Origin: Sphingobacterium siyangense
GTDB lineage: Bacteria; Bacteroidota; Bacteroidia; Sphingobacteriales; Sphingobacteriaceae
Direction of reading: 5' to 3'
Assembly: GCF_007830445.1 (NCBI RefSeq)
Contig: NZ_VLKR01000030.1
Coordinates: forward strand, 1 to 64,000
Length of the DNA stretch: 64,000 nucleotides
The position numbers were made by a program, and so were the translations under genes. The notes below the pieces were generated by a model that searched no databases, was not told where the DNA came from, and was given only the letters and a program-made list of their open reading frames with translations. Within the stretch, counting starts at the first letter, position 1, and every line of letters begins with the position of its first letter. This document shows positions 1-64,000 of the stretch, in pieces.

Positions 1-483
<483 letters not shown>

Positions 484-2877
484 CTACTCATCGCGTAAAC
501 TGTTAACAGGGTTGCCTAATGCAGCCTTAATTGCTTGATAGCTTATCGTGGCCATACTGATCAGAATAGCCAATAGTCCAGCAATGACAAAATAATACCA
601 CTGTATCTCAATTCGATAACTGTAATCTTGTAACCATTTATCCATGGCCCACCAAGCGATAGGTGTGGCGATAAAAATTGCGACCACAACAAGCTTAATA
701 AAATCGATCGAAAGCAAAGAGGTTACTTGGGTGACACTTGCTCCAAGAACTTTGCGGACAGCAATTTCTTTCATACGTGTTTCGGCCATATAGGCGATTA
801 ATGCCAGTAAACCCAGACAGGAAATAAAGATCGTCAATCCTGCAAAGATCATGGCCAGTGTACCTATAGCTTTTGTCTCCTTAAATTTTTCTTCGTAGGT
901 CTTGTCAATGAATTTATATTCAAAAGGATAGTCTGGGTTGAACTTTTTAAAGATTGACTCAATCGTTTTTAAGTTGTCTGCGATGTCATTGTTTGGATTT
1001 AAACGATAATGGATCGTTGTAAACCAGGCTTGCGGTCCTAATATCACCATAGGTTTATTGTCTCCAAATGGCGATCCCATTATGAAATCTTTGACCACCC
1101 CAACTACGGTCCATTTTGTTCCATCACCATCCACAATGCTATTGACCGGGTTTTTGAGGTGCAAACTTTTTACCGCGGATTCATTTAAAATCAAGGCAGT
1201 ACTGTCTGTCGCAAACTTGTAAATATCGATATCCCGCCCCTGTATAAGTGTTAGGCCTAGATTTTTTACGGCATCGGCATCGGTACTAAAACGGTTATAG
1301 GAAATGCGTTTGTCCTGTTCCGTTGGTGTCCCGGACGTAAACCCCCAGCCATTGCTATAGAAATCAGTTACCGGCGACATGTTTTTAGATACAGAAACAA
1401 CTGCGTTGCTGGCTAACAATTCATTTCTAAGAATTTTATAATTCTTCTCGAGGTCACCTTGGATACTGCTATAAAGTAGCCCATTTTCATTGTAACCTCG
1501 GTCGCGCTGTTTGGTATATTGGATTTGTTTCGCGACAATGACTGTTGCGATAATCAATATAATAGCGAGGCTAAATTGAATGACGACTAAAAGTGAGCGA
1601 ATACTAAGGCCTCTTGTTTTAGAAACAAATTTCCCTTTCAAGGTCTTAATAGGCTGAAATGAAGAAAGGAAAAAGGCTGGGTAGGTACCCGCTAACACAC
1701 CCGTAAATAAGGCAAAACCAATTAAAAAAAGCCAGGTTGGTAAGTTTAATAACGATAGGCTAAGCTCTTTTCCCACAAGCTCGTTAAAAAATGGCAGGAC
1801 CATAAAAACAAGTATAGTTGCGAGTACCATGCCGATCAGGCTAATTAATATGCTTTCAACCAGGAACTGCGCCATTAGGCTTGTCTTATTTGCCCCAATT
1901 ACTTTGCGGACACCGACTTCTTTCGCACGGCGTTCGGAACGTGCCGTACTCAAATTCATAAAATTGATGCTTGCCACCAATAAAATAAATACACCAATCC
2001 AAGCAAATAGCTTGACGATATCGATACGTCCGGAAGTATAATTTCCTCCTTTTCCGCTATTGTAAAGGAAAGAATCTGGATAGGGGAAGGCAAAAATCTC
2101 ACCCGTATTTCTTGCAGAAGTATAACCGGCAGCTTTATTACTCGTATTGATATGATCTCTCAGATAGGTTCTGATTTTGTCGTTAAATGCGTTGACTGAA
2201 GTACCTTCTTTTAACAGAACATAAGTAGTTATTGAATTATTGCTCCAGTTATCGTCTACGTAACCGATTATTTTTGCATATTCAAATGGGAGGAGGATGT
2301 CAAATTTGAAACTTGAATTACTCGGAAGATCTTTAAGTATAGCTTGTACGGTGACTTGATTAACCGAGTCTATCCGAACTGATTTTCCAATGGGGTCTTC
2401 ATTTCCAAACAATGCTTTTGCGTAACTTTCCGTGAGCACAAGACCTTTGGGATGATCAAATCTCACATTCTGTTCTCCTTTCACAAAAGGCAAAGAAAAC
2501 ATTTTGAAAAAACCAGGATCGATGAAAACAGTATTTGCGATCAGTTTCTTTTCATTGAAAGTTGTTAAAAATTGAGGCCCCTCATTATATCTGGTAAAAG
2601 CTTCGATATCTGGAAAATCTGCAGCCAATGAGGGCGCTAGTATTTTAGGTGTATAGGCCCAGGCTGATTTTTCGCCTTGAAATTCGTCACGATTACTCAA
2701 TACGTGCAGGCGATCACCCTTCTCATGAAAGCGGTCCATGGTTAACATGTTCTGCAACCAAAGTGCTATAAGTAATGCTCCGGCCATACCGATCGCCAAT
2801 CCGATGATGTTAATCAGGGAGAAGGACTTGTTTTTCATCAGGTTGCGCCACGCGATTTTGATATAGTTCCTTATCAT
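484..2877 (-). CDS. FtsX/MacB-type ABC permease, array member 1
   Basis: This 797-aa inner-membrane protein has the layout shared by all eleven array members, described here once. A first helix (about 18-42) is followed by a large extracytoplasmic MacB_PCD-type domain to about 285. Three helices come next (about 288-405); the first of them is followed by a basic cytoplasmic loop, ARSERRAKEVGVRKVIGA. The half then repeats: a helix at about 430-450, a second periplasmic domain, and three C-terminal helices with loop AETRMKEIAVRKVLGA. Such FtsX-family proteins transmit ATPase movement to the periplasm and usually do not form a classical transport channel; the substrate is unknown. The protein ends NPVNSLRDE. 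It is the last gene of the minus-strand run, 99 nt after member 2. The family call is firm, the function open. Confidence 0.93.
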   Translation of the reverse strand: MIRNYIKIAWRNLMKNKSFSLINIIGLAIGMAGALLIALWLQNMLTMDRFHEKGDRLHVLSNRDEFQGEKSAWAYTPKILAPSLAADFPDIEAFTRYNEGPQFLTTFNEKKLIANTVFIDPGFFKMFSLPFVKGEQNVRFDHPKGLVLTESYAKALFGNEDPIGKSVRIDSVNQVTVQAILKDLPSNSSFKFDILLPFEYAKIIGYVDDNWSNNSITTYVLLKEGTSVNAFNDKIRTYLRDHINTSNKAAGYTSARNTGEIFAFPYPDSFLYNSGKGGNYTSGRIDIVKLFAWIGVFILLVASINFMNLSTARSERRAKEVGVRKVIGANKTSLMAQFLVESILISLIGMVLATILVFMVLPFFNELVGKELSLSLLNLPTWLFLIGFALFTGVLAGTYPAFFLSSFQPIKTLKGKFVSKTRGLSIRSLLVVIQFSLAIILIIATVIVAKQIQYTKQRDRGYNENGLLYSSIQGDLEKNYKILRNELLASNAVVSVSKNMSPVTDFYSNGWGFTSGTPTEQDKRISYNRFSTDADAVKNLGLTLIQGRDIDIYKFATDSTALILNESAVKSLHLKNPVNSIVDGDGTKWTVVGVVKDFIMGSPFGDNKPMVILGPQAWFTTIHYRLNPNNDIADNLKTIESIFKKFNPDYPFEYKFIDKTYEEKFKETKAIGTLAMIFAGLTIFISCLGLLALIAYMAETRMKEIAVRKVLGASVTQVTSLLSIDFIKLVVVAIFIATPIAWWAMDKWLQDYSYRIEIQWYYFVIAGLLAILISMATISYQAIKAALGNPVNSLRDE

Positions 2878-2976
2878 GGTTTTAATTTTTCGTTTTGCAA
2901 TGCTTTATTCGATTGAAGCGAACCAACTGTCGCTCTATTTTTTACCCTTTACTTTTTACGTACTTAATTTTTGCGC

Positions 2977-5337
2977 TTATTCGTCTCTTAATGTCTTTAC
3001 GGGATTACTATTGGCAGCCTTTATGGCTTGTGTACTTACCGTAAAGAAAGCTACGAATAAAGCAGAAATTCCTGCTAGTGCAAAAACCCACCATTGTATT
3101 TCAATTCGATAGGAAAAGTCCTGTAGCCATTTGTTCATTGCCCACCAGGCTATTGGCGAAGCAATTAGAATGGAAATAATGACAAGCTTAACAAAATCCT
3201 TGGATAACATAGCCGTAATTCCAGTTACCGAGGCGCCTAGTACCTTACGAATGCCAATTTCTTTGGTCTTTAGCTCAGCAATATAAGAAGCAAGCCCAAA
3301 TAAGCCCAGACAAGAGATGAAAATAGCCAATCCCGAAAAAATGAATGCGAGTTGAGCAGTCTGTTGCTGATCTTTGAATTTAGCTGCAAATTTCTGATCC
3401 ACAAACTGGTACTCGAAGGGGTAGGCCGGATTGAACTTTTTAATAATTTCCTCAATTTGCTTTAGGTTCATTTCCATCGCTCTGTTTGGACTGGTGCGTA
3501 TAACCATATTCAACATCCAATTTTTTGAAGGATAAATCAGTAAGGGGGTTATTGGACTATAAGGTGACCCCGTAATATAATCATTGATTACACCAACGAT
3601 AGTATAAGTTTTATCGCCCCATTTGAGATAGCTTCCTATTGGATTTTCCAGTTTCATTTCTTTGACAGCAGCTTCATTAACTAGTACAGAAGCACTATCT
3701 CCCGGTAGCCTGCCATAATCGATGTCTCGACCAGCAATGAGCTTTAATCCAAGAGTTTTAACAAGGTCACTTTCAGTGCGTCCAAGTTCAAAACCCATTT
3801 TCTTTGCTTGTTCTGGGTTAGCTCCAGGCCATAGGAAACTACCTCCGGAACTGGCTCCATTTTTAGTAATTGACCAGCCCGTACGAGTAACAGCTTCGGC
3901 AATGTTGGCAGTGATCAGCTCCGACTTAATAGCCTCATAATTCTTTTCCATACCGCCTTCAATGGGTACTTCGATAAGTTGTGAATTTTCATAGCCTATT
4001 TCACGCTGGCTGGCATATTCTATTTGCTTGCGTACGATAATGGTTGCTATAATCAGTATAATAGCAATACCAAATTGAAATACAACCAGTAATTCTCGAA
4101 AATTCAGGGAAAACTTGTTTGTCCGTCCAAATATTTTGAGCGATTTTATCGGTTTAAAAGAAGAGAGCACGAAAGCAGGGTATAGTCCTGCAAGTATCCC
4201 TGTAAGGAAAATAAAACCAATCAGGGAAAACCAGATCGATGAATCTGAAAATGAAAAGATTAATGCTTTATCTAAAACCTGGTTAAATAGTGGAAGAGTC
4301 AGTATTGTCAATACGATAGCACATGTACCTGAAATAAAGGTTAACAATAAAGATTCGGAAAGAAATTGTATGATTAAATGGAAGCGTTGGGCTCCTACAA
4401 CTTTTCTTACTGCAACTTCTTTTGCTCTTTTTTGGCTGCGGGCTGTACTGAGGTTGATAAAATTGATACAGGCGATCAATAATATTAATAAACCTATTCC
4501 CGCCACCAATTTAACTTGATCTATTTTTCCGCCAACAGCAATACCCTGCTCAAATTTTGAATACAGATGCATTTTGGACATTGGATAGAGGAACATGGAG
4601 CCTTTTATTTCATGGTTTGTTTTTTTGTTGATTATATTATTTAGCTTTTTATTAAAAAGATCAACATCGGTTCCTTCTTTTAGCTTGATATAAGTATAGA
4701 AAGTGTTTGAACCCCAGCCAGATGAATAGGTTTCGGCTTTTTCTAAAGGTATCAGATAGGTAAAGTCGAAACTTGTGTTACTGGGGAGATCCTGCATAAT
4801 TGCCGATACCCTATACAGTTCTTTATTGTCGAGAAGAATCGTTTTATCTATTGGATCAGTTTTGCCAAATATGTTGTTAGCAAGACTTTCCGTCAGGACG
4901 ATATCTTTTGTATCTTTTAGAGCCTTCTTGCTATTCCCTTTAAGAAGGTTGAAATCAAATAATTCAATAAATGCTGGATCGACTTCATTTCCCTTGGATT
5001 TAATCTTCTTATCGCCAAAAGACATCAGGGCGGTACTGCTCCAATACATCCGCGCAGCGCGTTCAACCTCGGGGTAATCTGCTAGCAGAGCCTGACATGC
5101 CGGTGCCGAAGTGATATCGTTTACGTAGATTTTTTGCTGATCTTCATATTTGTTCCAAAGTTTATATATGCTTTCCTTATTGCTGTAAAAATTGTCGAAT
5201 TGCAATTGATTTTTTATCCATATACCGATGATCAGTACTGCTGCCAATCCGATAGATAGTCCAATAATATTAATCGCAGAGTACCCCTTGCTTTTCCATA
5301 GGTTCCGCCATGCTATTTTGATGTAATTTTTAAGCAT
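2977..5337 (-). CDS. FtsX/MacB-type ABC permease, array member 2
   Basis: A 786-aa two-half FtsX permease starting MLKNYIKIAWRNLWKSKGY, an amphipathic basic stretch before the first helix. The two coupling loops read ARSQKRAKEVAVRKVVGA and AELKTKEIGIRKVLGA, and the end is NPVKTLRDE. Its closest neighbour by eye is member 1: they share the DLPSN-TSFDF-type segment of the first periplasmic domain and the NPAYPFEY/NPDYPFEY segment of the second. It lies 100 nt downstream of member 3 and probably belongs to the unit starting at the 7927 promoter. No ATPase is encoded beside it, so it must depend on one encoded elsewhere, most simply the gene at 25295-25987. Confidence 0.93.
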   Translation of the reverse strand: MLKNYIKIAWRNLWKSKGYSAINIIGLSIGLAAVLIIGIWIKNQLQFDNFYSNKESIYKLWNKYEDQQKIYVNDITSAPACQALLADYPEVERAARMYWSSTALMSFGDKKIKSKGNEVDPAFIELFDFNLLKGNSKKALKDTKDIVLTESLANNIFGKTDPIDKTILLDNKELYRVSAIMQDLPSNTSFDFTYLIPLEKAETYSSGWGSNTFYTYIKLKEGTDVDLFNKKLNNIINKKTNHEIKGSMFLYPMSKMHLYSKFEQGIAVGGKIDQVKLVAGIGLLILLIACINFINLSTARSQKRAKEVAVRKVVGAQRFHLIIQFLSESLLLTFISGTCAIVLTILTLPLFNQVLDKALIFSFSDSSIWFSLIGFIFLTGILAGLYPAFVLSSFKPIKSLKIFGRTNKFSLNFRELLVVFQFGIAIILIIATIIVRKQIEYASQREIGYENSQLIEVPIEGGMEKNYEAIKSELITANIAEAVTRTGWSITKNGASSGGSFLWPGANPEQAKKMGFELGRTESDLVKTLGLKLIAGRDIDYGRLPGDSASVLVNEAAVKEMKLENPIGSYLKWGDKTYTIVGVINDYITGSPYSPITPLLIYPSKNWMLNMVIRTSPNRAMEMNLKQIEEIIKKFNPAYPFEYQFVDQKFAAKFKDQQQTAQLAFIFSGLAIFISCLGLFGLASYIAELKTKEIGIRKVLGASVTGITAMLSKDFVKLVIISILIASPIAWWAMNKWLQDFSYRIEIQWWVFALAGISALFVAFFTVSTQAIKAANSNPVKTLRDE

Positions 5338-5437
5338 ATCTGTCGTATTAGGTATCGATAAATAGAAAAAACTTGAATTTTAAAGGTCCAGCTTGTTATT
5401 TATCAGGTGTCTTTATTTTTATTAGCTACTAAAACAA

Positions 5438-7828
5438 TTACTCATCTCTTAAACTATCAACCGGGTTTAGAATCGCAGCTTTTATGGTTTGAAAACTAAT
5501 GGTGATAAATGATACCAATAATGCACTTATCGCCGCCACAATAAATACCCACCAGTCTAGCGTGATGTGGTAAGCAAAATTCTCTACCCAGCGGTGCATG
5601 GCATACCAGCCTAAGGGTACACTGATCAATACAGCACACAGGACCAGGGCCATAAAGTCAACACTCAATATGTTGACAATCTTGATCGTTGAAGCACCTA
5701 ATACTTTACGGATACCGATCTCTTTAAAGCGTTGTTGCACGGCATAAGCTGATAATGCAAATAGTCCCATACAGGCGATAGCAATTGTAATGATGGAAAA
5801 TAACTGCATTACCCGTGTTGTTTGCTGATCTTTGAGATATAACTTGTTATAATCATCATTGAGAAAGTGATATTCAAAACTGTTTTTTGAATCAATATCT
5901 TTTATAACAGCTTTGATCTGCGCAAGAACATCTTTTACCGGCGACGTCGGATTGAGTCGAATGAAAATATTGCCGAAATAATCATATTCTGGAAAAAGTA
6001 CAATTGGTTTGACTTCGTTGTGTAATGATGCAAAGTTAAAACTCGCCACAACTTGTTTGATACTGCCCTTACGTCCGTTCAAATTGATTTTCTTTCCAAT
6101 AGCCTGTTCAGGAGTAAAACCCATGGCGGATGCAGCAAGTGTATTCACTACAAACCCATATTCTGGTGAAATAGTGTCTTGCGCGCGCAAAATGTCCGCA
6201 TCTGACAACGGTGTACCTGCGACAGATGGAATATGAAAAACGGATACAAAATCTTTTTCAATCGGAATTGCAGTGACATCAATATCAAAATCATTGGGTT
6301 GGCCTTCGACCTCCCTAATGCTGTAGCCTCCTTGGATATTGACGGGATTGTCATACGAAGCGGTAACGCCCTGGACACTATTGAGCTGCATTAACTTTTC
6401 TTTTAATAGCTGCCTTTCTTTATCTTGCCATCCTCGGCCATCAATGACCAGCATGTCAGAGCGATCCAATCCAGTGTTTTTAGACTGGATAAAATCCATC
6501 TGTCTACCCGCAAATAAGGTGCAGATAATAAAAAATATAGAGATACTGAATTGAAAAGTAACGAGCACCTTGCTTAATGATATACCATGTTGTCTTTCAG
6601 TTAGTTTTCGCTTAAAAATGGAAATAGGTTTTGAACTAGCAATTGAATAGGCAGGCCAGCCACCCGACAGAAGCGTCAACAAGGCTATGAAAACAAGTAA
6701 AATCGTATAAAACCGAGGGTCTGTCCATACGGTTAATTTCATTTCGGTACCCATAAATGAACTGAATACGGGTAACAAAAGCACTGTCGTCAGAAGACTA
6801 AAAGCAACCGCTAGAAAAACCATGAGGCTACATTCAAAAAAGAACTGAAAGAATATCGTTTTCTTTGCTGCACCCAGAACTTTCTTGACACCGATTTCTT
6901 TCTTGCGTTCAAGCGCATGCGCTAATACCAAATTTGTAAAATTGATGCAGGTTAAAATAATAAGCGCAGCACCTAACGCCATTAGAATATAGATATAAGT
7001 AATGTTTCCTGTACCTGCTGCTTTGGAGTGAAGATGGATATCCGTCAGCTTTTCTAGGATAAATCGAAATTGATAACCCTGTTTTGTTGCTTCGGCGAAT
7101 TTTGATTTTGTCATTTGGTCCAATTTCTGTTGGATCGAACCGAACTGATCTTTGTTTTTTAGGAGCGCTATGGTTATATCATTTGCAGATGACCAAGCCA
7201 TTTCTTTGTAGCGTTCTAATCCTTTATTGGAAAGGAGTGCAGAGAAGTTCAACTGTGTATTTGTGGGCAGGTCTGCAATGATACCTGTGATTTTCCAGTT
7301 GACTTTGTCAATGGATAGTGTCTGACCGATGGCCGACTGATTGGGGAAATATTTCGCTGCGAGTTTTTTTGTTAAGACAATCTGATTTGGTTCTGCTAAG
7401 GCTGATCGTGAATCACCTTCGAGAAAGGTATAACCTAAAGTTTTAAAAACATTTTGGTCAGCATAAAGTAGGCCTTTTTCAGTTATTAGTGCCTCTTTGG
7501 ATTCTATTTTACCGCCTTTGGAATAGCTGTAGAATCTGGTTGCCTGTTCTACATCCGGAAATTCAGCTTGTAAAGCAGGAGCTAAGCCTGTTGGTGTTAC
7601 TGCCGAATTTACTTCTTCCGTGCTATTGGGTGCTTTATAAGCGAGGCTAATATAAGCTAGACGGTCTGCATTGGGAAGGAAACGCTCATAACTGGATTCA
7701 TGATAGATGTACGCTGCCAACAATAGAAAACATGTTATTCCGATGCTGAGGCCAAACATATTTAAAAGAGAAAAACCTTTGTTTTTTCTGATATTTCGCC
7801 AAGCAATTTTAAAATAGTTCTTTAACAT
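5438..7828 (-). CDS. FtsX/MacB-type ABC permease, array member 3
   Basis: A 796-aa two-half permease. The frame opens at 7840 (MLITMLKNYFKIAWRN), but the internal ATG at 7828 gives the MLKNYFKIAWRN start that matches its paralogues, so 7828 is preferred. The first coupling loop diverges (AHALERKKEIGVKKVLGA in place of ARS.RAKEVGVRK); the second is AVQQRFKEIGIRKVLGA; the end is NPVDSLRDE. It is the first gene after the 215-bp gap that carries a sigma-54-like promoter and two operator-like repeats, so it probably heads a second transcription unit with members 2 and 1. Confidence 0.92.
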   Translation of the reverse strand: MLKNYFKIAWRNIRKNKGFSLLNMFGLSIGITCFLLLAAYIYHESSYERFLPNADRLAYISLAYKAPNSTEEVNSAVTPTGLAPALQAEFPDVEQATRFYSYSKGGKIESKEALITEKGLLYADQNVFKTLGYTFLEGDSRSALAEPNQIVLTKKLAAKYFPNQSAIGQTLSIDKVNWKITGIIADLPTNTQLNFSALLSNKGLERYKEMAWSSANDITIALLKNKDQFGSIQQKLDQMTKSKFAEATKQGYQFRFILEKLTDIHLHSKAAGTGNITYIYILMALGAALIILTCINFTNLVLAHALERKKEIGVKKVLGAAKKTIFFQFFFECSLMVFLAVAFSLLTTVLLLPVFSSFMGTEMKLTVWTDPRFYTILLVFIALLTLLSGGWPAYSIASSKPISIFKRKLTERQHGISLSKVLVTFQFSISIFFIICTLFAGRQMDFIQSKNTGLDRSDMLVIDGRGWQDKERQLLKEKLMQLNSVQGVTASYDNPVNIQGGYSIREVEGQPNDFDIDVTAIPIEKDFVSVFHIPSVAGTPLSDADILRAQDTISPEYGFVVNTLAASAMGFTPEQAIGKKINLNGRKGSIKQVVASFNFASLHNEVKPIVLFPEYDYFGNIFIRLNPTSPVKDVLAQIKAVIKDIDSKNSFEYHFLNDDYNKLYLKDQQTTRVMQLFSIITIAIACMGLFALSAYAVQQRFKEIGIRKVLGASTIKIVNILSVDFMALVLCAVLISVPLGWYAMHRWVENFAYHITLDWWVFIVAAISALLVSFITISFQTIKAAILNPVDSLRDE

Positions 7829-7926
7829 GGTTATGAGCATTTAGACTGTTAATTAGGCTATATTCTTGTCACTTAGCTCGCTTTAGTAGAAGACTCCGTT
7901 ATTCGAAAAATAGCAAAGCCAAGTAG

Positions 7927-7942
7927 TTCAATTCGTTTGCCA
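7927..7942 (-). promoter_or_regulatory. Candidate sigma-54 promoter for permeases 3-2-1
   Basis: Read on the minus strand the sequence is TGGCAAACGAATTGAA. It fits the -24/-12 consensus TGGCAC-N5-TTGCW at TGGCA and TTG with correct spacing; the C of the -12 GC is replaced by A. It lies about 85-100 nt upstream of the start at 7828. The nearer of two operator-like repeats (7998) is 55 nt further upstream, a normal distance for a sigma-54 activator. The match is by eye. Confidence 0.5.
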
Positions 7943-7997
7943 TAAATATAATGTATTGATTTTTAAGTTTTTGGTGTGTTTTTATGGCGGTTTTAAA

Positions 7998-8035
7998 TGT
8001 TCGGAAACGGACAGTATAGTGTCCGTCCCCGAACA
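7998..8035. promoter_or_regulatory. Paired operator-like repeats TGTTCG-N4-CGGACA
   Basis: Two head-to-head copies of one 16-bp motif: TGTTCGGAAACGGACA at 7998-8013 and, inverted, TGTCCGTCCCCGAACA at 8020-8035. Start-to-start spacing is 22 bp, two helical turns. The same motif recurs upstream of the membrane-fusion gene at 29846-29882. The layout is what a dimeric, oligomerising NtrC-type activator needs; the regulator encoded at 31823-33184 is the obvious candidate. The repeats are seen directly, the binding protein is inferred. Confidence 0.7.
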
Positions 8036-8043
8036 AATTGGTA

Positions 8044-10407
8044 TTATTCGCTTCTTAAGGTTTTTACAGGATTTGCTAATGTTGCTTTAATCGCTTGGTA
8101 ACTAACGGTTAATAAGGTGATGATTAGCGCGGTTAAGCCTGTGATAGCAAAGACCATCCATGTAATTGATATGCGGTAGACATAGTCTTCAAGCCATGAT
8201 TCCATGAGGAGATAGGCTAAAGGAGCTGCGACTAAAAAGCCAATGCCTGTGAGCCAAATGTATTCTGTGGAAAGTAGCCGCCACAAGCCAAGTTCTGATG
8301 CACCCAATACTTTACGAATGCCGATTTCTTTTTCTCGTTGCTCCGTAAGAAAGGAAACCAGCGCGTAGAGACCAAGACATGAAATGAGAATGGCCAATCC
8401 TGTAAATAGACTGGTTAAGCTCTTGATCATTTCCATCTGTTGAAACTTTTTGGCATATTCCTGATCCGTAAATGTATAATCAAAAATAAGATCAGGGTCT
8501 ATGCGATTGAACGCTGTGGAAATCGCTTTTAGGTTTTGTTTGAGATCTTGATTTTCATCCAGTTGAAGCGTTATTTTATTCTTTGGTAAAAATTTTAGAA
8601 AATAAGCCGTCGGTGTAATGGATTTGAAAGGAGATTCAGATAATGTGTTCTGTATAACACCAATAATGGTATAATTGATTCCTCTTTTAGACAATTGTTT
8701 ACTGTTAAGGTCTGTAACTCCCATAAATTTGGCCGCCGCTTCATTCAGAATAACAGCCGTTGAATCTGTTTTGAAATCTTTTGAAAAATTGCGTCCTTTT
8801 ATAAAATTCCACTGTACAGTATTCGCGAAGTTTTCATCTACGGTGAAGATCCCCATGATCGCACCGTCTTTGGAATCATTACCTTGCCAATTAAAGCCAC
8901 CACCTGTTAAGGATAGGTGGTTCACAAAGTTGGAAGAAAGGGCGGCATCCGTCACAAGGCGCTGACCGATCAGCTCTTTTCGAAGTACATCAAAGTTTTT
9001 GACGATAGTTGAATTGGATGAAGTAATGTTTACCAAATTTGAACTTTTATAACCTATTGGACGATCCTTTGTGTAATGCAGTTGCTGAATCACCAGATAG
9101 GTGGATATCATCAGGAAAATAGAAATAGCAAATTGCACGATGACCATTGCCTTTCTACTTCTTGATCCGCCTTTTCGGCTGTTTATTTTACCTTTAAGGG
9201 CAAGAATAGGATTAAATGCCGATAAAAATAACGCTGGGTACATACCTGCTAAAAGTCCTATAACGCCTATTCCTACTAGGGAGTAGCCATAGAAACGAAT
9301 ATCGGTAAAAGGGATATGCAGTGTCGTATGTGTAATCGTTTTGACCCAAGGCAAAAGCAATGTAGCGAATAGAACGGCTGCCAAAAATGCGCAGGCTACA
9401 GCGAGGATTGACTCAACAAGAAAGCCTGCAATAAGCTGCCGGCGATTGACGCCAACAGATTTTAAAACCCCGATTTCTTTTCCTCTTTTTAGGCTTCTTG
9501 CCGTACTCAGGTTAATGAAATTGATACTGGCCAATAAAATGATGAATACGCTTATCCAAACAAACATCCATACATATTGAATCTGTCCGCCTACGTTCTT
9601 TCCATTCTTGAACGAATCATATAAATGCCATTTGGACATCGGGTGTAACAGGATCTCAGGTTTTATATCCGTCAGTTTTTTGTTGATGATATTTGTTAGT
9701 TTATTTTCCAAAGCGGGAACAAATGCATCATTGTCGATCTTGGCGAAAGTGCTGAAATAGCAGCTGGACCAGCTTTCTTCTATACCTTGGTCTTTTGCAA
9801 GATAATCGACAAAAGGCAATACATAATCTAAGCCATAAAAAGTGTTGTTTTCAGGAATATCTTTATAAACACCTTGAACAGTATACTGTTCTTTACCATT
9901 CAATTGAAGTGTTTTCCCGATGATATCTACCTTATCAAACAGTCGTTTTGCTAAGGATTCTGAAATTATGATGGTCGATGGATTGCTCGGTGTGGTACTA
10001 TTTCCTTGTACAGATTCGAGAGAAAATAATTCGGCAAATTTTCCCATGGCGTAAAACCCTGGTGCATTAAGCTTCTTATCGCCTACCTTAAGATTATTGC
10101 TCTCCATATTCGTGACCAGTGCTGCATCTTGCATTTCATTTTTGAAATCAGATGCGATCGTTTTGACCAAGGGAATAGGGGTGGAGCGATCAGTAGATTT
10201 CTCATCATTGAAAGTCCCGGTCATCATGACCTGATAAATATGTTGATAATTGCTGTAATGCTTATCAAAAGAAAATTGTTTCAGTACCCATAATGTACTT
10301 ATGAGGGCAACAGTAAACCCCAGTGCTAATCCCAAAATATTTATTGTTGTGTTTAAGGGACTGCGCTTCAAATTTCTCAGCGCTGTTTTTAGGAATAATC
10401 GAATCAT
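8044..10407 (-). CDS. FtsX/MacB-type ABC permease, array member 4
   Basis: A 787-aa two-half permease, MIRLFLKTALRNLKRSPLN at the start. The first coupling loop is ARSLKRGKEIGVLKSVGV, the most divergent of the set at the RK position (LK), and the second is TEQREKEIGIRKVLGA. It ends NPVKTLRSE, with S replacing the D of the usual LRDE tail. Its stop is only 9 nt from the operator repeat pair, and the gap to member 3 is 215 bp. It is therefore likely the last gene of the promoter-distal part of the first unit, which starts at the membrane-fusion gene. Confidence 0.92.
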   Translation of the reverse strand: MIRLFLKTALRNLKRSPLNTTINILGLALGFTVALISTLWVLKQFSFDKHYSNYQHIYQVMMTGTFNDEKSTDRSTPIPLVKTIASDFKNEMQDAALVTNMESNNLKVGDKKLNAPGFYAMGKFAELFSLESVQGNSTTPSNPSTIIISESLAKRLFDKVDIIGKTLQLNGKEQYTVQGVYKDIPENNTFYGLDYVLPFVDYLAKDQGIEESWSSCYFSTFAKIDNDAFVPALENKLTNIINKKLTDIKPEILLHPMSKWHLYDSFKNGKNVGGQIQYVWMFVWISVFIILLASINFINLSTARSLKRGKEIGVLKSVGVNRRQLIAGFLVESILAVACAFLAAVLFATLLLPWVKTITHTTLHIPFTDIRFYGYSLVGIGVIGLLAGMYPALFLSAFNPILALKGKINSRKGGSRSRKAMVIVQFAISIFLMISTYLVIQQLHYTKDRPIGYKSSNLVNITSSNSTIVKNFDVLRKELIGQRLVTDAALSSNFVNHLSLTGGGFNWQGNDSKDGAIMGIFTVDENFANTVQWNFIKGRNFSKDFKTDSTAVILNEAAAKFMGVTDLNSKQLSKRGINYTIIGVIQNTLSESPFKSITPTAYFLKFLPKNKITLQLDENQDLKQNLKAISTAFNRIDPDLIFDYTFTDQEYAKKFQQMEMIKSLTSLFTGLAILISCLGLYALVSFLTEQREKEIGIRKVLGASELGLWRLLSTEYIWLTGIGFLVAAPLAYLLMESWLEDYVYRISITWMVFAITGLTALIITLLTVSYQAIKATLANPVKTLRSE

Positions 10408-10439
10408 TTTATGCTGTTGTTTTGGTTCTCAAATATAAA

Positions 10440-12821
10440 CTATTCATCGTGCAAACTTTTTACAGGATTGGCGTATGCCGCTTTGATGGACTGGAAACTC
10501 ACCGTAAATAATGCAATAGCAATGGTTATCCCCGCCGCATATAGAAATATGGTAAATGGGAGAGTCGTTCTGAAGGCAAAACCATCGAGCCAATTTATGC
10601 TGAAATATACAGCGATTGGTACTGCGATGACATTGGCTAAAATGACTAAGAGTAAAAATTCCTTGTTTAATAATTGTATAATACCGAATACCGTTGCGCC
10701 AAGGACCTTTCTGATACCAATTTCTTTGGTCCTAACCTGTGCGGTGTAGGTGCATAGTCCTAAGAGTCCTAAGCAGGAGATGACGATGGCAATCAGGGCA
10801 AAAAAATTGAATAAGGAGCCTTGTTTCTGCTCATTCGTATATTGCTTTTGATAGCTTTCGTCCAGGAAGCTGTAATTCATCGGCATATCATCATAATAAC
10901 TTTTCCAGATTTGTTGCAAGGAGTTTAATGCGGATTTTGTACCAGAAGTTGTTGTTTTAAGGTATAGCTGCCAGCAATCTTTTGGGCTATATTGAAAGAC
11001 CATAGGCTCAATCTTTTGTCTGGCGCTCGCATAATTAAAATCCTTTACAACCCCAATAATAGTTCCCGGAACTGTTCGAATGCGTAAGCGTACGCCAATC
11101 GGATCTTTTAAACCCATTTCCCGCGCCGCCGATTCATTGATAATGAAATGGGTTGAATCTGCTATGGAGCCCGTGAAATTACGACCTTGCGTAAGTTTTA
11201 TCTTAAAAAAGTCGAGAGCCGATTGATCGGAATATGTCATGTTGAACCAAAGATTGGATTTGCTGGGCTTTCCTTCCCAATCGTTGTCCCCAGTTGAAGC
11301 ACCACCATAAACCATGTCGCGGCCAAGACGGATAACATCATCAATATCCTTATTTTTTAGAAGTTCGGTTTTGACAGCATCAAAATGTTTGGACATTTTT
11401 GGCGCCATAGTAACGGAAATAATATGATCCTTCTCGTAGCCTAAATTTTGATGTTTTATAAAATCCAATTGACGACCGATAACAATTGTTAAGGTGATAA
11501 GAATTATAGAAACAGTGAACTGCAGGACAACCAGTATTTTTCGTGCACTGGAATTTTTTATGGTAAATCGGCCCTTCAATACCTTAATTGGATCAAACTT
11601 CGATAAGAGCAGGGCAGGGTATACACTAGTAAGTACTAGTGTTCCCAAAAGCATAATCAGTACGCTTATCCATAACGTAGGATTAAAGAGCTGTAGCGAA
11701 ATCTGCTTCCCTGAGAAATTATTAAATAGGGGGAGACCAATAAATACGAAGGCAAGTGCCAATGTTGACGCAATGACAAATAGTATGGTTGTTTCCAATA
11801 TAAATTGGAAAAAAAGTTCCTTTCTACCTGCGCCGATAACTTTACGTATCCCCACTTCTTTGGCGCGCGACAACGACCGTGCAGTAGAAAGATTGATATA
11901 GTTAATACTTGCAATGACAAGAATCATAATCGCTACACCTATAAAAACTCGAACATTGTCAATTCCTGCATCACCCCCATCCATTTGGTAGAGATGCACC
12001 TTTGCGAGTGCTTGTGTAACGTAGGGGACAGGGGCATCCTCAGGTTTGTTCCTTTCGTGTATCGCCTGAAGCTTTTTTGAAACTGTAGCAAGATTTGCAT
12101 CAGGCCTCAGCAGCAGATAGGTTTCGAATGAAAAATTGGACCAATCTTCATCCATGGAAGATAGAAAGGTCTTATTATCATAGGTCGTTTTATTTTTGAT
12201 GTAGGCTTGCTCATTAAATCTCGAAATGGGGAGCAGAACCTGAAATTGAAAAGTAGAGTTTTCAGGATAATCAGCAATGACACCTGATACAACACAAAGG
12301 TCCTCGATACCCAATGTTACGGTTTTTCCAATTGGATTTTCATCACCGAAATACCGACGTGCCGTGCGCTGGGTGATTACAATGGAATTGTTGTCAGGGA
12401 AGGGTTGTTTTGAATTTCCCTGTAGTAGCGGAAAATCGAAAACCGTAAAATAACTGGGGTCTACAAATGCAAAATTCTTTTCATTAAATCTCTTCTCTTT
12501 ATATTTAAGTGCAGCATCTCCAATTTTGAAAATACGTACTGCATCTTGGACTTCGGGAATTTCCTTTTTTGCAAAATTTCCTACGGGAGCAATGATGGAT
12601 CCAAAGATTCGTTTTGATATCCCCGTTCCCCCTTCTATTCCAATTTTGTAAATGGAGCGCTGATGTTTATGGAATCGGTCAAAGGACAGCTCATCTTGTA
12701 TCCATAGCAATAGGAATATCCCCACAACCATTCCTGCTGTTAATCCTAAAATATTAATGGCACTGTAGAATTTATTAGAAAAAATACTTCGCCATGCGGT
12801 TTTGATGAAGTTCTTTATCAT
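10440..12821 (-). CDS. FtsX/MacB-type ABC permease, array member 5
   Basis: A 793-aa two-half permease beginning MIKNFIKTAWRSIFSNKFYSA. Coupling loops are ARSLSRAKEVGIRKVIGA and AQVRTKEIGIRKVLGA; the tail is NPVKSLHDE, with H in place of R. The first periplasmic domain has the same order of short motifs as member 9 (SFDRFH or SFDKFH, then IGVVKDF near the second half), so 5 and 9 look like a closer pair. Only 32 nt separate it from member 4, the tightest spacing in the array, which suggests translational linkage. Confidence 0.92.
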   Translation of the reverse strand: MIKNFIKTAWRSIFSNKFYSAINILGLTAGMVVGIFLLLWIQDELSFDRFHKHQRSIYKIGIEGGTGISKRIFGSIIAPVGNFAKKEIPEVQDAVRIFKIGDAALKYKEKRFNEKNFAFVDPSYFTVFDFPLLQGNSKQPFPDNNSIVITQRTARRYFGDENPIGKTVTLGIEDLCVVSGVIADYPENSTFQFQVLLPISRFNEQAYIKNKTTYDNKTFLSSMDEDWSNFSFETYLLLRPDANLATVSKKLQAIHERNKPEDAPVPYVTQALAKVHLYQMDGGDAGIDNVRVFIGVAIMILVIASINYINLSTARSLSRAKEVGIRKVIGAGRKELFFQFILETTILFVIASTLALAFVFIGLPLFNNFSGKQISLQLFNPTLWISVLIMLLGTLVLTSVYPALLLSKFDPIKVLKGRFTIKNSSARKILVVLQFTVSIILITLTIVIGRQLDFIKHQNLGYEKDHIISVTMAPKMSKHFDAVKTELLKNKDIDDVIRLGRDMVYGGASTGDNDWEGKPSKSNLWFNMTYSDQSALDFFKIKLTQGRNFTGSIADSTHFIINESAAREMGLKDPIGVRLRIRTVPGTIIGVVKDFNYASARQKIEPMVFQYSPKDCWQLYLKTTTSGTKSALNSLQQIWKSYYDDMPMNYSFLDESYQKQYTNEQKQGSLFNFFALIAIVISCLGLLGLCTYTAQVRTKEIGIRKVLGATVFGIIQLLNKEFLLLVILANVIAVPIAVYFSINWLDGFAFRTTLPFTIFLYAAGITIAIALFTVSFQSIKAAYANPVKSLHDE

Positions 12822-12890
12822 TGTTATGGGGATTTAAGTTCTTAATACATGTTATGAATACACATAAGCCTATTTCTTTTACTCGCTGAT

Positions 12891-15299
12891 TTACTCATCC
12901 CTTAGACTATTGATCGGGTTTGCTTTTGCTGCAAAGACACTTTTGGTTGATAGTACAAGACTTGCAAAGGCAATCAATCCCAGTGCAGACAGTCCAAAAA
13001 TCCAGGGACTTATCGTAGTTCGATAAACAAAGTCGTTCAGCCAGCTATGCATAAAATAATAAGCAATTGGAAAAGCTACCAGACAGGCTATTGCAACCAG
13101 TGATAGCAAATTCCGAAGCAATAAAAATGTGATCTGGAAAACAGATGCCCCCAGTACTTTACGGATTCCAATTTCTTTTGTGCGTTGATTCGCTGTAAAT
13201 ATGGCTAATCCAAATAAACCCAGTCCGGCGATGAGCATAGAGAGCCCTACCGCCCAGGATAAGAGTTTAGACAGCTGCTTCTCCTGCGTATAGAAGTTTT
13301 GGATGACCTCATCCACAAACCGCAGGTCTAATTCATCATCAGGAAAAACCGATTTGTAGCTTGACGTTATGTTATCAATGGCATTTTTCCAGTTTTCGGG
13401 ATGCGATTGATCTAATGCAATATGGAGTACGTATCCTTCTTTGCTACCGGTATAAAGAACCGGTTTAACCGCCTGCCGGGCAGAGGCTAGATCAAAATCC
13501 TCCATGACACCAACGATGATATTTTGTCCATTTTCGAAAGTTTTGCCAATGGCATCCTGCGGATTTTTGATATGTAGTAGCTCAAGGCCCTTTCTATTAA
13601 TCAGCATTTCACTGGTTGAATCCAATAAACGAATATTTCTTCCTGCTAAAAGTGGAATCTGATAAACATCTAAATAGTTTTCATCACCAGAGCGGCTATC
13701 AAAAGTCAAGGATTCCTTGTCCGGCGATTGATCGTAAGAGATTGCGGTAGTCATCCAGCCGTTCATCGCGGGTGCAATGTTCCCAAAACTGATTGCCTTA
13801 ATATCCGTTAGCTTTTTGAGCTCATTTTTAAGGACTACACCTTTTGCCGAATTTTGGAAAGCTCCCGGAATGTAGACATTAACAATAGCGTCCTTTTGAA
13901 ATCCCATGTCTCGATGGGAGACGTAATTGATTTGCCGGACAACAACCAGTACACAAATTAGAAAAGCCTGAGCTAATACAAATTGGAAAATAGTCAGTGC
14001 TTTGCGTATCCATGCGCTTCGGGAAAGATTCGTGTTTTTTCCAAGCTGGTTTTTGAGCGCCAATACAGGAGCGTATCCGGTCAATACCCACGCTGGATAA
14101 AACCCCGCAAGAATGGTGACCACGATAAGCTGCCCGAATAAGAATAAAAGAATAACAGTTTTGTCTAAACGGTCTAAACTTAAATTTTTGGGAATAAATC
14201 CTTCAAAGACATGTAGAAACAAAGGGAGCAATAAAACAGCGAGTAGTGTAGCTGATAGGGTAATCAGGAATGTTTCTAGTAAGAATTGTTTAATTAATGT
14301 TGCCTTAGAGCTACCCAGTGTCTTGCGAATACCCACTTCTTTGGCTCTTTCAATGGATTGTGCTGTGGATAGGTTAATAAAATTTACGGCCCCCAGGGCT
14401 AACAGAAAAAATGCAAGTAAAATGAGGTTGCGAAGCGCTTCAGGATGGGTCGCTTCATAATTAAATCTCGTGTCGAAATGAACATCAGATAGGGCTTGTA
14501 ATTCAAGTTTGTCGTTGACTTTTTCACCTTCTTTGTATTTATATTTCTTCAGGAGATTCGCGATATTACGCGCTATTAAAAGAGGGTTACTTTGGGCTTT
14601 TGTTTTGATGAGCACCTGATGTGAATCCGATATGCTGTTCCAAGCTTCCCATGTATACATGTTTTTTAGATTGTTATCCTGAGGGATCGTCTGCTCAGCG
14701 ATGAAGCTTTCAAAATTGAAATCCGAATTATGCTGTGGATTTTCAATAACACCAGCGACCTGAAGTGGGATACTATCTGCATAGATGATGGTTTTGCCAA
14801 TCACATTTGCAGGCAGTTCTTTTCCATAAAACTTTTCTAATGTTTTCTCTGTAAGGATAATATTTCCGGATGAGTTCAAAGCCTTAGCGCTTCCGGCTAA
14901 CCATTTTGAAGGGAAAATATCGAAGTATTGACTGTTCGTGAAAACTATCTTTTGTTCTTTTGGAAAAGTTTGAAATTTGTCTGTCGCCAGAGAAACTTTT
15001 AGCTTTTGGACATGGCTTCGATAAATCGGGGCTACGGCCTCCAAGTTGGGTAACTCTGCTTGCATGGTGCGCACCAACGGTACGTAGACGCCGGCATTTT
15101 TGAACTCTCCGTTATTGACAACACGATAGACCTGTTGTTGATTGGGAACATGTTTGTCAAAACTGTAGTCGTATTGGATCATCAGGAAAATAACCAGCGT
15201 CGCGGTAATACCAATCGCAAGACTCGTGATATTGATGAACGTGATCAACTTATGTTTTTTTAAAAAACGATAGGCTGTTTTAAGTGAATTTACAATCAT
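12891..15299 (-). CDS. FtsX/MacB-type ABC permease, array member 6
   Basis: An 802-aa two-half permease, MIVNSLKTAYRFLKKHKLI. With members 7 and 10 it forms a subgroup whose first coupling loop begins AQ rather than AR and carries RKTLG: here AQSIERAKEVGIRKTLGS, then ANQRTKEIGIRKVLGA in the second half. The end is NPINSLRDE. It lies 69 nt from member 5 and 47 nt from member 7. No truncation or frameshift is visible, and all eight hydrophobic segments are present. Confidence 0.92.
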   Translation of the reverse strand: MIVNSLKTAYRFLKKHKLITFINITSLAIGITATLVIFLMIQYDYSFDKHVPNQQQVYRVVNNGEFKNAGVYVPLVRTMQAELPNLEAVAPIYRSHVQKLKVSLATDKFQTFPKEQKIVFTNSQYFDIFPSKWLAGSAKALNSSGNIILTEKTLEKFYGKELPANVIGKTIIYADSIPLQVAGVIENPQHNSDFNFESFIAEQTIPQDNNLKNMYTWEAWNSISDSHQVLIKTKAQSNPLLIARNIANLLKKYKYKEGEKVNDKLELQALSDVHFDTRFNYEATHPEALRNLILLAFFLLALGAVNFINLSTAQSIERAKEVGIRKTLGSSKATLIKQFLLETFLITLSATLLAVLLLPLFLHVFEGFIPKNLSLDRLDKTVILLFLFGQLIVVTILAGFYPAWVLTGYAPVLALKNQLGKNTNLSRSAWIRKALTIFQFVLAQAFLICVLVVVRQINYVSHRDMGFQKDAIVNVYIPGAFQNSAKGVVLKNELKKLTDIKAISFGNIAPAMNGWMTTAISYDQSPDKESLTFDSRSGDENYLDVYQIPLLAGRNIRLLDSTSEMLINRKGLELLHIKNPQDAIGKTFENGQNIIVGVMEDFDLASARQAVKPVLYTGSKEGYVLHIALDQSHPENWKNAIDNITSSYKSVFPDDELDLRFVDEVIQNFYTQEKQLSKLLSWAVGLSMLIAGLGLFGLAIFTANQRTKEIGIRKVLGASVFQITFLLLRNLLSLVAIACLVAFPIAYYFMHSWLNDFVYRTTISPWIFGLSALGLIAFASLVLSTKSVFAAKANPINSLRDE

Positions 15300-15346
15300 T
15301 GTTATTTCGTTTTTTGTTAACCCTCTGATTTGATATACTCGTGTCG

Positions 15347-17818
15347 CTATTCGTCCCGTAGGCTATTGACAGGATTTTGGATAGCCGCCTTGATCGATTG
15401 AAAACTAATGGTCAGTACTGCCGCAAATAGTGCAAGTCCAGCGCCTAAGATAAAAGGTGTTGCCGTAAGATCGATGCGGTAGTAAAAATCTTCCAGCCAC
15501 TTGCTACACGTCCACCAGGTCAATGGTGCGGCAATTAGGATACTGATTAAAATGAGCTGTACGAAGTTCTTTGCCAATAAATGAAAGATACTGGGAATAC
15601 TTGCACCCAAAACTTTGCGTATACCGATCTCTTTGCTGCGTTGGAAAGCCGCAAGGGTAATTAGCCCAAAGAGACCCAAACAACCGATTAAAACAGCAAC
15701 AATTGTACTTACGTTGATTAATTTGGCCAGATTTTGCTCTTTTTGATAAAGAGAGGCAATCGTTTCATCGTAAAATTTTACTTCGATCGGGTATTCCGGA
15801 AAAAAACGCGCATAGATTTTATTGATCGCTTCAATACTGGTTTTCCATTCCTTGCTGTTTCCCGATAATTTCATGTTAAAGGTATAGGCACTGCGACTAA
15901 AACTGCGCAAAGCCAAAGGTGTAATTTCTTTATAGAATTCCTGGGCATGAAAATCTTTAATAACGCCAACGATCGGGAAAGTACTGTCTTCTTGACCAAT
16001 TGACTTCCCGATAGCATCTTGAGGGGAATTGAAACCGAATGCCTTGACAGCAGATTCATTGATAATATAGGCATTGACAGTATCTGATTGTGGTAGGTTA
16101 TTTCCCGCGATTAGCTTCATGTCATATACAGCGAGGTAATTTGGATCTGCATTTTTAAAGAAAATATCCGATGAAATTTTCTCTTTTAACGTAGGGTCTT
16201 GTCGATGAAACCATGATGATGAATAATTATTTGATAAGGGCTTGCTACCGATTGACGCTGCCGAAACACCTTTTATTTTTTGGATCTCATGTAGGAGTGT
16301 TTGTTTCTTACTTTGATCCAGTTTTTCCTCATAAAACTTATTGATAAGTTTGGATGGGAGGTCAAAAGTAACTACTGCATTTTTGTCAAATCCCATATCT
16401 TTGTTGAGGGTATAAGATAGCTGTTGCCCGATAATGAGTGCTGAAACCGTAAAGAATTGAGCAATAAAGAATTGGAATACAATCAACGTTTTCCGAAGGT
16501 TGATTTGTGTTTTTCCGATTTGAAACTGCTTGCCAGCCCGAAATAAATTGACAGGCTGTACCTTTTTAATTAACCAAGAAGGATATGCCGAGGAAATTAA
16601 AGTCGTTACGGTCAGTAAAACTGCGATAAACAGCATTGATGTCGTCGAACTTGTAAAATCCTTTACTTTCTCCGGAATCATTTCCTGAAAATAGAAAAAG
16701 GCCAGTTTCGTCAGAAAGACCGAACAAACAAGTGCAATGGCAATGGTTAAAAGCGATTCAAAAATAATTTGGCTAACCAATTTTCCCTGACTACTTCCCA
16801 ATGTTTTACGGACACCAATATCTTTACTCCGCGCTGGGATTTGTGCCGTACTAAGATTGATATAGTTGATACAGGCCAAAAGCATCAGAAAGGCAGCTAC
16901 GGCAATTAATCCATATATAACGGTTTTGCTTGTTCTTTCGGCGTACCATTCTTTTATGTAGACTGCAAAATGGGAATCTTTTAGTGGCATGACCACGACC
17001 TTACGGTTGTAGTCAAACTTAGGTTTTTTTTCCTGGCTGAATTCCTGCCATTTTTTTTGTCCGATTTTATTGATAGTTGCCTGGATTGGAAGGTCTTTTA
17101 CACCATCTTTTAATCGGATATAAAGTCTGTCAGTACCATTGGTATTCGTCCAGACATTCAGTGGGTAGACTTCTTCTTTAAGCAAGACGAATTCTGTGCC
17201 ATTGAACTCCGTGTTGAAGCCAAGGTCATCAATAATACCAGTTACTGTTTTGGGTATACTGTCGTTATAAAAGATGGTTTTGCCGATTAAGCCCTGGGCA
17301 GCCTGGTTTGGGAAATAAATGGCTGCCCTTTTTTTTGTCAATACGATGTCGTTGGCAGTTGAAAATGCTTTCTCAGGTGAACCTGCTAACCATTTGTAGC
17401 CAACGAGCTTGAAGTAGTCGCTGGTAGTCTCCGTCACATTGCCTTCAGCCTCATCAAAGTCCTCGACAAGTTTTTGATTTTTTTGTCCCTTGTTGATTGT
17501 GACAGATTCCATTTGATAATTTCTGAATGCTGGAGCGACCAGTTCCACGCCCGGAATTTCTTTTCGGATGGCCTGATAAAATGGCTTGGCCAATCCCCCA
17601 TTGTAATTATCCTTGCCATCATTTTTAAACTGAGAAATGATCCGATAGGTTCGATCAAGCTGAGGAACTCCAGCTTCAAAACTATACTCATAATTGACAA
17701 TCTTAAATATGACCCAACATGACGTAATGCCGATGGCTAGTCCAATAATATTTAATAGGGAGAATAGTTTATTCTTCCAAAGTTGTCGAATTGCCGATTT
17801 TAATAGGAGGTTGTTCAT
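15347..17818 (-). CDS. FtsX/MacB-type ABC permease, array member 7
   Basis: At 823 aa this is the longest member; the extra length lies mainly in the first periplasmic domain, around the KKPKFDYNRKVVVMPLKDSHF region. Coupling loops are AQIPARSKDIGVRKTLGS and AFQRSKEIGIRKVLGA, and the end is NPVNSLRDE. The N-terminus (RQLWKNKLFSLLNIIGLAIG) and the first-helix segment SCWVIFKIVNYEYSF closely resemble member 10, so these two probably arose by a recent duplication relative to the rest. It sits 34 nt after member 8. Confidence 0.92.
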   Translation of the reverse strand: MNNLLLKSAIRQLWKNKLFSLLNIIGLAIGITSCWVIFKIVNYEYSFEAGVPQLDRTYRIISQFKNDGKDNYNGGLAKPFYQAIRKEIPGVELVAPAFRNYQMESVTINKGQKNQKLVEDFDEAEGNVTETTSDYFKLVGYKWLAGSPEKAFSTANDIVLTKKRAAIYFPNQAAQGLIGKTIFYNDSIPKTVTGIIDDLGFNTEFNGTEFVLLKEEVYPLNVWTNTNGTDRLYIRLKDGVKDLPIQATINKIGQKKWQEFSQEKKPKFDYNRKVVVMPLKDSHFAVYIKEWYAERTSKTVIYGLIAVAAFLMLLACINYINLSTAQIPARSKDIGVRKTLGSSQGKLVSQIIFESLLTIAIALVCSVFLTKLAFFYFQEMIPEKVKDFTSSTTSMLFIAVLLTVTTLISSAYPSWLIKKVQPVNLFRAGKQFQIGKTQINLRKTLIVFQFFIAQFFTVSALIIGQQLSYTLNKDMGFDKNAVVTFDLPSKLINKFYEEKLDQSKKQTLLHEIQKIKGVSAASIGSKPLSNNYSSSWFHRQDPTLKEKISSDIFFKNADPNYLAVYDMKLIAGNNLPQSDTVNAYIINESAVKAFGFNSPQDAIGKSIGQEDSTFPIVGVIKDFHAQEFYKEITPLALRSFSRSAYTFNMKLSGNSKEWKTSIEAINKIYARFFPEYPIEVKFYDETIASLYQKEQNLAKLINVSTIVAVLIGCLGLFGLITLAAFQRSKEIGIRKVLGASIPSIFHLLAKNFVQLILISILIAAPLTWWTCSKWLEDFYYRIDLTATPFILGAGLALFAAVLTISFQSIKAAIQNPVNSLRDE

Positions 17819-17852
17819 AGCTGGAATATCGTGATGGGATTAAATTATATTG

Positions 17853-20273
17853 TTATTCGTCTCTTAAACTATCTACAGGATTTGCCTTGGCAGCCTTGAG
17901 TGTTTGAAAACTCACCGTTACTAATGCGATAATGATTGTAGCAAAACCAGCAAAGACAAACATCCACCATTGTGGTTCAATGTGATACGCAAAGTTGTCA
18001 AGCCATTTTTTCATTGCCATCCAAGATAGCGGTGTCGCGATGAGGAGAGCTACAGCCAATAACTTGATGAAGTCGGAAGAGAGTAGGAGGATTAAATTAT
18101 AGATGGATGCACCGAGAACTTTCCGTACGCCGATTTCTTTGGTACGCTGTTGGGCTGTATACGTAACAAGTCCCAATAAACCTAAACAGGCAATAAAAAG
18201 TGCCAGTCCGGAGAAGGCTGTAAAAAGTCTTCTAAAATTAAAATCCGCTTCATATTGTCTATTGAAATTGTCGTCGAGAAAGCTATATAAAAATGGACGG
18301 TTTGGTACAAGTTCATTCCACAGCTTGCCGATTCTGGCAACGGTCTCAGGCTGGTTTACATGTTGGATATTCAAGGTTAAATACCGGCTGCTGCTTGGTT
18401 CAAGTCGCAAAGCTAAAGGCTCAATCTTACGGTGTAAAGAAAGGTAATTGAAATCTTTCACTACACCGATAACCGTTCCTTCTCTTCCCCATTGACGAAA
18501 TTGCTTGCCAATAATATCTTGTGGATTTGAATAGCCCCATTGTTTTGCAGCAGATTCATTGATAATAAGTGAATGGGCCGTATCCGCTGGGAAATCCCTG
18601 GAATAGGCACGCCCAGCGGCCATTTGCAGACCAATATTAGGAATAAAGTCAACATCGACTTCATATAAGAAAGGAGCAAATTGACTCATCATTCCGTTTG
18701 CTGACATGATTTCTGTTCCTGCATTTGGAAAAAATGTTCCCGGTACCGTACGTGATGCCGTGACAGACAATACATCTTTATCTTTTGCTAGTGTAGATTT
18801 TATCGCTTCCAGGTTATTGTTTACCTTATCATCGAAATTATAATCTATCACAAGCCGTTGATCTTTTTGAAATCCAAGATCTCGGTGCTGTAATTGATCT
18901 AGTTGAGAAAAGACGACGACTGTACCTGCAATGAGCGCAATAGAAAGGCAAAATTGGAAAACAACTAATACGCGACGTAATAATGTACCCCCTTTGCTGT
19001 TGCTATAACTTCCTTTAAGTACTGCAATCGGTTTGAAATTTGCTAGAATCAACGCGGGATAGCTGGCAGCAAGAAGTCCCGTAAAAATGGTGGTGAATAG
19101 GAATATTGCCCAGGTCGTCCCATTTTTCAGGGACGAATAATTGAGGTGTTTGCCCGAGAATGCTTCCAAAAAGGGGAGAAAGGCCATAACGAGCAGTATC
19201 GCCAAAATACTACTGACGAATACAAGAACCAATGATTCAGACATAAACTGAAAGATCAGATTGCTTTTGCTTGCTCCTATGGTTTTTCGTACGCCGACTT
19301 CCTTTGCTCTTTCCATTGACCTTGATGTAGCCAGATTCATAAAGTTCACACAGGCGATCAGTAAGATGAATCCGCCAATAATGCTGAATATGTATAAATT
19401 CTGATAGCTTCCATTGGTACCGGGTTGACGATCCGCAGACGAGTGCATGTAAGCCTGCAGAAGCGGCTCGATATGGAAATTGTATTTTGCATTTGGGTTT
19501 TCATTTGTTGGGAGATGCCGCTTGAGAAACTCCGGTATTTTCTGGTCGAACTTTACAGGATCAAAGTCTTTTGAAGCGAGAAAGTACGTGTAGAAGTCTA
19601 CATAATCCCAGCCTTCTTTATTAAATACGTCTGGCAGTGCTTTTCGGAATGTACTCATCGAGAGCAATGCATCGAACGTAAAGTGTGAATTAGCAGGTAC
19701 ATCGGCCATTACTGCCGTTACAGTATATAGACCTGCATCGGCACGACCAGCAGCTAAACCTCCCTCAAGCGTCTTGCCAATGGGATTTTTATCTCCGAAA
19801 TATTTCTTAGCGGTACTTTCTGTTAATACGACAGAATAGGCGTTCTTTAAGGCTGTATGGGGGTCGCCGGCCAAAACCTTCCAACTAAAGACATCAAATG
19901 CAGTAGAGTCCATGAAAAATACATTTTCCTCCTGGAATCTTTTATCGCCTTGTTTGAGCAGGATAGACGTTTGCCCTGAAAATTGAACGACCTTTTCGAT
20001 TTCAGGAAAATCGGCTTTGATGGCTTCACCGATTGGACCATTGCCCCAGATTTGATGCTGTTCTGTGCTGCTTACATCTTTATAGTCATGGACGATGCGG
20101 TAAATTCGATCTTTATTCACATGATATTTGTCGTATGACAATTCATTTTGCACATAAATTGCTATCAATAGGCAACAGGCTAATCCTATTGCCAAGCCAA
20201 TTATGTTTATGGTTGAATACCCTTTATTTTTGGAGATATTGCGCCAGGCTATTTTTATATAGTTCTTGATCAT
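17853..20273 (-). CDS. FtsX/MacB-type ABC permease, array member 8
   Basis: An 806-aa two-half permease, MIKNYIKIAWRNISKNKGY. Coupling loops are SRSMERAKEVGVRKTIGA and AQQRTKEIGVRKVLGA, with NPVDSLRDE at the end. Its second periplasmic domain carries the GTVIGVVKDFNYLSLHRKIEP stretch, similar to segments that follow the RQKIEP pattern in member 5. It lies 62 nt downstream of member 9. As in its neighbours, no ATPase or accessory gene is interspersed. Confidence 0.92.
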   Translation of the reverse strand: MIKNYIKIAWRNISKNKGYSTINIIGLAIGLACCLLIAIYVQNELSYDKYHVNKDRIYRIVHDYKDVSSTEQHQIWGNGPIGEAIKADFPEIEKVVQFSGQTSILLKQGDKRFQEENVFFMDSTAFDVFSWKVLAGDPHTALKNAYSVVLTESTAKKYFGDKNPIGKTLEGGLAAGRADAGLYTVTAVMADVPANSHFTFDALLSMSTFRKALPDVFNKEGWDYVDFYTYFLASKDFDPVKFDQKIPEFLKRHLPTNENPNAKYNFHIEPLLQAYMHSSADRQPGTNGSYQNLYIFSIIGGFILLIACVNFMNLATSRSMERAKEVGVRKTIGASKSNLIFQFMSESLVLVFVSSILAILLVMAFLPFLEAFSGKHLNYSSLKNGTTWAIFLFTTIFTGLLAASYPALILANFKPIAVLKGSYSNSKGGTLLRRVLVVFQFCLSIALIAGTVVVFSQLDQLQHRDLGFQKDQRLVIDYNFDDKVNNNLEAIKSTLAKDKDVLSVTASRTVPGTFFPNAGTEIMSANGMMSQFAPFLYEVDVDFIPNIGLQMAAGRAYSRDFPADTAHSLIINESAAKQWGYSNPQDIIGKQFRQWGREGTVIGVVKDFNYLSLHRKIEPLALRLEPSSSRYLTLNIQHVNQPETVARIGKLWNELVPNRPFLYSFLDDNFNRQYEADFNFRRLFTAFSGLALFIACLGLLGLVTYTAQQRTKEIGVRKVLGASIYNLILLLSSDFIKLLAVALLIATPLSWMAMKKWLDNFAYHIEPQWWMFVFAGFATIIIALVTVSFQTLKAAKANPVDSLRDE

Positions 20274-20335
20274 TGCTTTATTCTTTAGTTTTAGTGTATC
20301 AATATGTTTAATCCACTTTTACTGTATTTTTCTTA

Positions 20336-22711
20336 TTATTCGTCTCTTAAACTATCTACGGGATTGGATAAAGCTGCCCGAACAGCCTGGTAGCTGACGG
20401 TGAAAATGGCGATCAGCAAGGCCAGGATACCACCGAAGACAAATGTTTGCACCTCTAGATCTGTTTTATAGGCAAAATTGCTTAACCATTGTTTCATCAG
20501 GTAAACTGCAATAGGGCAGGCAATCAGAATGGAAATGGAGACGAGTATCACGAAATTTTTCCCCAATAGCCGGACGACACCAAAGGTGCTAGCGCCAAGA
20601 ACTTTACGGATGCCAATTTCCTTTACACGCATTTGCGCTTCGTGAGTTGCCAACGCAAACAGACCTAAAGCAGATATAAAAATCGCGATGCCAGCGAAAA
20701 TATTGAACAATAAGCCTGTGCGCTGCTCGGATTTATATAGACTATCAAATTGCTGATCAATGAAAGTATATTTGAAAGGGGCGTCTGATGGATAGCGGTT
20801 ATAGATCTTTTCTAAAACTTTAATGGCCTCAGGGGCTTTTGTCGTACTCGTTTTAACATAAAGTGTGCCCGATCCCCAGCGCGTCCAGAAGACCATTGGG
20901 CCTATTTTATCTTTGATGGATTTGAAGTGGAAGTCTTTCACAACACCGATAATTTGTCCAGGGAAATCGTGGAAACTCATATTGGATCCCACGTACGGCG
21001 GTTTTAATCCCATCTGTTTCGCCAAAGTCTCGTTGATGATATAGCCGGACGAATCAACCGGCATTCCGCTAAAGTTTTTTCCTTCGAGGAATTGCATGTT
21101 CATCAAAGGAATAAAATCCTTATCGATGGTCGCTTGAGCAACAATGAGTTTGTTGTCTTTGGACTTGCCGGGCCAATCGATATCGCCCGTGGCATTTCCA
21201 AAATCGGTCATGTTGTATAAACTTGATAGGGAAACCCCTTGTATCGCCTCATTGCTTTTTAGTTCAGCACGTATCGCGTCCATATGTTTGTAAGCCTCCT
21301 CAGGAAGACCAAGTGTTAATACATGATCTCTATCATACCCCAAATTGATCTTTTGGATAAAGTCCAATTGCTTTTTAATAATCAGCGTACATACAATTAG
21401 CGTTACGGAGAGTGTAAACTGGAAAACCACCAATATTTTACGCATGGTATTCGAGGAAACACCTTTTATTGATTTTCCTTTTAACGAATGAATGGGATTG
21501 AACGAGGAAAGCTGTATCGCAGGATATATACTGGACAGTCCCAATGTGCCTATAATTGCTGCCCCAATATACAGCCATATCGTCGTGTTATGGAAAGATA
21601 GACTGATTGATTTTTGTGCGATCTGATTATATCCGGTATGAAGGATCACGATAAGGATGAAAGCGATCAGTAGTGAACAAAGAAATACAACAACAGTTTC
21701 GGTGATAAATTGTAGGAATAAATGGAGACGGTTGGCGCCGATTATTTTACGGATACCAACATCTTTCGCCCGATCCAATGCTCTTGCAGTACTTAGATTG
21801 ACATAATTTACCGCACCGATCACCAGGAGCAATATCGCAATGATCCCAAAAATCTGAACCATGCGAAGTGTCGATTTATTTCCGTCAGGAGCGATTAAAT
21901 GCATGGTTTTGAGTGGATCTAAAACAAATATAGTCGAGTTTTCACCGTCGCGGGCTTTGGTATAAGTGTCTGTGACCGATTTTCCGATAAGTGCTGCAGA
22001 AGCATGAGGTTTGACTTTAATATACGTTGAAAAACTATAGTTGCCCATATCTTCATCTATTGTTTTCCATTTACCGTTGCCGCCCCAGTTTGTAAACCGC
22101 TGTGCATGATACCCCAGTGGGATAACGACATCGAATTGCATGGAGGAGTTTTGTGGAACATCGTTTAGGATACCTGCTACGGTGAAGAGATCTTTCTGAT
22201 AACGGAAAGTTTTTCCAATGGCTTTTTGCGTACTAAAAAGTTTTTCAGCAGTTGATGGGGTGATAAGTGCCTGTTTATAATTTTCCTGAAAACCTGCAAG
22301 CGAGCCCTCTTTCAAGGGGAAATGAAACATCTTGAAAAAATTACCATCTACATAATAGATGTTCATATCAGTTACCGGACGTTTCAGTTTGTCATTGACC
22401 AACGTGGTATTGTAATCCTGTGAAACACGCGTTGCGTAATCTACCTCCGGTACATTTTGTGCATAGTTTCCTATAGGCCCGGGAGATGTCCCCCATATCG
22501 AACCGTTGTGCTCGGGATCCAAATGAGAATTGACTTTGTAAATCTGTTCAAAATCTGGGTGGAATTTATCAAAGCTCTTTTCGTCCTGTACCCAGAAAAT
22601 AATTAATATGGAGGCAGTAAGGCTGACCGACAGACCTAATATATTGATCGCGGTATAGAATTTCCGTTTCCTTAATTCTCTAATTGCGGTTATTAAATAG
22701 TTCTTTATCAT
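20336..22711 (-). CDS. FtsX/MacB-type ABC permease, array member 9
   Basis: A 791-aa two-half permease, MIKNYLITAIRELRKRKFY. Coupling loops are ARALDRAKDVGIRKIIGA and AQMRVKEIGIRKVLGA; the tail is NPVDSLRDE. It is separated from member 10 by 133 bp, one of the longer gaps inside the array. That gap contains a 14-bp-stem hairpin followed by a short T run on the coding strand, so expression of member 9 onward may be attenuated relative to member 10. Confidence 0.92.
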   Translation of the reverse strand: MIKNYLITAIRELRKRKFYTAINILGLSVSLTASILIIFWVQDEKSFDKFHPDFEQIYKVNSHLDPEHNGSIWGTSPGPIGNYAQNVPEVDYATRVSQDYNTTLVNDKLKRPVTDMNIYYVDGNFFKMFHFPLKEGSLAGFQENYKQALITPSTAEKLFSTQKAIGKTFRYQKDLFTVAGILNDVPQNSSMQFDVVIPLGYHAQRFTNWGGNGKWKTIDEDMGNYSFSTYIKVKPHASAALIGKSVTDTYTKARDGENSTIFVLDPLKTMHLIAPDGNKSTLRMVQIFGIIAILLLVIGAVNYVNLSTARALDRAKDVGIRKIIGANRLHLFLQFITETVVVFLCSLLIAFILIVILHTGYNQIAQKSISLSFHNTTIWLYIGAAIIGTLGLSSIYPAIQLSSFNPIHSLKGKSIKGVSSNTMRKILVVFQFTLSVTLIVCTLIIKKQLDFIQKINLGYDRDHVLTLGLPEEAYKHMDAIRAELKSNEAIQGVSLSSLYNMTDFGNATGDIDWPGKSKDNKLIVAQATIDKDFIPLMNMQFLEGKNFSGMPVDSSGYIINETLAKQMGLKPPYVGSNMSFHDFPGQIIGVVKDFHFKSIKDKIGPMVFWTRWGSGTLYVKTSTTKAPEAIKVLEKIYNRYPSDAPFKYTFIDQQFDSLYKSEQRTGLLFNIFAGIAIFISALGLFALATHEAQMRVKEIGIRKVLGASTFGVVRLLGKNFVILVSISILIACPIAVYLMKQWLSNFAYKTDLEVQTFVFGGILALLIAIFTVSYQAVRAALSNPVDSLRDE

Positions 22712-22774
22712 GGTGATAGGCTTTCTTTGATTAATTTTGTTTTTTTGTCACTCCTTGTGGCGCTTTATTCAAAA

Positions 22775-22819
22775 CAAGGATTGTGATGGGATCATGACTG
22801 ATTCCCATCATTCTCCTTG
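22775..22819 (-). terminator. Intercistronic hairpin between permeases 10 and 9
   Basis: CAAGGA-N3-TGATGGGA at 22775-22791 pairs perfectly with TCCCATCA-N3-TCCTTG at 22803-22819. This gives a 14-bp stem with one 3x3 internal loop and an 11-nt apex. On the minus (coding) strand the stem is followed by TTTTGAATAA. It looks like a weak terminator or attenuator, or an RNA processing site; its role is inferred. Confidence 0.5.
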
Positions 22820-22844
22820 ATCACTATTGAGCTTATTTACTATT

Positions 22845-25250
22845 TTATTCATCTCTTAAGCTATTTACGGGATTTGCACGTGCCGCTTTTATGGATTGGT
22901 AGCTCATCGTAAAAAATGCAATAAGTAGGGTTGCGGCAGCCGGAATGATAAACATCCACCAGGATAGATCTATCTTATAAGCAAAATCATCCAACCATTT
23001 GTGCATCGCCCACCAAGCAATTGGGGTGGCGATCAAAATAGAAATGAGTATAAGTTTGATATAATCTTTTGATAATAACCCAATAATCCCCAGTACCGTA
23101 CTTCCCAACACTTTTCGAATACCAATTTCTTTTGTACGTTGTACCGTGGTGATGGTAACCAGGCCGATCAATCCCAAGCAGCTGATGAGAATTGTCGTCG
23201 ATGTAAATAGATTGATGATCTTCGAGAATTTTAGATCACTGCTATAGAGTTCTTTGATTTGCTGATCATAGAAATCATATTTGAATGGGGCTTTTGGATA
23301 ATATTTTTTCCATTCTTTCTCAATCTGTTTTAAAGTTTCCGGCCAGGTAGTTGAATTATTGTTGAGTTTCACACTTAGTCTGTTTAATTCCCATTTTTTA
23401 ATGGAACTCAGCATGACAACAGGTTGAATGGCTGCATGGAGATTTTTCGTGTGAAAATTGTCGGTTACTCCCACAATCTGGCGCTGTTTGTCGGTATACG
23501 TAACAAAGCTCCCTACAGCGTTTTCAGCAGATTTAAAACCTAATTTTTGAACGCTGGCTAAGTTTAACACGATGCCTGTGCTCGTATCGGCCAATTGCAG
23601 CGGGCGGCCAGCAAGCATTTTAAAATTATAGAGCTTAAAGTTATCTTGGTCGACAAATTTCATTTGTACATCGGCTTGTAACTGTCCCGTATCACTTTTG
23701 GCAAACAAGGCATTTCCCCAATGGTCGTTACTCATGGGCAGATGCCCCAAGGAAGCCTGCTCAACACCTGCGATGTGCTTAATCGCTTGTTTGAAAACAA
23801 AAGGATCAACATTACTGTCCTGATAGCTTTTACTCGGAAAACGTAGGGTAATGATCGCATCCTTATCAAAGCCGTAGTTATTCTGTAGTGCATGTTTCAA
23901 TTGTAGACCAATGATGCAAGTTGAAATAACAAATAGCTGGGCAATCAAAAATTGAAAAACAATGAGCATTTTTCGAAAAGAAAGATTGCCAAATTTGAGC
24001 GTTTGCGCATTCGAGATTTTAATGACTTCAACAATCTTGACTTTGTTTGTCAATAAAATCGGATAACCTGAGGAAATTAAAGTAATCGTAATTGTAAGTG
24101 TTGCTAAAAATAGCGATACACCCCAGGGATCTGGATATAGCTTGAGCTGATCGGGAATATATGCGGCTAAAACTGTTTGAATGAGAATAAGTAAAGGCCA
24201 AGATAAAAGCACCGAAAAAGCCGTAATGCAAAATGTTTCTAGCAGAAAGGATTTTGTAATTCTTTTCTGGCTTTCTCCCAATGTCTTTCTGATACCAATT
24301 TCCTTAGCGCGTTGTGGGATTTGGGCTGTAGCGAGATTGATGTAATTGACACAGGCGAGTAAGAGCAAAAATATACCTATGCCGATAAGACCGTACATTA
24401 TTTTCTGATCAACATTATTTTGCGCATAAGAAGTAAAATGTAAGTCTTTTAAAGGAACTGTATTTACATGCATTTTAAATCCAAACTTGTCAAATTCAGC
24501 ATGTGTCATCTCATACGCCTTTTTGTCGGCTGTCTTTATGAGGTTAGGAAGGGAAGCCGATGATTTTACCTTAATAAAGAGCTGCCAATTGGAATTTGAA
24601 TTGTTCCAGTTTGTGCTATTCCATTCCTGTTCTGGAATCCGGATAAATTCTTTACCCAAAAAGCTGCTTGGATGAGCTAGATCTTTTACAATACCGGCGA
24701 CATTGTACAATGTACTATCATAGGATAAGGTCTGTCCTATGATTTGGTCTATTGACGTGTTTGGGAAATACAATTTAGCCCGCGATTCTGTCAGGATGAC
24801 TTCATGGCTATTTTTTAGTATATTCCTTTGGTCGCCAGCTAACCAAACATAAGGTGTCATTTTGAAATAGTCTCCCGTGGTACCGATGATTTCGGGCTGA
24901 TCTTCAAACTCTATTTTCTGCGCGCCGCCATTATTACTGACACGCTCGAAGTATTGTTTAAAGATGGGTACTGTCAGTTCAACATTGACAAAGTTATCCT
25001 TGATATATGCCGGTAATGGTGCGGGAACACCATCGAAATGATCTAATTTATCCTTTTCCTCATAGGAGGTATGGACCTTGTAAATCTGCTCACTTTCTGG
25101 ATGATGCTGGTCAAAACTAAATTCATAATTGACGATACGGAAAATTAGCCAACAGGCACTTATTCCGATGGCAAGCCCAAATACATTTAAAAATGTGAAA
25201 AGACGGTTGCGCCATAATTGTCTGAAAATTAATTTAATCGTGCTCATCAT
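22845..25250 (-). CDS. FtsX/MacB-type ABC permease, array member 10
   Basis: An 801-aa two-half permease starting MMSTIKLIFRQLWRNRLF; either of the first two methionines could be used. The coupling loops are AQIPQRAKEIGIRKTLGE and TVQRTKEIGIRKVLGS, both ending in a non-alanine residue, unlike most paralogues. The end is NPVNSLRDE. It lies 44 nt downstream of the ATPase gene, so it and permease 11, which sits upstream of the ATPase, are the immediate ATPase neighbours. It groups with members 6 and 7. Confidence 0.92.
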   Translation of the reverse strand: MMSTIKLIFRQLWRNRLFTFLNVFGLAIGISACWLIFRIVNYEFSFDQHHPESEQIYKVHTSYEEKDKLDHFDGVPAPLPAYIKDNFVNVELTVPIFKQYFERVSNNGGAQKIEFEDQPEIIGTTGDYFKMTPYVWLAGDQRNILKNSHEVILTESRAKLYFPNTSIDQIIGQTLSYDSTLYNVAGIVKDLAHPSSFLGKEFIRIPEQEWNSTNWNNSNSNWQLFIKVKSSASLPNLIKTADKKAYEMTHAEFDKFGFKMHVNTVPLKDLHFTSYAQNNVDQKIMYGLIGIGIFLLLLACVNYINLATAQIPQRAKEIGIRKTLGESQKRITKSFLLETFCITAFSVLLSWPLLILIQTVLAAYIPDQLKLYPDPWGVSLFLATLTITITLISSGYPILLTNKVKIVEVIKISNAQTLKFGNLSFRKMLIVFQFLIAQLFVISTCIIGLQLKHALQNNYGFDKDAIITLRFPSKSYQDSNVDPFVFKQAIKHIAGVEQASLGHLPMSNDHWGNALFAKSDTGQLQADVQMKFVDQDNFKLYNFKMLAGRPLQLADTSTGIVLNLASVQKLGFKSAENAVGSFVTYTDKQRQIVGVTDNFHTKNLHAAIQPVVMLSSIKKWELNRLSVKLNNNSTTWPETLKQIEKEWKKYYPKAPFKYDFYDQQIKELYSSDLKFSKIINLFTSTTILISCLGLIGLVTITTVQRTKEIGIRKVLGSTVLGIIGLLSKDYIKLILISILIATPIAWWAMHKWLDDFAYKIDLSWWMFIIPAAATLLIAFFTMSYQSIKAARANPVNSLRDE

Positions 25251-25294
25251 CTATAGGTTATTAGGATTAATATCTTGGTTATATATGAGTTGTC

Positions 25295-25987
25295 TTATAC
25301 CGAAGTTGTTTCCATAATCACTTGTCCGTCTAGCATGCGGATTACACGATCAGAGAATTTTGCATCGTGCTCACTGTGTGTTACCATGACGATGGTTGTG
25401 CCGGCCTCGTTCAATTCAGTCAGGAGTTGCATAACTTCGTTACCGTTATTGGAATCGAGGTTACCTGTAGGCTCATCGGCAAGGATCAGTTTGGGATTAT
25501 TGACAACCGCACGAGCGACAGCCACACGTTGCTGTTGACCTCCGGAAAGCTGTTGTGGGAAGTGATTGCGACGGTGCATGATCTGCACTTTTTCCAAAAC
25601 TTCTTCTACACGTTTTTTGCGTTCTGCTGCTGGAACATTGGTATAAACCAGTGGAAGTTCCACGTTTTCAAATACGGTCAGCTCATCGATCAAATTGAAG
25701 CTCTGGAACACAAAACCAATGTTATGTTTGCGAAGATCTGAGCGACCGCGTTCTTTGAATTTGGCAACTTCAATCTCGTTGAATAGATAGCTTCCTTCAT
25801 CCAAATCATCCAATAGACCAATGATATTGAGTAAAGTCGATTTCCCACAGCCCGAAGGCCCCATTACAGCAACAAACTCTCCCTCTTTGACATGGATATT
25901 GAGGTTGTTTAATGCGACGGTTTCAACTTCTTCTGTGCGGTAATACTTTTGAAGATTTGTGATTTTGATCATATTTTTTGTGCTCAT
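25295..25987 (-). CDS. ABC transporter ATPase (LolD/MacB type), sole ATPase of the array
   Basis: A 230-aa cytoplasmic ABC ATPase of the LolD/FtsE/MacB class. Walker A is GPSGCGKSTL (about 43-52), followed by Q-loop VFQSFNLID, signature LSGGQQQRVAVARA, Walker B LILADEPTGNLD with its catalytic Glu, and H-loop VMVTHSEHD. The class hydrolyses ATP to drive FtsX-type permeases. It is the only ATPase among eleven permease genes, so several permeases probably share it as alternative partners. It lies between permeases 10 and 11. A second methionine (MIKITNLQK, from 25972) is an alternative start. Confidence 0.95.
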   Translation of the reverse strand: MSTKNMIKITNLQKYYRTEEVETVALNNLNIHVKEGEFVAVMGPSGCGKSTLLNIIGLLDDLDEGSYLFNEIEVAKFKERGRSDLRKHNIGFVFQSFNLIDELTVFENVELPLVYTNVPAAERKKRVEEVLEKVQIMHRRNHFPQQLSGGQQQRVAVARAVVNNPKLILADEPTGNLDSNNGNEVMQLLTELNEAGTTIVMVTHSEHDAKFSDRVIRMLDGQVIMETTSV

Positions 25988-26063
25988 GGTTTTTATGTTT
26001 TGTATCCTTGGCGAAATTGCTTTGGACAGTTACTATTTCTGTTATTAAATTCTTTTTTAGTGT

Positions 26064-28430
26064 TTATTGATCTCTTAAAGTCTTTGTCGGATTGGCTATC
26101 GCTGCTTTAAATGCCTGTGAACTGATGGTCAATAGGGCAATGATAATAGCTGTCAGACCACTGATGATAAAAATGGTCCAGGAAATATCGATATGATGTG
26201 CATAATTAGTTAGCCATTTGCTCATGATCATCCATGCAATAGGAAAGGCAATGATACATGATATTGCTACAAGAATGACAAATTCACGGTTGAGCATTTG
26301 GATAAGTCCCGAAACAGAGGCGCCCAAGACTTTACGAATGCTGATCTCTTTTGCGCGTTGCTCTGTTGCAAAGGCGGCTAAACCAAATAGACCTAAGCAG
26401 GATATAATGATAGACATCAGTGCAAATACACTGGATAGTTGCTGTACAAAAAGCTCCGCTTTAAACTTATTATTGAAACTATCATCTAAAAATTTATAGT
26501 CAAAAGGGAAGCCTGGGTTATTTTTGACGATGACCTTCTCGATTTGTTGAATGGCATCTGGTAAATCTACTCCAGCCTTTGTCTTAATGGTCATGATCCC
26601 ATTATCTCTATTCATTGGTAGAAACAGCATCGGCTCAGGATCGGCATACACATTGTTATAAACGAAGTTCTTGACGACACCGGCGATAGTAAACTTTTCC
26701 TCACCGTAGCTGATGATGTTACCGGCCACAAGGCCATCTTTTTTGATCAGTTTTGCAAATGCTTCGTTGATGACAACCGATGTGCTGTCGCCTACAAAAT
26801 TTTGATGAAAGTTTCTACCGTCAAAAAGCTTTAAGTCTAAAGCTGGAATAAGGCCCTCATCAGAACGTAACATACCAATCAAAATACTGGCATTTGGATC
26901 TTTTCCCTCCCAGCTAAAACCGGACGTATTGGAGTTGATATTGAGGATACTCATGTCACTGACACCGACTTCTTGCACAACTCCTGTTGCTAATAATTGA
27001 TTTTTAATGAGCGGCAGATGTTTGCCCATATCGCCTTGTAGCGCTGTAGTCAACACCTGACTCTTATCAAAACCGAGATCTCTGTTCTTGTTGTGCTGAA
27101 TCTGTTGGTAGATGATAATGGTACAGATAATTAACACAACTGAGGCTGTATATTGCAGGATGACCAACCCTTTACGGACGAGACTTCCACTACCGGCCTT
27201 CTGTTTCGTTCCTTTGATCGTTGAAAGCGGCTTGAATGCCGAAAGGAAAAACGCGGGATAGCTACCTGCAAATAATCCACATGCTAATGTTATTGTCGTT
27301 AAAAATAGCAGGTGTGAGGGGGCTAAAAGATTAACCTGAAGATTCTGGCCTATCATGGTGTTGAACGGCCTGATGAAGATATAGATTAGCAATATAGCAA
27401 CAAGAGAGGAAATAATTGCCAAAACAAGGGATTCTCCCAAGAATTGCATAATGAGCGATTTGCGACTTGCACCAACCACTTTGCGCATTCCAACTTCTTT
27501 TGCTCTTTTTTCAGATCTTGCAGTTGCAAGATTCATGAAATTGATACAGGCGATCAGTAAGACAACCCAAGCGATAAAGGTAAATAGACGAATATTTTTA
27601 ATGCCACCTTCTTTTTCAATACCACTGTTATCAAACTGATTGTAGGTAATCCAACGTTCCATTGGATAGAGGAAATTCTGTGAAAAAGTGACTTCACCAT
27701 TGGTCTTGTGTTTGACGAAATCCATCATCTGCTTGTTAATCTGATCGACGTTGGCATTATCTTCGACCTGAACTAGGGTTTGAACACTATTGTTCCCCCA
27801 ATTTTTTAGAAAATCCTGACCTGCTTCAAATTTTTTGAAAGGGATGAGCCATTGAAAATCATAGCTGCTATTTTTGGGGAGGTCCTTGATTACCCCCGCA
27901 ATAATAAATGGCTCACTATTGTTTGTTTTGACGGTTTTTCCCAAGGCAGGACGGTTGCCAAATAATTTCTTCGCTGCAGTTTCTGATAATACAATGTTAT
28001 TGACCTGATCAAAGGCAGTCTTTCGATCCCCTTCAAGAAATGCAAGGGATAGCACATCAGCGATGCTTCCATCGGCATATACACCATTTTGAAATATATT
28101 ATTGTCTCCGACGGAAAACAGCATTGGCGAATTCCAGCTTATGCGTACTGCATGCTTGATGCCTGGGATTTCTTTCGCTATGCTTTGGGCAAAGGGTCCT
28201 GGGGTAGATTCAAATACATAGGTGGCTCCATCGTATGTCTGTTTTGATTTGACAATGTAGATATCCTTTTTGTTGGCGAAATTATCGTTGAAGCTCAACT
28301 GATTTTCAACCCATAAAAAAATCAACGATGCCGCAGCAATCCCGACCGCCAGTCCAAAAATATTTAGAAAGCTGTAACCTTTGGTTTTCCAAAGGTTACG
28401 AAGTGCGGTTTTAATAAAGTTTTTAATCAT
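26064..28430 (-). CDS. FtsX/MacB-type ABC permease, array member 11 (first after the fusion protein)
   Basis: A 788-aa two-half permease, MIKNFIKTALRNLWKTKGY. Coupling loops are ARSEKRAKEVGMRKVVGA and TEQRAKEISIRKVLGA; it ends NPTKTLRDQ, the only member with a final Q. It is placed between the membrane-fusion protein (66 nt upstream) and the ATPase (76 nt downstream). It is therefore the member most likely to be the original permease of a MacA-MacB-like set, with the other ten as later duplications. That evolutionary order is inference. Confidence 0.93.
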   Translation of the reverse strand: MIKNFIKTALRNLWKTKGYSFLNIFGLAVGIAAASLIFLWVENQLSFNDNFANKKDIYIVKSKQTYDGATYVFESTPGPFAQSIAKEIPGIKHAVRISWNSPMLFSVGDNNIFQNGVYADGSIADVLSLAFLEGDRKTAFDQVNNIVLSETAAKKLFGNRPALGKTVKTNNSEPFIIAGVIKDLPKNSSYDFQWLIPFKKFEAGQDFLKNWGNNSVQTLVQVEDNANVDQINKQMMDFVKHKTNGEVTFSQNFLYPMERWITYNQFDNSGIEKEGGIKNIRLFTFIAWVVLLIACINFMNLATARSEKRAKEVGMRKVVGASRKSLIMQFLGESLVLAIISSLVAILLIYIFIRPFNTMIGQNLQVNLLAPSHLLFLTTITLACGLFAGSYPAFFLSAFKPLSTIKGTKQKAGSGSLVRKGLVILQYTASVVLIICTIIIYQQIQHNKNRDLGFDKSQVLTTALQGDMGKHLPLIKNQLLATGVVQEVGVSDMSILNINSNTSGFSWEGKDPNASILIGMLRSDEGLIPALDLKLFDGRNFHQNFVGDSTSVVINEAFAKLIKKDGLVAGNIISYGEEKFTIAGVVKNFVYNNVYADPEPMLFLPMNRDNGIMTIKTKAGVDLPDAIQQIEKVIVKNNPGFPFDYKFLDDSFNNKFKAELFVQQLSSVFALMSIIISCLGLFGLAAFATEQRAKEISIRKVLGASVSGLIQMLNREFVILVAISCIIAFPIAWMIMSKWLTNYAHHIDISWTIFIISGLTAIIIALLTISSQAFKAAIANPTKTLRDQ

Positions 28431-28450
28431 AATTATGGTCGTATGATAAA

Positions 28451-28488
28451 AGCGGTTATCGACAGACCTGATGTTATCGATAACCGCT
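28451..28488 (-). terminator. Perfect 12-bp hairpin between fusion-protein and permease genes
   Basis: AGCGGTTATCGA (28451-28462) and TCGATAACCGCT (28477-28488) form a perfect 12-bp stem with a 14-nt loop inside the 66-nt gap. No T run follows on the coding strand, so an mRNA-stabilising or processing hairpin that sets the fusion-protein:permease ratio is as likely as attenuation. Confidence 0.5.
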
Positions 28489-28496
28489 GTATGATG

Positions 28497-29750
28497 TTAC
28501 TTTTTAATATTCAGCTCCTGTACCTTGTCATACGTCTCGTAGCTCGATACAATAACTTTATCTCCCGGTTGTAGACCTTTGATGACCTCATAATATTCCG
28601 GATTCTGTCTTCCTAGTTGGATATCCACACGATACGCTGTGCTTCCATTTTTATCCAATTTGAAAATCCAGTTACCACCGGTCTGTTGATAGAATCCTCC
28701 TTTTGCCAGTAATAATGCTTTTGTCTCGTCACTTAACGCTAAACGTATCTGCAAAGTTTGTCCACGACGGATCCCTTTTGGAACATCATTGATAAATTCC
28801 ATGTCAACCTGGAATCGACCATTGGTGACTTGTGTATAGACTTTCTTGATACGGAGTTTGTAGGTTTTTTCACCGATAGAAAATTCACCTTGTAGATCTG
28901 GGAAAATACGGTTGATATAATGTTCGTCAATATCAGCACGCACTTTGAATCCTGTCAAAACGTCGATTTGTCCCAACCGTTCCCCGGCATTTTTGTTTTG
29001 TCCGATTTCTGCATCGAAAGCTGTCAATTGTCCGTCAACAGGCGCTCTAACGATCAGATCACCAATTTTTCTTTTCATCAGTTCCAATGCACTCTGTGTA
29101 CGTTGATAAGTTTGCTTATCCTGATTAGTTTTTTGCGCATTGGAGATTTCGTCCTGTTTTAGGATCTGTTTGGTCAAGTTGACCCGCTCTTTTTGATAGT
29201 TGTATTCGTTCTTTGATTTTTCGAACTCTTGTGTACCAATGGCTTTTTCAGCGAGTAATTTTCTATTTAAGGTATAGATTCGTTCAGCTTCACGATAAGC
29301 TTGTTCTACATCAGCCATTTGGTTGCGGTTGTTAATCGATGCTTGTTGTGCATTGGTCTGCGCTATTTGGGACTGTGTCAATAGATTCAGCACTTGTGTT
29401 TCTTGTTGTACCAAGGTAAGCTCCTGATCGGTATTGGAAAGACGCATGATTGCATCCCCTTTTTTTAAGATAGCGCCATCTTCTACAAACTTTTCTTCTA
29501 CGCGTCCACCAACAGAAGCATCGAGGTATATGCTGCTAATAGGAAGTACAGTACCATTTATAGGGATAAATTCCTGAAAGTTTCCATTTTTTATTTCGAC
29601 AATAGAGATGCGGTCAGCTTCAACATTCAGTTTGCTTTTGCCGGAGGTAAAATAGAAACTGGCGCTGATCAATCCAACTAAGCCAGCAACCCCCACAATA
29701 GTCATGATACGTTTGCTATTCCACTTCTTCTTTTCTAAAGGTCTGTCCAT
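28497..29750 (-). CDS. Periplasmic membrane-fusion protein (MacA/HlyD family)
   Basis: A 417-aa protein with one N-terminal membrane helix (about 18-38). A barrel-sandwich half-motif follows (about 60-105, containing SIYLDASVGGRVEEKFVEDG), then a coiled-coil hairpin (about 110-225), the returning sandwich strand (RAPVDGQL) and beta-barrel/membrane-proximal domains. This is the MacA/HlyD layout, which connects an inner-membrane ABC permease to an outer-membrane channel. It heads the minus-strand array and lies divergent to the TolC-type gene at 30402; together with the ATPase and a permease these make a complete tripartite set. Its upstream region has the paired operator repeats and a sigma-54-like element. 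Confidence 0.92.
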   Translation of the reverse strand: MDRPLEKKKWNSKRIMTIVGVAGLVGLISASFYFTSGKSKLNVEADRISIVEIKNGNFQEFIPINGTVLPISSIYLDASVGGRVEEKFVEDGAILKKGDAIMRLSNTDQELTLVQQETQVLNLLTQSQIAQTNAQQASINNRNQMADVEQAYREAERIYTLNRKLLAEKAIGTQEFEKSKNEYNYQKERVNLTKQILKQDEISNAQKTNQDKQTYQRTQSALELMKRKIGDLIVRAPVDGQLTAFDAEIGQNKNAGERLGQIDVLTGFKVRADIDEHYINRIFPDLQGEFSIGEKTYKLRIKKVYTQVTNGRFQVDMEFINDVPKGIRRGQTLQIRLALSDETKALLLAKGGFYQQTGGNWIFKLDKNGSTAYRVDIQLGRQNPEYYEVIKGLQPGDKVIVSSYETYDKVQELNIKK

Positions 29751-29776
29751 AATTTAATATCAATTTTGTATATAAC

Positions 29777-29792
29777 TATGAAAGCTGTGCCA
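29777..29792 (-). promoter_or_regulatory. Candidate sigma-54 promoter of the array (weak -12)
   Basis: On the minus strand TGGCACAGCTTTCATA has a perfect -24 hexamer TGGCAC, but the -12 GC is absent. It is reported because its placement, 53 nt from the nearer operator repeat (29846), mirrors the 55 nt at the 7927 promoter. The implied leader to 29750 would be short, about 16 nt. Confidence 0.4.
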
Positions 29793-29845
29793 AGAATGTA
29801 AATTATTGATTGATAGGTTCTTGTTTTGTTTAGTTTTAAGCTTGG

Positions 29846-29882
29846 TGTTCGATAGCGGACACTTCTTGTACGAAGGCGTACA
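29846..29882. promoter_or_regulatory. Paired operator-like repeats TGTNCG-N4-CGNACA
   Basis: TGTTCGATAGCGGACA (29846-29861) and the perfect palindrome TGTACGAAGGCGTACA (29867-29882) start 21 bp apart. They match the pair at 7998-8035 in motif, arm length and spacing. They lie between two divergent sigma-54-like elements (29777-29792 minus, 29940-29955 plus), at nearly equal distance. Binding by the response regulator encoded downstream is inferred. Confidence 0.7.
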
Positions 29883-29939
29883 ACTGGAAGTTTTTTGCTG
29901 TTTAGAGCGTCAACTGAAGCGCTTTTGGCAGATATAATC

Positions 29940-29955
29940 TGGCTGCGGTGATGCA
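29940..29955 (+). promoter_or_regulatory. Candidate divergent sigma-54 promoter toward tolC and the two-component genes
   Basis: TGGCTGCGGTGATGCA has the -24 GG and -12 GC dinucleotides at the canonical 10-nt separation, with TGGC and TGCA intact. It lies 57 nt from the operator pair, opposite to the array promoter. It would give a leader of about 430 nt that includes the 11-bp repeat hairpin, which is unusually long and lowers confidence. Confidence 0.4.
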
Positions 29956-30106
29956 CATTAATTCCGATGGAGCAGGGGTTACTCTGTTGGTGTAAATTAG
30001 GGAAGGGGGTAGGTAGCTATATTGGTCGATCGGTTATAACGGTTGGTAAAAGTGGTCTGTTAAAATTAAGGATTTAACTATATTACTTTCGTTATTTACT
30101 CGACCC

Positions 30107-30203
30107 TTGTTCGGTGCTTAGTCGGTGCTTAGTCGGTGCTTGTTCGGTACTTCTTCGGTGCTTCTTCGGTTGTGACCGAAAAAAGTCCGAACAAGCTCCG
30201 ACT
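30107..30203. repeat. 11-bp tandem repeat with inverted copy (large hairpin element)
   Basis: Six consecutive 11-bp units of the form TTNNTCGGTGC run from 30107 to 30172: two with TTGT, two with TTAG and two with TTCT at the start. They are followed by a 31-nt segment (30174-30203 and flank) that reads, on the other strand, as an imperfect copy of three units in the same order. The apex is TTCGGT-TGTG-ACCGAA. The RNA from either strand would fold into a long GC-rich hairpin in an otherwise AT-rich 650-bp intergenic region. No protein is credible here. Confidence 0.85.
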
Positions 30204-30401
30204 GATATCCATTGAATGGAAGAATAAATATCGAACTTGATTTGAATTATTCTGCTATTTATACAGTTTGTCTTTGCTATTGTCCAACTACGCACACCGA
30301 CTGTTCATTAATGAACATTTTTGAAAATATTTTTTTTGTATCTATTTGATAGTTAGTGTTTTTGTTGTTTGGCATGGCGATGGTCAGCAAGAAAATAAAA
30401 A

Positions 30402-31790
30402 ATGGATATGAAGAGAGTCTATATATATAGTACATTATGCTTTTTATTGAGTTATGCCAAGGCAGGGGCGCAACAGACGGAGCAGCGACTAACGGAAAGA
30501 GTGGCTGGGACAGCAACAATTGCAGCGGTCGACGATAAACAAATTACCAAGCGGAGCTTAGCTGAGTGTATTCAGTTGGCAATAAAGGCCAATCCAACCT
30601 TATTGCAGAATGAACTCGATGTGAGGCGTGCGGAGGTGAATTTAGCACAGGCTAAAGCGAATAGACTTCCCGATGTTGATGCAAGCCTACAACATAGCCT
30701 AACATCAGGAAGATCTCAGGATAATTCGACCCTTCAATATATTTCATCCAACAACTCAACAGGAAATTTTTCTTTGGGCGCAAGCCTTCCAATATTTAGA
30801 GGGTTCCGTTTATTTCACGATATCCGGATGCGTGCTGATGCAAAGACTGCCGGTAAATTGACTTTTGATACGCAGATTAATGCGTTAAAACTGGACGTTA
30901 TTACCGCTTATATCCAAAGCTTAACTGCTCAGGATATATTGCGGCAATCAGAAATGCAGACTGAAGTAACCCGAGAACAGGTCAGACGTGCGGAGAGTAT
31001 GCATAAGGAAGGTGCAATTAATCCTGGGGATTACTTTGATCTGAAAGGACAACTGGCAAATGATGTCAACACGATTGAAAATAATCGTCAGTTACTATAC
31101 AGTAGCCGCGTGAAGCTTGCTGCCTTACTAAATATGGATGAAAATCAATTGGGCGAATTGGATAACCTCGGAATAAAAGAAAGCGGGCAACGACTGGATG
31201 CGAAACAGCTCTATGAAATGGCCGTTGATCAATTGCCCGATATACAGGCGCTGGATTATCGGATCAAAGTGGCGGAGCGGGATATTAAGATTGCAAAATC
31301 ATACTATTATCCGTCATTGAGTCTGAGCGCTGGTTTAGGGTCAAATTATTCTAAATTGGGGATTCAGGGAACGTATTGGTCACAAATGCGTAATAACGTA
31401 GGAAAGTATATTTCTCTCAATCTTTCTGTTCCGATTTTTAATCATTTGCAAGTTTATAACAACGTCCGCTTGGCAAAATTAGATCTGCAGACGGCTAGAT
31501 TTCAAAAAGAGATCCAACAAAATGTTTTGCGGTCGGCGACGTCCAATGCGGTTTTTAACTTGCAGAATGCAAGTAACATGATTACACAATTACGTAGTCA
31601 AAATGAAAACTACGCGGAATCTTTTCGTATTGCCAAGGTAGTTTTCGAATTGGGAAACAGTAATTCAGTGATTTTTTTGACCGCAAAAAATAAATTCGAT
31701 AACAGCCAGATTCAATTGGTCGTCAAACAGTATGAATGGCTGCTGCAAAAATATATCAATGATTATTACGCAGGCTCGTTGAATTTATAG
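30402..31790 (+). CDS. Outer-membrane efflux channel, TolC family
   Basis: A 462-aa outer-membrane factor with an N-terminal signal sequence ending near AKAGAQQ. The mature part shows two tandem OEP repeats: LAECIQLAIKANPTLLQNE near 50-70 opens the first, and a second set of long helices follows YYYPSLSLSAGLG. The family forms trimeric barrel-plus-tunnel channels that dock onto membrane-fusion proteins, here most likely the divergently encoded one at 28497-29750. ATG at 30402 or, two codons on, 30408 could start it. It leads a plus-strand unit with the response regulator, 32 nt after its stop, and the kinase. Confidence 0.92.
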   Translation: MDMKRVYIYSTLCFLLSYAKAGAQQTEQRLTERVAGTATIAAVDDKQITKRSLAECIQLAIKANPTLLQNELDVRRAEVNLAQAKANRLPDVDASLQHSLTSGRSQDNSTLQYISSNNSTGNFSLGASLPIFRGFRLFHDIRMRADAKTAGKLTFDTQINALKLDVITAYIQSLTAQDILRQSEMQTEVTREQVRRAESMHKEGAINPGDYFDLKGQLANDVNTIENNRQLLYSSRVKLAALLNMDENQLGELDNLGIKESGQRLDAKQLYEMAVDQLPDIQALDYRIKVAERDIKIAKSYYYPSLSLSAGLGSNYSKLGIQGTYWSQMRNNVGKYISLNLSVPIFNHLQVYNNVRLAKLDLQTARFQKEIQQNVLRSATSNAVFNLQNASNMITQLRSQNENYAESFRIAKVVFELGNSNSVIFLTAKNKFDNSQIQLVVKQYEWLLQKYINDYYAGSLNL

Positions 31791-31822
31791 TTATCTTAGT
31801 ATCTTCAATGAAGTCAGGAAGT

Positions 31823-33184
31823 ATGAAAAAAGCATCTATTTTAGTCGTTGATGATGACCAGGACTTATTAACTGCGGCAAGAATCTTGCTTAAACCTAAA
31901 GTTAGTCATATTCAAGTTGAACCCAATCCGGAGAATCTAATAGCACATCTGGAGAAGACACCTTATGATCTGGTGCTTTTAGATATGAATTTTAAAAGTA
32001 CGATTAATACCGGTAATGAGGGATTATATTGGTTGTCCCGGATCAAAGAAAAGTTTCCACAGGTACATGTCATTATGATTACCGCTTATGGAGCTGTTGA
32101 TCTCGCTGTAAAATCGCTGAAACAGGGAGCATCGGATTTTGTCGTGAAACCTTGGGAAAATGAGCAATTATTGGCAACGATAGAAAGCGCTCTTGCCGAA
32201 TCAAAAAATAAAGAAAAGAAAAGTAAAAGTTCCTTGCTCAGTAGTGGGAGCAGTCCTGATTTGATTGGTAATTCCATTGTTATGGACGAATTGCAATATA
32301 AATTGGAGAAAATTGCCCCCACAGATGCGAATATATTAATATTAGGTGAAAATGGGACCGGGAAAGACCTGATTGCTCAAGCCATTCAGCGAAGATCCTT
32401 ACGTTCAGATCGGACTTATGTAAAGGTTGATGTCGGGGCGCTGACAGAAACGTTATTTGAAAGTGAGCTTTTCGGTTATAAGAAGGGCGCATTTACAGAT
32501 GCACGTGAAGACCGCCAAGGTAGATTCGAAGCTGCAAATGGGGGAACATTGTTCCTCGATGAAATTGGCAATATCTCTTTGCAGCAACAAGCCAAACTGT
32601 TAACCGTACTGCAGAATAGACAGGTTACACCGTTGGGTTCCTATCAACCAATATCGGTGGATATACGCTTGATTTCAGCAACCAATGTTCCGTTGAAACA
32701 GCTCGCAGATGAAAGCCGTTTTCGAAAAGACTTAATTTATCGGATCAATACCGTTGAAATTCAGGTACCGCCATTGCGTGAACGAGGAGAGGATATCAAG
32801 CTATTGGCTAATCATTTTCTCGATATCTATTCGAAGAAATACAATAAGCGGATTGAAGGCTTTGAACCGGATGCGGTTAAAAAAATGTGTGCGTATCATT
32901 TTCCCGGCAACGTCCGAGAACTCCAATACAGCATCGAGCGTGCTGTTATTATGGCTGATCAGCTCAGTATAGCTGGAAATGACCTCTTTTTCTCGCCAAT
33001 AGAACAACAAATAGATAACCGCGTTGTCGAATCCAGTCCCAGCAGTCAAAATCTGGAAGAATTGGAACGTAAAGCAATCAAATCGGCGATTGAACGTTAT
33101 AACGGAAATATCAGTAAAGCCGCAAAAGAATTAGGGCTTACCAGGGCGGCACTTTATAGACGTTTGGAGAAATATGATATTTAG
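31823..33184 (+). CDS. Sigma-54-type (NtrC family) response regulator
   Basis: A three-domain transcription activator. The receiver has acidic pair DD16-17, phospho-acceptor Asp in LVLLDM and Lys in VVKPW. The AAA+ domain has Walker A GENGTGKD, loop GAFTDA and Walker [13 protein letters not shown]-terminal Fis-type HTH reads [17 protein letters not shown]. The frame also opens at 31808 (MKSGS), but the ATG at 31823 starts the usual [11 protein letters not shown] and is preferred. The sigma-54 contact loop is GAFTDA rather than GAFTGA, a variant I recall in related Bacteroidota regulators. It is followed 3 nt later by its kinase. Its probable targets are the TGTNCG-N4-CGNACA repeats at 7998 and 29846. 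Confidence 0.93.
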
Positions 33185-33187
33185 TCG

Positions 33188-34507
33188 ATGAGGCACGGAA
33201 AAATCTTAAATGCAATCAAGGTTATCTTACTGCTGGTAGCAGCACTTGTGAGCGCTTATTTGCTACTTAAAAGAGAATATGTACAGGCGGCTTTGATCTT
33301 TTGTATGATGCTATACCTGGGTTTTAACCTATATGCACAGTATAATTTTTTGGCCAGGCAGCTGATTGAATTTTCCGAAGCGGTCAAATACCGCGACTTT
33401 ACCAGACGCTTCTTGGTGAAAAATACAAAGTCAGTGGAAGGGCAGCTTTTTATGGCCTTTAATCAGATCAACGAGACTTATAAGGAGATCAGCATTAAGC
33501 AGGAGATTCAGCACCAATACCTGGATCGTGTGATCAATATGCTGAATTCGGCGATTATCTTTTATGAGATGGATAGTGGTAAGGTCATGTGGGTAAATGA
33601 AGCTTTCAAACAGCTATTTCATTTGCCACACCTTGGAAATATCACTGGATTGAAGAAAAAAAACAATGATCTTTATGAAAAAACCATGTTGCTTGAAAAT
33701 GGACAGCAGCAAATGGAGTCCGTTCAGTCAAGTAAAGGAAAAATAAAATTATTGATTCAGAGCTCAAGCTTTGAGACACAGGAAGCTTTGTTTCGCATTG
33801 TGGTGTACCAAAATATCAACGAAGCAATTGATGAGACTGAGACAAAGGCATGGCATAAATTATTACGTGTACTGACACATGAAATCATGAATTCCATCGC
33901 TCCGATCAGCTCACTTGCTGAAACCTTAAACGGTCGTTTGGACCATTTTAAAGGAGCTGAAGATATTGATGATCTAAAAACAGGTATTTCCACCATCAAA
34001 CGTCGTAGCGAAGGACTTTTACATTTTGCGAAGAGTTATCGTATGATCAATAAAGTCGATCAGCCTCAGCTAGCGCCGATCCAGATTTCGCAGTTATTTG
34101 AGCATATCTATCAGCTGCTTGAACCAACCTTGATCCAGAAAAATATTGATGTCGATATTATTCTGAAAAATACACGGCTAATCTTATCTGCAGATGTTAA
34201 TTTGATCGAGCAGGTTATTATCAACTTAATGTTGAATGCAATAGATGCGGTTAAAAATAGGGAAGAAGCCTATATTAGTTTATCTGCTCTTGAAGTAGAC
34301 GGAAAGGTGCAGATTCGGATTGAAGATAACGGGGCAGGAATTCCTGCTGATCTTCAGGAGCAGATCTTTACACCATTTTTTACAACGAAGAAGACGGGTA
34401 CAGGGGTCGGCCTTACCCTGAGCAAACAGATTATGCTTTTGCACAAGGGAACTATTTTCCTCAATAGTACGGAAGGAGAAGGAAGTGTTTTTATTCTCCA
34501 GTTTTAG
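33188..34507 (+). CDS. Membrane histidine kinase (NtrY-like), partner of the sigma-54 regulator
   Basis: A 439-aa sensor kinase. Two closely spaced N-terminal helices (about 10-27 and 32-50) have almost no extracytoplasmic loop, so it probably senses the membrane or an internal signal. A HAMP-like linker and a PAS-like segment (about 105-215) follow, then HisKA with phospho-accepting H231 in LTHEIMNSIAPI. The HATPase_c domain has N-box NLMLNAIDAV, G1 IEDNGAGIP, F-box FTPFFTTK and G2 GTGVGLTLSK. The gene sits 3 nt after the regulator, so the two are co-translated. By analogy with envelope-stress kinases it may control the permease array. Confidence 0.92.
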   Translation: MRHGKILNAIKVILLLVAALVSAYLLLKREYVQAALIFCMMLYLGFNLYAQYNFLARQLIEFSEAVKYRDFTRRFLVKNTKSVEGQLFMAFNQINETYKEISIKQEIQHQYLDRVINMLNSAIIFYEMDSGKVMWVNEAFKQLFHLPHLGNITGLKKKNNDLYEKTMLLENGQQQMESVQSSKGKIKLLIQSSSFETQEALFRIVVYQNINEAIDETETKAWHKLLRVLTHEIMNSIAPISSLAETLNGRLDHFKGAEDIDDLKTGISTIKRRSEGLLHFAKSYRMINKVDQPQLAPIQISQLFEHIYQLLEPTLIQKNIDVDIILKNTRLILSADVNLIEQVIINLMLNAIDAVKNREEAYISLSALEVDGKVQIRIEDNGAGIPADLQEQIFTPFFTTKKTGTGVGLTLSKQIMLLHKGTIFLNSTEGEGSVFILQF

Positions 34508-34581
34508 GGGGATCATTCCCGCAAACTAAAACCTAATGTTCCATGTGAAAAATCATAAAAATTAGCGATGTTTGCAGCGAA

Positions 34582-35109
34582 ATGAACTACATGCTTAAGT
34601 ATTGGCGACATTATTTTGTATCCCATAGTCGCCATGGGACCCATTCTCCTTTTGTTTATAAATTGGTAGACGAAGTAATTTATCAAAAGACATCCAAAGG
34701 GAGCGTTTCAGAATTACCACAAACTATTCAAAACGAGAGCAAGGTAGAACAGAAAAAGTATGCATTAATCGATCGATTATTAAGGACATTTGCTTACGAC
34801 AATTTTAGCTATTGGGCCGATCAGCCGCGCGAAAGTTATAGGAGTCTTTTGCACGACCAATGTGGACGTTATGCGTACCGACATATTTATTATATTGACC
34901 AGGACGATCTTGACCTGAATTTTTTGGGAAATGTTGGGGATCGAGATCTATTAATTATAAACGAGCCCCATTTATCAGTGAAAAGGGAAGCCTATTGGAA
35001 TAGGCTGAAGGAGGATGATCATAGTGTAGTTACGATAGATCTATACCGAATTGGGTTGGTTTACTTTAGAAAAGGACAGCGAAAAGAGAATTTTCTGATT
35101 CGATTTTAG
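34582..35109 (+). CDS. Methyltransferase-like protein lacking the SAM-binding motif
   Basis: A 175-aa protein. Its N-terminus (KYWRHYFVSHSRHGTHSPFV) and C-terminus (RIGLVYFRKGQRKENFLIRF) match the two ends of a Bacteroidota class I methyltransferase-like family that is usually about 240-270 aa. The middle of that family, with the glycine-rich SAM motif (LELGTS-like), is missing; the two ends are joined by about 100 residues without any GxGxG. No internal stop or frameshift is seen, and the frame is intact from ATG 34582, so this may be a shortened but expressed relative. The start MNYM-LKYW offers a second methionine. Function unknown; family recognition moderate. Confidence 0.7.
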   Translation: MNYMLKYWRHYFVSHSRHGTHSPFVYKLVDEVIYQKTSKGSVSELPQTIQNESKVEQKKYALIDRLLRTFAYDNFSYWADQPRESYRSLLHDQCGRYAYRHIYYIDQDDLDLNFLGNVGDRDLLIINEPHLSVKREAYWNRLKEDDHSVVTIDLYRIGLVYFRKGQRKENFLIRF

Positions 35110-35142
35110 CCTTCTGTTCCGATCTAGCCTTCTGTTCCGACC
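35107..35142. repeat. 18-bp direct repeat at the end of the methyltransferase-like gene
   Basis: TAGCCTTCTGTTCCGATC (35107-35124) is followed at once by TAGCCTTCTGTTCCGACC (35125-35142), one mismatch in 18. The first copy includes the stop codon of the upstream gene, so the duplication lies just outside the reading frame. Confidence 0.85.
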
Positions 35143-35262
35143 TCTTTTTGAATGTCGATGGTCAGTCATCTACCGCGTTCCGTTGGGCATCAACTATTTT
35201 AGCTGAAGTTGAGGGAATTGGAGAGGAGGGGAAAAAGGAAAAGGTGGATGTCATTAGGCAAG

Positions 35263-35306
35263 AATAAACAAGAGCATCCATGCCTATATGGATGCTCTTG
35301 TTTATT
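35263..35306. terminator. Bidirectional terminator-type hairpin
   Basis: AATAAACAAGAGCATCCAT (35263-35281) and its exact reverse complement (35288-35306) form a 19-bp stem with a 6-nt loop, GCCTAT. It sits between convergent genes and overlaps the stop codon of the minus-strand barrel gene by two bases. The stem ends are T-rich in both directions, so it can serve both transcripts. Confidence 0.85.
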
Positions 35307-36468
35307 AAAAAGCTTCACTTAGGGACAGATAGAAACCCGACTGTCGTTTTTCACCGGGTCTTTGTTCGCCAAAGGAATAATCAAAGCGTATGCTGCTATT
35401 GTGTTCGAGACTAAAGAAGTAGCGTAAACCACCACCATAACTTGCGACATATCGGCTGCTATTTTCCTTGGAAAAGGTCGATCCGAGTCCTGAAAATCCA
35501 ACGATGCCAAAGCGTGGATGAAAGCGATAACGCAGTTCAGCCTGTGAGGCAAGATAATTCTTGTCCCGATAACGTCCGAGGTAATAACCGCGCATCATCA
35601 TGTCTCCACCGAGCTCACGGTAGTTGTAAAATGGGACGGTTTTTCCAAATGTGGAACGAAAGATTCCTTGCAGAGCCAGCGTGACTTGGTTGTGCAGTGG
35701 AATAAAGCCACGGAGATCTACATCGAGGTTTGCCCCCGTAAAATCAGTACTTGTCCATAACTTTGGAGCATAGGCCAGCCGCAATTTAGCATAATACCCC
35801 TTTGTTGTATAAGAAACGTTGTCCCTATTGTCAAACAATTGCGAAAGACCTATGAGTAGCTGTTGTCCGCCATGCTTTCCAATAAGATCGGAATGATTGA
35901 AAATGCGATCGGCACTGTCGCTACGAATGGTGAAGTTATCGTATTGAATGTTGATACCCGAATACAGGTTGTTGCTGATTTTTTTCTCAGCTTCGAGTTT
36001 GACGCGAAATAATTTTTGATCAATGCGTTCTTCATCGGCTTTCCAAGTGTCCATACCGACGCCATAATAGTTAAAGGGCCAATTACGGTAGCGTATTTCA
36101 CTAATCAGATGGTAGTCGTTGTTTCTAGTCCAAAGATCGGTCTGCAGTTTGAAGTTGGACTGACTATTGGATGTAAAGGTTCCCATGACCGTGACGGTGG
36201 AGGTGCGGATTTTGGGATCAGATTTGTCCAGATAAAAATTATACGCGCTCGCCAGGCCGTATTCAACTCCCGTTTCCTGCGCATAACCAACGGCCGGTAA
36301 AACCATAAAACTACCGGAACGTGTCGAATCTCTTTCAGCGGAAAGAAATTTTTTACTCAATTTTTGAATAATATTTTGAGCTTTCAATTCGGCCGATCCC
36401 ATTAAAAGTACCGTAAATAGTACGGAGTATCGGGTAAGTTTTGAAAGTGATTGCGGTAAAATTTGCAT
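35305..36468 (-). CDS. Outer-membrane barrel protein, surface antigen D15/BamA-like barrel without POTRA
   Basis: From ATG 36468 this is a 387-aa protein with signal peptide (LTRYSVLFTVLLMGSAELKA), a short linker and a 16-strand-type barrel of alternating residues. Typical surface-antigen segments are present, e.g. RYRNWPFNYYGVG, GLSQLFDNRDN near the middle and MMRGYYLGRYRDKN toward the end. It ends LSLSEAF, with the C-terminal aromatic expected for BAM-dependent insertion. The frame is open to 36555, but the extra 29 residues have no parallel and would put a second hydrophobic stretch before the signal peptide. It lacks POTRA domains, so it is not BamA or TamA itself; the cargo is unknown. 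Confidence 0.85.
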   Translation of the reverse strand: MQILPQSLSKLTRYSVLFTVLLMGSAELKAQNIIQKLSKKFLSAERDSTRSGSFMVLPAVGYAQETGVEYGLASAYNFYLDKSDPKIRTSTVTVMGTFTSNSQSNFKLQTDLWTRNNDYHLISEIRYRNWPFNYYGVGMDTWKADEERIDQKLFRVKLEAEKKISNNLYSGINIQYDNFTIRSDSADRIFNHSDLIGKHGGQQLLIGLSQLFDNRDNVSYTTKGYYAKLRLAYAPKLWTSTDFTGANLDVDLRGFIPLHNQVTLALQGIFRSTFGKTVPFYNYRELGGDMMMRGYYLGRYRDKNYLASQAELRYRFHPRFGIVGFSGLGSTFSKENSSRYVASYGGGLRYFFSLEHNSSIRFDYSFGEQRPGEKRQSGFYLSLSEAF

Positions 36469-36583
36469 GCCCAAAGATAGTATATTAGCCAAATAACCAA
36501 AACAGGTAAATATGCAACCAAAAATTATTGTGCTGCATATCAGTATAATTGCCAAAAACTGTCTTTTTTTTTTGACAAATATT

Positions 36584-36613
36584 TTTGTAAAGTGAGTTTT
36601 GTGTCTATCTTTG
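36584..36613 (+). promoter_or_regulatory. Bacteroidota-type promoter of the tRNA-tuf operon (distal)
   Basis: TTTG at 36584-36587 and TATCTTTG (TAnnTTTG) at 36606-36613 are 18 nt apart, the standard -33/-7 layout of the phylum. It precedes a structured leader and the first tRNA by about 180 nt. Confidence 0.75.
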
Positions 36614-36617
36614 CATC

Positions 36618-36673
36618 AGCAAACAAGGGAACAACGGTTCAAAACAACGAAAGTTTGCTTAGTTCTTTAAATG
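36618..36673 (+). promoter_or_regulatory. Leader hairpin followed by boxA-like sequence
   Basis: AGCAAAC (36618-36624) pairs with GTTTGCT (36653-36659), enclosing a small GAAC/GTTC stem. AGTTCTTTAAAT at 36661-36672 follows directly. A boxA-like element (AGTTCTTT) after a stem is the pattern of antiterminated stable-RNA leaders. The boxA call is by resemblance. Confidence 0.4.
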
Positions 36674-36693
36674 AAAAAAAATAAAAAATAAAC

Positions 36694-36724
36694 TTGCAGA
36701 AATCAAAAGTAAATTCGATATTTG
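36694..36724 (+). promoter_or_regulatory. Second promoter of the tRNA-tuf operon (proximal)
   Basis: TTG at 36694-36696 and GATATTTG at 36717-36724 are separated by 20 nt. The -7 box lacks the first T of TAnnTTTG but keeps A and TTTG. It lies about 70 nt before tRNA-Thr, so the operon would have tandem promoters. Confidence 0.6.
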
Positions 36725-36794
36725 CACTCGCTGAAAAGGTGGAAATACTTGGTCAGACGTTGATAGAATGTAAGTTTAAATAAAGATATTAGAA

Positions 36795-36867
<73 letters not shown>

Positions 36868-36893
36868 CTAAATGTAACGAAAGTTACAGGTCT

Positions 36894-36974
36894 GGAGGGG
36901 TTCCAGAGCGGTCAAATGGGACGGACTGTAAATCCGTTGCTTCGGCTTCGAAGGTTCGAATCCTTCTCCCTCCA
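36894..36974 (+). tRNA. tRNA-Tyr (GTA)
   Basis: An 81-nt class II tRNA. Acceptor GGAGGGG pairs with TCCCTCC, discriminator is A, and the anticodon is GTA in GGACTGTAAATCC. A long variable arm (GTTGCTTCGGCTTC region) marks it as class II, as expected for bacterial tRNA-Tyr. Confidence 0.95.
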
Positions 36975-37024
36975 CACTTTATTTTAATTAGGGTGTTAGA
37001 TTTACTCTAGTTTCTAATTATTAA

Positions 37025-37097
37025 GCGGAAGTAGCTCAGTTGGTAGAGCGATAGCCTTCCAAGCTATAGGTCGCGAGTTCGAACCTCGTCTTCCGCT
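37025..37097 (+). tRNA. tRNA-Gly (TCC)
   Basis: Acceptor GCGGAAG pairs with CTTCCGC (37090-37096). Anticodon stem ATAGC/GCTAT closes loop CTTCCAA, giving TCC. T-arm is GCGAGTTCGAACCTCGT. CCA is not encoded. Confidence 0.95.
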
Positions 37098-37192
37098 CAA
37101 ATTTTTCAAGTATTAAATTTAGTCTCTATCTTCTTTGATAATAATGTATCTAAAGGTGGGGGCATTAATACGTAAATAAGGTTTTTTAGTAA

Positions 37193-37264
<72 letters not shown>

Positions 37265-37336
37265 CGTACTTGTGTAAAAGTTAAGCAAGAGTATATAACA
37301 AATAGAAATAATTTATAATTACTAATTCGCATAAAC

Positions 37337-38521
37337 ATGGCAAAAGAGAAATTTGACCGTAGTAAACCACACTTAAACATTGGTACTATCGGTCACGTTG
37401 ACCACGGTAAAACTACAACTACAGCTGCTATCACTAAAGTATTGGCTGATAAAGGTTTGTCAGAAGCTCGTTCATTTGATTCAATTGACTCTGCTCCTGA
37501 AGAAAAAGAGCGTGGTATCACAATCAATACTGCACACGTAGAATATTCTACAGCTAACCGTCACTATGCACACGTTGACTGTCCAGGTCACGCTGACTAC
37601 GTTAAGAACATGGTAACTGGTGCTGCTCAAATGGACGGTGCTATCATCGTAGTTGCTGCGACTGATGGTCCTATGCCTCAAACTCGTGAGCACATCTTGT
37701 TGGCTCGCCAAGTAGGTGTTCCTGCGTTAGTAGTATTCATGAACAAAACTGACTTAGTTGATGACCCTGAGTTGTTAGACTTAGTTGAAATGGAAGTTCG
37801 TGAGTTATTATCATTCTACGAATTCCCTGGTGATGATATCCCTGTAATCAAAGGTTCTGCTTTAGGTGCATTGAACGGTGAGCCTGAGTGGGTTGAGAAA
37901 ATCATGGAATTAATGGATGCTGTAGATAACTACATTCCAATTCCTCCACGTTTGACTGACTTACCTTTCTTGATGCCAGTTGAAGACGTATTCTCGATCA
38001 CAGGTCGTGGTACAGTTGCTACAGGTCGTATCGAAAGAGGTGTAATCAACTCTGGTGATCCAGTTGAGATCTTAGGTATGGGTGCTGAGAACTTGAAATC
38101 TACAGTAACAGGTGTTGAGATGTTCCGTAAAATCTTAGATTACGGTGAGGCTGGTGATAACGTAGGTTTATTGTTACGTGGTATTGAGAAAACTGATATC
38201 AAACGTGGTATGGTTATCTGTAAACCAGGTTCAGTAACTCCTCACGATCATTTCAAAGCTGAGGTTTACGTATTGTCAAAAGCTGAAGGTGGTCGTCACA
38301 CTCCATTCTTCAACAAATACCGTCCTCAATTCTATTTCCGTACAACTGACGTAACTGGAGAGATCTCTTTACCAGAAGGTACTGAAATGGTTATGCCAGG
38401 TGATAACGTTACAATCAGCGTGAAATTAATTTCTGCTATTGCAATGGAAAAAGGTCTACGTTTCGCTATCCGTGAGGGTGGTCGTACAGTAGGTGCTGGT
38501 CAGGTAACTGAAATTATCTAG
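37337..38521 (+). CDS. tuf: Translation elongation factor EF-Tu
   Basis: A 394-aa GTPase that delivers aminoacyl-tRNA to the ribosome. G1 is GHVDHGKT (19-26), G2 has the RGITINTAH effector segment, G3 is DCPGH, G4 is NKTD and G5 a GSAL segment. Beta-barrel domains 2 and 3 follow (from about 205), ending GAGQVTEII. The codon choice is visibly biased (GGT, CGT, TTA, GTA), as expected for a very highly expressed gene. It lies 72 nt after tRNA-Thr and ends in a strong terminator. Confidence 0.98.
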
Positions 38522-38549
38522 TCTTTAATAAAGATTTAGAATCACATAG

Positions 38550-38588
38550 AATAAGCTAATCGACTGAGGTTGATTAGCTTATTTTTTC
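38550..38588 (+). terminator. Rho-independent terminator after tuf
   Basis: AATAAGCTAATC (38550-38561) pairs perfectly with GATTAGCTTATT (38572-38583) around a 10-nt loop. A T run at 38582-38587 follows. It separates the tRNA-tuf unit from the tRNA-Trp-secE-nusG unit. Confidence 0.9.
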
Positions 38589-38632
38589 GATAAGCGATTT
38601 ATCGGATTAGAATAAAAAAAAGTGAAAAAAGA

Positions 38633-38664
38633 TTTGCAGAAAGTGGTTTAAAACACTATATTTG
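38633..38664 (+). promoter_or_regulatory. Promoter of tRNA-Trp-secE-nusG
   Basis: TTTG at 38633-38636, 20 nt, then TATATTTG at 38657-38664, a full TAnnTTTG. Transcription would start about 15 nt before tRNA-Trp. Confidence 0.8.
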
Positions 38665-38684
38665 CATCACAAAATAAGAAATAC

Positions 38685-38755
38685 ACGGGCATAGTTTAAA
38701 GGTAGAACGAAGGTCTCCAAAACCTTTGGTCTGGGTTCGAGTCCTGGTGCCCGTG
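38685..38755 (+). tRNA. tRNA-Trp (CCA)
   Basis: Acceptor ACGGGCA pairs with TGCCCGT (38748-38754), and discriminator is G. The anticodon arm AAGGT-CTCCAAA-ACCTT gives CCA. The gene is 71 nt long and is followed 23 nt later by secE, an arrangement conserved in many bacteria. Confidence 0.95.
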
Positions 38756-38778
38756 CTTATAAAAACAGATAAACTAAA

Positions 38779-38973
38779 ATGGCAAAAGTACTTGATTTTT
38801 TTAAAGACTCTTATGTAGAGATCACTGAGAAAGTGACTTGGCCTACATGGTCTCAGTTACAAAGTTCAGCTGTTATTGTGCTTGTTGCGTCTCTTCTTAT
38901 TGCATTGGTTGTCTTTGTAATGGATAAAGCTTCAAGCGTAGGGTTAGAATTCTTGTACGGTATTGCTTCTTAA
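38779..38973 (+). CDS. secE: Preprotein translocase subunit SecE
   Basis: A 64-aa short-form SecE: an amphipathic N-terminal helix (FFKDSYVEITEKVTWPTW, with the conserved KVTWP) and one transmembrane helix (about 31-52, VIVLVASLLIALVVFVMD). SecE clamps the SecY channel in the inner membrane. It lies between tRNA-Trp and nusG, 20 nt before the latter. Confidence 0.95.
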   Translation: MAKVLDFFKDSYVEITEKVTWPTWSQLQSSAVIVLVASLLIALVVFVMDKASSVGLEFLYGIAS

Positions 38974-38993
38974 TTTTTCAATCGTATTTATTT

Positions 38994-39539
38994 ATGGCAG
39001 ATCAAGGTTTAAAGTGGTACGTAGTTCGTGCTGTAAGTGGTAAAGAAAAGAAAGTAAAGCAATATATTGATGCCGAAGTTAGCCGTTTAGGTATTGAGCA
39101 CTTGATTCCTCAGGTGTTGATTCCAATGGAAAAATACTACTTGATGCGCGATGGTAAGAAAGTTGCTAAAGAACGTAACTACTATCCTGGTTATGTTTTA
39201 TTAGAAGCAGCTCTTGACGGTGAGTTAGAGCACATCATCAAAAATATCAATAGTGTAATTGGTTTCTTGGGCGATAAAGCTGGTAACGCGGTTCCTTTGC
39301 GCCAAGCAGAAGTAAATCGTATCCTAGGTAAAGTGGATGAAATGGCCGAGCAAGGTGAAACCATTAACGTTCCTTACTATGTGGGTGAAACAGTGAAAGT
39401 CAACGACGGTCCTTTCAACGGATTTACCGGAGAAATCGAAGAAGTCCACGAAGATAAAAAGAAATTAATCGTGATGGTGAAAGTCTTCGGTCGTAAGACG
39501 CCACTTGAACTAAACTACATGCAAGTAGAAAAAGAGTAA
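38994..39539 (+). CDS. nusG: Transcription termination/antitermination factor NusG
   Basis: A 181-aa protein. The NGN domain (WYVVRAVSGKEKKVKQYI at the start, RNYYPGYVLLEA at about 62-73) binds RNA polymerase. The C-terminal KOW domain (VKVNDGPFNGFTGEIEEV) binds NusE or Rho. In most relatives rplK follows directly; here the next ribosomal gene is 21 kb away. Confidence 0.97.
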   Translation: MADQGLKWYVVRAVSGKEKKVKQYIDAEVSRLGIEHLIPQVLIPMEKYYLMRDGKKVAKERNYYPGYVLLEAALDGELEHIIKNINSVIGFLGDKAGNAVPLRQAEVNRILGKVDEMAEQGETINVPYYVGETVKVNDGPFNGFTGEIEEVHEDKKKLIVMVKVFGRKTPLELNYMQVEKE

Positions 39540-39560
39540 GATTAGTAATTAACGATAGAG

Positions 39561-39595
39561 AAAAGCTTTTCATGAAAATTGGAAGGCTTTTTTTG
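39561..39595 (+). terminator. Probable terminator after nusG
   Basis: AAAAGC (39561-39566) pairs with GCTTTT (39586-39591), with inner TTTTC/GAAAA pairing and a run of seven T at 39588-39594. The stem is AT-rich, so efficiency is uncertain. It would separate nusG from the gene island. Confidence 0.5.
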
Positions 39596-39608
39596 TATCT
39601 TACTACAA

Positions 39609-41189
39609 ATGAAAAGGCCAACTATTTATCTATTCGTATTGGTGTATGTGCTGACATTGCTGAGCTGTGCAAATGTCGAGAAGTACAATCGATTTATTGA
39701 AACTCCCCTGGCGGTGGAAGCTATGCAGCAAGACATCAACTATGTTGAGCATAACTTATGGAAAATGCATCCAGACTTGTTTCTATATGTGCGAGAAGAT
39801 CAGTTAAAGGGTAAGTTCGACAGCCTTCGTAGGGCGATCCGCCAGCCATTATTGCCCAATCAGTTTCAGTTGGCATTAGCATCTGTACTGGCTCAAGTTC
39901 GGCAGGGGCATATGACGCTGAGTCCCCTTATTTCCAAATTTGACCCGAAAGGTAAGGATAAAGTCCGTTATCAAAAAAGTAAGGGGCCCTTTTCACAACT
40001 GGGATTTCATTGGCAGGAAAATACACTCTATCTCTCAAAAAATGGAACGTTAGATTCAAGTTTGGTAGCAGGCTCTAAAATTCTTTATATTGAGGGGATA
40101 CAACCACAAAATCTGTACACAAAATATCGTCCAACCTTTACGTCGGACGGCTATAATACGACATTTATCGATCAGGCTTTTGAGCGTTTATTACCGCGGT
40201 ATTACCAATTGGAACTGGGGTATAAAGATTCTATTTCGGTTTTGTTTTCTCGCGCCGATAGTACATATCAGCGGACTGTGGTCAGAAGGTTTGACAGTGT
40301 CGATACAAAGGCTAAATCAGGGATAAGGACCACGGTTGTGAAAAAAGTGAGCCAACCTGATCAGAAGAAAAGTGATCAAAAAAAGCAGCGTAAAATCTTT
40401 GGGTATAATGCCAACCTAAAAAGAATGAGTAAACAGCTCTCTTTCCCTGTTAAAGGCGATAGTAGTGTTGCTTTATTGAAAGTGGTTGACTTTTCGTATG
40501 GACGTCCAAAAGAAGCCTATAGAAGGATTTTTGATCGGCTGGAGCTTAATTCGGTCCAATACCTGATCTTGGATCTTCGTGGCAATTTGGGTGGACGTTT
40601 GTCCGATGTCCGTGAACTATACAGTTACTTAGTGGAAGAGGATAAATTCCAATTTGTTCAGCCGGCAGTTATCAGCTCAAAATTCAACTTGCCGTTTTAT
40701 CAGGTAAAAGGATTGCCGGGCTGGTCTTATCCCATTTTATCACCATTTATTATTCCAAGTGCTGTAGTATCCTGGACAAAGAGCTTTTCCAAAGATGGGA
40801 TAAATTATACCCACCTTACAGGGAGCAAAGTCGAGAAATCAAAAGGCAGTCGCTATCGCGGTGATTTATTTGTATTGATTGATGGCGGTACTTTTTCTGC
40901 TGCGAGTTTAATTGCTACAAATCTAAAAGTTGGGAAGCGGGCTGTGTTTGTGGGCGAGGAGACAGGTGGGGCAGCTAGTGGCACAGTTGCGGGAGTTCTT
41001 CCAGTGCTGAAACTTCCAAACTCCCATCTGCGTTGGCGTTTTGGCCTAATGGATGTCAAACCTTATTATCAAGTAAACGAAGCGGGGCGGGGTGTCATGC
41101 CGGATATTCCTGTCGTGCGGAGTGTTGATGATGTTATCAAGGGGAAAGATCCAGTATTGGATAAGGTGTTGAAGTCTATTAAAAAATAA
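39609..41189 (+). CDS. S41-family (C-terminal processing-like) peptidase lipoprotein
   Basis: From ATG 39609 the protein has 526 aa and starts with a lipoprotein signal (LFVLVYVLTLLSC, lipidated Cys at 20). The S41 domain has the strand VQYLILDLRGNLGG (about 316-329), nucleophile Ser430 in DGGTFSAASL and the conserved GEETGGAASG (about 449-458). S41 serine peptidases cut unfolded or C-terminal protein segments in the periplasm. The frame opens at 39579, but the upstream ten residues would spoil the signal. It is the first gene of the nusG-rplK interval and convergent with the XRE gene. It may be an older neighbour and not part of the peptide island. Confidence 0.88.
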   Translation: MKRPTIYLFVLVYVLTLLSCANVEKYNRFIETPLAVEAMQQDINYVEHNLWKMHPDLFLYVREDQLKGKFDSLRRAIRQPLLPNQFQLALASVLAQVRQGHMTLSPLISKFDPKGKDKVRYQKSKGPFSQLGFHWQENTLYLSKNGTLDSSLVAGSKILYIEGIQPQNLYTKYRPTFTSDGYNTTFIDQAFERLLPRYYQLELGYKDSISVLFSRADSTYQRTVVRRFDSVDTKAKSGIRTTVVKKVSQPDQKKSDQKKQRKIFGYNANLKRMSKQLSFPVKGDSSVALLKVVDFSYGRPKEAYRRIFDRLELNSVQYLILDLRGNLGGRLSDVRELYSYLVEEDKFQFVQPAVISSKFNLPFYQVKGLPGWSYPILSPFIIPSAVVSWTKSFSKDGINYTHLTGSKVEKSKGSRYRGDLFVLIDGGTFSAASLIATNLKVGKRAVFVGEETGGAASGTVAGVLPVLKLPNSHLRWRFGLMDVKPYYQVNEAGRGVMPDIPVVRSVDDVIKGKDPVLDKVLKSIKK

Positions 41190-41209
41190 GGAGAAGTGTA
41201 AGCGGGGGA

Positions 41210-41530
41210 TTAGGCTTTACTTTGAGATCGTTTCCCTTGAAATAAGGCAATTATTTTCTTTAGAACAAGTTTGCTATAATGATAGATTAAGCCAAATATA
41301 TTCTCTCCTGTTATATCGCTAGCCAAAGCAGGTGGTAAAAGTTCATAGATCGTGATACCAAAATAATCCGCTATTTTGTATACCTGCTCTACCTTTAGCT
41401 TCGTCTCATTGCGTTCGATTTTTGAATAGGCAGCCTGTGATATCTCCAAAACGAATGCAACAGCTTCCTGTGATATCCTGAGACTTTCTCTTTTCTGCCT
41501 AATAATTGTTCCGATTTCTTCTCTTGCCAT
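41210..41530 (-). CDS. XRE-family HTH transcription regulator
   Basis: A 106-aa regulator. The Cro/C1-type HTH spans about 5-60 (IGTIIRQKRESLRISQEAVA, ISQAAYSKIERNETKLKVEQ, IADYFGITIYELL), then a basic, partly hydrophobic tail (GLIYHYSKLVLKKIIALFQG). The tail could dimerise or touch the membrane. It is divergent from the first leader-peptide gene. Its upstream sequence has the AACTTGAAGTT palindrome and the 23-nt spacing shared by the island promoters, suggesting autoregulation and control of the island. The link to those sites is inference from position and shape. Confidence 0.88.
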   Translation of the reverse strand: MAREEIGTIIRQKRESLRISQEAVAFVLEISQAAYSKIERNETKLKVEQVYKIADYFGITIYELLPPALASDITGENIFGLIYHYSKLVLKKIIALFQGKRSQSKA

Positions 41531-41542
41531 TCTTTAAAAACC

Positions 41543-41585
41543 CAAATTATCGAATGGCCTAATTTAATAAATATAACTTGAAGTT
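41543..41585 (-). promoter_or_regulatory. Palindrome promoter in front of the XRE gene
   Basis: On the minus strand, palindrome AACTTCAAGTT (41585-41575) is followed by TTA in the -33 place, exactly 23 nt, then ATAATTTG (41550-41543). Spacing is identical to the island promoters, while both boxes are weaker matches. The leader to ATG 41530 is about 12 nt. Confidence 0.5.
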
Positions 41586-41613
41586 GTGAAGTTTTTCGAT
41601 GTTAAAACTTCTA

Positions 41614-41668
41614 GTTATAGTCTATAACCCTAGGTTGTGGTAGCTCAGCCTCTTTTCCATGAATTTTG
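41614..41668 (+). promoter_or_regulatory. Island promoter P1 (leader peptide 41692)
   Basis: AACCCTAGGTT at 41626-41636 overlaps -33 TTG (41635-41637). After 23 nt comes GAATTTTG at 41661-41668. A second perfect palindrome, GTTATAG-T-CTATAAC (41614-41628), overlaps the left arm and is not present at the other island promoters. Confidence 0.6.
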
Positions 41669-41691
41669 ATAAAAATAAATATTGAGATATC

Positions 41692-41829
41692 ATGGAAAAG
41701 AAATTAAAAGAAATTAATGTTAGCGAGTTGGATGCAAATGAAGTGTTGGAGATTGAAGGAGGATCGGAGCGGGAGGGTGAGAAAAATACAAATTGGTTAG
41801 AATCCATATGGAATTATCTTAAACCTTAA
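41692..41829 (+). CDS. Double-glycine leader peptide 1 (bacteriocin-like precursor)
   Basis: A 45-aa peptide. The leader, residues 1-24, contains NVSELDANEVLEIEGG, the hydrophobic-x-E-L/M-D-A-x-E pattern ending in GG that C39 peptidase transporters cut. The predicted core is 21 aa, charged at first and ending NTNWLESIWNYLKP, without cysteines. It has its own palindrome promoter (P1). The stop codon region overlaps by 4 bp the stop of the convergent rhomboid-like gene. The matching transporter is encoded at 49201-51363. It could be a bacteriocin or a signalling peptide; core activity is unknown. Confidence 0.8.
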   Translation: MEKKLKEINVSELDANEVLEIEGGSEREGEKNTNWLESIWNYLKP

Positions 41830-42467
41830 AATGCGTCTTTCAATTCGATAGCATAGGGGCTCATAATTAGTGCTAATATGGAGCCAAGAACAAATGCGAC
41901 CAAGTGTAAGGATCTATTTATTTTGGATATTTTGATGAGGGAAAGTAGTACTGATGTTAGTAAAGCATATATCCAATAGTGCGTTGAATTATGAATCCAT
42001 GGAATGAATAAATGATTCATTTTTTGCAAAGGGAAAAATAGTCCAGAAAAACCGAATAGTCCAAAGGAAAGGCCAGATGAACCCACAGCGGTAAATGTGA
42101 AGTCTTTCTTTTTAAAAAGTGTTTGGATGAGATTTGGTAGGATTATAAGAAGGAGAAAAATAAATATGGTAAAGACGTAAGCAATAGTAATTCCGTGTGC
42201 TTGATTTAAGACAGCACACATATCATACCCTAATCCAAAAATTACAATACAATTAAACAAGAGGTGAATCCAGTTGCGATGAATCAAAGCCGAGGTAAGC
42301 AAAGTATGAATACGCTTACCTCTTGCTATTTCGTAGGGGTGCAGGATCAGTGCATGGAAAAACGATTTATTATAAAATCCAATGATGCTGCATACCAATA
42401 TAATCGGTACGACAATATAGGAATAGGGGGATTCGGCGAAAGTTGGGAATATATCAAAGAATTTCAT
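41826..42467 (-). CDS. Rhomboid-family intramembrane protease
   Basis: A 213-aa, six-helix membrane protein. HRNWIHLLFN (63-72) carries the conserved HxxxN. GSSG at 129-132 contains the expected nucleophile Ser131 and is followed by LSFGLFGF. His188 in SLHLVAFVLG completes the dyad. Rhomboids cut transmembrane segments; in quorum systems such as Providencia AarA they activate exporters. It is convergent with leader peptide 1, overlapping by 4 bp, and divergent from the Cx6C peptide operon. Codon use is AT-rich compared with nusG. Catalytic residues are present, so activity is plausible; the substrate is unknown. Confidence 0.82.
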   Translation of the reverse strand: MKFFDIFPTFAESPYSYIVVPIILVCSIIGFYNKSFFHALILHPYEIARGKRIHTLLTSALIHRNWIHLLFNCIVIFGLGYDMCAVLNQAHGITIAYVFTIFIFLLLIILPNLIQTLFKKKDFTFTAVGSSGLSFGLFGFSGLFFPLQKMNHLFIPWIHNSTHYWIYALLTSVLLSLIKISKINRSLHLVAFVLGSILALIMSPYAIELKDAF

Positions 42468-42514
42468 TAAACACTATTAATTTGCGTTGTAAGTTAATTA
42501 ATAAATTTTAAAAT

Positions 42515-42559
42515 ACAACCTCAGGTTGTGGTGGATGTAATGGGTAATGCCCAAATTTG
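42515..42559 (+). promoter_or_regulatory. Island promoter P2 (Cx6C peptide operon)
   Basis: Perfect 15-bp palindrome ACAACCTCAGGTTGT at 42515-42529 overlaps -33 TTG (42526-42528). After 23 nt comes CAAATTTG at 42552-42559. The rhomboid gene starts 47 nt to the left on the other strand, so the same site could influence it. Confidence 0.7.
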
Positions 42560-42634
42560 TATCGTTGATCAACAGAAGCAGTTGCCGAAAAAGCTTTAAA
42601 ATAGAGTAGGATTCAATAAATAATTTCTAATTTT

Positions 42635-42865
42635 ATGAAAACAGTGAAAAAAAATTCTCTTGCCTTATTGGCGGTAATATTTACTCTTGTAGGTATTTCT
42701 AAGATTGATTTGGTGAAAGCATCAAATGCAGGCGTGAAAGTATGTCCTGGTGATGGCAAAGGTTGCGTTCTTTGGGGTGCAATTGAAAAAGGCGACGGTA
42801 GTGGCTTTATTGAAATTGGAAAGGACGACGAATCTCAGGATACACCAGCTGAACCAGGAGCCTAA
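42635..42865 (+). CDS. Secreted Cx6C mini-protein A
   Basis: A 76-aa protein. A basic N-terminus (MKTVKKNS) and hydrophobic signal (about 9-24) precede a mature part with VCPGDGKGCVLWG, whose cysteines C37 and C44 could form a disulfide. A Gly-rich segment and an acidic tail (DDESQDTPAEPG) follow. It is the first gene after promoter P2 and clearly paralogous to the next gene. The size and the position before a propeller-like lipoprotein recall NVEALA-type peptides of Bacteroides, but the sequence motif differs, so no family is assigned. Probably an abundant exported peptide; function unknown. Confidence 0.82.
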   Translation: MKTVKKNSLALLAVIFTLVGISKIDLVKASNAGVKVCPGDGKGCVLWGAIEKGDGSGFIEIGKDDESQDTPAEPGA

Positions 42866-42883
42866 CTCTATTTTATAACAAGT

Positions 42884-42904
42884 CTTGTAGCTAAGGGCTA
42901 CAAG
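42884..42904 (+). terminator. Hairpin between the twin Cx6C genes
   Basis: CTTGTAGC (42884-42891), loop TAAGG, GCTACAAG (42897-42904): a perfect 8-bp stem in the 65-nt gap. With no immediate T run it fits a processing or stability element, or partial attenuation favouring the first peptide. Confidence 0.45.
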
Positions 42905-42930
42905 GCTGTATTTAATTTAAGCTATTTTTT

Positions 42931-43176
42931 ATGAAAATTATTTTAGTGAAAACTATAAGCACATTATGTGTTATGGTATGTGTATTTTTGTCTATGCATT
43001 CCTATGCGGGTACAAACGAGAAAGACCATGCTTCTACCTCCAATGGTGTTAGAATCTGTCCAGGAAGTGGATCTTCTTGTATTCTGTGGGGTTTGGTTTA
43101 TAAAGGTTCTGATAATTCTCATGTTGAACCAATGCCAGATGAGGAATCCCAACCAACACCCTCAGACAATCAGTAA
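42931..43176 (+). CDS. Secreted Cx6C mini-protein B
   Basis: An 81-aa paralogue of the preceding protein. It has signal peptide (TLCVMVCVFLSMHSYA), then ICPGSGSSCILWG with C43 and C50 at the same six-residue spacing, a KG step and an acidic tail (PDEESQPTPSDNQ). The conserved frame between the two is G-V-K/R-V/I-CPG-x-G-x2-C-V/I-LWG and D/E-ESQ-x-TP; the rest has diverged, so the pair is not a recent duplication. It lies 24 nt before the lipoprotein gene, in one operon. Confidence 0.82.
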   Translation: MKIILVKTISTLCVMVCVFLSMHSYAGTNEKDHASTSNGVRICPGSGSSCILWGLVYKGSDNSHVEPMPDEESQPTPSDNQ

Positions 43177-43200
43177 AATTTAAGTATATAAATTCATCTA

Positions 43201-44265
43201 ATGAAAATCCAATTGTTAATACCAAGTTTAGTGTTGTTGATTTCCTGTGGTTTAAAATCACCAAGCAGCTTCAATGCACTAGAAAAGCGAAATATTGTTG
43301 TTTGTGATGCACTTCAAATTGAAGGAAAGACCATCTACGGTGATTTGCAAAATGATTTGGAGGCTGTACCTTATACTAAATCATTAAAACCTGCAGATTT
43401 TGGTGATAAACTATATCAAATAGCAAGTTCCAGTGTGGAACGGTATTATCTCAAAGAGAGTAATCAACAAGTTCATTATTGGGATGTTGCTAATCTTGAA
43501 CATCATACGATGGACCTATCAAAAAAATATCCCTTTGGATTGGTTATAGGACAAGATGAACATAGTATATATTTCTATAATTCATCTACAAAAGGAAAAA
43601 GTTTTGGTACGTATAACTTGGTTTCTGAAAAATGGAATATTGTCAATTTTGATGGATATACTGTAATTAGTACAGCCAAGCTCAGCAAGAAACCAGATGT
43701 TTTGCTATCCACAGGAGTAAAGGATGAAAAATTGGGTTTTTACCTTATTGATACCTTGCAACAAACTCAAACATTGATAAAAGCAATTGAGACTAAAGAT
43801 CCCGTTAATGGAGACCCTGGTGTCTATGGTGGTAAATTTTATGTATTCCAAGATCGTATACTGTATGTGTTCGATAATCGATCAAGCTTTTATGAATTTG
43901 ATCAAGACGGAAGATTTGTTCGTGAAATTACCACTATAGATACCTTTGATTTTAAGGGGAAGTCCAATAAGGCATACAATATACAGCTGGAAGGGTTGTA
44001 TAAAGGTCTAGAAATCTTTGACAATATTTTGTATGTACGGACAAATATTATCAGTACTAAAAATAGTTATATACTTTATGATCGGTATGATCTCGTGGAA
44101 GGAAAATATAAAGATAGCTTTAAGCTCAATTTTGATTTTGATATCAGTCAATATTCTTATCCCATCTTCACCAATCATTTAACGGCTGATAAGTTTAGCT
44201 TAATATTTGGGGATAAATATAGGTCTGGTCGTTATGCCAAGATTACGTTATTTTTCAAAAAATAA
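43201..44265 (+). CDS. Lipoprotein, probable six-bladed propeller-like
   Basis: A 354-aa protein with lipoprotein signal (IPSLVLLISC, Cys16). The mature part is beta-rich, with repeating aromatic and Asp/Lys-rich strands (e.g. YLIDTLQQ, LYVFDNRSSFYEFDQDGRF, ILYDRYDLVEGKYKDSF) spaced as in TolB/NHL-like propellers of Bacteroidota. No catalytic motif is visible. Its place next to small exported peptides suggests a surface or periplasmic binding protein for them. The propeller assignment is by pattern only. Confidence 0.7.
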   Translation: MKIQLLIPSLVLLISCGLKSPSSFNALEKRNIVVCDALQIEGKTIYGDLQNDLEAVPYTKSLKPADFGDKLYQIASSSVERYYLKESNQQVHYWDVANLEHHTMDLSKKYPFGLVIGQDEHSIYFYNSSTKGKSFGTYNLVSEKWNIVNFDGYTVISTAKLSKKPDVLLSTGVKDEKLGFYLIDTLQQTQTLIKAIETKDPVNGDPGVYGGKFYVFQDRILYVFDNRSSFYEFDQDGRFVREITTIDTFDFKGKSNKAYNIQLEGLYKGLEIFDNILYVRTNIISTKNSYILYDRYDLVEGKYKDSFKLNFDFDISQYSYPIFTNHLTADKFSLIFGDKYRSGRYAKITLFFKK

Positions 44266-44269
44266 CTTT

Positions 44270-44710
44270 ATGAAAAGATATCTTTTATATTTTATTGTAT
44301 CGGTTATACAATTTGGGCTTTTTGTGTTACTCATGATTTCTGTATATCAAAAGATTAAAAATTTTGAAACTTTCATGGATACATTAGTTGGAACTAATTT
44401 GTTTTATGTAAATTCCGTGAAGTATTTTGCGATAGCTGTGATCGTTGCGGAGTTGATTGTTGCTTTCTTCTTATTGGCCTATCGAAAAATAGGATTTTAT
44501 TTGACTATTCTTCTTTTTTCAGTTTATACCCTCTATATTATTATATTAGAATTATACTATTTTTATCCTTCCTGCGGCTGTGGTGGTATTATGGCGCAAT
44601 TACCATTCAAGGAACATTTAACTCTTAATCTTATTTATATAATTTTGGCTGCGATTAGTATTCTATTCGTGAGAAAATCAACATATGAAAAAAATATTGT
44701 TATCGTTTAG
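44270..44710 (+). CDS. MauE/DoxX-like four-helix membrane protein
   Basis: A 146-aa integral membrane protein with four helices (about 3-24, 50-68, 76-96 and 119-136). PSCGCGGIM sits before the last helix, the cysteine pattern of Bacteroidota MauE/DoxX-type proteins that handle thiol redox for exported proteins. The start at 44270 is chosen because the frame's earlier start (44207) lies inside the lipoprotein gene and adds a non-membrane segment. The gene overlaps the next by 26 bp, implying coupled translation. A role in disulfide formation of the Cx6C peptides is an attractive inference. Confidence 0.75.
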   Translation: MKRYLLYFIVSVIQFGLFVLLMISVYQKIKNFETFMDTLVGTNLFYVNSVKYFAIAVIVAELIVAFFLLAYRKIGFYLTILLFSVYTLYIIILELYYFYPSCGCGGIMAQLPFKEHLTLNLIYIILAAISILFVRKSTYEKNIVIV

Positions 44711-45395
44711 TTTTTGTATATATGCGTTACTTTGTGTTGCGCAAAATCAATATAAGATTACCTATAAAGGAACATTGCTTTCCTCTTCTCTCAATGCGAG
44801 ATTGGAGCAAGAAGTAAATGATCCAGTGTTTTTGCAAGGATATAAAGATTTGATTGAGGGTTTCGAAGTGCAATATGCATTGTATGTTGATGTATCCAAG
44901 GGGAGATCAATCCTCTTGGAACAGAAAGAAATTGGATTGGATGGTCCTCCCCCATTCAAACATTTATTCTCTTTTTATGATCAGGCCGGTAACCTATATT
45001 TTGAAGATCTATTCCGCGGTAAGCAATTTAAGGTGCGAGACTCGCCAGCAGTATTACAATGGGATGTAAAACAGGAAATAATGAAAGTTGGCAATTTTAA
45101 TTGCCGTAAAGCAGTCCTTAAGAATGATCCTTTCAATACCGTAGTATGGTTTTGTGAAGATTATCCGATTAGTTTTGGACCCTATATCGGAGCTAAACTT
45201 CCGGGTTTGGCAGTTTTGTTGGAGAATGATTACTATGTTATCAAAATCGATAAAATAACAAAAGAGGCATTTTCCAAGAATATCGAAAATCAAATGAATG
45301 CAGCTCAGAAAAAGACTGGTATTTCTTACGCCAAGTATAGAGAACAGGTAGCCCCTTTGCTAAAAAAGATGAAAACTGAAAATATTATTGATTAG
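44685..45395 (+). CDS. GLPGLI-family secreted protein
   Basis: A 236-aa protein with signal peptide (LLSFSFCIYALLCVAQ). The family's central features are present: YKITYKG near the N-terminus, CRKA followed by VVWFCEDYPISFGPY, and the eponymous motif as AKLPGLAVLLEN (about 171-182), with K replacing the first G of GLPGLI. GLPGLI proteins are periplasmic and often encoded beside a CarboxypepD-like/TonB-type barrel, as here (next gene, 8 nt on). Molecular role unknown. Confidence 0.88.
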   Translation: MKKILLSFSFCIYALLCVAQNQYKITYKGTLLSSSLNARLEQEVNDPVFLQGYKDLIEGFEVQYALYVDVSKGRSILLEQKEIGLDGPPPFKHLFSFYDQAGNLYFEDLFRGKQFKVRDSPAVLQWDVKQEIMKVGNFNCRKAVLKNDPFNTVVWFCEDYPISFGPYIGAKLPGLAVLLENDYYVIKIDKITKEAFSKNIENQMNAAQKKTGISYAKYREQVAPLLKKMKTENIID

Positions 45396-45403
45396 GACAA
45401 CAA

Positions 45404-47983
45404 ATGAGGTTTTGGTCGGGTATTTTCTTCATTTTTTCTTGTTATTGTGCTTCAGCTCAGCTGCTTGATGGTCGTGTAGTTTCCCGAACCAGTGGAGATC
45501 CGATTTCAGGAGCAATAATTAGTCTCTATAGTGTACAGGATTCTGATCGTATGCTGCACTATATGACGACGGACGACAAAGGCAGATACCGTTTGCGTGA
45601 ACATGGATTTCCGTTCATACTAAAGGTGAGATCTATGTCTTTTCAAACTTTTCGAACTAAAGTGAGTAAAGCATCTGATTTTCCTGCAGTGATCATGCTA
45701 AGCGATGAGTCTATTCGCATGGATGAAGTATTGGTAAATATGAACAAAGGCTTTGCGTCCTTTAATAATGATACGACGGTCTATAATCTTAAGGCTTTGA
45801 ATCTTCAAGATAGAGACAATCTGAAAGAGATTTTATTACGGATTCCTGGATTCAAAGTCGATGAAAATTACAAAATCGTGCATGGTGGGAAAGAGATTAA
45901 TAAAATTCTGATCAATGGTAAAGAAGTCTTCGAGTTTCAAAATAAAATAGCTTTGGAGAACATGGAATCTGGAATGTTAGATCACATAAGAGTGATTGCC
46001 AATTATCAGGATCCATTTCGTGTCAATCTTGGCAATGAGCATGAAGAGAAAGTGTTGGATCTAAAGGTGAAAGATAGTTTTACGAATATATTGAAAGGAA
46101 ATGTGGAAGCATTTCTAGGCTATAAGAATAAGTATAAATTTAAACCCTTTCTCTTTTATTTTGGCGACAATCTTTCTTTGTTTTCGTTGACGAATATCAA
46201 TAATGTCTTTGATAAGGACTGGTCGAGTGAGGATTATGCAGGCGCAATACGTTCTAACAATGTCGCTTCAAGTTATTATTCCTCTCAGAATAAGAAGGTA
46301 TTTTATACGAAGGACATTACGCTAAATAATGAATCTAGCTTATTGAATGCGACAATGATTAAAAAGAACACGGAGCGATATTCATTACAAGCGGTTCTGA
46401 ATTTAAATTATTTGAAGTCCATCCGACTCTCTGAAGAGAATTCCAGATTTTTAGGAAATAATCTTTATGAAAAAAATAGTACGGATAGTTTGCGCGCTAG
46501 AATGATCGGTACTATGTTGAATTTCCGATATAAATTGAGTGAAAGTAGTATTGCCAAAAATATCTTTTCCAGTTATCAAGACCGTTTGAAAGGAGAGGGA
46601 AGTTACGAATCAATATATCCTCAAACAAAGGAGCTTTTTAATCTCGGAGAGATGACGGAGCAGAGGAGCAATATTTTATCAAATCGTTTGACTTATGAGA
46701 CCAAGATAAATAATGCCTTAGCCTGGAATATGGGCTGGGACTGGAAAAATGAGATTTCAAGAGATACTTGGCAACTTCAATATTTAGAGACAACGAAAGA
46801 GCAGACTAATCGGAATAAACAGAATATTAAATTTTCAAGCAATGAAAGTATATTGCATACTAATTTGAGACAGCTTTTGGGAAAAGTAAATACACTTGTC
46901 TATGAATTATCTTATAGTAATATACATAATAGCTTTATTCCTGATAATATTAACCAAGCCAAAACGCGATATATAGCTCGCACAGAAGCAAATTTTAATT
47001 TAAAACGCTTTAACCTTCGTAGTACAATAGCCTTGCAGCGTCAAAGAATCGAAGTATTTGATTCTATATCTACTTCTACTTTTTTATTGGCTAACATTAA
47101 TTTGGATTACTTTTTGGATCGATTTAAGAAAAATCGTTTAATTTTTAATTGGGGAAGAACTACCCAAGCACCTGACGTCAAATCAGGGCTAAGCCAGCGC
47201 GTAATCTCTTATGATCAGACAATACTTGGAAACCATCAATTGCTGCATGATATTTATGCAATCAATACAGTAAAGCTCGGCTATTTATATGATTTTCCAT
47301 TTAAAGGGCAATCTTTTAGAATAAATCTCTATAGACAGCACAGTGAAAAAGCGCTGGTACAATTTATTGATATGACTTTTCCGCTTTTAAGAAATTTGAA
47401 ATTGGTTCAGGGGTATCGAAATGTAGGGCTAGATGTCTCTTATGCACAAAATCTTTTTAAAGATCAGTTTCCTATGAATGTTTCCTTGTTCTATAACTAT
47501 CAGAACAACCGCTCTTATCAGTTTTCGGGTGCTGGAGAATCGCAGATTAAGCAGCGGAATCATGGTTATATGCTAAATCTAAATTCTTTTTCCTCAGGAG
47601 CGATCAACATTTCTATGACCCTCAAAAACGATTATACACGGTATGGTTATCAAGATGGACTTCTAACGGATCAGAACTCACTAATGATTTTGTTGGGGCC
47701 AAAATTTAATCATAAAAGGACGGAATGGAAGACAATGCTTAAATATAGCGTTATAAATAGTGTTGATCAACGGCGCGAGTTTATGGATATAGATCTTTCC
47801 TCGGTATATATCATTAGTAAAAAGCTAGAACTGATATTGACTTGTGAAAACATGTTGCAGAATTTAGGTTTTAAAAACAACGCTGTTTTGTCTGTTTTTA
47901 ATAATCAAAATGGAATTGAAAATTTTCAATCTTTTAAGAATTTAGTTGGATATAGTGCGGTGGGTGTCAAGTACAGATTTTGA
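45404..47983 (+). CDS. TonB-receptor-like outer-membrane barrel with CarboxypepD-like N-terminal domain
   Basis: An 859-aa protein. It has a signal peptide (to about 19, CYCASAQ), a CarboxypepD_reg-like beta-sandwich (LLDGRVVSRTSGDPISGA onward), then a plug-like domain with LKEILLRIPGFKVD and INGKEVFEFQNKIALENM. A long C-terminal barrel ends GYSAVGVKYRF with the final Phe for BAM insertion. Proteins of this type act as outer-membrane transporters; with a GLPGLI partner they form a recurring Bacteroidota pair. It is the last gene of the P2 operon and 81 nt before the exporter genes. A role in moving or sensing the island peptides across the outer membrane is inferred. Confidence 0.85.
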   Translation: MRFWSGIFFIFSCYCASAQLLDGRVVSRTSGDPISGAIISLYSVQDSDRMLHYMTTDDKGRYRLREHGFPFILKVRSMSFQTFRTKVSKASDFPAVIMLSDESIRMDEVLVNMNKGFASFNNDTTVYNLKALNLQDRDNLKEILLRIPGFKVDENYKIVHGGKEINKILINGKEVFEFQNKIALENMESGMLDHIRVIANYQDPFRVNLGNEHEEKVLDLKVKDSFTNILKGNVEAFLGYKNKYKFKPFLFYFGDNLSLFSLTNINNVFDKDWSSEDYAGAIRSNNVASSYYSSQNKKVFYTKDITLNNESSLLNATMIKKNTERYSLQAVLNLNYLKSIRLSEENSRFLGNNLYEKNSTDSLRARMIGTMLNFRYKLSESSIAKNIFSSYQDRLKGEGSYESIYPQTKELFNLGEMTEQRSNILSNRLTYETKINNALAWNMGWDWKNEISRDTWQLQYLETTKEQTNRNKQNIKFSSNESILHTNLRQLLGKVNTLVYELSYSNIHNSFIPDNINQAKTRYIARTEANFNLKRFNLRSTIALQRQRIEVFDSISTSTFLLANINLDYFLDRFKKNRLIFNWGRTTQAPDVKSGLSQRVISYDQTILGNHQLLHDIYAINTVKLGYLYDFPFKGQSFRINLYRQHSEKALVQFIDMTFPLLRNLKLVQGYRNVGLDVSYAQNLFKDQFPMNVSLFYNYQNNRSYQFSGAGESQIKQRNHGYMLNLNSFSSGAINISMTLKNDYTRYGYQDGLLTDQNSLMILLGPKFNHKRTEWKTMLKYSVINSVDQRREFMDIDLSSVYIISKKLELILTCENMLQNLGFKNNAVLSVFNNQNGIENFQSFKNLVGYSAVGVKYRF

Positions 47984-47998
47984 TGGAAATTTAAAAAT

Positions 47999-48043
47999 AC
48001 AACCTCAGGTTGTGGTGGATTTAATCAACAATAGACAGTTTTG
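47999..48043 (+). promoter_or_regulatory. Island promoter P3 (peptide exporter operon)
   Basis: ACAACCTCAGGTTGT (47999-48013) is identical over 15 bp to P2. TTG 48010-48012, 23 nt, then CAGTTTTG at 48036-48043. The start region TTTGTATTGTTGATTAA also matches P2's TTTGTATCGTTGATCAA. Confidence 0.7.
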
Positions 48044-48063
48044 TATTGTTGATTAAAACCAAG

Positions 48064-49164
48064 ATGAAAAGAACAAATATTATATACCTGCTGCTGATAG
48101 TGGCTATAATTATAGGGTTGATATTATTACCGCTTATCAAAGTGCCGATTTCAATTTCGGCACAGGGAATCGTCAGGCCTACGATGGAGAATACAAAGAT
48201 GCTATCCTTGGTCAGTTGCCGTATTATTGACAACCGTATAGTAGGCAACAATCAGCAGGTAAAACAGGGGGATACACTACTAATCATTGTTTCCGAAGAT
48301 CTGGAAAATAAATTGTCTCTAAATAAGGGTTTAACGGATGACTATGCGAGGCAAATCGCTGATCTAAAACTTATTCTTGATGGTAGGGCAAAAAGTCTGC
48401 AAAGTGGACAATATCAATTGGAATATCTGTCCATGGAACAACGTATGTCTGAAATACAGTCGCAGCTTACCTTAGCACGCCGTGAACTGGACCGACATAA
48501 TCAGCTATTCAGCCAGGGGGTGGTGTCCCAAGCAGAACTTGATAAAACGCAATACTCTTTTGAACAACTTGAAAATCAGTTTTTGACGATACGGAAGCAG
48601 CAGATGGCGCAATGGAGCGCTAAGTTGGTCGAACTGAAACAGAAAGCACAGTCGCTGTCGTCCGAGAAAAAGTCTATCTTGATTGATGGTCAAAATTATA
48701 TTGTTCGAGCGCCCATAACAGGTACAGTGGTTAATTTTAAAGGATATCAAAAAGGAGGACAGCTCGTGCAGGGACAGGATATTTTGGAAATTTCGCCAGA
48801 GGATCAGCTTATAGCTGAATGTATGGTGCCTGCCAAATCGATCGGCTATATTAAAAAGAATCAATCGGTCAAATTCCAGATGGACACGTATAATTATAAC
48901 CAATGGGGATTTCTTTCGGGGACAGTGCATGATATTGACTACAATCTGGTAAACGATCAACAAAAAGGATCCTTTTTTAAGGTCAGGTGCCGTATGGATC
49001 AAAACTTTCTGAGCCTCCCCAATGGAAATAAGGCCTTTGTAGGAAAGGGAAATACATTTAATGCGCGGTTTTACCTCTTGGACCGTACGTTATGGCAGCT
49101 CCTGTTCGATCGGGCCGACAATCTGTTCAATCCAAATCTTGGCGCTAAAACGAGCGCATTATAA
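48064..49164 (+). CDS. HlyD-family membrane-fusion protein of the peptide exporter
   Basis: A 366-aa protein from ATG 48064; the frame opens 18 nt earlier at a TTG, but the ATG gives MKRTNIIYLLL followed by a single anchor helix. A sandwich strand (ISISAQGIVRP) is followed by a coiled coil (about 85-205, Gln-rich), the returning strand YIVRAPITGTVVNFKGYQKGG and a barrel. HlyD proteins bridge an ABC exporter and a TolC channel; both follow in the same operon. It is the first gene after promoter P3. Confidence 0.9.
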   Translation: MKRTNIIYLLLIVAIIIGLILLPLIKVPISISAQGIVRPTMENTKMLSLVSCRIIDNRIVGNNQQVKQGDTLLIIVSEDLENKLSLNKGLTDDYARQIADLKLILDGRAKSLQSGQYQLEYLSMEQRMSEIQSQLTLARRELDRHNQLFSQGVVSQAELDKTQYSFEQLENQFLTIRKQQMAQWSAKLVELKQKAQSLSSEKKSILIDGQNYIVRAPITGTVVNFKGYQKGGQLVQGQDILEISPEDQLIAECMVPAKSIGYIKKNQSVKFQMDTYNYNQWGFLSGTVHDIDYNLVNDQQKGSFFKVRCRMDQNFLSLPNGNKAFVGKGNTFNARFYLLDRTLWQLLFDRADNLFNPNLGAKTSAL

Positions 49165-49200
49165 AAATTTCTTTATTAATCTGACAACAGTAAATTTGTA

Positions 49201-51363
49201 ATGAAAAAATCTCCTGTTTGCATTAAGCAGCACGATATCCGTGACTGTGGGGCGGCCTGTCTGGCTTCTATTGCGGGCTATTATGGTACACATATTCCTA
49301 TTGCCAAGATTAGACAATTCTGTCACACCGATACGCGTGGTACCAATGTGTTAGGTATGGTTCAAGGACTGCAACAAATGGGTTTTAATGCCAAAGGTGT
49401 CAAGGGCGCTATAGATGCCATTCCGCAGAGACCTTTACCAGCAATTGCCCATGTTGTGCTCAAAGAGCAGCTCCAACACTATGTGGTAATCTATCAGGTG
49501 GAAAAGGATAAAATTACGGTGATGGATCCTGGTTTGGGAAAAGTAGAAAAATATACCTTTGAGGCCTTTCAGAAGATTTGGACTGGGGTGTTGATCTTAA
49601 TGGAACCCAATGAATATTTTGAACAGAAAAATGAGAAGATCGATGTTTACAAGAGATTCTGGAATCTGATCCGGCCGCATCGCTCGGTGATCGTTCAGGC
49701 ACTGGTGGGAGCTGCTGTGTATACGCTGCTGGGGCTTTCAACATCGTTTTACATTGAGAAAATTACCGATTATGTACTGGTCGATGGCAATCTGCGCTTA
49801 TTGAACCTTCTTTCGATCGGTATGTTGGTCATTCTGATTTTTCAGTTGCTCATTGGTACATTGAAAAGTGTCATGGTCCTGCAGACGGGGCAAAGGATCG
49901 ATAAATACCTGATTTTGGGTTACTATAAGCACTTGCTGAGCCTTCCGCAACGCTTCTTTGATACAATGAAAGTAGGCGAGATTATATCGCGGGTCAATGA
50001 TGCAGTCAAAATTCGTGCTTTTATCAACGATGTAGCCATACAAGCGGTCGTTAATGTGTTGATCGTAGTCTTTTCCTTTGCGCTTATGTTTACCTACTTC
50101 TGGAAGCTGGCTTTGATCATGTTGCTTGTTATCCCTTTTTATCTTGGGGTCTATTGGCTTTCGAATAAACTGAACAAAAAAGTAGAGCGCCGGATGATGG
50201 AAGAAGGGGCCGAACTGGAATCTCATCTGGTCGAATCGCTCAATTCGGTCAAGACTATCAAGCAGTTTGGTATTGAAACTTATTTTAATAGTGGTACAGA
50301 CAATCGGTTTTCGCATGTATTGAAAACCATTTATGCCTCGGTGATGAATGGCTTGTTTTCCAGTACCTCTGGCGAGTTATTGTCACGGTTATTTACCATT
50401 ATCCTCTTATGGGTTGGCTCATACTATGTGATCGAACGTACGATCACACCGGGAGAACTACTCTCATTTTACGCCCTGATCGGTTATTTTACAGGTCCGG
50501 TGACGCAATTGATCGGCATGAACAAGACATTGCAAAATGCATTGATTGCAGCAGATCGCCTGTTTGAAATTATGGATCTGGAGCGCGAAGAATCAGAAGA
50601 AAAATTACAGCTTACTTCGGATCTGGTTGGGGATATTGTCTTTGATAATGTTCGTTTTTCTTACGGATCACGGGTAGAGGTATTCCGAAATTTTAGCTGC
50701 CGGATACAACAGAGCAAGATGACGGCTGTGATCGGAGAAAGTGGAAGCGGTAAGACTACGCTGGGAGCGCTTATTCAACAGCTGTATCCATTACAGGAGG
50801 GGAAGATTTCTATTGGGCAATACGATCTGAACTATATTTCGAAGAGCTCCCTTCGGGAACGCATTGCCATCGTGCCCCAACAGATCGATCTTTTTTCGGG
50901 TAATATTGTCAGCAATATTGCTGTTGGTGAGGATATCCCCAATTTTCAGCGTCTCTTGCAGGTGGTCAATGAATTGGACATGATGTCTTTTATTGAAAAG
51001 TTGCCAGCCGGTTTTGAAACTCAGCTGGGTGAAAATGGATCCATGCTATCCGGTGGACAGCGGCAACGAATTGCCATTGCACGAGCATTATACCGCAATC
51101 CGGACATTCTGATTTTAGACGAAGCAACTTCAGCTTTGGATACTTCAACAGAACAGGTAATCCAGCGGGCATTCCGTCGCTTTAAAGATTCGGGTAAGAC
51201 GATGATTGTGATTGCCCATCGGTTGAGTACGATTGCCGAGGCCGATACCATTATGGTGCTTAAAGATGGTGTACTTATCGAACAAGGGGAGCATAATCAG
51301 TTGTTAGCCCAAGAGTCTGCCTATAAGGATATGTGGAAAAAGCAATCGATCGTGTTAAACTAA
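49201..51363 (+). CDS. Peptidase-containing ABC transporter (C39 peptidase exporter)
   Basis: A 720-aa half-transporter that removes double-glycine leaders and exports the core peptide. The C39 peptidase at about 5-135 has Gln10, Cys16 (IRDCGAAC), His93 (LQHYVVIY) and Asp109 (VMDPG), so the catalytic set is complete. A six-helix membrane domain (about 165-440) follows. The ATPase has GESGSGKTT, LSGGQRQRIAIARAL, LILDEATSALD and H-loop VIAHRLST. Its natural clients here are the leader peptides at 41692, 53158 and 53347. It lies between the HlyD and TolC genes, so the exporter is complete. Confidence 0.95.
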   Translation: MKKSPVCIKQHDIRDCGAACLASIAGYYGTHIPIAKIRQFCHTDTRGTNVLGMVQGLQQMGFNAKGVKGAIDAIPQRPLPAIAHVVLKEQLQHYVVIYQVEKDKITVMDPGLGKVEKYTFEAFQKIWTGVLILMEPNEYFEQKNEKIDVYKRFWNLIRPHRSVIVQALVGAAVYTLLGLSTSFYIEKITDYVLVDGNLRLLNLLSIGMLVILIFQLLIGTLKSVMVLQTGQRIDKYLILGYYKHLLSLPQRFFDTMKVGEIISRVNDAVKIRAFINDVAIQAVVNVLIVVFSFALMFTYFWKLALIMLLVIPFYLGVYWLSNKLNKKVERRMMEEGAELESHLVESLNSVKTIKQFGIETYFNSGTDNRFSHVLKTIYASVMNGLFSSTSGELLSRLFTIILLWVGSYYVIERTITPGELLSFYALIGYFTGPVTQLIGMNKTLQNALIAADRLFEIMDLEREESEEKLQLTSDLVGDIVFDNVRFSYGSRVEVFRNFSCRIQQSKMTAVIGESGSGKTTLGALIQQLYPLQEGKISIGQYDLNYISKSSLRERIAIVPQQIDLFSGNIVSNIAVGEDIPNFQRLLQVVNELDMMSFIEKLPAGFETQLGENGSMLSGGQRQRIAIARALYRNPDILILDEATSALDTSTEQVIQRAFRRFKDSGKTMIVIAHRLSTIAEADTIMVLKDGVLIEQGEHNQLLAQESAYKDMWKKQSIVLN

Positions 51364-51380
51364 CTGTTGTTTTTTATTCA

Positions 51381-52727
51381 ATGATGAACAATTATCAAAG
51401 AAGTAGGATAAAGTGTTGGTTTATTACTATAAACATACTGTTATCTACGAATGTACTGGCGCAGCGAGCCTGGACTTTACAGGATTGTATCGACTATGCT
51501 GTGGCTCATCATCTGCCGATCAAACAGCAGGACATCAAGGCTAAGATAAAAGTGCTGGATCAGGAAATGGCAGTGCGGGAACGCTTGCCAAGTGTGAGCG
51601 GCTACGCAAATGGTTATACCACTTTTGGATCATCACAGGATGTGTTTGGTACGATTCGGCGCAATGACAACCTGAATAGCAACATGGGGATCAATGCGGA
51701 GCTGACCCTATACCAATATAACTATTTTCGAAACCAGGCCAAGAAAGCTGCTTCCGAAGCGGAACAGGAACATATCGAAAAAGAGATATTGAAACGGAAT
51801 CTTACCGTTCAGCTGATGGAAGCCTATCTGCAGACCTTGCTGGCTCAGGCACTGCTGGTCTCACAGGATTCGGCCATGCAGTTTTCACAGCAACTCTTGG
51901 ATAAGGCCCAGAAAAGTACGGCGGTAGGGGCAACAGCAGTGTCGGTAGTTGCCGAAGCAAAAGCCAATCTGGCACGGGAGAAACAGCAATACCAACAATA
52001 TCACAAAGATAGACAACAGTCCTTGCTCAAACTAGCCCAGCTGATGAACTACCCGGACTATAATAACTTAAGCCTGGCTGTCCCAGTAGCGGAGAGTGAT
52101 CTTCTGCAAGAGCATACTTTTTCGGATATATCGAACCTGCGGGAAGAAGCTTATTTGCATAATCCGGTATTTGCTAAGTTTCGAAGTCAAGCTGTTGGAC
52201 TTGAGGTCGAGTCCAAGTTGGTTAAAGCAGCGTTATTTCCGACGGTAAAGGGATCCGCTGGCTTGGGAAGTACCTATTTCAATGCTTTTAAAGCGGACAA
52301 TACGCGATCTTTTTTTGTACAGAGTAAAGACAACTTTGCCCAGCAGCTCGCTGTGACGGTTTCGGTGCCCATCTTCAACAAAGGAAAAACAAAACGTCAG
52401 TTGAAGCAGATCGACTTGAACCAGCAAAATATACAATTGGCGATTGATAATGAAAAGTTTGCTCAGCAGCAGATCTTAGATAAGCTATTGCTTGAATTGG
52501 ATGAGAACAGAAAGCAATATGGTATTGCGGTAGAAGCGAGCACGGCAACAGCGCAATCTTTGGATTACACCTTGCGGAGTTTTGAAGCGGGCAAGGCATC
52601 GATCTATGATGTCAATACGAGTAAAAGTAATTTGATTAAAGCGGAGTCGGAAACGATCCGCAGCAAATATACTGTGGTGTTCAATCAGCTCATGCTGCGC
52701 TATCAGATTTATGGATCGATAAATTAA
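51381..52727 (+). CDS. TolC-family outer-membrane channel of the peptide exporter
   Basis: A 448-aa outer-membrane factor. The signal (WFITINILLSTNVLAQ) leads to two OEP repeats (WTLQDCIDYAVAHHLPIKQQD at the start). Glu/Gln-rich coiled helices and SVPIFNKGKTKRQL mark the second half. The frame opens at 51333 inside the transporter gene, but ATG 51381 (or 51384) gives a normal signal peptide. It completes the tripartite peptide exporter and is unrelated at close range to the other TolC-type gene at 30402. Confidence 0.9.
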   Translation: MMNNYQRSRIKCWFITINILLSTNVLAQRAWTLQDCIDYAVAHHLPIKQQDIKAKIKVLDQEMAVRERLPSVSGYANGYTTFGSSQDVFGTIRRNDNLNSNMGINAELTLYQYNYFRNQAKKAASEAEQEHIEKEILKRNLTVQLMEAYLQTLLAQALLVSQDSAMQFSQQLLDKAQKSTAVGATAVSVVAEAKANLAREKQQYQQYHKDRQQSLLKLAQLMNYPDYNNLSLAVPVAESDLLQEHTFSDISNLREEAYLHNPVFAKFRSQAVGLEVESKLVKAALFPTVKGSAGLGSTYFNAFKADNTRSFFVQSKDNFAQQLAVTVSVPIFNKGKTKRQLKQIDLNQQNIQLAIDNEKFAQQQILDKLLLELDENRKQYGIAVEASTATAQSLDYTLRSFEAGKASIYDVNTSKSNLIKAESETIRSKYTVVFNQLMLRYQIYGSIN

Positions 52728-52734
52728 AATCATT

Positions 52735-53067
52735 ATGAAGCTATTTCAATATATAGATCGGATTAATTTGTTGGACAAGTTGATCCGCCAAAGAAGGAAG
52801 GGGACGCAGTCAGAACTAGCAGTCCGCCTCGGGCTTTCTGTGTCACGATTGGCCCGTATTATTGAATATCTTAGAGATATTGGTGCTCCAATTACTTTTG
52901 ATAGATCGCTTAATACGTATTACTATGAAAAAGACTATTCAATCCAAATCAAGGTAGAGGTTCAGCAGGAAAATATTCATTTGCTTGATTTAAATCAGAT
53001 GAGACAAGCAAATGCGGGTGATAATTTTATTTCAAATCATTTTCTGAATGCTTTTTTTGTGCATTGA
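52735..53067 (+). CDS. HTH_11-type putative DNA-binding protein
   Basis: A 110-aa protein with an N-terminal winged HTH: LLDKLIRQRRKGTQSELAVR, then LGLSVSRLARIIEYLRDIGAPI and a wing ending TYYYEKDYSIQIK. The remaining 40 residues are polar. DeoR-like HTH_11 proteins of this size can be repressors or anti-repressors. It lies 7 nt after tolC in the exporter operon and just upstream of leader peptides 2 and 3, so it may control them. Confidence 0.75.
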   Translation: MKLFQYIDRINLLDKLIRQRRKGTQSELAVRLGLSVSRLARIIEYLRDIGAPITFDRSLNTYYYEKDYSIQIKVEVQQENIHLLDLNQMRQANAGDNFISNHFLNAFFVH

Positions 53068-53073
53068 GCAAAA

Positions 53074-53133
53074 GTAATTTAGTAGTGTTGATCAATAGAG
53101 CAGGAATCCGAAAAGGCTAACAATAGAGTAGGG
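53074..53133 (+). promoter_or_regulatory. Leader region copied from P2, upstream of leader peptides 2 and 3
   Basis: About 52 nt (53082-53133) match the P2 leader (42559-42611): both contain GTTGATCAA/T-AGA, CCGAAAA and AATAGAGTAGG in the same order. TAATTTAG at 53075-53082 stands at the -7 place (TAnnTTTG with one change). The palindrome and TTG of the -33 region are not present, so activity without an activator is doubtful. Confidence 0.45.
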
Positions 53134-53157
53134 ACTAATTTTTTATAAATCAAAAAA

Positions 53158-53334
53158 ATGAATACATTAGATTTAAAAGGTTTCGGTGTTCAGGAAATGG
53201 ATGCGAAAGAAATGGAAGTAGTTGATGGGGGATGGTGGCAAGCTGCTTTGGGGACATTTTTATATAATGTCGTTGCTGATTGGAGACAAAACGTTGCTGC
53301 ATTTGAAAGAGGAATAAATGGTGAAGCTTTATAA
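53158..53334 (+). CDS. Double-glycine leader peptide 2 (bacteriocin-like precursor)
   Basis: A 58-aa peptide. Leader GFGVQEMDAKEMEVVDGG (ending at residue 25) shares V-x-E-L/M-D-A-x-E-V/M and the GG site with leader peptide 1. The predicted 33-aa core begins WWQAALGTFLYNVVADW, aromatic and amphipathic, and ends FERGINGEAL; it has no Cys. It lies 12 nt upstream of leader peptide 3, so a two-peptide bacteriocin is possible. A decayed copy is present at 57432-57575. Too short for standard ORF calling but supported by the repeat of leader, spacing and pseudogene. Confidence 0.82.
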   Translation: MNTLDLKGFGVQEMDAKEMEVVDGGWWQAALGTFLYNVVADWRQNVAAFERGINGEAL

Positions 53335-53346
53335 ACTTGTAAATTT

Positions 53347-53511
53347 ATGAACAAAATAGAACTAACAGAATTGACTAATTCTGAGATTATTGAAGTAAAC
53401 GGTGGAGATGGTATGACAGAAGCTTTTTTTTGGGTTTTAGGTCGATTTTTTCAGGCTCAACAGAGAGATCTAGATGGATCCATTGGTGGCCCTACAGCAA
53501 TTCATGGGTAA
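53347..53511 (+). CDS. Double-glycine leader peptide 3 (bacteriocin-like precursor)
   Basis: A 54-aa peptide. Leader MNKIELTELTNSEIIEVNGG (GG at 19-20) is followed by a 34-aa core with hydrophobic AFFWVLGRFFQ and a Gly-rich end SIGGPTAIHG; there are no cysteines. It follows leader peptide 2 after 12 nt and precedes a hairpin and a CPBP-family gene. The pairing of two short GG peptides with a CPBP protein is the usual layout of class II bacteriocin loci, where CPBP proteins give immunity. Whether it kills or signals is not known. Confidence 0.8.
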   Translation: MNKIELTELTNSEIIEVNGGDGMTEAFFWVLGRFFQAQQRDLDGSIGGPTAIHG

Positions 53512-53546
53512 TTTAGTGCTTTGAAAATAAAAACTATTTTACGTAA

Positions 53547-53574
53547 GAACCTAAGTACTTTACTACTTAGGTTC
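53547..53574 (+). terminator. Perfect 11-bp hairpin after leader peptide 3
   Basis: GAACCTAAGTA (53547-53557), loop CTTTAC, TACTTAGGTTC (53564-53574), then GTCCTAATTTT. It can terminate or attenuate the peptide transcript before the CPBP gene, giving much peptide and little membrane protein. Confidence 0.65.
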
Positions 53575-53591
53575 GTCCTAATTTTGATTTA

Positions 53592-54185
53592 TTGAAACAA
53601 AAAATAAAACTTTTAATATTTGGTACTTTACAATCAAGTATTATATTGATTGTGTTTTTTCTATTGTTTGGCTTAGATATAGCCTCCAATACTATTACCA
53701 TGTCTGATCAATTTAATATCTTTCTAATATGTATCTGTACAGCTTTTTTTGAAGAGATTGTCTTTCGGTATTATTTGATTCGCGGGTTGAGTAGATTTTT
53801 TAATAAGAAAAAATCAGTAATAATTTCCGCTGTGTTATTTGCTGCATGTCATCTAGGAAATTCTCATTTTACGACCACAGCATTTGCTTCCCATTTTCTA
53901 GGTGGTATAATTTATGCATATGCTTATATTCATACGAAATCTATATATTATCCTGTTGGATTACACTTCGGTTGGAATTATATTCAATGGTTATTTTCAC
54001 TTCCAATGAGTGGAACAACAAAAAGTGGTTTATATAGTCTTATTTTGCCAACCAATGATTATTGGTTGGGAGGAAATTATGGGATAGAAGGAGGGTTTGC
54101 AAGTCTTCTGATTAGGAGTATCTTGTTTGGCGTTATCTTATTTACAGTTTCCAGATATGAAAGAAATGCACACGTGAATTATTAG
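53592..54185 (+). CDS. CPBP-family intramembrane metalloprotease, possible immunity protein
   Basis: A 197-aa multi-helix protein with the three CPBP motifs: FFEEIVFRYYLIRG (EExxxR), FAACHLGNSH (FxxxH) and LHFGWNYI (HxxxN/B). These residues make the Rce1/Abi active site, so it is probably active. The start appears to be TTG at 53592, as no ATG is available in frame near the beginning. CPBP proteins near GG peptides often give self-immunity or process peptides. The gene is markedly AT-rich. Confidence 0.85.
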   Translation: MKQKIKLLIFGTLQSSIILIVFFLLFGLDIASNTITMSDQFNIFLICICTAFFEEIVFRYYLIRGLSRFFNKKKSVIISAVLFAACHLGNSHFTTTAFASHFLGGIIYAYAYIHTKSIYYPVGLHFGWNYIQWLFSLPMSGTTKSGLYSLILPTNDYWLGGNYGIEGGFASLLIRSILFGVILFTVSRYERNAHVNY

Positions 54186-54653
54186 GTTTCGGTTTTCTAT
54201 TAATGTTAACATTTTATTTATATATGGGCCCAAAATAAGTAAAAAAGGGGAGAGTAGCATGATATTGAAATTATTAAAAAGTTGTGAATATAAGAATTAT
54301 TCCATTGGATTGGGCTTTAAATTAAGATATTTAAATTATGTTGTTAGTAAAAAGTCATAACTTGATTATTATATTTGGCTATCGAATTTTTCTAATTTTG
54401 CTACTTATCCGTGCAATGGTTGCACATAATCAAAAAAATAAAGCCCGTATATAAATTAATACCACTAAATAATGATGAATCGCAGGCTATAAGAATAAAC
54501 TATGGTATAAATTTATAGGAGAAAAGCATCTTCTATAAATATAATTTGAAGACATTATTACTTTTTCTACCCTAGTTCAAAGAAAGTAATGGTGTTTTGA
54601 CTTGTGCTATTGGCAATTGAAGAGTAGTTGATGAGAATAATGTGAGAAAATTA
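54186..54653. other. AT-rich intergenic region
   Basis: A stretch of 468 bp with no supported gene. One 33-codon frame (54259-54360, MILKLLKSCEYK...) is open but has no leader motif, repeat or homologue in the window. No promoter of the island type was found. Confidence 0.5.
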
Positions 54654-55259
54654 ATGAATGAATTAATAGATTATCCAGGGTTTGTTGTAGAGCCGAGATT
54701 GATTAGTATGTCTAAAGCTAACATGATAGGCATGTTGTTTTTCGCTGTTTTCATTCTCTTATACGGGATACCTTTTTGTTTACTGTGGGATCTAAAGGAA
54801 GAGCTGGCGGCAATTAAAGATAGCCTATATAATAAAGCTTCGAATGCATGGTGGGTTTATGGTATTGTCATTATTATCGGTGTCGTTCTTCATGAATTGA
54901 TTCATGGCATTGTATTCGCATCCTTTGCGAAGCAAGGTTTCAAATCCATAAAGTTTGGAATTATTTGGAAAATGCTCACTCCATATGCTCATTGCAAAGA
55001 ACCGTTACGGGTAAGACCTTATATGTTAGGTGTAGTTATGCCTTTTCTCCTTGTTGGCTTTTTACCCGCGATTTATTCAATTTTTACTGGAAATTTACCA
55101 CTTTTATTTTTTGCAATTTTCTTCTCTGGTGCGGCAGTCGGAGATTTCATGATTTTAAATTTAATTTATAAAGAGAATAAAGATAACCTGGTACTTGATC
55201 ATCCTACTGAGGGAGGTTGCTTTATTTTGAAAAAGGTTACTAATCCAGCGGATTTGTGA
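54654..55259 (+). CDS. DUF3267-type putative membrane metalloprotease
   Basis: A 201-aa protein from ATG 54654; the frame opens at GTG 54642. It has helices at about 25-45, 70-90, 128-148 and 152-172. HELIHG in VVLHELIHGIVFASF (about 85-99) is a zinc-binding HExxH, followed by the conserved YAHCKEPLRVRPY and GDFMILNLI. DUF3267 proteins are predicted zinc membrane peptidases. A truncated, stop-containing copy lies at 56458-56767. With the rhomboid and CPBP proteins, this island encodes three classes of membrane protease. Confidence 0.8.
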   Translation: MNELIDYPGFVVEPRLISMSKANMIGMLFFAVFILLYGIPFCLLWDLKEELAAIKDSLYNKASNAWWVYGIVIIIGVVLHELIHGIVFASFAKQGFKSIKFGIIWKMLTPYAHCKEPLRVRPYMLGVVMPFLLVGFLPAIYSIFTGNLPLLFFAIFFSGAAVGDFMILNLIYKENKDNLVLDHPTEGGCFILKKVTNPADL

Positions 55260-55337
55260 TTACAAAACGATATTTGAGCTGAGATTCTAGTCTAAATACT
55301 TGTGTGATAAATTCTTAACTTCCTAATTTTTCCTTTA

Positions 55338-55380
55338 GCCTCACCCTTGTAATATAGATATATCCTAATGTTTATTTTTG
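55338..55380 (+). promoter_or_regulatory. Island promoter P4 (degenerate palindrome)
   Basis: TTG at 55347-55349, 23 nt, then a perfect TAnnTTTG (TATTTTTG, 55373-55380). Upstream, CCTCACCCTTGT resembles CCTCAGGTTGT of P2/P3 with the right arm damaged. The -7 downstream sequence TTGGGACA-TA is shared with P5. Confidence 0.55.
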
Positions 55381-55405
55381 GGACAGTAACTAAATCTAAA
55401 TATTT

Positions 55406-55537
55406 ATGGAAACTAAAATAATTTTATTATTTGTAGTAATAATAGCTATTCTGGCATTTTGTGTCTATCTGCTATCTAATGTCGGCGAATTTATTCGAGG
55501 ATTTGAAGATGGTTTTAATGCGGCCAAAAATAAATAA
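55406..55537 (+). CDS. Single-helix membrane peptide A
   Basis: A 43-aa peptide: METK, a transmembrane helix (about 5-24, IILLFVVIIAILAFCVYLL), then a short amphipathic tail, GEFIRGFEDGFNAAKNK. The same plan, and the F-I-x2-F-x-x-G-F/Y-N-x3-NK tail, recurs in the peptide at 59091. Both have the same promoter type and sit directly before a secreted-protein gene. It lies 19 nt upstream of the TraB/GumN gene. No double-glycine leader, so not a C39 substrate. It could be a toxin-like, regulatory or membrane-anchored signalling peptide. Confidence 0.72.
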   Translation: METKIILLFVVIIAILAFCVYLLSNVGEFIRGFEDGFNAAKNK

Positions 55538-55556
55538 AAACCTTAAATTTAAACGG

Positions 55557-56405
55557 ATGAAAAAACACTTTATTCTTCTATTACTTTTTTTTATAATCAC
55601 TTTTAGTGGTTTTGCGCAGGGGAATTCGATGCTGTGGAAAATCTCGGGAAATGGACTTAAACAAGATTCCTATCTGTTTGGTACGATCCACATGTTGTGC
55701 CCTGACGATTTTGAGATCAAACAAAAATGCCTGGATGCGCTTAATTCGAGTCAGAAAGTCGTATTTGAAGTGGATCTGTCGAAACCTGAAAATATGGAGG
55801 TCCTACAGGCATTTGCCGTACCTGACCCTAGTTTTATTAAAAACTTTACCGATAGCGAAGTGCGTAAAATGGATAGCGTCTTGTTGGCACAGCAGCTTTC
55901 AATTAAATTATTGGATCATGTTTCACCGGTAACAATGGCTTCCTTATTTTCAATGAAAGGCTTTAATTGTCCTGATCCAACAAAGTTGAAATCATATGAA
56001 ATTGAGCTATCGGCTCTGGCCTCCGCTCAGGGTAAAACAATTGGCGAACTTGAAACAGCTGATTATCAATTCGGGTTATTGAAAGACTTGATTACGCCAA
56101 AGTTATTTATGGACTGGGTATTGCAGTTGGATAAATATCCCGCTCTAACGGCCAGAATGGTCAATGCCTATAAAAATGAAAACCTCAAAGAATTAACTGC
56201 ATTGATTGAGGATCCTACATGGATGTCTGTCGAACAGAAAGAAAAGCTCTTGACAGGGCGGAATGTAAACTGGACAACGATTATTCCGAATTTGATCAAA
56301 GACCAGGGGTGCTTTATTGCTGTGGGAGCTGGACACCTGTCTGGTGAAAAGGGCTTGATCTCGTTACTTAGAGCAAAAGGTTATAGCTTGACGGCAATTG
56401 ATTAG
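55557..56405 (+). CDS. TraB/GumN-family secreted protein
   Basis: A 282-aa protein from ATG 55557; an earlier in-frame start at 55461 overlaps the membrane peptide gene and delays the signal peptide. It has a signal (FILLLLFFIITFSGFAQ), then the family landmarks: MLWKISGNG, SYLFGTIHMLC with the conserved GTxH, VVFEVDLSKPE and the C-terminal AVGAGHLSGEKGLI (GxxH). TraB/GumN proteins include the metal-dependent Tiki-like peptidases, and the GTIH and GAGH histidines are kept. In enterococci TraB interferes with a peptide pheromone, so a peptide-inhibiting role here would fit but is only analogy. Confidence 0.85.
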   Translation: MKKHFILLLLFFIITFSGFAQGNSMLWKISGNGLKQDSYLFGTIHMLCPDDFEIKQKCLDALNSSQKVVFEVDLSKPENMEVLQAFAVPDPSFIKNFTDSEVRKMDSVLLAQQLSIKLLDHVSPVTMASLFSMKGFNCPDPTKLKSYEIELSALASAQGKTIGELETADYQFGLLKDLITPKLFMDWVLQLDKYPALTARMVNAYKNENLKELTALIEDPTWMSVEQKEKLLTGRNVNWTTIIPNLIKDQGCFIAVGAGHLSGEKGLISLLRAKGYSLTAID

Positions 56406-56457
56406 GATTGTTATTTTTTGAGATAAAGGAAGTATAGTACCTTGATAGGATACGCTT

Positions 56458-56767
56458 ATTGTTTTTCGATGGTCTCATCGTTTTATATGGAGTGCCCTTT
56501 TATTTATTGTGGGATCTAAAGAAAGAGCTGGCGGCAATTAAAGATCGCCTATATCATAAAGTTTCGAATGCATGATGGGTTTATGGCATTGCCATTATTA
56601 TCGGTGTCGTTCTTAATGAATTGATTCATGGTATTGTATTCGTATCCTTTGCGAAGCAAGGTTTTAAATCTATAAAGTTTGGAATTATTTGGAAAATGCT
56701 CACCCCATATGCTCATTGCAAAGAACCGTTACGGGTAAGACCTTATATGTTAGGTGTAGTTATGCCT
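56458..56767 (+). pseudogene. Decayed, truncated copy of the DUF3267 gene
   Basis: The sequence parallels 54730-55040 of the DUF3267 gene almost base for base. A Trp codon is now TGA (56573-56575), the HELIHG motif is NELIHG, and the similarity stops abruptly after ATGCC at 56767. Both the start and the C-terminal third are missing. The copy is young enough to be aligned by eye over 300 bp. Confidence 0.88.
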
Positions 56768-56820
56768 TAAAGTTTTAATTTATAACTTATGAAGTCGCTT
56801 AAGATCACTATCTAAAATGA

Positions 56821-56857
56821 AAAACGGACAATTTACGATGTGAAAATTGTCCGTTTT
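56821..56857. terminator. Bidirectional hairpin terminator
   Basis: AAAACGGACAATTT (56821-56834) and AAATTGTCCGTTTT (56844-56857) form a perfect 14-bp stem with a 9-nt loop. Flanking A and T runs suit termination on both strands. It closes the unit ending in the DUF3267 remnant. Confidence 0.8.
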
Positions 56858-56944
56858 AGCCGGTTAAATTATTCTTTCATAACTTACTGTTGTAAAGGTT
56901 TATCCATATAGACTTATCATACAGTTTCATCAAAAAGGAAATAC

Positions 56945-57427
56945 ATGTCAAAATATATAAATCGATTGTTGAAATTACCTGTGCTTTATTTATATACTCT
57001 TATGATAGTTTCTTATCTGAGTATTGATGTTTTGTGTCACGTAATACTTATTGATTTATTCAAGTTTGAATCGGTTTCAAATGCGGTAACTCGAGATCAA
57101 AGTATATTGAAAATATTCATATATGCACTAATTTTAGGGCCATTTTTTGAGACATTACTATTTCAATTTATACCCGTAAAACTTCTGTCTACATATGTTT
57201 TTTTTAAAAAGAAAAAAATATGGATAGTTTTAATTTCTGCCCTTCTTTTCGCTTTGACTCATTTATATAGCTCTTATTATTTCATTTATACTTTTTTGAT
57301 GGGTATAAATTTAGTCTTATTCTTTTTTATTATGGAGTTTAAGAATAAAGGTTCAGGACTTTGGCATACCACATTGCTACATGCTATTATTAATCTAATG
57401 GTTTTTATCCATCAATATTTTAGATAA
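56945..57427 (+). CDS. Divergent CPBP-family membrane protein
   Basis: A 160-aa protein with about four helices. The CPBP motifs are recognisable but altered: FFETLLFQFIP (first Glu of EExxxR replaced by F, Arg by Gln), FALTHLYSSY (FxxxH kept) and LLHAIINLM (HxxxN kept). Loss of one Glu and of the Arg suggests it is not a protease; catalytically altered CPBP proteins are known among bacteriocin immunity proteins. It lies directly upstream of a decayed leader-peptide pair, repeating the peptide-CPBP association of 53158-54185 in reverse order. Confidence 0.72.
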   Translation: MSKYINRLLKLPVLYLYTLMIVSYLSIDVLCHVILIDLFKFESVSNAVTRDQSILKIFIYALILGPFFETLLFQFIPVKLLSTYVFFKKKKIWIVLISALLFALTHLYSSYYFIYTFLMGINLVLFFFIMEFKNKGSGLWHTTLLHAIINLMVFIHQYFR

Positions 57428-57431
57428 GAAA

Positions 57432-57615
57432 ATTTTGGCGTGCAGTAATCGATTTCCAAAAAAATAGTCGAAATTGATGGGGGATAAGCTACATTGTACA
57501 TTTTATAATGGTGTTTCTGATTGGAGCCAAAATGTTGCTATATTTGAGCGAAGTCTAAATAGTTGAGCTTTATAAAAGATGTATGCTACGAACAAAGTAA
57601 AGTTAACAGAATTCT
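57432..57615 (+). pseudogene. Decayed copies of leader peptides 2 and 3
   Basis: 57432-57575 aligns with leader peptide 2: the GATGGGGGA cleavage region, then the frame fragments VSDWSQNVAIFERSLN against VADWRQNVAAFERGIN and the same ending AGCTTTATAA. A TAA directly after the GG and a TGA near the end break it. 57588-57615 keeps the beginning of leader peptide 3 (TNKVKLTEF against MNKIELTEL) with ATG changed to ACG, then stops. The remnant proves that the peptide pair existed here in an older duplicate. Confidence 0.8.
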
Positions 57616-57759
57616 GAATATAAACTGGATAACGATTATTCCGAATTTGATCAAAGATCAGGGTTGCTTTATTACTGTGGGAGCTGGACACCTCTCTGGT
57701 GAAAAGGGCTTGATCTGGTTACTTAGAGCAACAGGTTATAGCTTGATAGTAATTGATTT
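57616..57759 (+). pseudogene. 3' fragment of a TraB/GumN gene
   Basis: About 144 bp match the last 48 codons of the TraB/GumN gene at 55557-56405: NINWITIIPNLIKDQGCF and VGAGHLSGEKGLIWLLRAT against NVNWTTIIPNLIKDQGCF and VGAGHLSGEKGLISLLRAK. It has no start or signal peptide and is joined directly to the leader peptide remnant, so an ancestral deletion fused the two. Confidence 0.88.
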
Positions 57760-57883
57760 TATCTATGGATTGGGTTTACATCTATTGGTGAGCTTTATAG
57801 CCGTTCTCATGAAAATATAGGTATAAAAATAATGAGTTGCGCTACAGGCATGGCCAATATAGTAGCCTTTTAGTAGGTTGACT

Positions 57884-58996
57884 ATGCATATGAAACTAAA
57901 ATTTACATTTATTCTGATCTGTTTGTTAGCCGGGCTATTATGCAAAGCTCAGATACAGTTTGTCGGCGCTCAGAATAAGTTGCCAATTCCCTCATTAAAT
58001 ATTTACAATGAAAAAGGGACATTGATTGGATTTACAGATAAAACTGGTGTAACTCAGTTTCTCGATAATGGAGTGAAGAAGCAAAAACTACCATTAGCAG
58101 TTACGGTACAACATATCTCCTATGAAAACAAAACCTTTTCATTAGTATCGCTGGACGATAAACAACTATATTTTTTGGAGTCAAGACCTCAAGTCTTAAA
58201 AGAAGTCACTGTTACGGCAAAGCCAAAAGAAGTCGTGGTATTGAAAGGGTATTTCCGCTCCCTAGAGACATTTGATCATCAGTATAAGTATTTTTCGGAC
58301 GGAATTGTAGAGTTTTATATTCCGTTGAAGAAGGGTAAACCTAAATATAGATTGATTGATTATCGTGTGTTTGTAGATTCTATTGTCGCTAAGGATTATA
58401 ATGCAAAAATGCGATCTTTCTTCCAGATTCCTAGGATTACGGAAATAGATAATAGAAAATTAGCGGATCGATTAAATGATCTCGTTAAGGAAAACGATAC
58501 GTCTAGCCGTATTCGCTTGTTGAAAAAAGGAAATGAGGTAGGGCACCTGACGACAGATGCTGATCGAAGTAATGTTCAATTGTATTTGGATAAGGTGTTG
58601 CCAGATACTGTAGTGAATGAAAAACTTTTTAGCCTAGAGGCGAAGACGTTTCACGAGGTTACAATTGAAAATTATAATGCAACCGAATTAAACAGCATGA
58701 CGCCTTTCAATTTAACAGCCCTTTACCAAAATATTGTTGCGTCTTTAAAACGCAAAAAGGAATACGGCCATATCCCTTGTGAGATACTTAATGAATTTTA
58801 TGTCATGGAGAATGGGTATATAACGGAAGAGGAATATAAATCTAATCAAAAGGGCTTGACGAAGAGTATTTACACAACGCTCCAAAAAAGCAATTATAAG
58901 ACACGATTTTGGGAGAAGTTGGAAGACTATCATATTCCAGCGATCAACGATGGACTGGTAAAACAACTTGGTGAAAATCTCCAATTGATTAATTGA
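57884..58996 (+). CDS. Secreted CarboxypepD-like domain protein A
   Basis: A 370-aa protein; ATG 57884 or 57890 are both possible starts, the latter giving MKLKFTFILICLLAGLLCKAQ. The mature N-terminus is a CarboxypepD_reg-like sandwich (about 22-100). It is followed by LKEVTVTAKPKEVVVLKGYFRS, as in the link from such domains to TonB-type plugs, but the rest (about 270 aa) has no barrel-like strands. It shares VVLKGYFR-x-L, YF-x-DGI, YIPLK and the C-terminal AK/TKSI-Y/F-x-L with the protein at 59296-60408. No catalytic site recognised. Probably periplasmic. Confidence 0.8.
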   Translation: MHMKLKFTFILICLLAGLLCKAQIQFVGAQNKLPIPSLNIYNEKGTLIGFTDKTGVTQFLDNGVKKQKLPLAVTVQHISYENKTFSLVSLDDKQLYFLESRPQVLKEVTVTAKPKEVVVLKGYFRSLETFDHQYKYFSDGIVEFYIPLKKGKPKYRLIDYRVFVDSIVAKDYNAKMRSFFQIPRITEIDNRKLADRLNDLVKENDTSSRIRLLKKGNEVGHLTTDADRSNVQLYLDKVLPDTVVNEKLFSLEAKTFHEVTIENYNATELNSMTPFNLTALYQNIVASLKRKKEYGHIPCEILNEFYVMENGYITEEEYKSNQKGLTKSIYTTLQKSNYKTRFWEKLEDYHIPAINDGLVKQLGENLQLIN

Positions 58997-59020
58997 TATT
59001 TAACGGTAATTTGTCGCTAT

Positions 59021-59065
59021 ATAACCACAGGTTGTGGTACAACTATATCATAATGTCTATTTTTG
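59021..59065 (+). promoter_or_regulatory. Island promoter P5 (membrane peptide B unit)
   Basis: AACCACAGGTT at 59023-59033, TTG 59032-59034 followed by TGG, 23 nt, then a perfect TATTTTTG at 59058-59065. From the -7 box to the start codon, P5 and P4 are nearly identical (GGGACA, AAATCTAAAT, ATGGAAA). Confidence 0.7.
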
Positions 59066-59090
59066 GGACAATAGTTAAATCTAAATAATT

Positions 59091-59222
59091 ATGGAAATTA
59101 AGAAACTTTTAAAATTTGCAGCAGTAGTAGTGGTGCTCGCTCTCATCGTTTATGTCATCATGAATAGTAGCGCCTTTATTGATGCATTTAATGAAGGGTA
59201 TAATAGGACCAGAAATAAATAA
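59091..59222 (+). CDS. Single-helix membrane peptide B
   Basis: A 43-aa peptide, exactly as long as peptide A at 55406: MEIKKLLKF, a membrane helix (about 8-24) and tail SAFIDAFNEGYNRTRNK. Start, helix, tail and promoter all match the paralogue, while codons have diverged, which argues that the reading frame is under selection. It lies 73 nt upstream of the second CarboxypepD-like protein gene. A damaged third relative may lie at 60434-60546. Confidence 0.75.
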   Translation: MEIKKLLKFAAVVVVLALIVYVIMNSSAFIDAFNEGYNRTRNK

Positions 59223-59295
59223 GTAGAATTATAGAAGATTATTGGATACTGTTAATCCCTAATTAATTAATAAAGGCCAAATAAAAAGGACTGAA

Positions 59296-60408
59296 ATGAA
59301 ATTTGAAATAAGAATAGGATTTGTTATCGGGATATTAACGATGATTTCTGTCTTGGCCAATGCACAAATTAAAGTCATTGATAGCCTAACACAGGAACCT
59401 ATAAGTGGTGTCAATCTGTATGCGGATAACGGTAGCTTACTTGGTGCAACAAATATAGCCGGAGAAGTTGTGTTGGATTCGTTGAAACAGGAAAAAACCG
59501 TGAATCTAACTTTTCAGCATGTTGCCTATAGTAGTTTGATGGTGCCTTTTTCGGAAGTAAAGACGATGGGCAAGATCAAAATAGTTCCCCGATCAATTAA
59601 GATTGATGAGGTAGCGATAGGCGATCGGAGTAAGGCTGACTATGTTGTTTTAAAAGGGTATTTTCGGAACCTTACTTTACTTAATGATAAGATGGGATAT
59701 TTTGTCGATGGCATAATTTCGTATTATATTCCACTAAAGAATAAGAAAGAAAAGGTTCGGTTTATTCTGAAGGAGTACCGCATTTTTGAAAATAAAGGTG
59801 CTACGCAAGATCTCGCAGATAAGATGGGAACTTTTTTTTCCTATAATCCAAGCGTGATCAATCTTAAAAACACTTCGATCGCCTATCAGTTGCCGAAAGG
59901 ATTTCGATTGGAGGAGGATAAAGGTCGGCGGTTTATAAAACAAGGGAGTACAAACATGGGCTTTGTACAAGTTTCCAACGAGGGAAAAGGGCAGGTATAT
60001 CTAAATCGGGTAGCGCCGGGTACCTCAATTGACCGAAAGATATTTAAAATACAGGGCCGTCAACATAGTGGCGTAACGATAGAAACGTATGCGCATGTAA
60101 CTCCGGATAATTTAACAATGGATCATTTGGTCAGTGTGGTTAGGTCATCTGTCGGTGGTCTTAAAAAAAAGAGCCAAACTGAATATATGCCGATAGAGTC
60201 ATATGATGAATTTTATGTGCTAGAAAAGGAGTATATCACCACAGATCAATTTACTGAATACAAAAAGCAATTTGCAAAAAGTATATTTCTGAAAGGAAGC
60301 AGTGATTATCAGAGCACCTATTGGAATGATCTCGATAGGTACGGAATCCCCGCTTTGCCTAAAGGGGTTAATGGTCAACTGGGAAATATTTTAAAAATTA
60401 AAGAGTAG
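59296..60408 (+). CDS. Secreted CarboxypepD-like domain protein B
   Basis: A 370-aa paralogue of the protein at 57884. It has signal peptide (FVIGILTMISVLANAQ), CarboxypepD_reg-like domain (IKVIDSLTQEPISGVNLYAD, about 22-95), VVLKGYFRNL (about 118-127), YFVDGIISYYIPLK and C-terminal QFAKSIFLKG. It is the last gene before the ribosomal operon resumes, 355 bp from rplK. With peptide B it forms the P5 unit. No enzymatic motif was found. Confidence 0.8.
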   Translation: MKFEIRIGFVIGILTMISVLANAQIKVIDSLTQEPISGVNLYADNGSLLGATNIAGEVVLDSLKQEKTVNLTFQHVAYSSLMVPFSEVKTMGKIKIVPRSIKIDEVAIGDRSKADYVVLKGYFRNLTLLNDKMGYFVDGIISYYIPLKNKKEKVRFILKEYRIFENKGATQDLADKMGTFFSYNPSVINLKNTSIAYQLPKGFRLEEDKGRRFIKQGSTNMGFVQVSNEGKGQVYLNRVAPGTSIDRKIFKIQGRQHSGVTIETYAHVTPDNLTMDHLVSVVRSSVGGLKKKSQTEYMPIESYDEFYVLEKEYITTDQFTEYKKQFAKSIFLKGSSDYQSTYWNDLDRYGIPALPKGVNGQLGNILKIKE

Positions 60409-60433
60409 CCTTATCGGGTTTTACCGTTGAACG

Positions 60434-60546
60434 ATGAGAAACTTGAAACCGAACCCGATGAAATACATGCTATATACGTTGGTTATTAGTGTTTTTTTAT
60501 TGTATTGGTAAATAGTTTTGATGGCTTTTATGCTCGGGGAGAATAA
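60434..60546 (+). pseudogene. Possible frameshifted third single-helix peptide
   Basis: A 25-codon frame (60434-60511) encodes a basic start and a hydrophobic helix (MLYTLVISVFLLYW). In the +1 frame, immediately after, VNSFDGFYARGE ends at TAA 60546, resembling the NSSAFIDAFNEGY tail of peptide B. A one-base change would join them. The similarity is short, so this is tentative. Confidence 0.3.
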
Positions 60547-60635
60547 GACGGTCGGTGATATATTTGAAAAATAAACGAATGGATGCCAGCTTTTTAAAAA
60601 AAGTATAAATTCCTGAAAAATTAAAAGTTAGATAC

Positions 60636-60666
60636 TTGCAGGATTCAAATCTTCTTATTAACTTTG
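60636..60666 (+). promoter_or_regulatory. Promoter of the rplK operon
   Basis: TTG at 60636-60638, 20 nt, then TAACTTTG (TAnnTTTG) at 60659-60666. It restores independent transcription of the ribosomal genes after the island. The 90-nt leader that follows could hold the L1 autoregulatory site (possible stem GGTTGGG/CCCGATC with wobble pairs), which is not proven. Confidence 0.78.
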
Positions 60667-60762
60667 CACCTCGGTTGGGGTGTTACGTCCCGATCGATGA
60701 ATGTTACGTTATTTGCTTCCAACTTACTAACAGACATTTAACAAAATTAAATTCAAAACAAA

Positions 60763-61206
60763 ATGGCAAAAGAAGTCAGTGCGTTAGTAAAATTACAAGT
60801 TAAGGGCGGAGCTGCGAATCCTTCACCTCCAGTAGGACCTGCATTGGGTGCTAAAGGTGTGAATATCATGGATTTCTGTAAACAGTTCAACGCTCGTACG
60901 CAAGACAAACCAGGTCAAGTATTGCCTGTTGTCATTACAGTTTACGCTGATAAATCATTTGATTTTATCATCAAGACTCCACCGGTTGCGGTTCAGTTGA
61001 AAGACGCTGCGAAATTAAAAAGTGGATCTGGCGAGCCTAACCGTAAAAAAGTTGCGGCTATCACTTGGGAACAAGTTGAGACAATCGCTAAAGATAAAAT
61101 GCCTGATTTAAATGCATTTACTGTAGAGGCTGCTATGAAAATGGTAGCTGGTACAGCACGTAGTATGGGTATTACTGTATCAGGTAATGCTCCTTGGAAC
61201 AATTAA
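60763..61206 (+). CDS. rplK: 50S ribosomal protein L11
   Basis: A 147-aa L11, binding 23S rRNA at the GTPase-associated centre. N-terminal domain has [25 protein letters not shown] with the conserved proline-rich hinge; the C-terminal RNA-binding domain ends [13 protein letters not shown]. First gene of the operon, 22 nt before rplA. Codon bias as in tuf. Confidence 0.98.
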
Positions 61207-61228
61207 TTAAGAAATCAATTTAAGAAAA

Positions 61229-61927
61229 GTGGCTAGATTAACAAAAAATCAAAAAGCGGCACTATCCAAAATTGAAGCTGGTAAAGCATACTCTTTGAAA
61301 GAAGCTTCGGCTTTAGTTAAAGAAATCTCATTGACCAAATTTGATGCTTCTGTGGATATCGACGTTCGTTTGGGCGTAGATCCTCGTAAAGCAAATCAAA
61401 TGGTTCGTGGTATTGCAACATTACCTCACGGTACTGGTAAAACTGTTCGTGTTTTAGTTTTGTGTACTCCTGATAAGGAAGAAGAAGCTAAAGCGGCAGG
61501 TGCAGACTACGTAGGTTTAGATGATTACATCAGCAAAATTGAAGGTGGTTGGACTGACGTTGATATCATTATTACTATGCCTAGTGTTATGGCTAAAGTT
61601 GGTAAATTGGGTCGTATTTTAGGTCCAAGAAACTTGATGCCTAACCCTAAAACTGGTACAGTTACAACAGAAGTTGGTAAAGCTGTAACAGATGTAAAAG
61701 GTGGTAAGATCGATTTCAAAGTTGACAAAACCGGTATCATCCATACTTCTATTGGTAAAGCGTCGTTCGATGCAGATAAGATATATGATAACGCACTAGA
61801 GGTATTACAAACTCTAGCTCGTTTGAAACCATCTGCAGCTAAAGGAACTTACTTTAAGAGTATTCACATTTCCTCAACTATGAGTCCTGGTATTCATATT
61901 GAGACTAAATCAGTAGCAGGTATTTAA
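61229..61927 (+). CDS. rplA: 50S ribosomal protein L1
   Basis: A 232-aa L1 with GTG start (61229, encoding M-ARLTKNQK). Conserved [18 protein letters not shown] lies in the middle and [11 protein letters not shown] near the end. L1 forms the stalk at the ribosomal E site and represses its own operon by binding the mRNA leader. It is 2 nt from rplJ. Confidence 0.98.
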
Positions 61928-61929
61928 TC

Positions 61930-62448
61930 ATGAGAAAAGAAGAAAAACAAGAAATTGTTCTAGCTTTGGCCGAACAGATTAAATCTTACGGTAACTTTTA
62001 CATTACCGATACTGCTGATTTAACAGTTGAAAAAATAAATGGCATCCGTCGCAAATGTTTCGAGCAAGGTATCGAAATTAAAGCGGTAAAAAACACGTTG
62101 ATCAAAAAAGCATTGATCGAAGCTGGTGTTGACGAAGAAGATATTTTTGGAACACTAAAAGGTGCTTCTACAATGTTATTTTCTGAAGTTGCAAATGCAC
62201 CTGCAAAATTGATCAAAGAGCTTCGCAAAGCTGGTGATAAACCAGTATTGAAAGCTGCTTACATTGAGCAAACCGCATTCGTTGGAGATAATCAATTAAC
62301 TGCATTAGTTAATCTTAAATCTAAAAACGAACTTATCGCTGATGTTATCGCTGCATTGCAGTCACCTGCAAAAAATGTTATTTCAGCTCTTCAATCTGGA
62401 GGAAATACTGTTGCTGGCTTAGTAAAGGCTTTAGAAGAAAGAGGTTAA
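61930..62448 (+). CDS. rplJ: 50S ribosomal protein L10
   Basis: A 172-aa L10. Residues 1-110 form the rRNA-binding domain (GNFYITDTADLTVEKINGIR, VKNTLIKKAL) and the C-terminal helix carries the L7/L12 dimers. The 78-nt gap before rplL has no strong hairpin. Confidence 0.97.
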   Translation: MRKEEKQEIVLALAEQIKSYGNFYITDTADLTVEKINGIRRKCFEQGIEIKAVKNTLIKKALIEAGVDEEDIFGTLKGASTMLFSEVANAPAKLIKELRKAGDKPVLKAAYIEQTAFVGDNQLTALVNLKSKNELIADVIAALQSPAKNVISALQSGGNTVAGLVKALEERG

Positions 62449-62526
62449 CGAATCCTCTAGAACAGAAACATTCGTTACAATTTAATTAACAATTTTTATA
62501 AAGTACATTCAAAAATTCAAAATAAA

Positions 62527-62904
62527 ATGGCAGATTTAAAACAACTTGCTGAACAGTTAGTTAACTTAACAGTAAAAGAAGTTAAAGAATTAGCTGATAT
62601 CTTAAAAGACGAGTATGGCATCGAGCCTGCTGCTGCTGCTGTTGCTGTAGCTGCTGCTCCAGCTGAAGGTGGTGCTGCTGCTGCAGAAGAGAAAACTTCA
62701 TTTGACGTTATCTTGAAAGAAGCTGGTGGTCAAAAATTAGCTGTAGTTAAATTGGTTAAAGATTTAGCTGGATTAGGCTTGAAAGAAGCTAAAGATTTAG
62801 TTGACGGTGCACCTAAAGAATTAAAAGCTGGTGTATCTAAAGACGAAGCAGAAGCTTTGAAAAAACAATTAGAAGAAGCTGGTGCTGTTGTTGAGATTAA
62901 ATAA
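62527..62904 (+). CDS. rplL: 50S ribosomal protein L7/L12
   Basis: A 125-aa L7/L12. N-terminal dimerisation helices are followed by an Ala-rich hinge (about 35-57) and a C-terminal factor-binding domain with [20 protein letters not shown]. The stop codon is enclosed in a 20-bp palindrome (62891-62910), where TTGAGATTA pairs with TAATCTCAA. Confidence 0.97.
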
Positions 62905-62930
62905 TCTCAACTAATTAGCCCGAAAAGGTT

Positions 62931-62960
62931 TAGACTCTGACGATTTTTCGTCAGAGTCTA
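62931..62960 (+). terminator. Attenuator hairpin between rplL and rpoB
   Basis: TAGACTCTGACG (62931-62942), loop ATTTTT, CGTCAGAGTCTA (62949-62960): a perfect 12-bp stem. Only TTCCTATTT follows, so termination is probably partial. A partial terminator at this place lowers rpoBC relative to the ribosomal genes, as in the E. coli rplL-rpoB interval. Confidence 0.8.
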
Positions 62961-63072
62961 TTCCTATTTATATCAATACGCCACTATGCTGTGTATATGC
63001 TGGGCACAGTGGAAAGGTGGTTTACAGCATAAGTGTAAGCGCAGTTTTTTTAAAACTAAAATTCATATTCCC

Positions 63073-64000
63073 TTGGCAAACAATAATATTCAACAAGAAA
63101 GAATAAACTTTGCGACAAGTAAGAAAGTATTGGAATATCCAGATTTCTTAGATGTGCAATTGGAATCTTTCAAGGAGTTTTTTCAATTAGAAACTACTTC
63201 TGACAACCGCCATCAGGAAGGGCTGTTCAAGGTATTCTCGGAAAACTTCCCTATTTCTGATTCAAGAAACATTTTTGTGCTAGAGTTTTTGGATTATTTC
63301 ATTGATCCACCACGTTATGATATCCAAGAGTGTATCGAGCGCGGCTTGACTTATAGCGTTCCTTTAAAGGCTAAGTTAAAGTTATCTTGTAATGATGAAG
63401 AACACGAAGATTTCGAAACTATTGTTCAGGATGTATATTTAGGGACTATCCCTTATATGACTCCTAAAGGTACTTTCGTGGTAAATGGTGCAGAGCGTGT
63501 CATCGTATCGCAATTACACCGTTCACCAGGCGTTTTCTTTGGTCAAAGTAGACACACAAATGGTACTAAACTTTATTCTGCAAGGGTAATTCCTTTCAAA
63601 GGATCTTGGATCGAATTTGCAACTGACGTAAATAACGTCATGTATGCGTACATCGACCGTAAAAAGAAATTCCCAGTTACGACCTTATTGCGTGCTATCG
63701 GTTACGATTCGGATAAAGATATCTTAGAATTGTTCGATTTAGCGGATGAAGTAAAAGTTAGTAAATCTGGTCTTAAAAAATATGTTGGTCGTCGTCTTGC
63801 GGCTAGGGTATTGAAAAAATGGGTAGAAGATTTCGTGGATGAGGATACAGGTGAAGTTGTATCTATCGACCGTAACGAAATTATCCTTGAGCGTGAAACT
63901 GTTCTAGAAGAAGATCACATTGATTTGATTATCGAAGCTGGCGTTAAGTCTATTATCTTAGCGAAAGATGATGAATCAAACAATGCGGACTATTCTATTA
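63073..64000 (+). CDS. rpoB: RNA polymerase beta subunit, N-terminal part (runs off the window)
   Basis: Starts at TTG 63073 ([18 protein letters not shown]) and is open to the window end: 309 codons of about 1270. Typical RpoB landmarks are present: [25 protein letters not shown]-like [31 protein letters not shown] and [10 protein letters not shown]. The TTG start is supported by the match with related Bacteroidota RpoB N-termini and by the lack of an ATG upstream in frame. The catalytic regions are outside the window. Confidence 0.96.

Follow-up and report, generated by a model that had tools for sequence, protein, structure and literature searches.

A candidate class IIb-like two-peptide bacteriocin beside a C39 exporter in Sphingobacterium siyangense

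Analysis of a 64,000-nt stretch of the S. siyangense genome (the window, meaning here the whole stretch) led to two adjacent peptide genes, P1 and P2. Judging from sequence comparison, and with a probability of roughly 0.78, they encode a class IIb-like two-peptide bacteriocin of a Gram-negative bacterium, exported by a HlyD-C39-TolC system and with a CPBP protein for immunity. A sequence-only reading of the same DNA had already proposed a likely two-peptide bacteriocin, and this proposal is supported by the pairing of the two genes (9/9 loci), the neighbouring CPBP gene (7/9), conserved leaders combined with variable cores, a linked exporter and the likeness of the two peptide families to the two halves of lactococcin G/enterocin 1071. 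The known unmodified two-peptide bacteriocins come from Gram-positive organisms; searches of openly licensed papers found none in Sphingobacterium or Bacteroidota. Both peptide genes sit downstream of the exporter genes (48046-52727), in the following arrangement:

48046..49164, forward strand: HlyD-type membrane fusion protein (Pfam HlyD_3, 3e-13)
49201..51363, forward strand: C39-peptidase ABC exporter, predicted leader cleaver (Peptidase_C39, 6.5e-37)
51378..52727, forward strand: TolC-family outer-membrane channel (Pfam OEP, 2e-33)
52735..53067, forward strand: HTH110, a small helix-turn-helix protein and putative regulator (from exporter-locus neighbourhoods)
53098..53134, forward strand: probable DUF805b RNA (Rfam RF02914), 23 nt ahead of P1 (34.6 bits against a gathering threshold of 35.6, E 1.8e-6)
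53158..53334, forward strand: P1, GG-leader peptide of 58 aa, predicted core WWQAALGTFLYNVVADWRQNVAAFERGINGEAL (leader profile, genus conservation)
53347..53511, forward strand: P2, GG-leader peptide of 54 aa, predicted core DGMTEAFFWVLGRFFQAQQRDLDGSIGGPTAIHG (leader profile, genus conservation)
53547..53574, forward strand: perfect 11-bp hairpin between P2 and the CPBP gene (fold z -2.1)
53592..54185, forward strand: CPBP (type II CAAX, Rce1-like) membrane protease with a TTG start, putative immunity protein (Pfam PF02517)

P1 and P2 are real GG-leader peptide genes. Their coordinates, their lengths, the 12-nt gap between them and both GG sites agreed with the earlier reading on re-check; the leaders measure 25 aa (P1) and 20 aa (P2) and neither core contains cysteine. 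A leader HMM was built from 17 leaders of other genomes, with the window's own peptides left out, and it scored P1 at 23.9 bits, P2 at 17.5 bits and a third peptide, at position 41692, at 22.2 bits. The best other ORF in the rest of the 64 kb reached 3.3 bits and the maximum over 20 random windows was 9.9. The pattern V-x-E-(L/M)-D-A-x-E had been described as common to leader 2 and the 41692 peptide; this was mistaken, as it is leader 1 that carries it (VQEMDAKEM), leader 2 being MNKIELTELTNSEIIEVNGG. Neither peptide matched Pfam, and P1 missed the cut-off of 21.5 bits of TIGR03949 (class IIb bacteriocin, lactobin A/cerein 7B) by 1.5, with a score of 20.0 bits that came mostly from the leader. 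Sequence searches of PDB and Pfam with the peptides or the CPBP protein returned nothing useful except the CPBP domain itself. Structure predictions gave one core helix for each peptide, at low confidence (pLDDT 55-57).

P1 and P2 profiles were run over 94 genomes of the genus, together with neighbourhood maps. A full-length P2-type peptide was detected in nine of them (G000, which is the window's genome, G108, G011, G064, G012, G009, G070, G083 and G063), and at all nine loci a P1-type peptide lies directly upstream on the same strand, the order always being P1 then P2. Adjacent GG-leader precursors that are conserved as a pair are a trait of class IIb systems, as is a dedicated C39-peptidase ABC exporter, present here at 49201-51363 with a TIGR01193 score of 525.9 bits, above the cut-off of 523.85, and linked to the majority of the pair loci. 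The P2 cores have a common C-terminal tail, (A/S)Q-x-x-x-(L/V/M)(D/N)-(G/N)-x-(I/L)-(G/S)-G-P-(T/S)-A, and most P1 cores a common (Y/F)(D/N)-x-V-x-D ... (F/V)-x-x-G-(F/I) region. Apart from one leader-only match, no P2 relatives were found outside the genus in 395 genomes of the class. It is extremely improbable that the two ORFs are open merely by chance and do not represent genes: they are short and without a Pfam match, but their frames and GG leaders are conserved in nine genomes and their leader scores are far above those of chance ORFs.

Between species the leaders are conserved and the cores variable. At the same locus position, G016 encodes a nearly identical leader (MNTLDLKGFGVQEMNAKEMMEIDGG) followed by an unrelated core. 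Comparison of the window with G108 revealed no nucleotide difference over the 342 nt of P1 and P2, against a divergence of 4.4% in the upstream region, 2.5% in the spacer and 4.6% in the CPBP gene; identity of the pair amid diverged flanks suggests that it was exchanged recently or is under strong constraint. Among the closely related P1-type genes of G010, G111 and G115, dN/dS was ~0.04-0.07. A degraded duplicate is also established in the window, directly after a second CPBP gene:

56945..57427, forward strand: second CPBP protein, with the variant motif ETLLFQ (Pfam 2e-11, motif alignment)
57464..57613, forward strand: degraded second copy of P1 and of the start of P2, core remnant FYNGVSDWSQNVAIFERSLNS (sequence comparison)

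In this dead copy the leader ends in IVEIDGG followed by a stop, the core survives as a remnant, and the P2 start codon has changed from ATG to ACG.

The CPBP protein downstream of the pair matches PF02517 with 78.4 bits (gathering threshold 22.4, E 5e-22). It harbors EEIVFR, FAACH and HFGWN, that is, the complete set of EExxxR, FxxxH and HxxxN, so that its earlier description as active-site-complete holds. In seven of the nine pair genomes a CPBP gene lies within ~80 nt downstream of the pair, the pairs of G083 and G063 being without an adjacent one, and since the 6.3-Mb genome encodes only eight CPBP genes in total, a CPBP gene next to the pair by chance is unlikely. The CPBP of S. faecium DSM 11690 (G011) has EELFFS where EExxxR is expected. 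Furthermore, ETxxFQ replaces EExxxR in many CPBPs neighbouring GG peptides (L050, L052, L053, L054, L055, L061, L063 and the window's 56945-57427), which retain the first Glu, the His and the HxxxN residues and possibly represent a variant immunity clade. The perfect hairpin reported between P2 and the CPBP gene was found again, and a hairpin precedes the CPBP gene in all seven CPBP-bearing pair loci. Those of G011, G012, G009 and G070 are unrelated in sequence (z -5.6 to -7.1), which indicates that structure and not sequence is kept; the hairpins of G108 and G064 are near-copies of those of the window and of G011, respectively.

With respect to known bacteriocins, the pair presents its closest likeness to lactococcin G and enterocin 1071, and we label the two families of the genus as lactococcin G-beta-like (P1) and lactococcin G-alpha-like (P2). 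The model of lactococcin G-beta/enterocin 1071B (NF038034) was matched by P1 relatives (G070 at 1.5e-6, G012 and G009 more weakly), and that of lactococcin G-alpha/enterocin 1071A (NF038035) by five of eight P2 relatives (best 1.9e-5). The best relatives scored 28.3 and 24.7 bits on these models, whose curated cut-off is 37 bits; the window's own P1 and P2 matched neither of the two. Control GG peptides matched NF038034 through their leaders, so the matches to this model are partly leader-driven, and none of ten controls matched NF038035. Because of the low scores and the leader-driven matches, the comparison was repeated with cores only, using as references the sequences of PDB 2jpj and 2jpk and, for enterocin 1071, the genes on plasmid pEF1071. 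The P2 core profile scored 13.7 bits against lactococcin G-alpha, which was reached by 0 of 2000 shuffles and 0 of 39 control GG cores, and 2.3 bits against enterocin 1071A (26 of 2000 shuffles); with leaders removed, it did not pick the beta peptides. The P1 core reached a marginal 3.0 bits against enterocin 1071B (61 of 2000 shuffles), so that the similarity of P1 to the beta cores is suggestive. Two adjacent GG-leader peptides and a C39 exporter are common to all these systems, and near the N-terminus the cores of the P2 family have D-(I/L)-G-x-x-(I/F)-G in common with lactococcin G alpha. However, the Sphingobacterium pair has a Gram-negative host and net negative cores, its order is beta-like then alpha-like whereas pEF1071 has alpha then beta, and the conserved P2 tail LDGxIGGPTAxH is non-basic while the alpha peptide of lactococcin G has a basic tail. 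Taken from these comparisons, the pair probably works like lactococcin G and is probably a distant relative of it, but is not classed as a member of its family.

Several observations count against the class IIb-like reading. Class IIb peptides are usually cationic, and the net charge was negative in all 14 cores analysed (-1 to -3). Four P1 cores out of seven contain GxxxG, and four of the seven P2 cores contain GxxxGxxxG (shuffle P 0.007), the kind of motif through which helices of class IIb peptides typically make contact (PMC8538875). In the window itself, however, the P1 core has only the GxxxG-like AFERG, and the only GxxxG of P2 is GSIGG in the tail, outside the predicted helix. The sub-cut-off model matches, the two pairs lacking CPBP and the altered motif of S. 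faecium weigh on the same side.

Three further explanations have to be considered. P1 and P2 could be two independent one-peptide bacteriocins with a shared operon, exporter and immunity gene, given that exporter loci of this type hold many further, unrelated GG peptides, frequently paired and in some cases single (L061, L065, L067), and that some P1-type cores have no P2-type partner. Since every P2-type peptide is accompanied by a P1-type peptide from a single core family (9/9), and the two families resemble the halves of a single known pair, we regard this as quite unlikely. Alternatively, P1 and P2 might be secreted signal peptides (pheromones), with the CPBP protein as their processing protease or receptor. 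Pheromones are among the GG-leader substrates of C39 exporters, some systems use CPBP proteins for peptide processing, and the small HTH gene adjoins the pair. This explanation is nevertheless very unlikely, because it is the cores that vary between species and the leaders that are kept, no sensor kinase was found adjacent, and a better signal candidate exists in the same locus, namely the 41692-type peptide.

Finally, the CPBP protein may not serve self-protection at all, immunity being located elsewhere or absent, as in producers of bacteroidetocins, which have no immunity protein (PMC6671954). The two pairs without CPBP and the ETxxFQ motif that replaces EExxxR in many nearby CPBPs fit such a view. 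Against it stand the position of a CPBP gene directly downstream of the pair at seven of nine loci and the examples of PlnI, PlnL and SkkI, CPBP/Abi proteins that act as immunity proteins of lactic acid bacteria (PMC8538875), and we consider it unlikely.

Under the two-peptide bacteriocin reading, the C39 domain would cut each leader after GG and the tripartite HlyD-C39-TolC exporter would release both cores. These would jointly assemble into a helical complex in the inner membrane of related cells that lack immunity, and the membrane would leak. As in the case of lactococcin G, the cores may dock on UppP/BacA, which is the receptor of lactococcin G and of enterocin C (PMC8538875, PMC12765074), and as a speculation the conserved P2 tail could engage an entry receptor. 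The producer would be shielded by the adjacent CPBP membrane protease in the manner of PlnI, PlnL and SkkI. The hairpin between P2 and the CPBP gene would limit or stabilise read-through, leading to different amounts of peptides and immunity protein, and P1 expression is probably under the control of the DUF805b RNA that closely precedes it. If true, a paired, CPBP-protected system would mean that class IIb biology reaches beyond the outer-membrane barrier, and UppP would become a testable target in Gram-negative bacteria.

The gene layout also resembles the class IIb plantaricins EF and JK, in which two GG-leader peptides are followed by a CPBP membrane-protease immunity gene, PlnI or PlnL (PMC8538875). 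These systems are Gram-positive and export without a TolC-type channel, and the likeness noted here is one of layout. The bacteroidetocins, class II bacteriocins of Bacteroidales (PMC6671954), belong like the present pair to Bacteroidota and are unmodified peptides with a GG leader and a C39-ABC exporter. However, they are single peptides with four cysteines, a leader of 15-16 aa and no immunity protein (PMC6671954), whereas the Sphingobacterium locus encodes two cysteine-free cores, longer leaders and a CPBP gene; neither P1 nor P2 thus has the single four-cysteine core that defines that group. A cluster of a GG peptide, a CAAX protease and a C39B transporter, the same three gene types, was detected by genome mining in Bacteroides, likewise of Bacteroidetes (PMC4573289), but its one putative precursor belongs to a different peptide family (PF14406), and the cluster was not described as a two-peptide system.

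The third GG peptide of the window is established tail-to-tail with a rhomboid gene:

41692..41829, forward strand: separate conserved GG peptide, core SEREGEKNTNWLESIWNYLKP (leader profile)
41826..42467, reverse strand: rhomboid protease linked to the 41692 peptide (Pfam 5e-12)

Together with an XRE regulator they form a conserved unit of regulator, short GG (or AG) peptide and rhomboid protease (41210-42467; in L129, 5205-5997). Cores of this type start with (E/Q)R(K/E/N)xxK, and the 3' ends of the peptide and rhomboid genes overlap or nearly touch. The peptide was identified in 21 of 94 genomes of the genus, and an intact copy lies beside the rhomboid gene in 19 of 20 rhomboid-bearing loci of the exporter type, the exception, in G092 (L062), being a broken copy. 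One copy, found in G099 by the peptide profile alone, has no exporter nearby and yet is accompanied by the rhomboid and XRE genes, which shows that the linkage is not an artefact of locus choice. All three peptides had been tied to the one C39 exporter; for the 41692 peptide only the shared leader type and the location speak for this, and it belongs to its own rhomboid-linked unit. Conservation of its core fits a signal or a housekeeping substrate better than a toxin under diversification; we reject it as a third bacteriocin subunit and regard it as a candidate signal or rhomboid substrate. No described function was found for the peptide-rhomboid unit.

A further membrane peptidase is located downstream of the pair:

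54642..55259, forward strand: DUF3267 membrane zinc peptidase, possible further immunity protein (Pfam 5e-22)

A degraded copy of it lies at 56449-56770. DUF3267 genes are also located near GG peptides within exporter loci in L052 (5305-5883), L062 (14868-15470), L061 (6481-7071) and L069 (14070-14660), those of L052 and L062 adjoining another type of pair. A constant tie between DUF3267 and GG peptides was considered and is weakened, as most of the 38 DUF3267 copies of the genus are away from exporters; among the copies examined, only those of G063 and G064, both near exporters, have a GG-type leader within 1.5 kb, and a degenerate one at that. A wider scheme, which we hold to be doubtful, would have a lactococcin G-type bacteriocin cross the outer membrane of another cell and attack UppP, within a set of C39-exported GG peptides that share the DUF805b RNA and are each served by an intramembrane protease as immunity or sensing protein (the two-peptide type would have CPBP, the conserved 41692 type rhomboid, and a third type the zinc peptidase DUF3267).

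Concerning DUF805b, the copy of G108 at the same place scores 40.6 bits, above the gathering threshold. The region upstream of the first peptide aligns as conserved in 18 loci, and genus-wide the RNA lies 19-25 nt upstream of the match start for 27 of 39 P1-profile matches. It is also found upstream of unrelated genes, and the window bears a second copy at 42575-42612, 22 nt ahead of the gene at 42635. The distance from the HTH110 stop to the first peptide is 86-96 nt in nearly all exporter loci, and this stretch is conserved in most of them whatever the core type. The locus offers a clear context for DUF805b, which is an Rfam RNA of unknown function.

The exporter island, roughly 20 kb in the window, is flanked by nusG (38994) and rplK (60763). 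The same position is occupied in G108, where the island is split over two stretches (halves in L049 and L088), and in G016, G018 and G074; in other genomes the island is located elsewhere. The nusG-rplK interval in this ribosomal-protein region is a possible insertion hotspot for it. The block at 42635-47983 is missing between the rhomboid and HlyD genes of G108; it encodes two related small secreted proteins (VCPGDGKGCVLWG and ICPGSGSSCILWG), a possible beta-propeller protein, MauE, a GLPGLI-like protein and a CarboxypepD_reg outer-membrane-type protein. The locus also has a gene of the TraB/PrgY/gumN family at 55461-56405 (Pfam 5e-49), with a partial duplicate at 57616-57758 (92% identity over 143 nt); relatives of PrgY act on peptide pheromones in enterococci. 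At the other end of the window, around 11 paralogous permease-like proteins of 786-823 aa are arranged in tandem at 484-28430 around one ABC ATPase (25295-25987), followed by a HlyD-like protein and, close by, a TolC-like protein and a two-component system.
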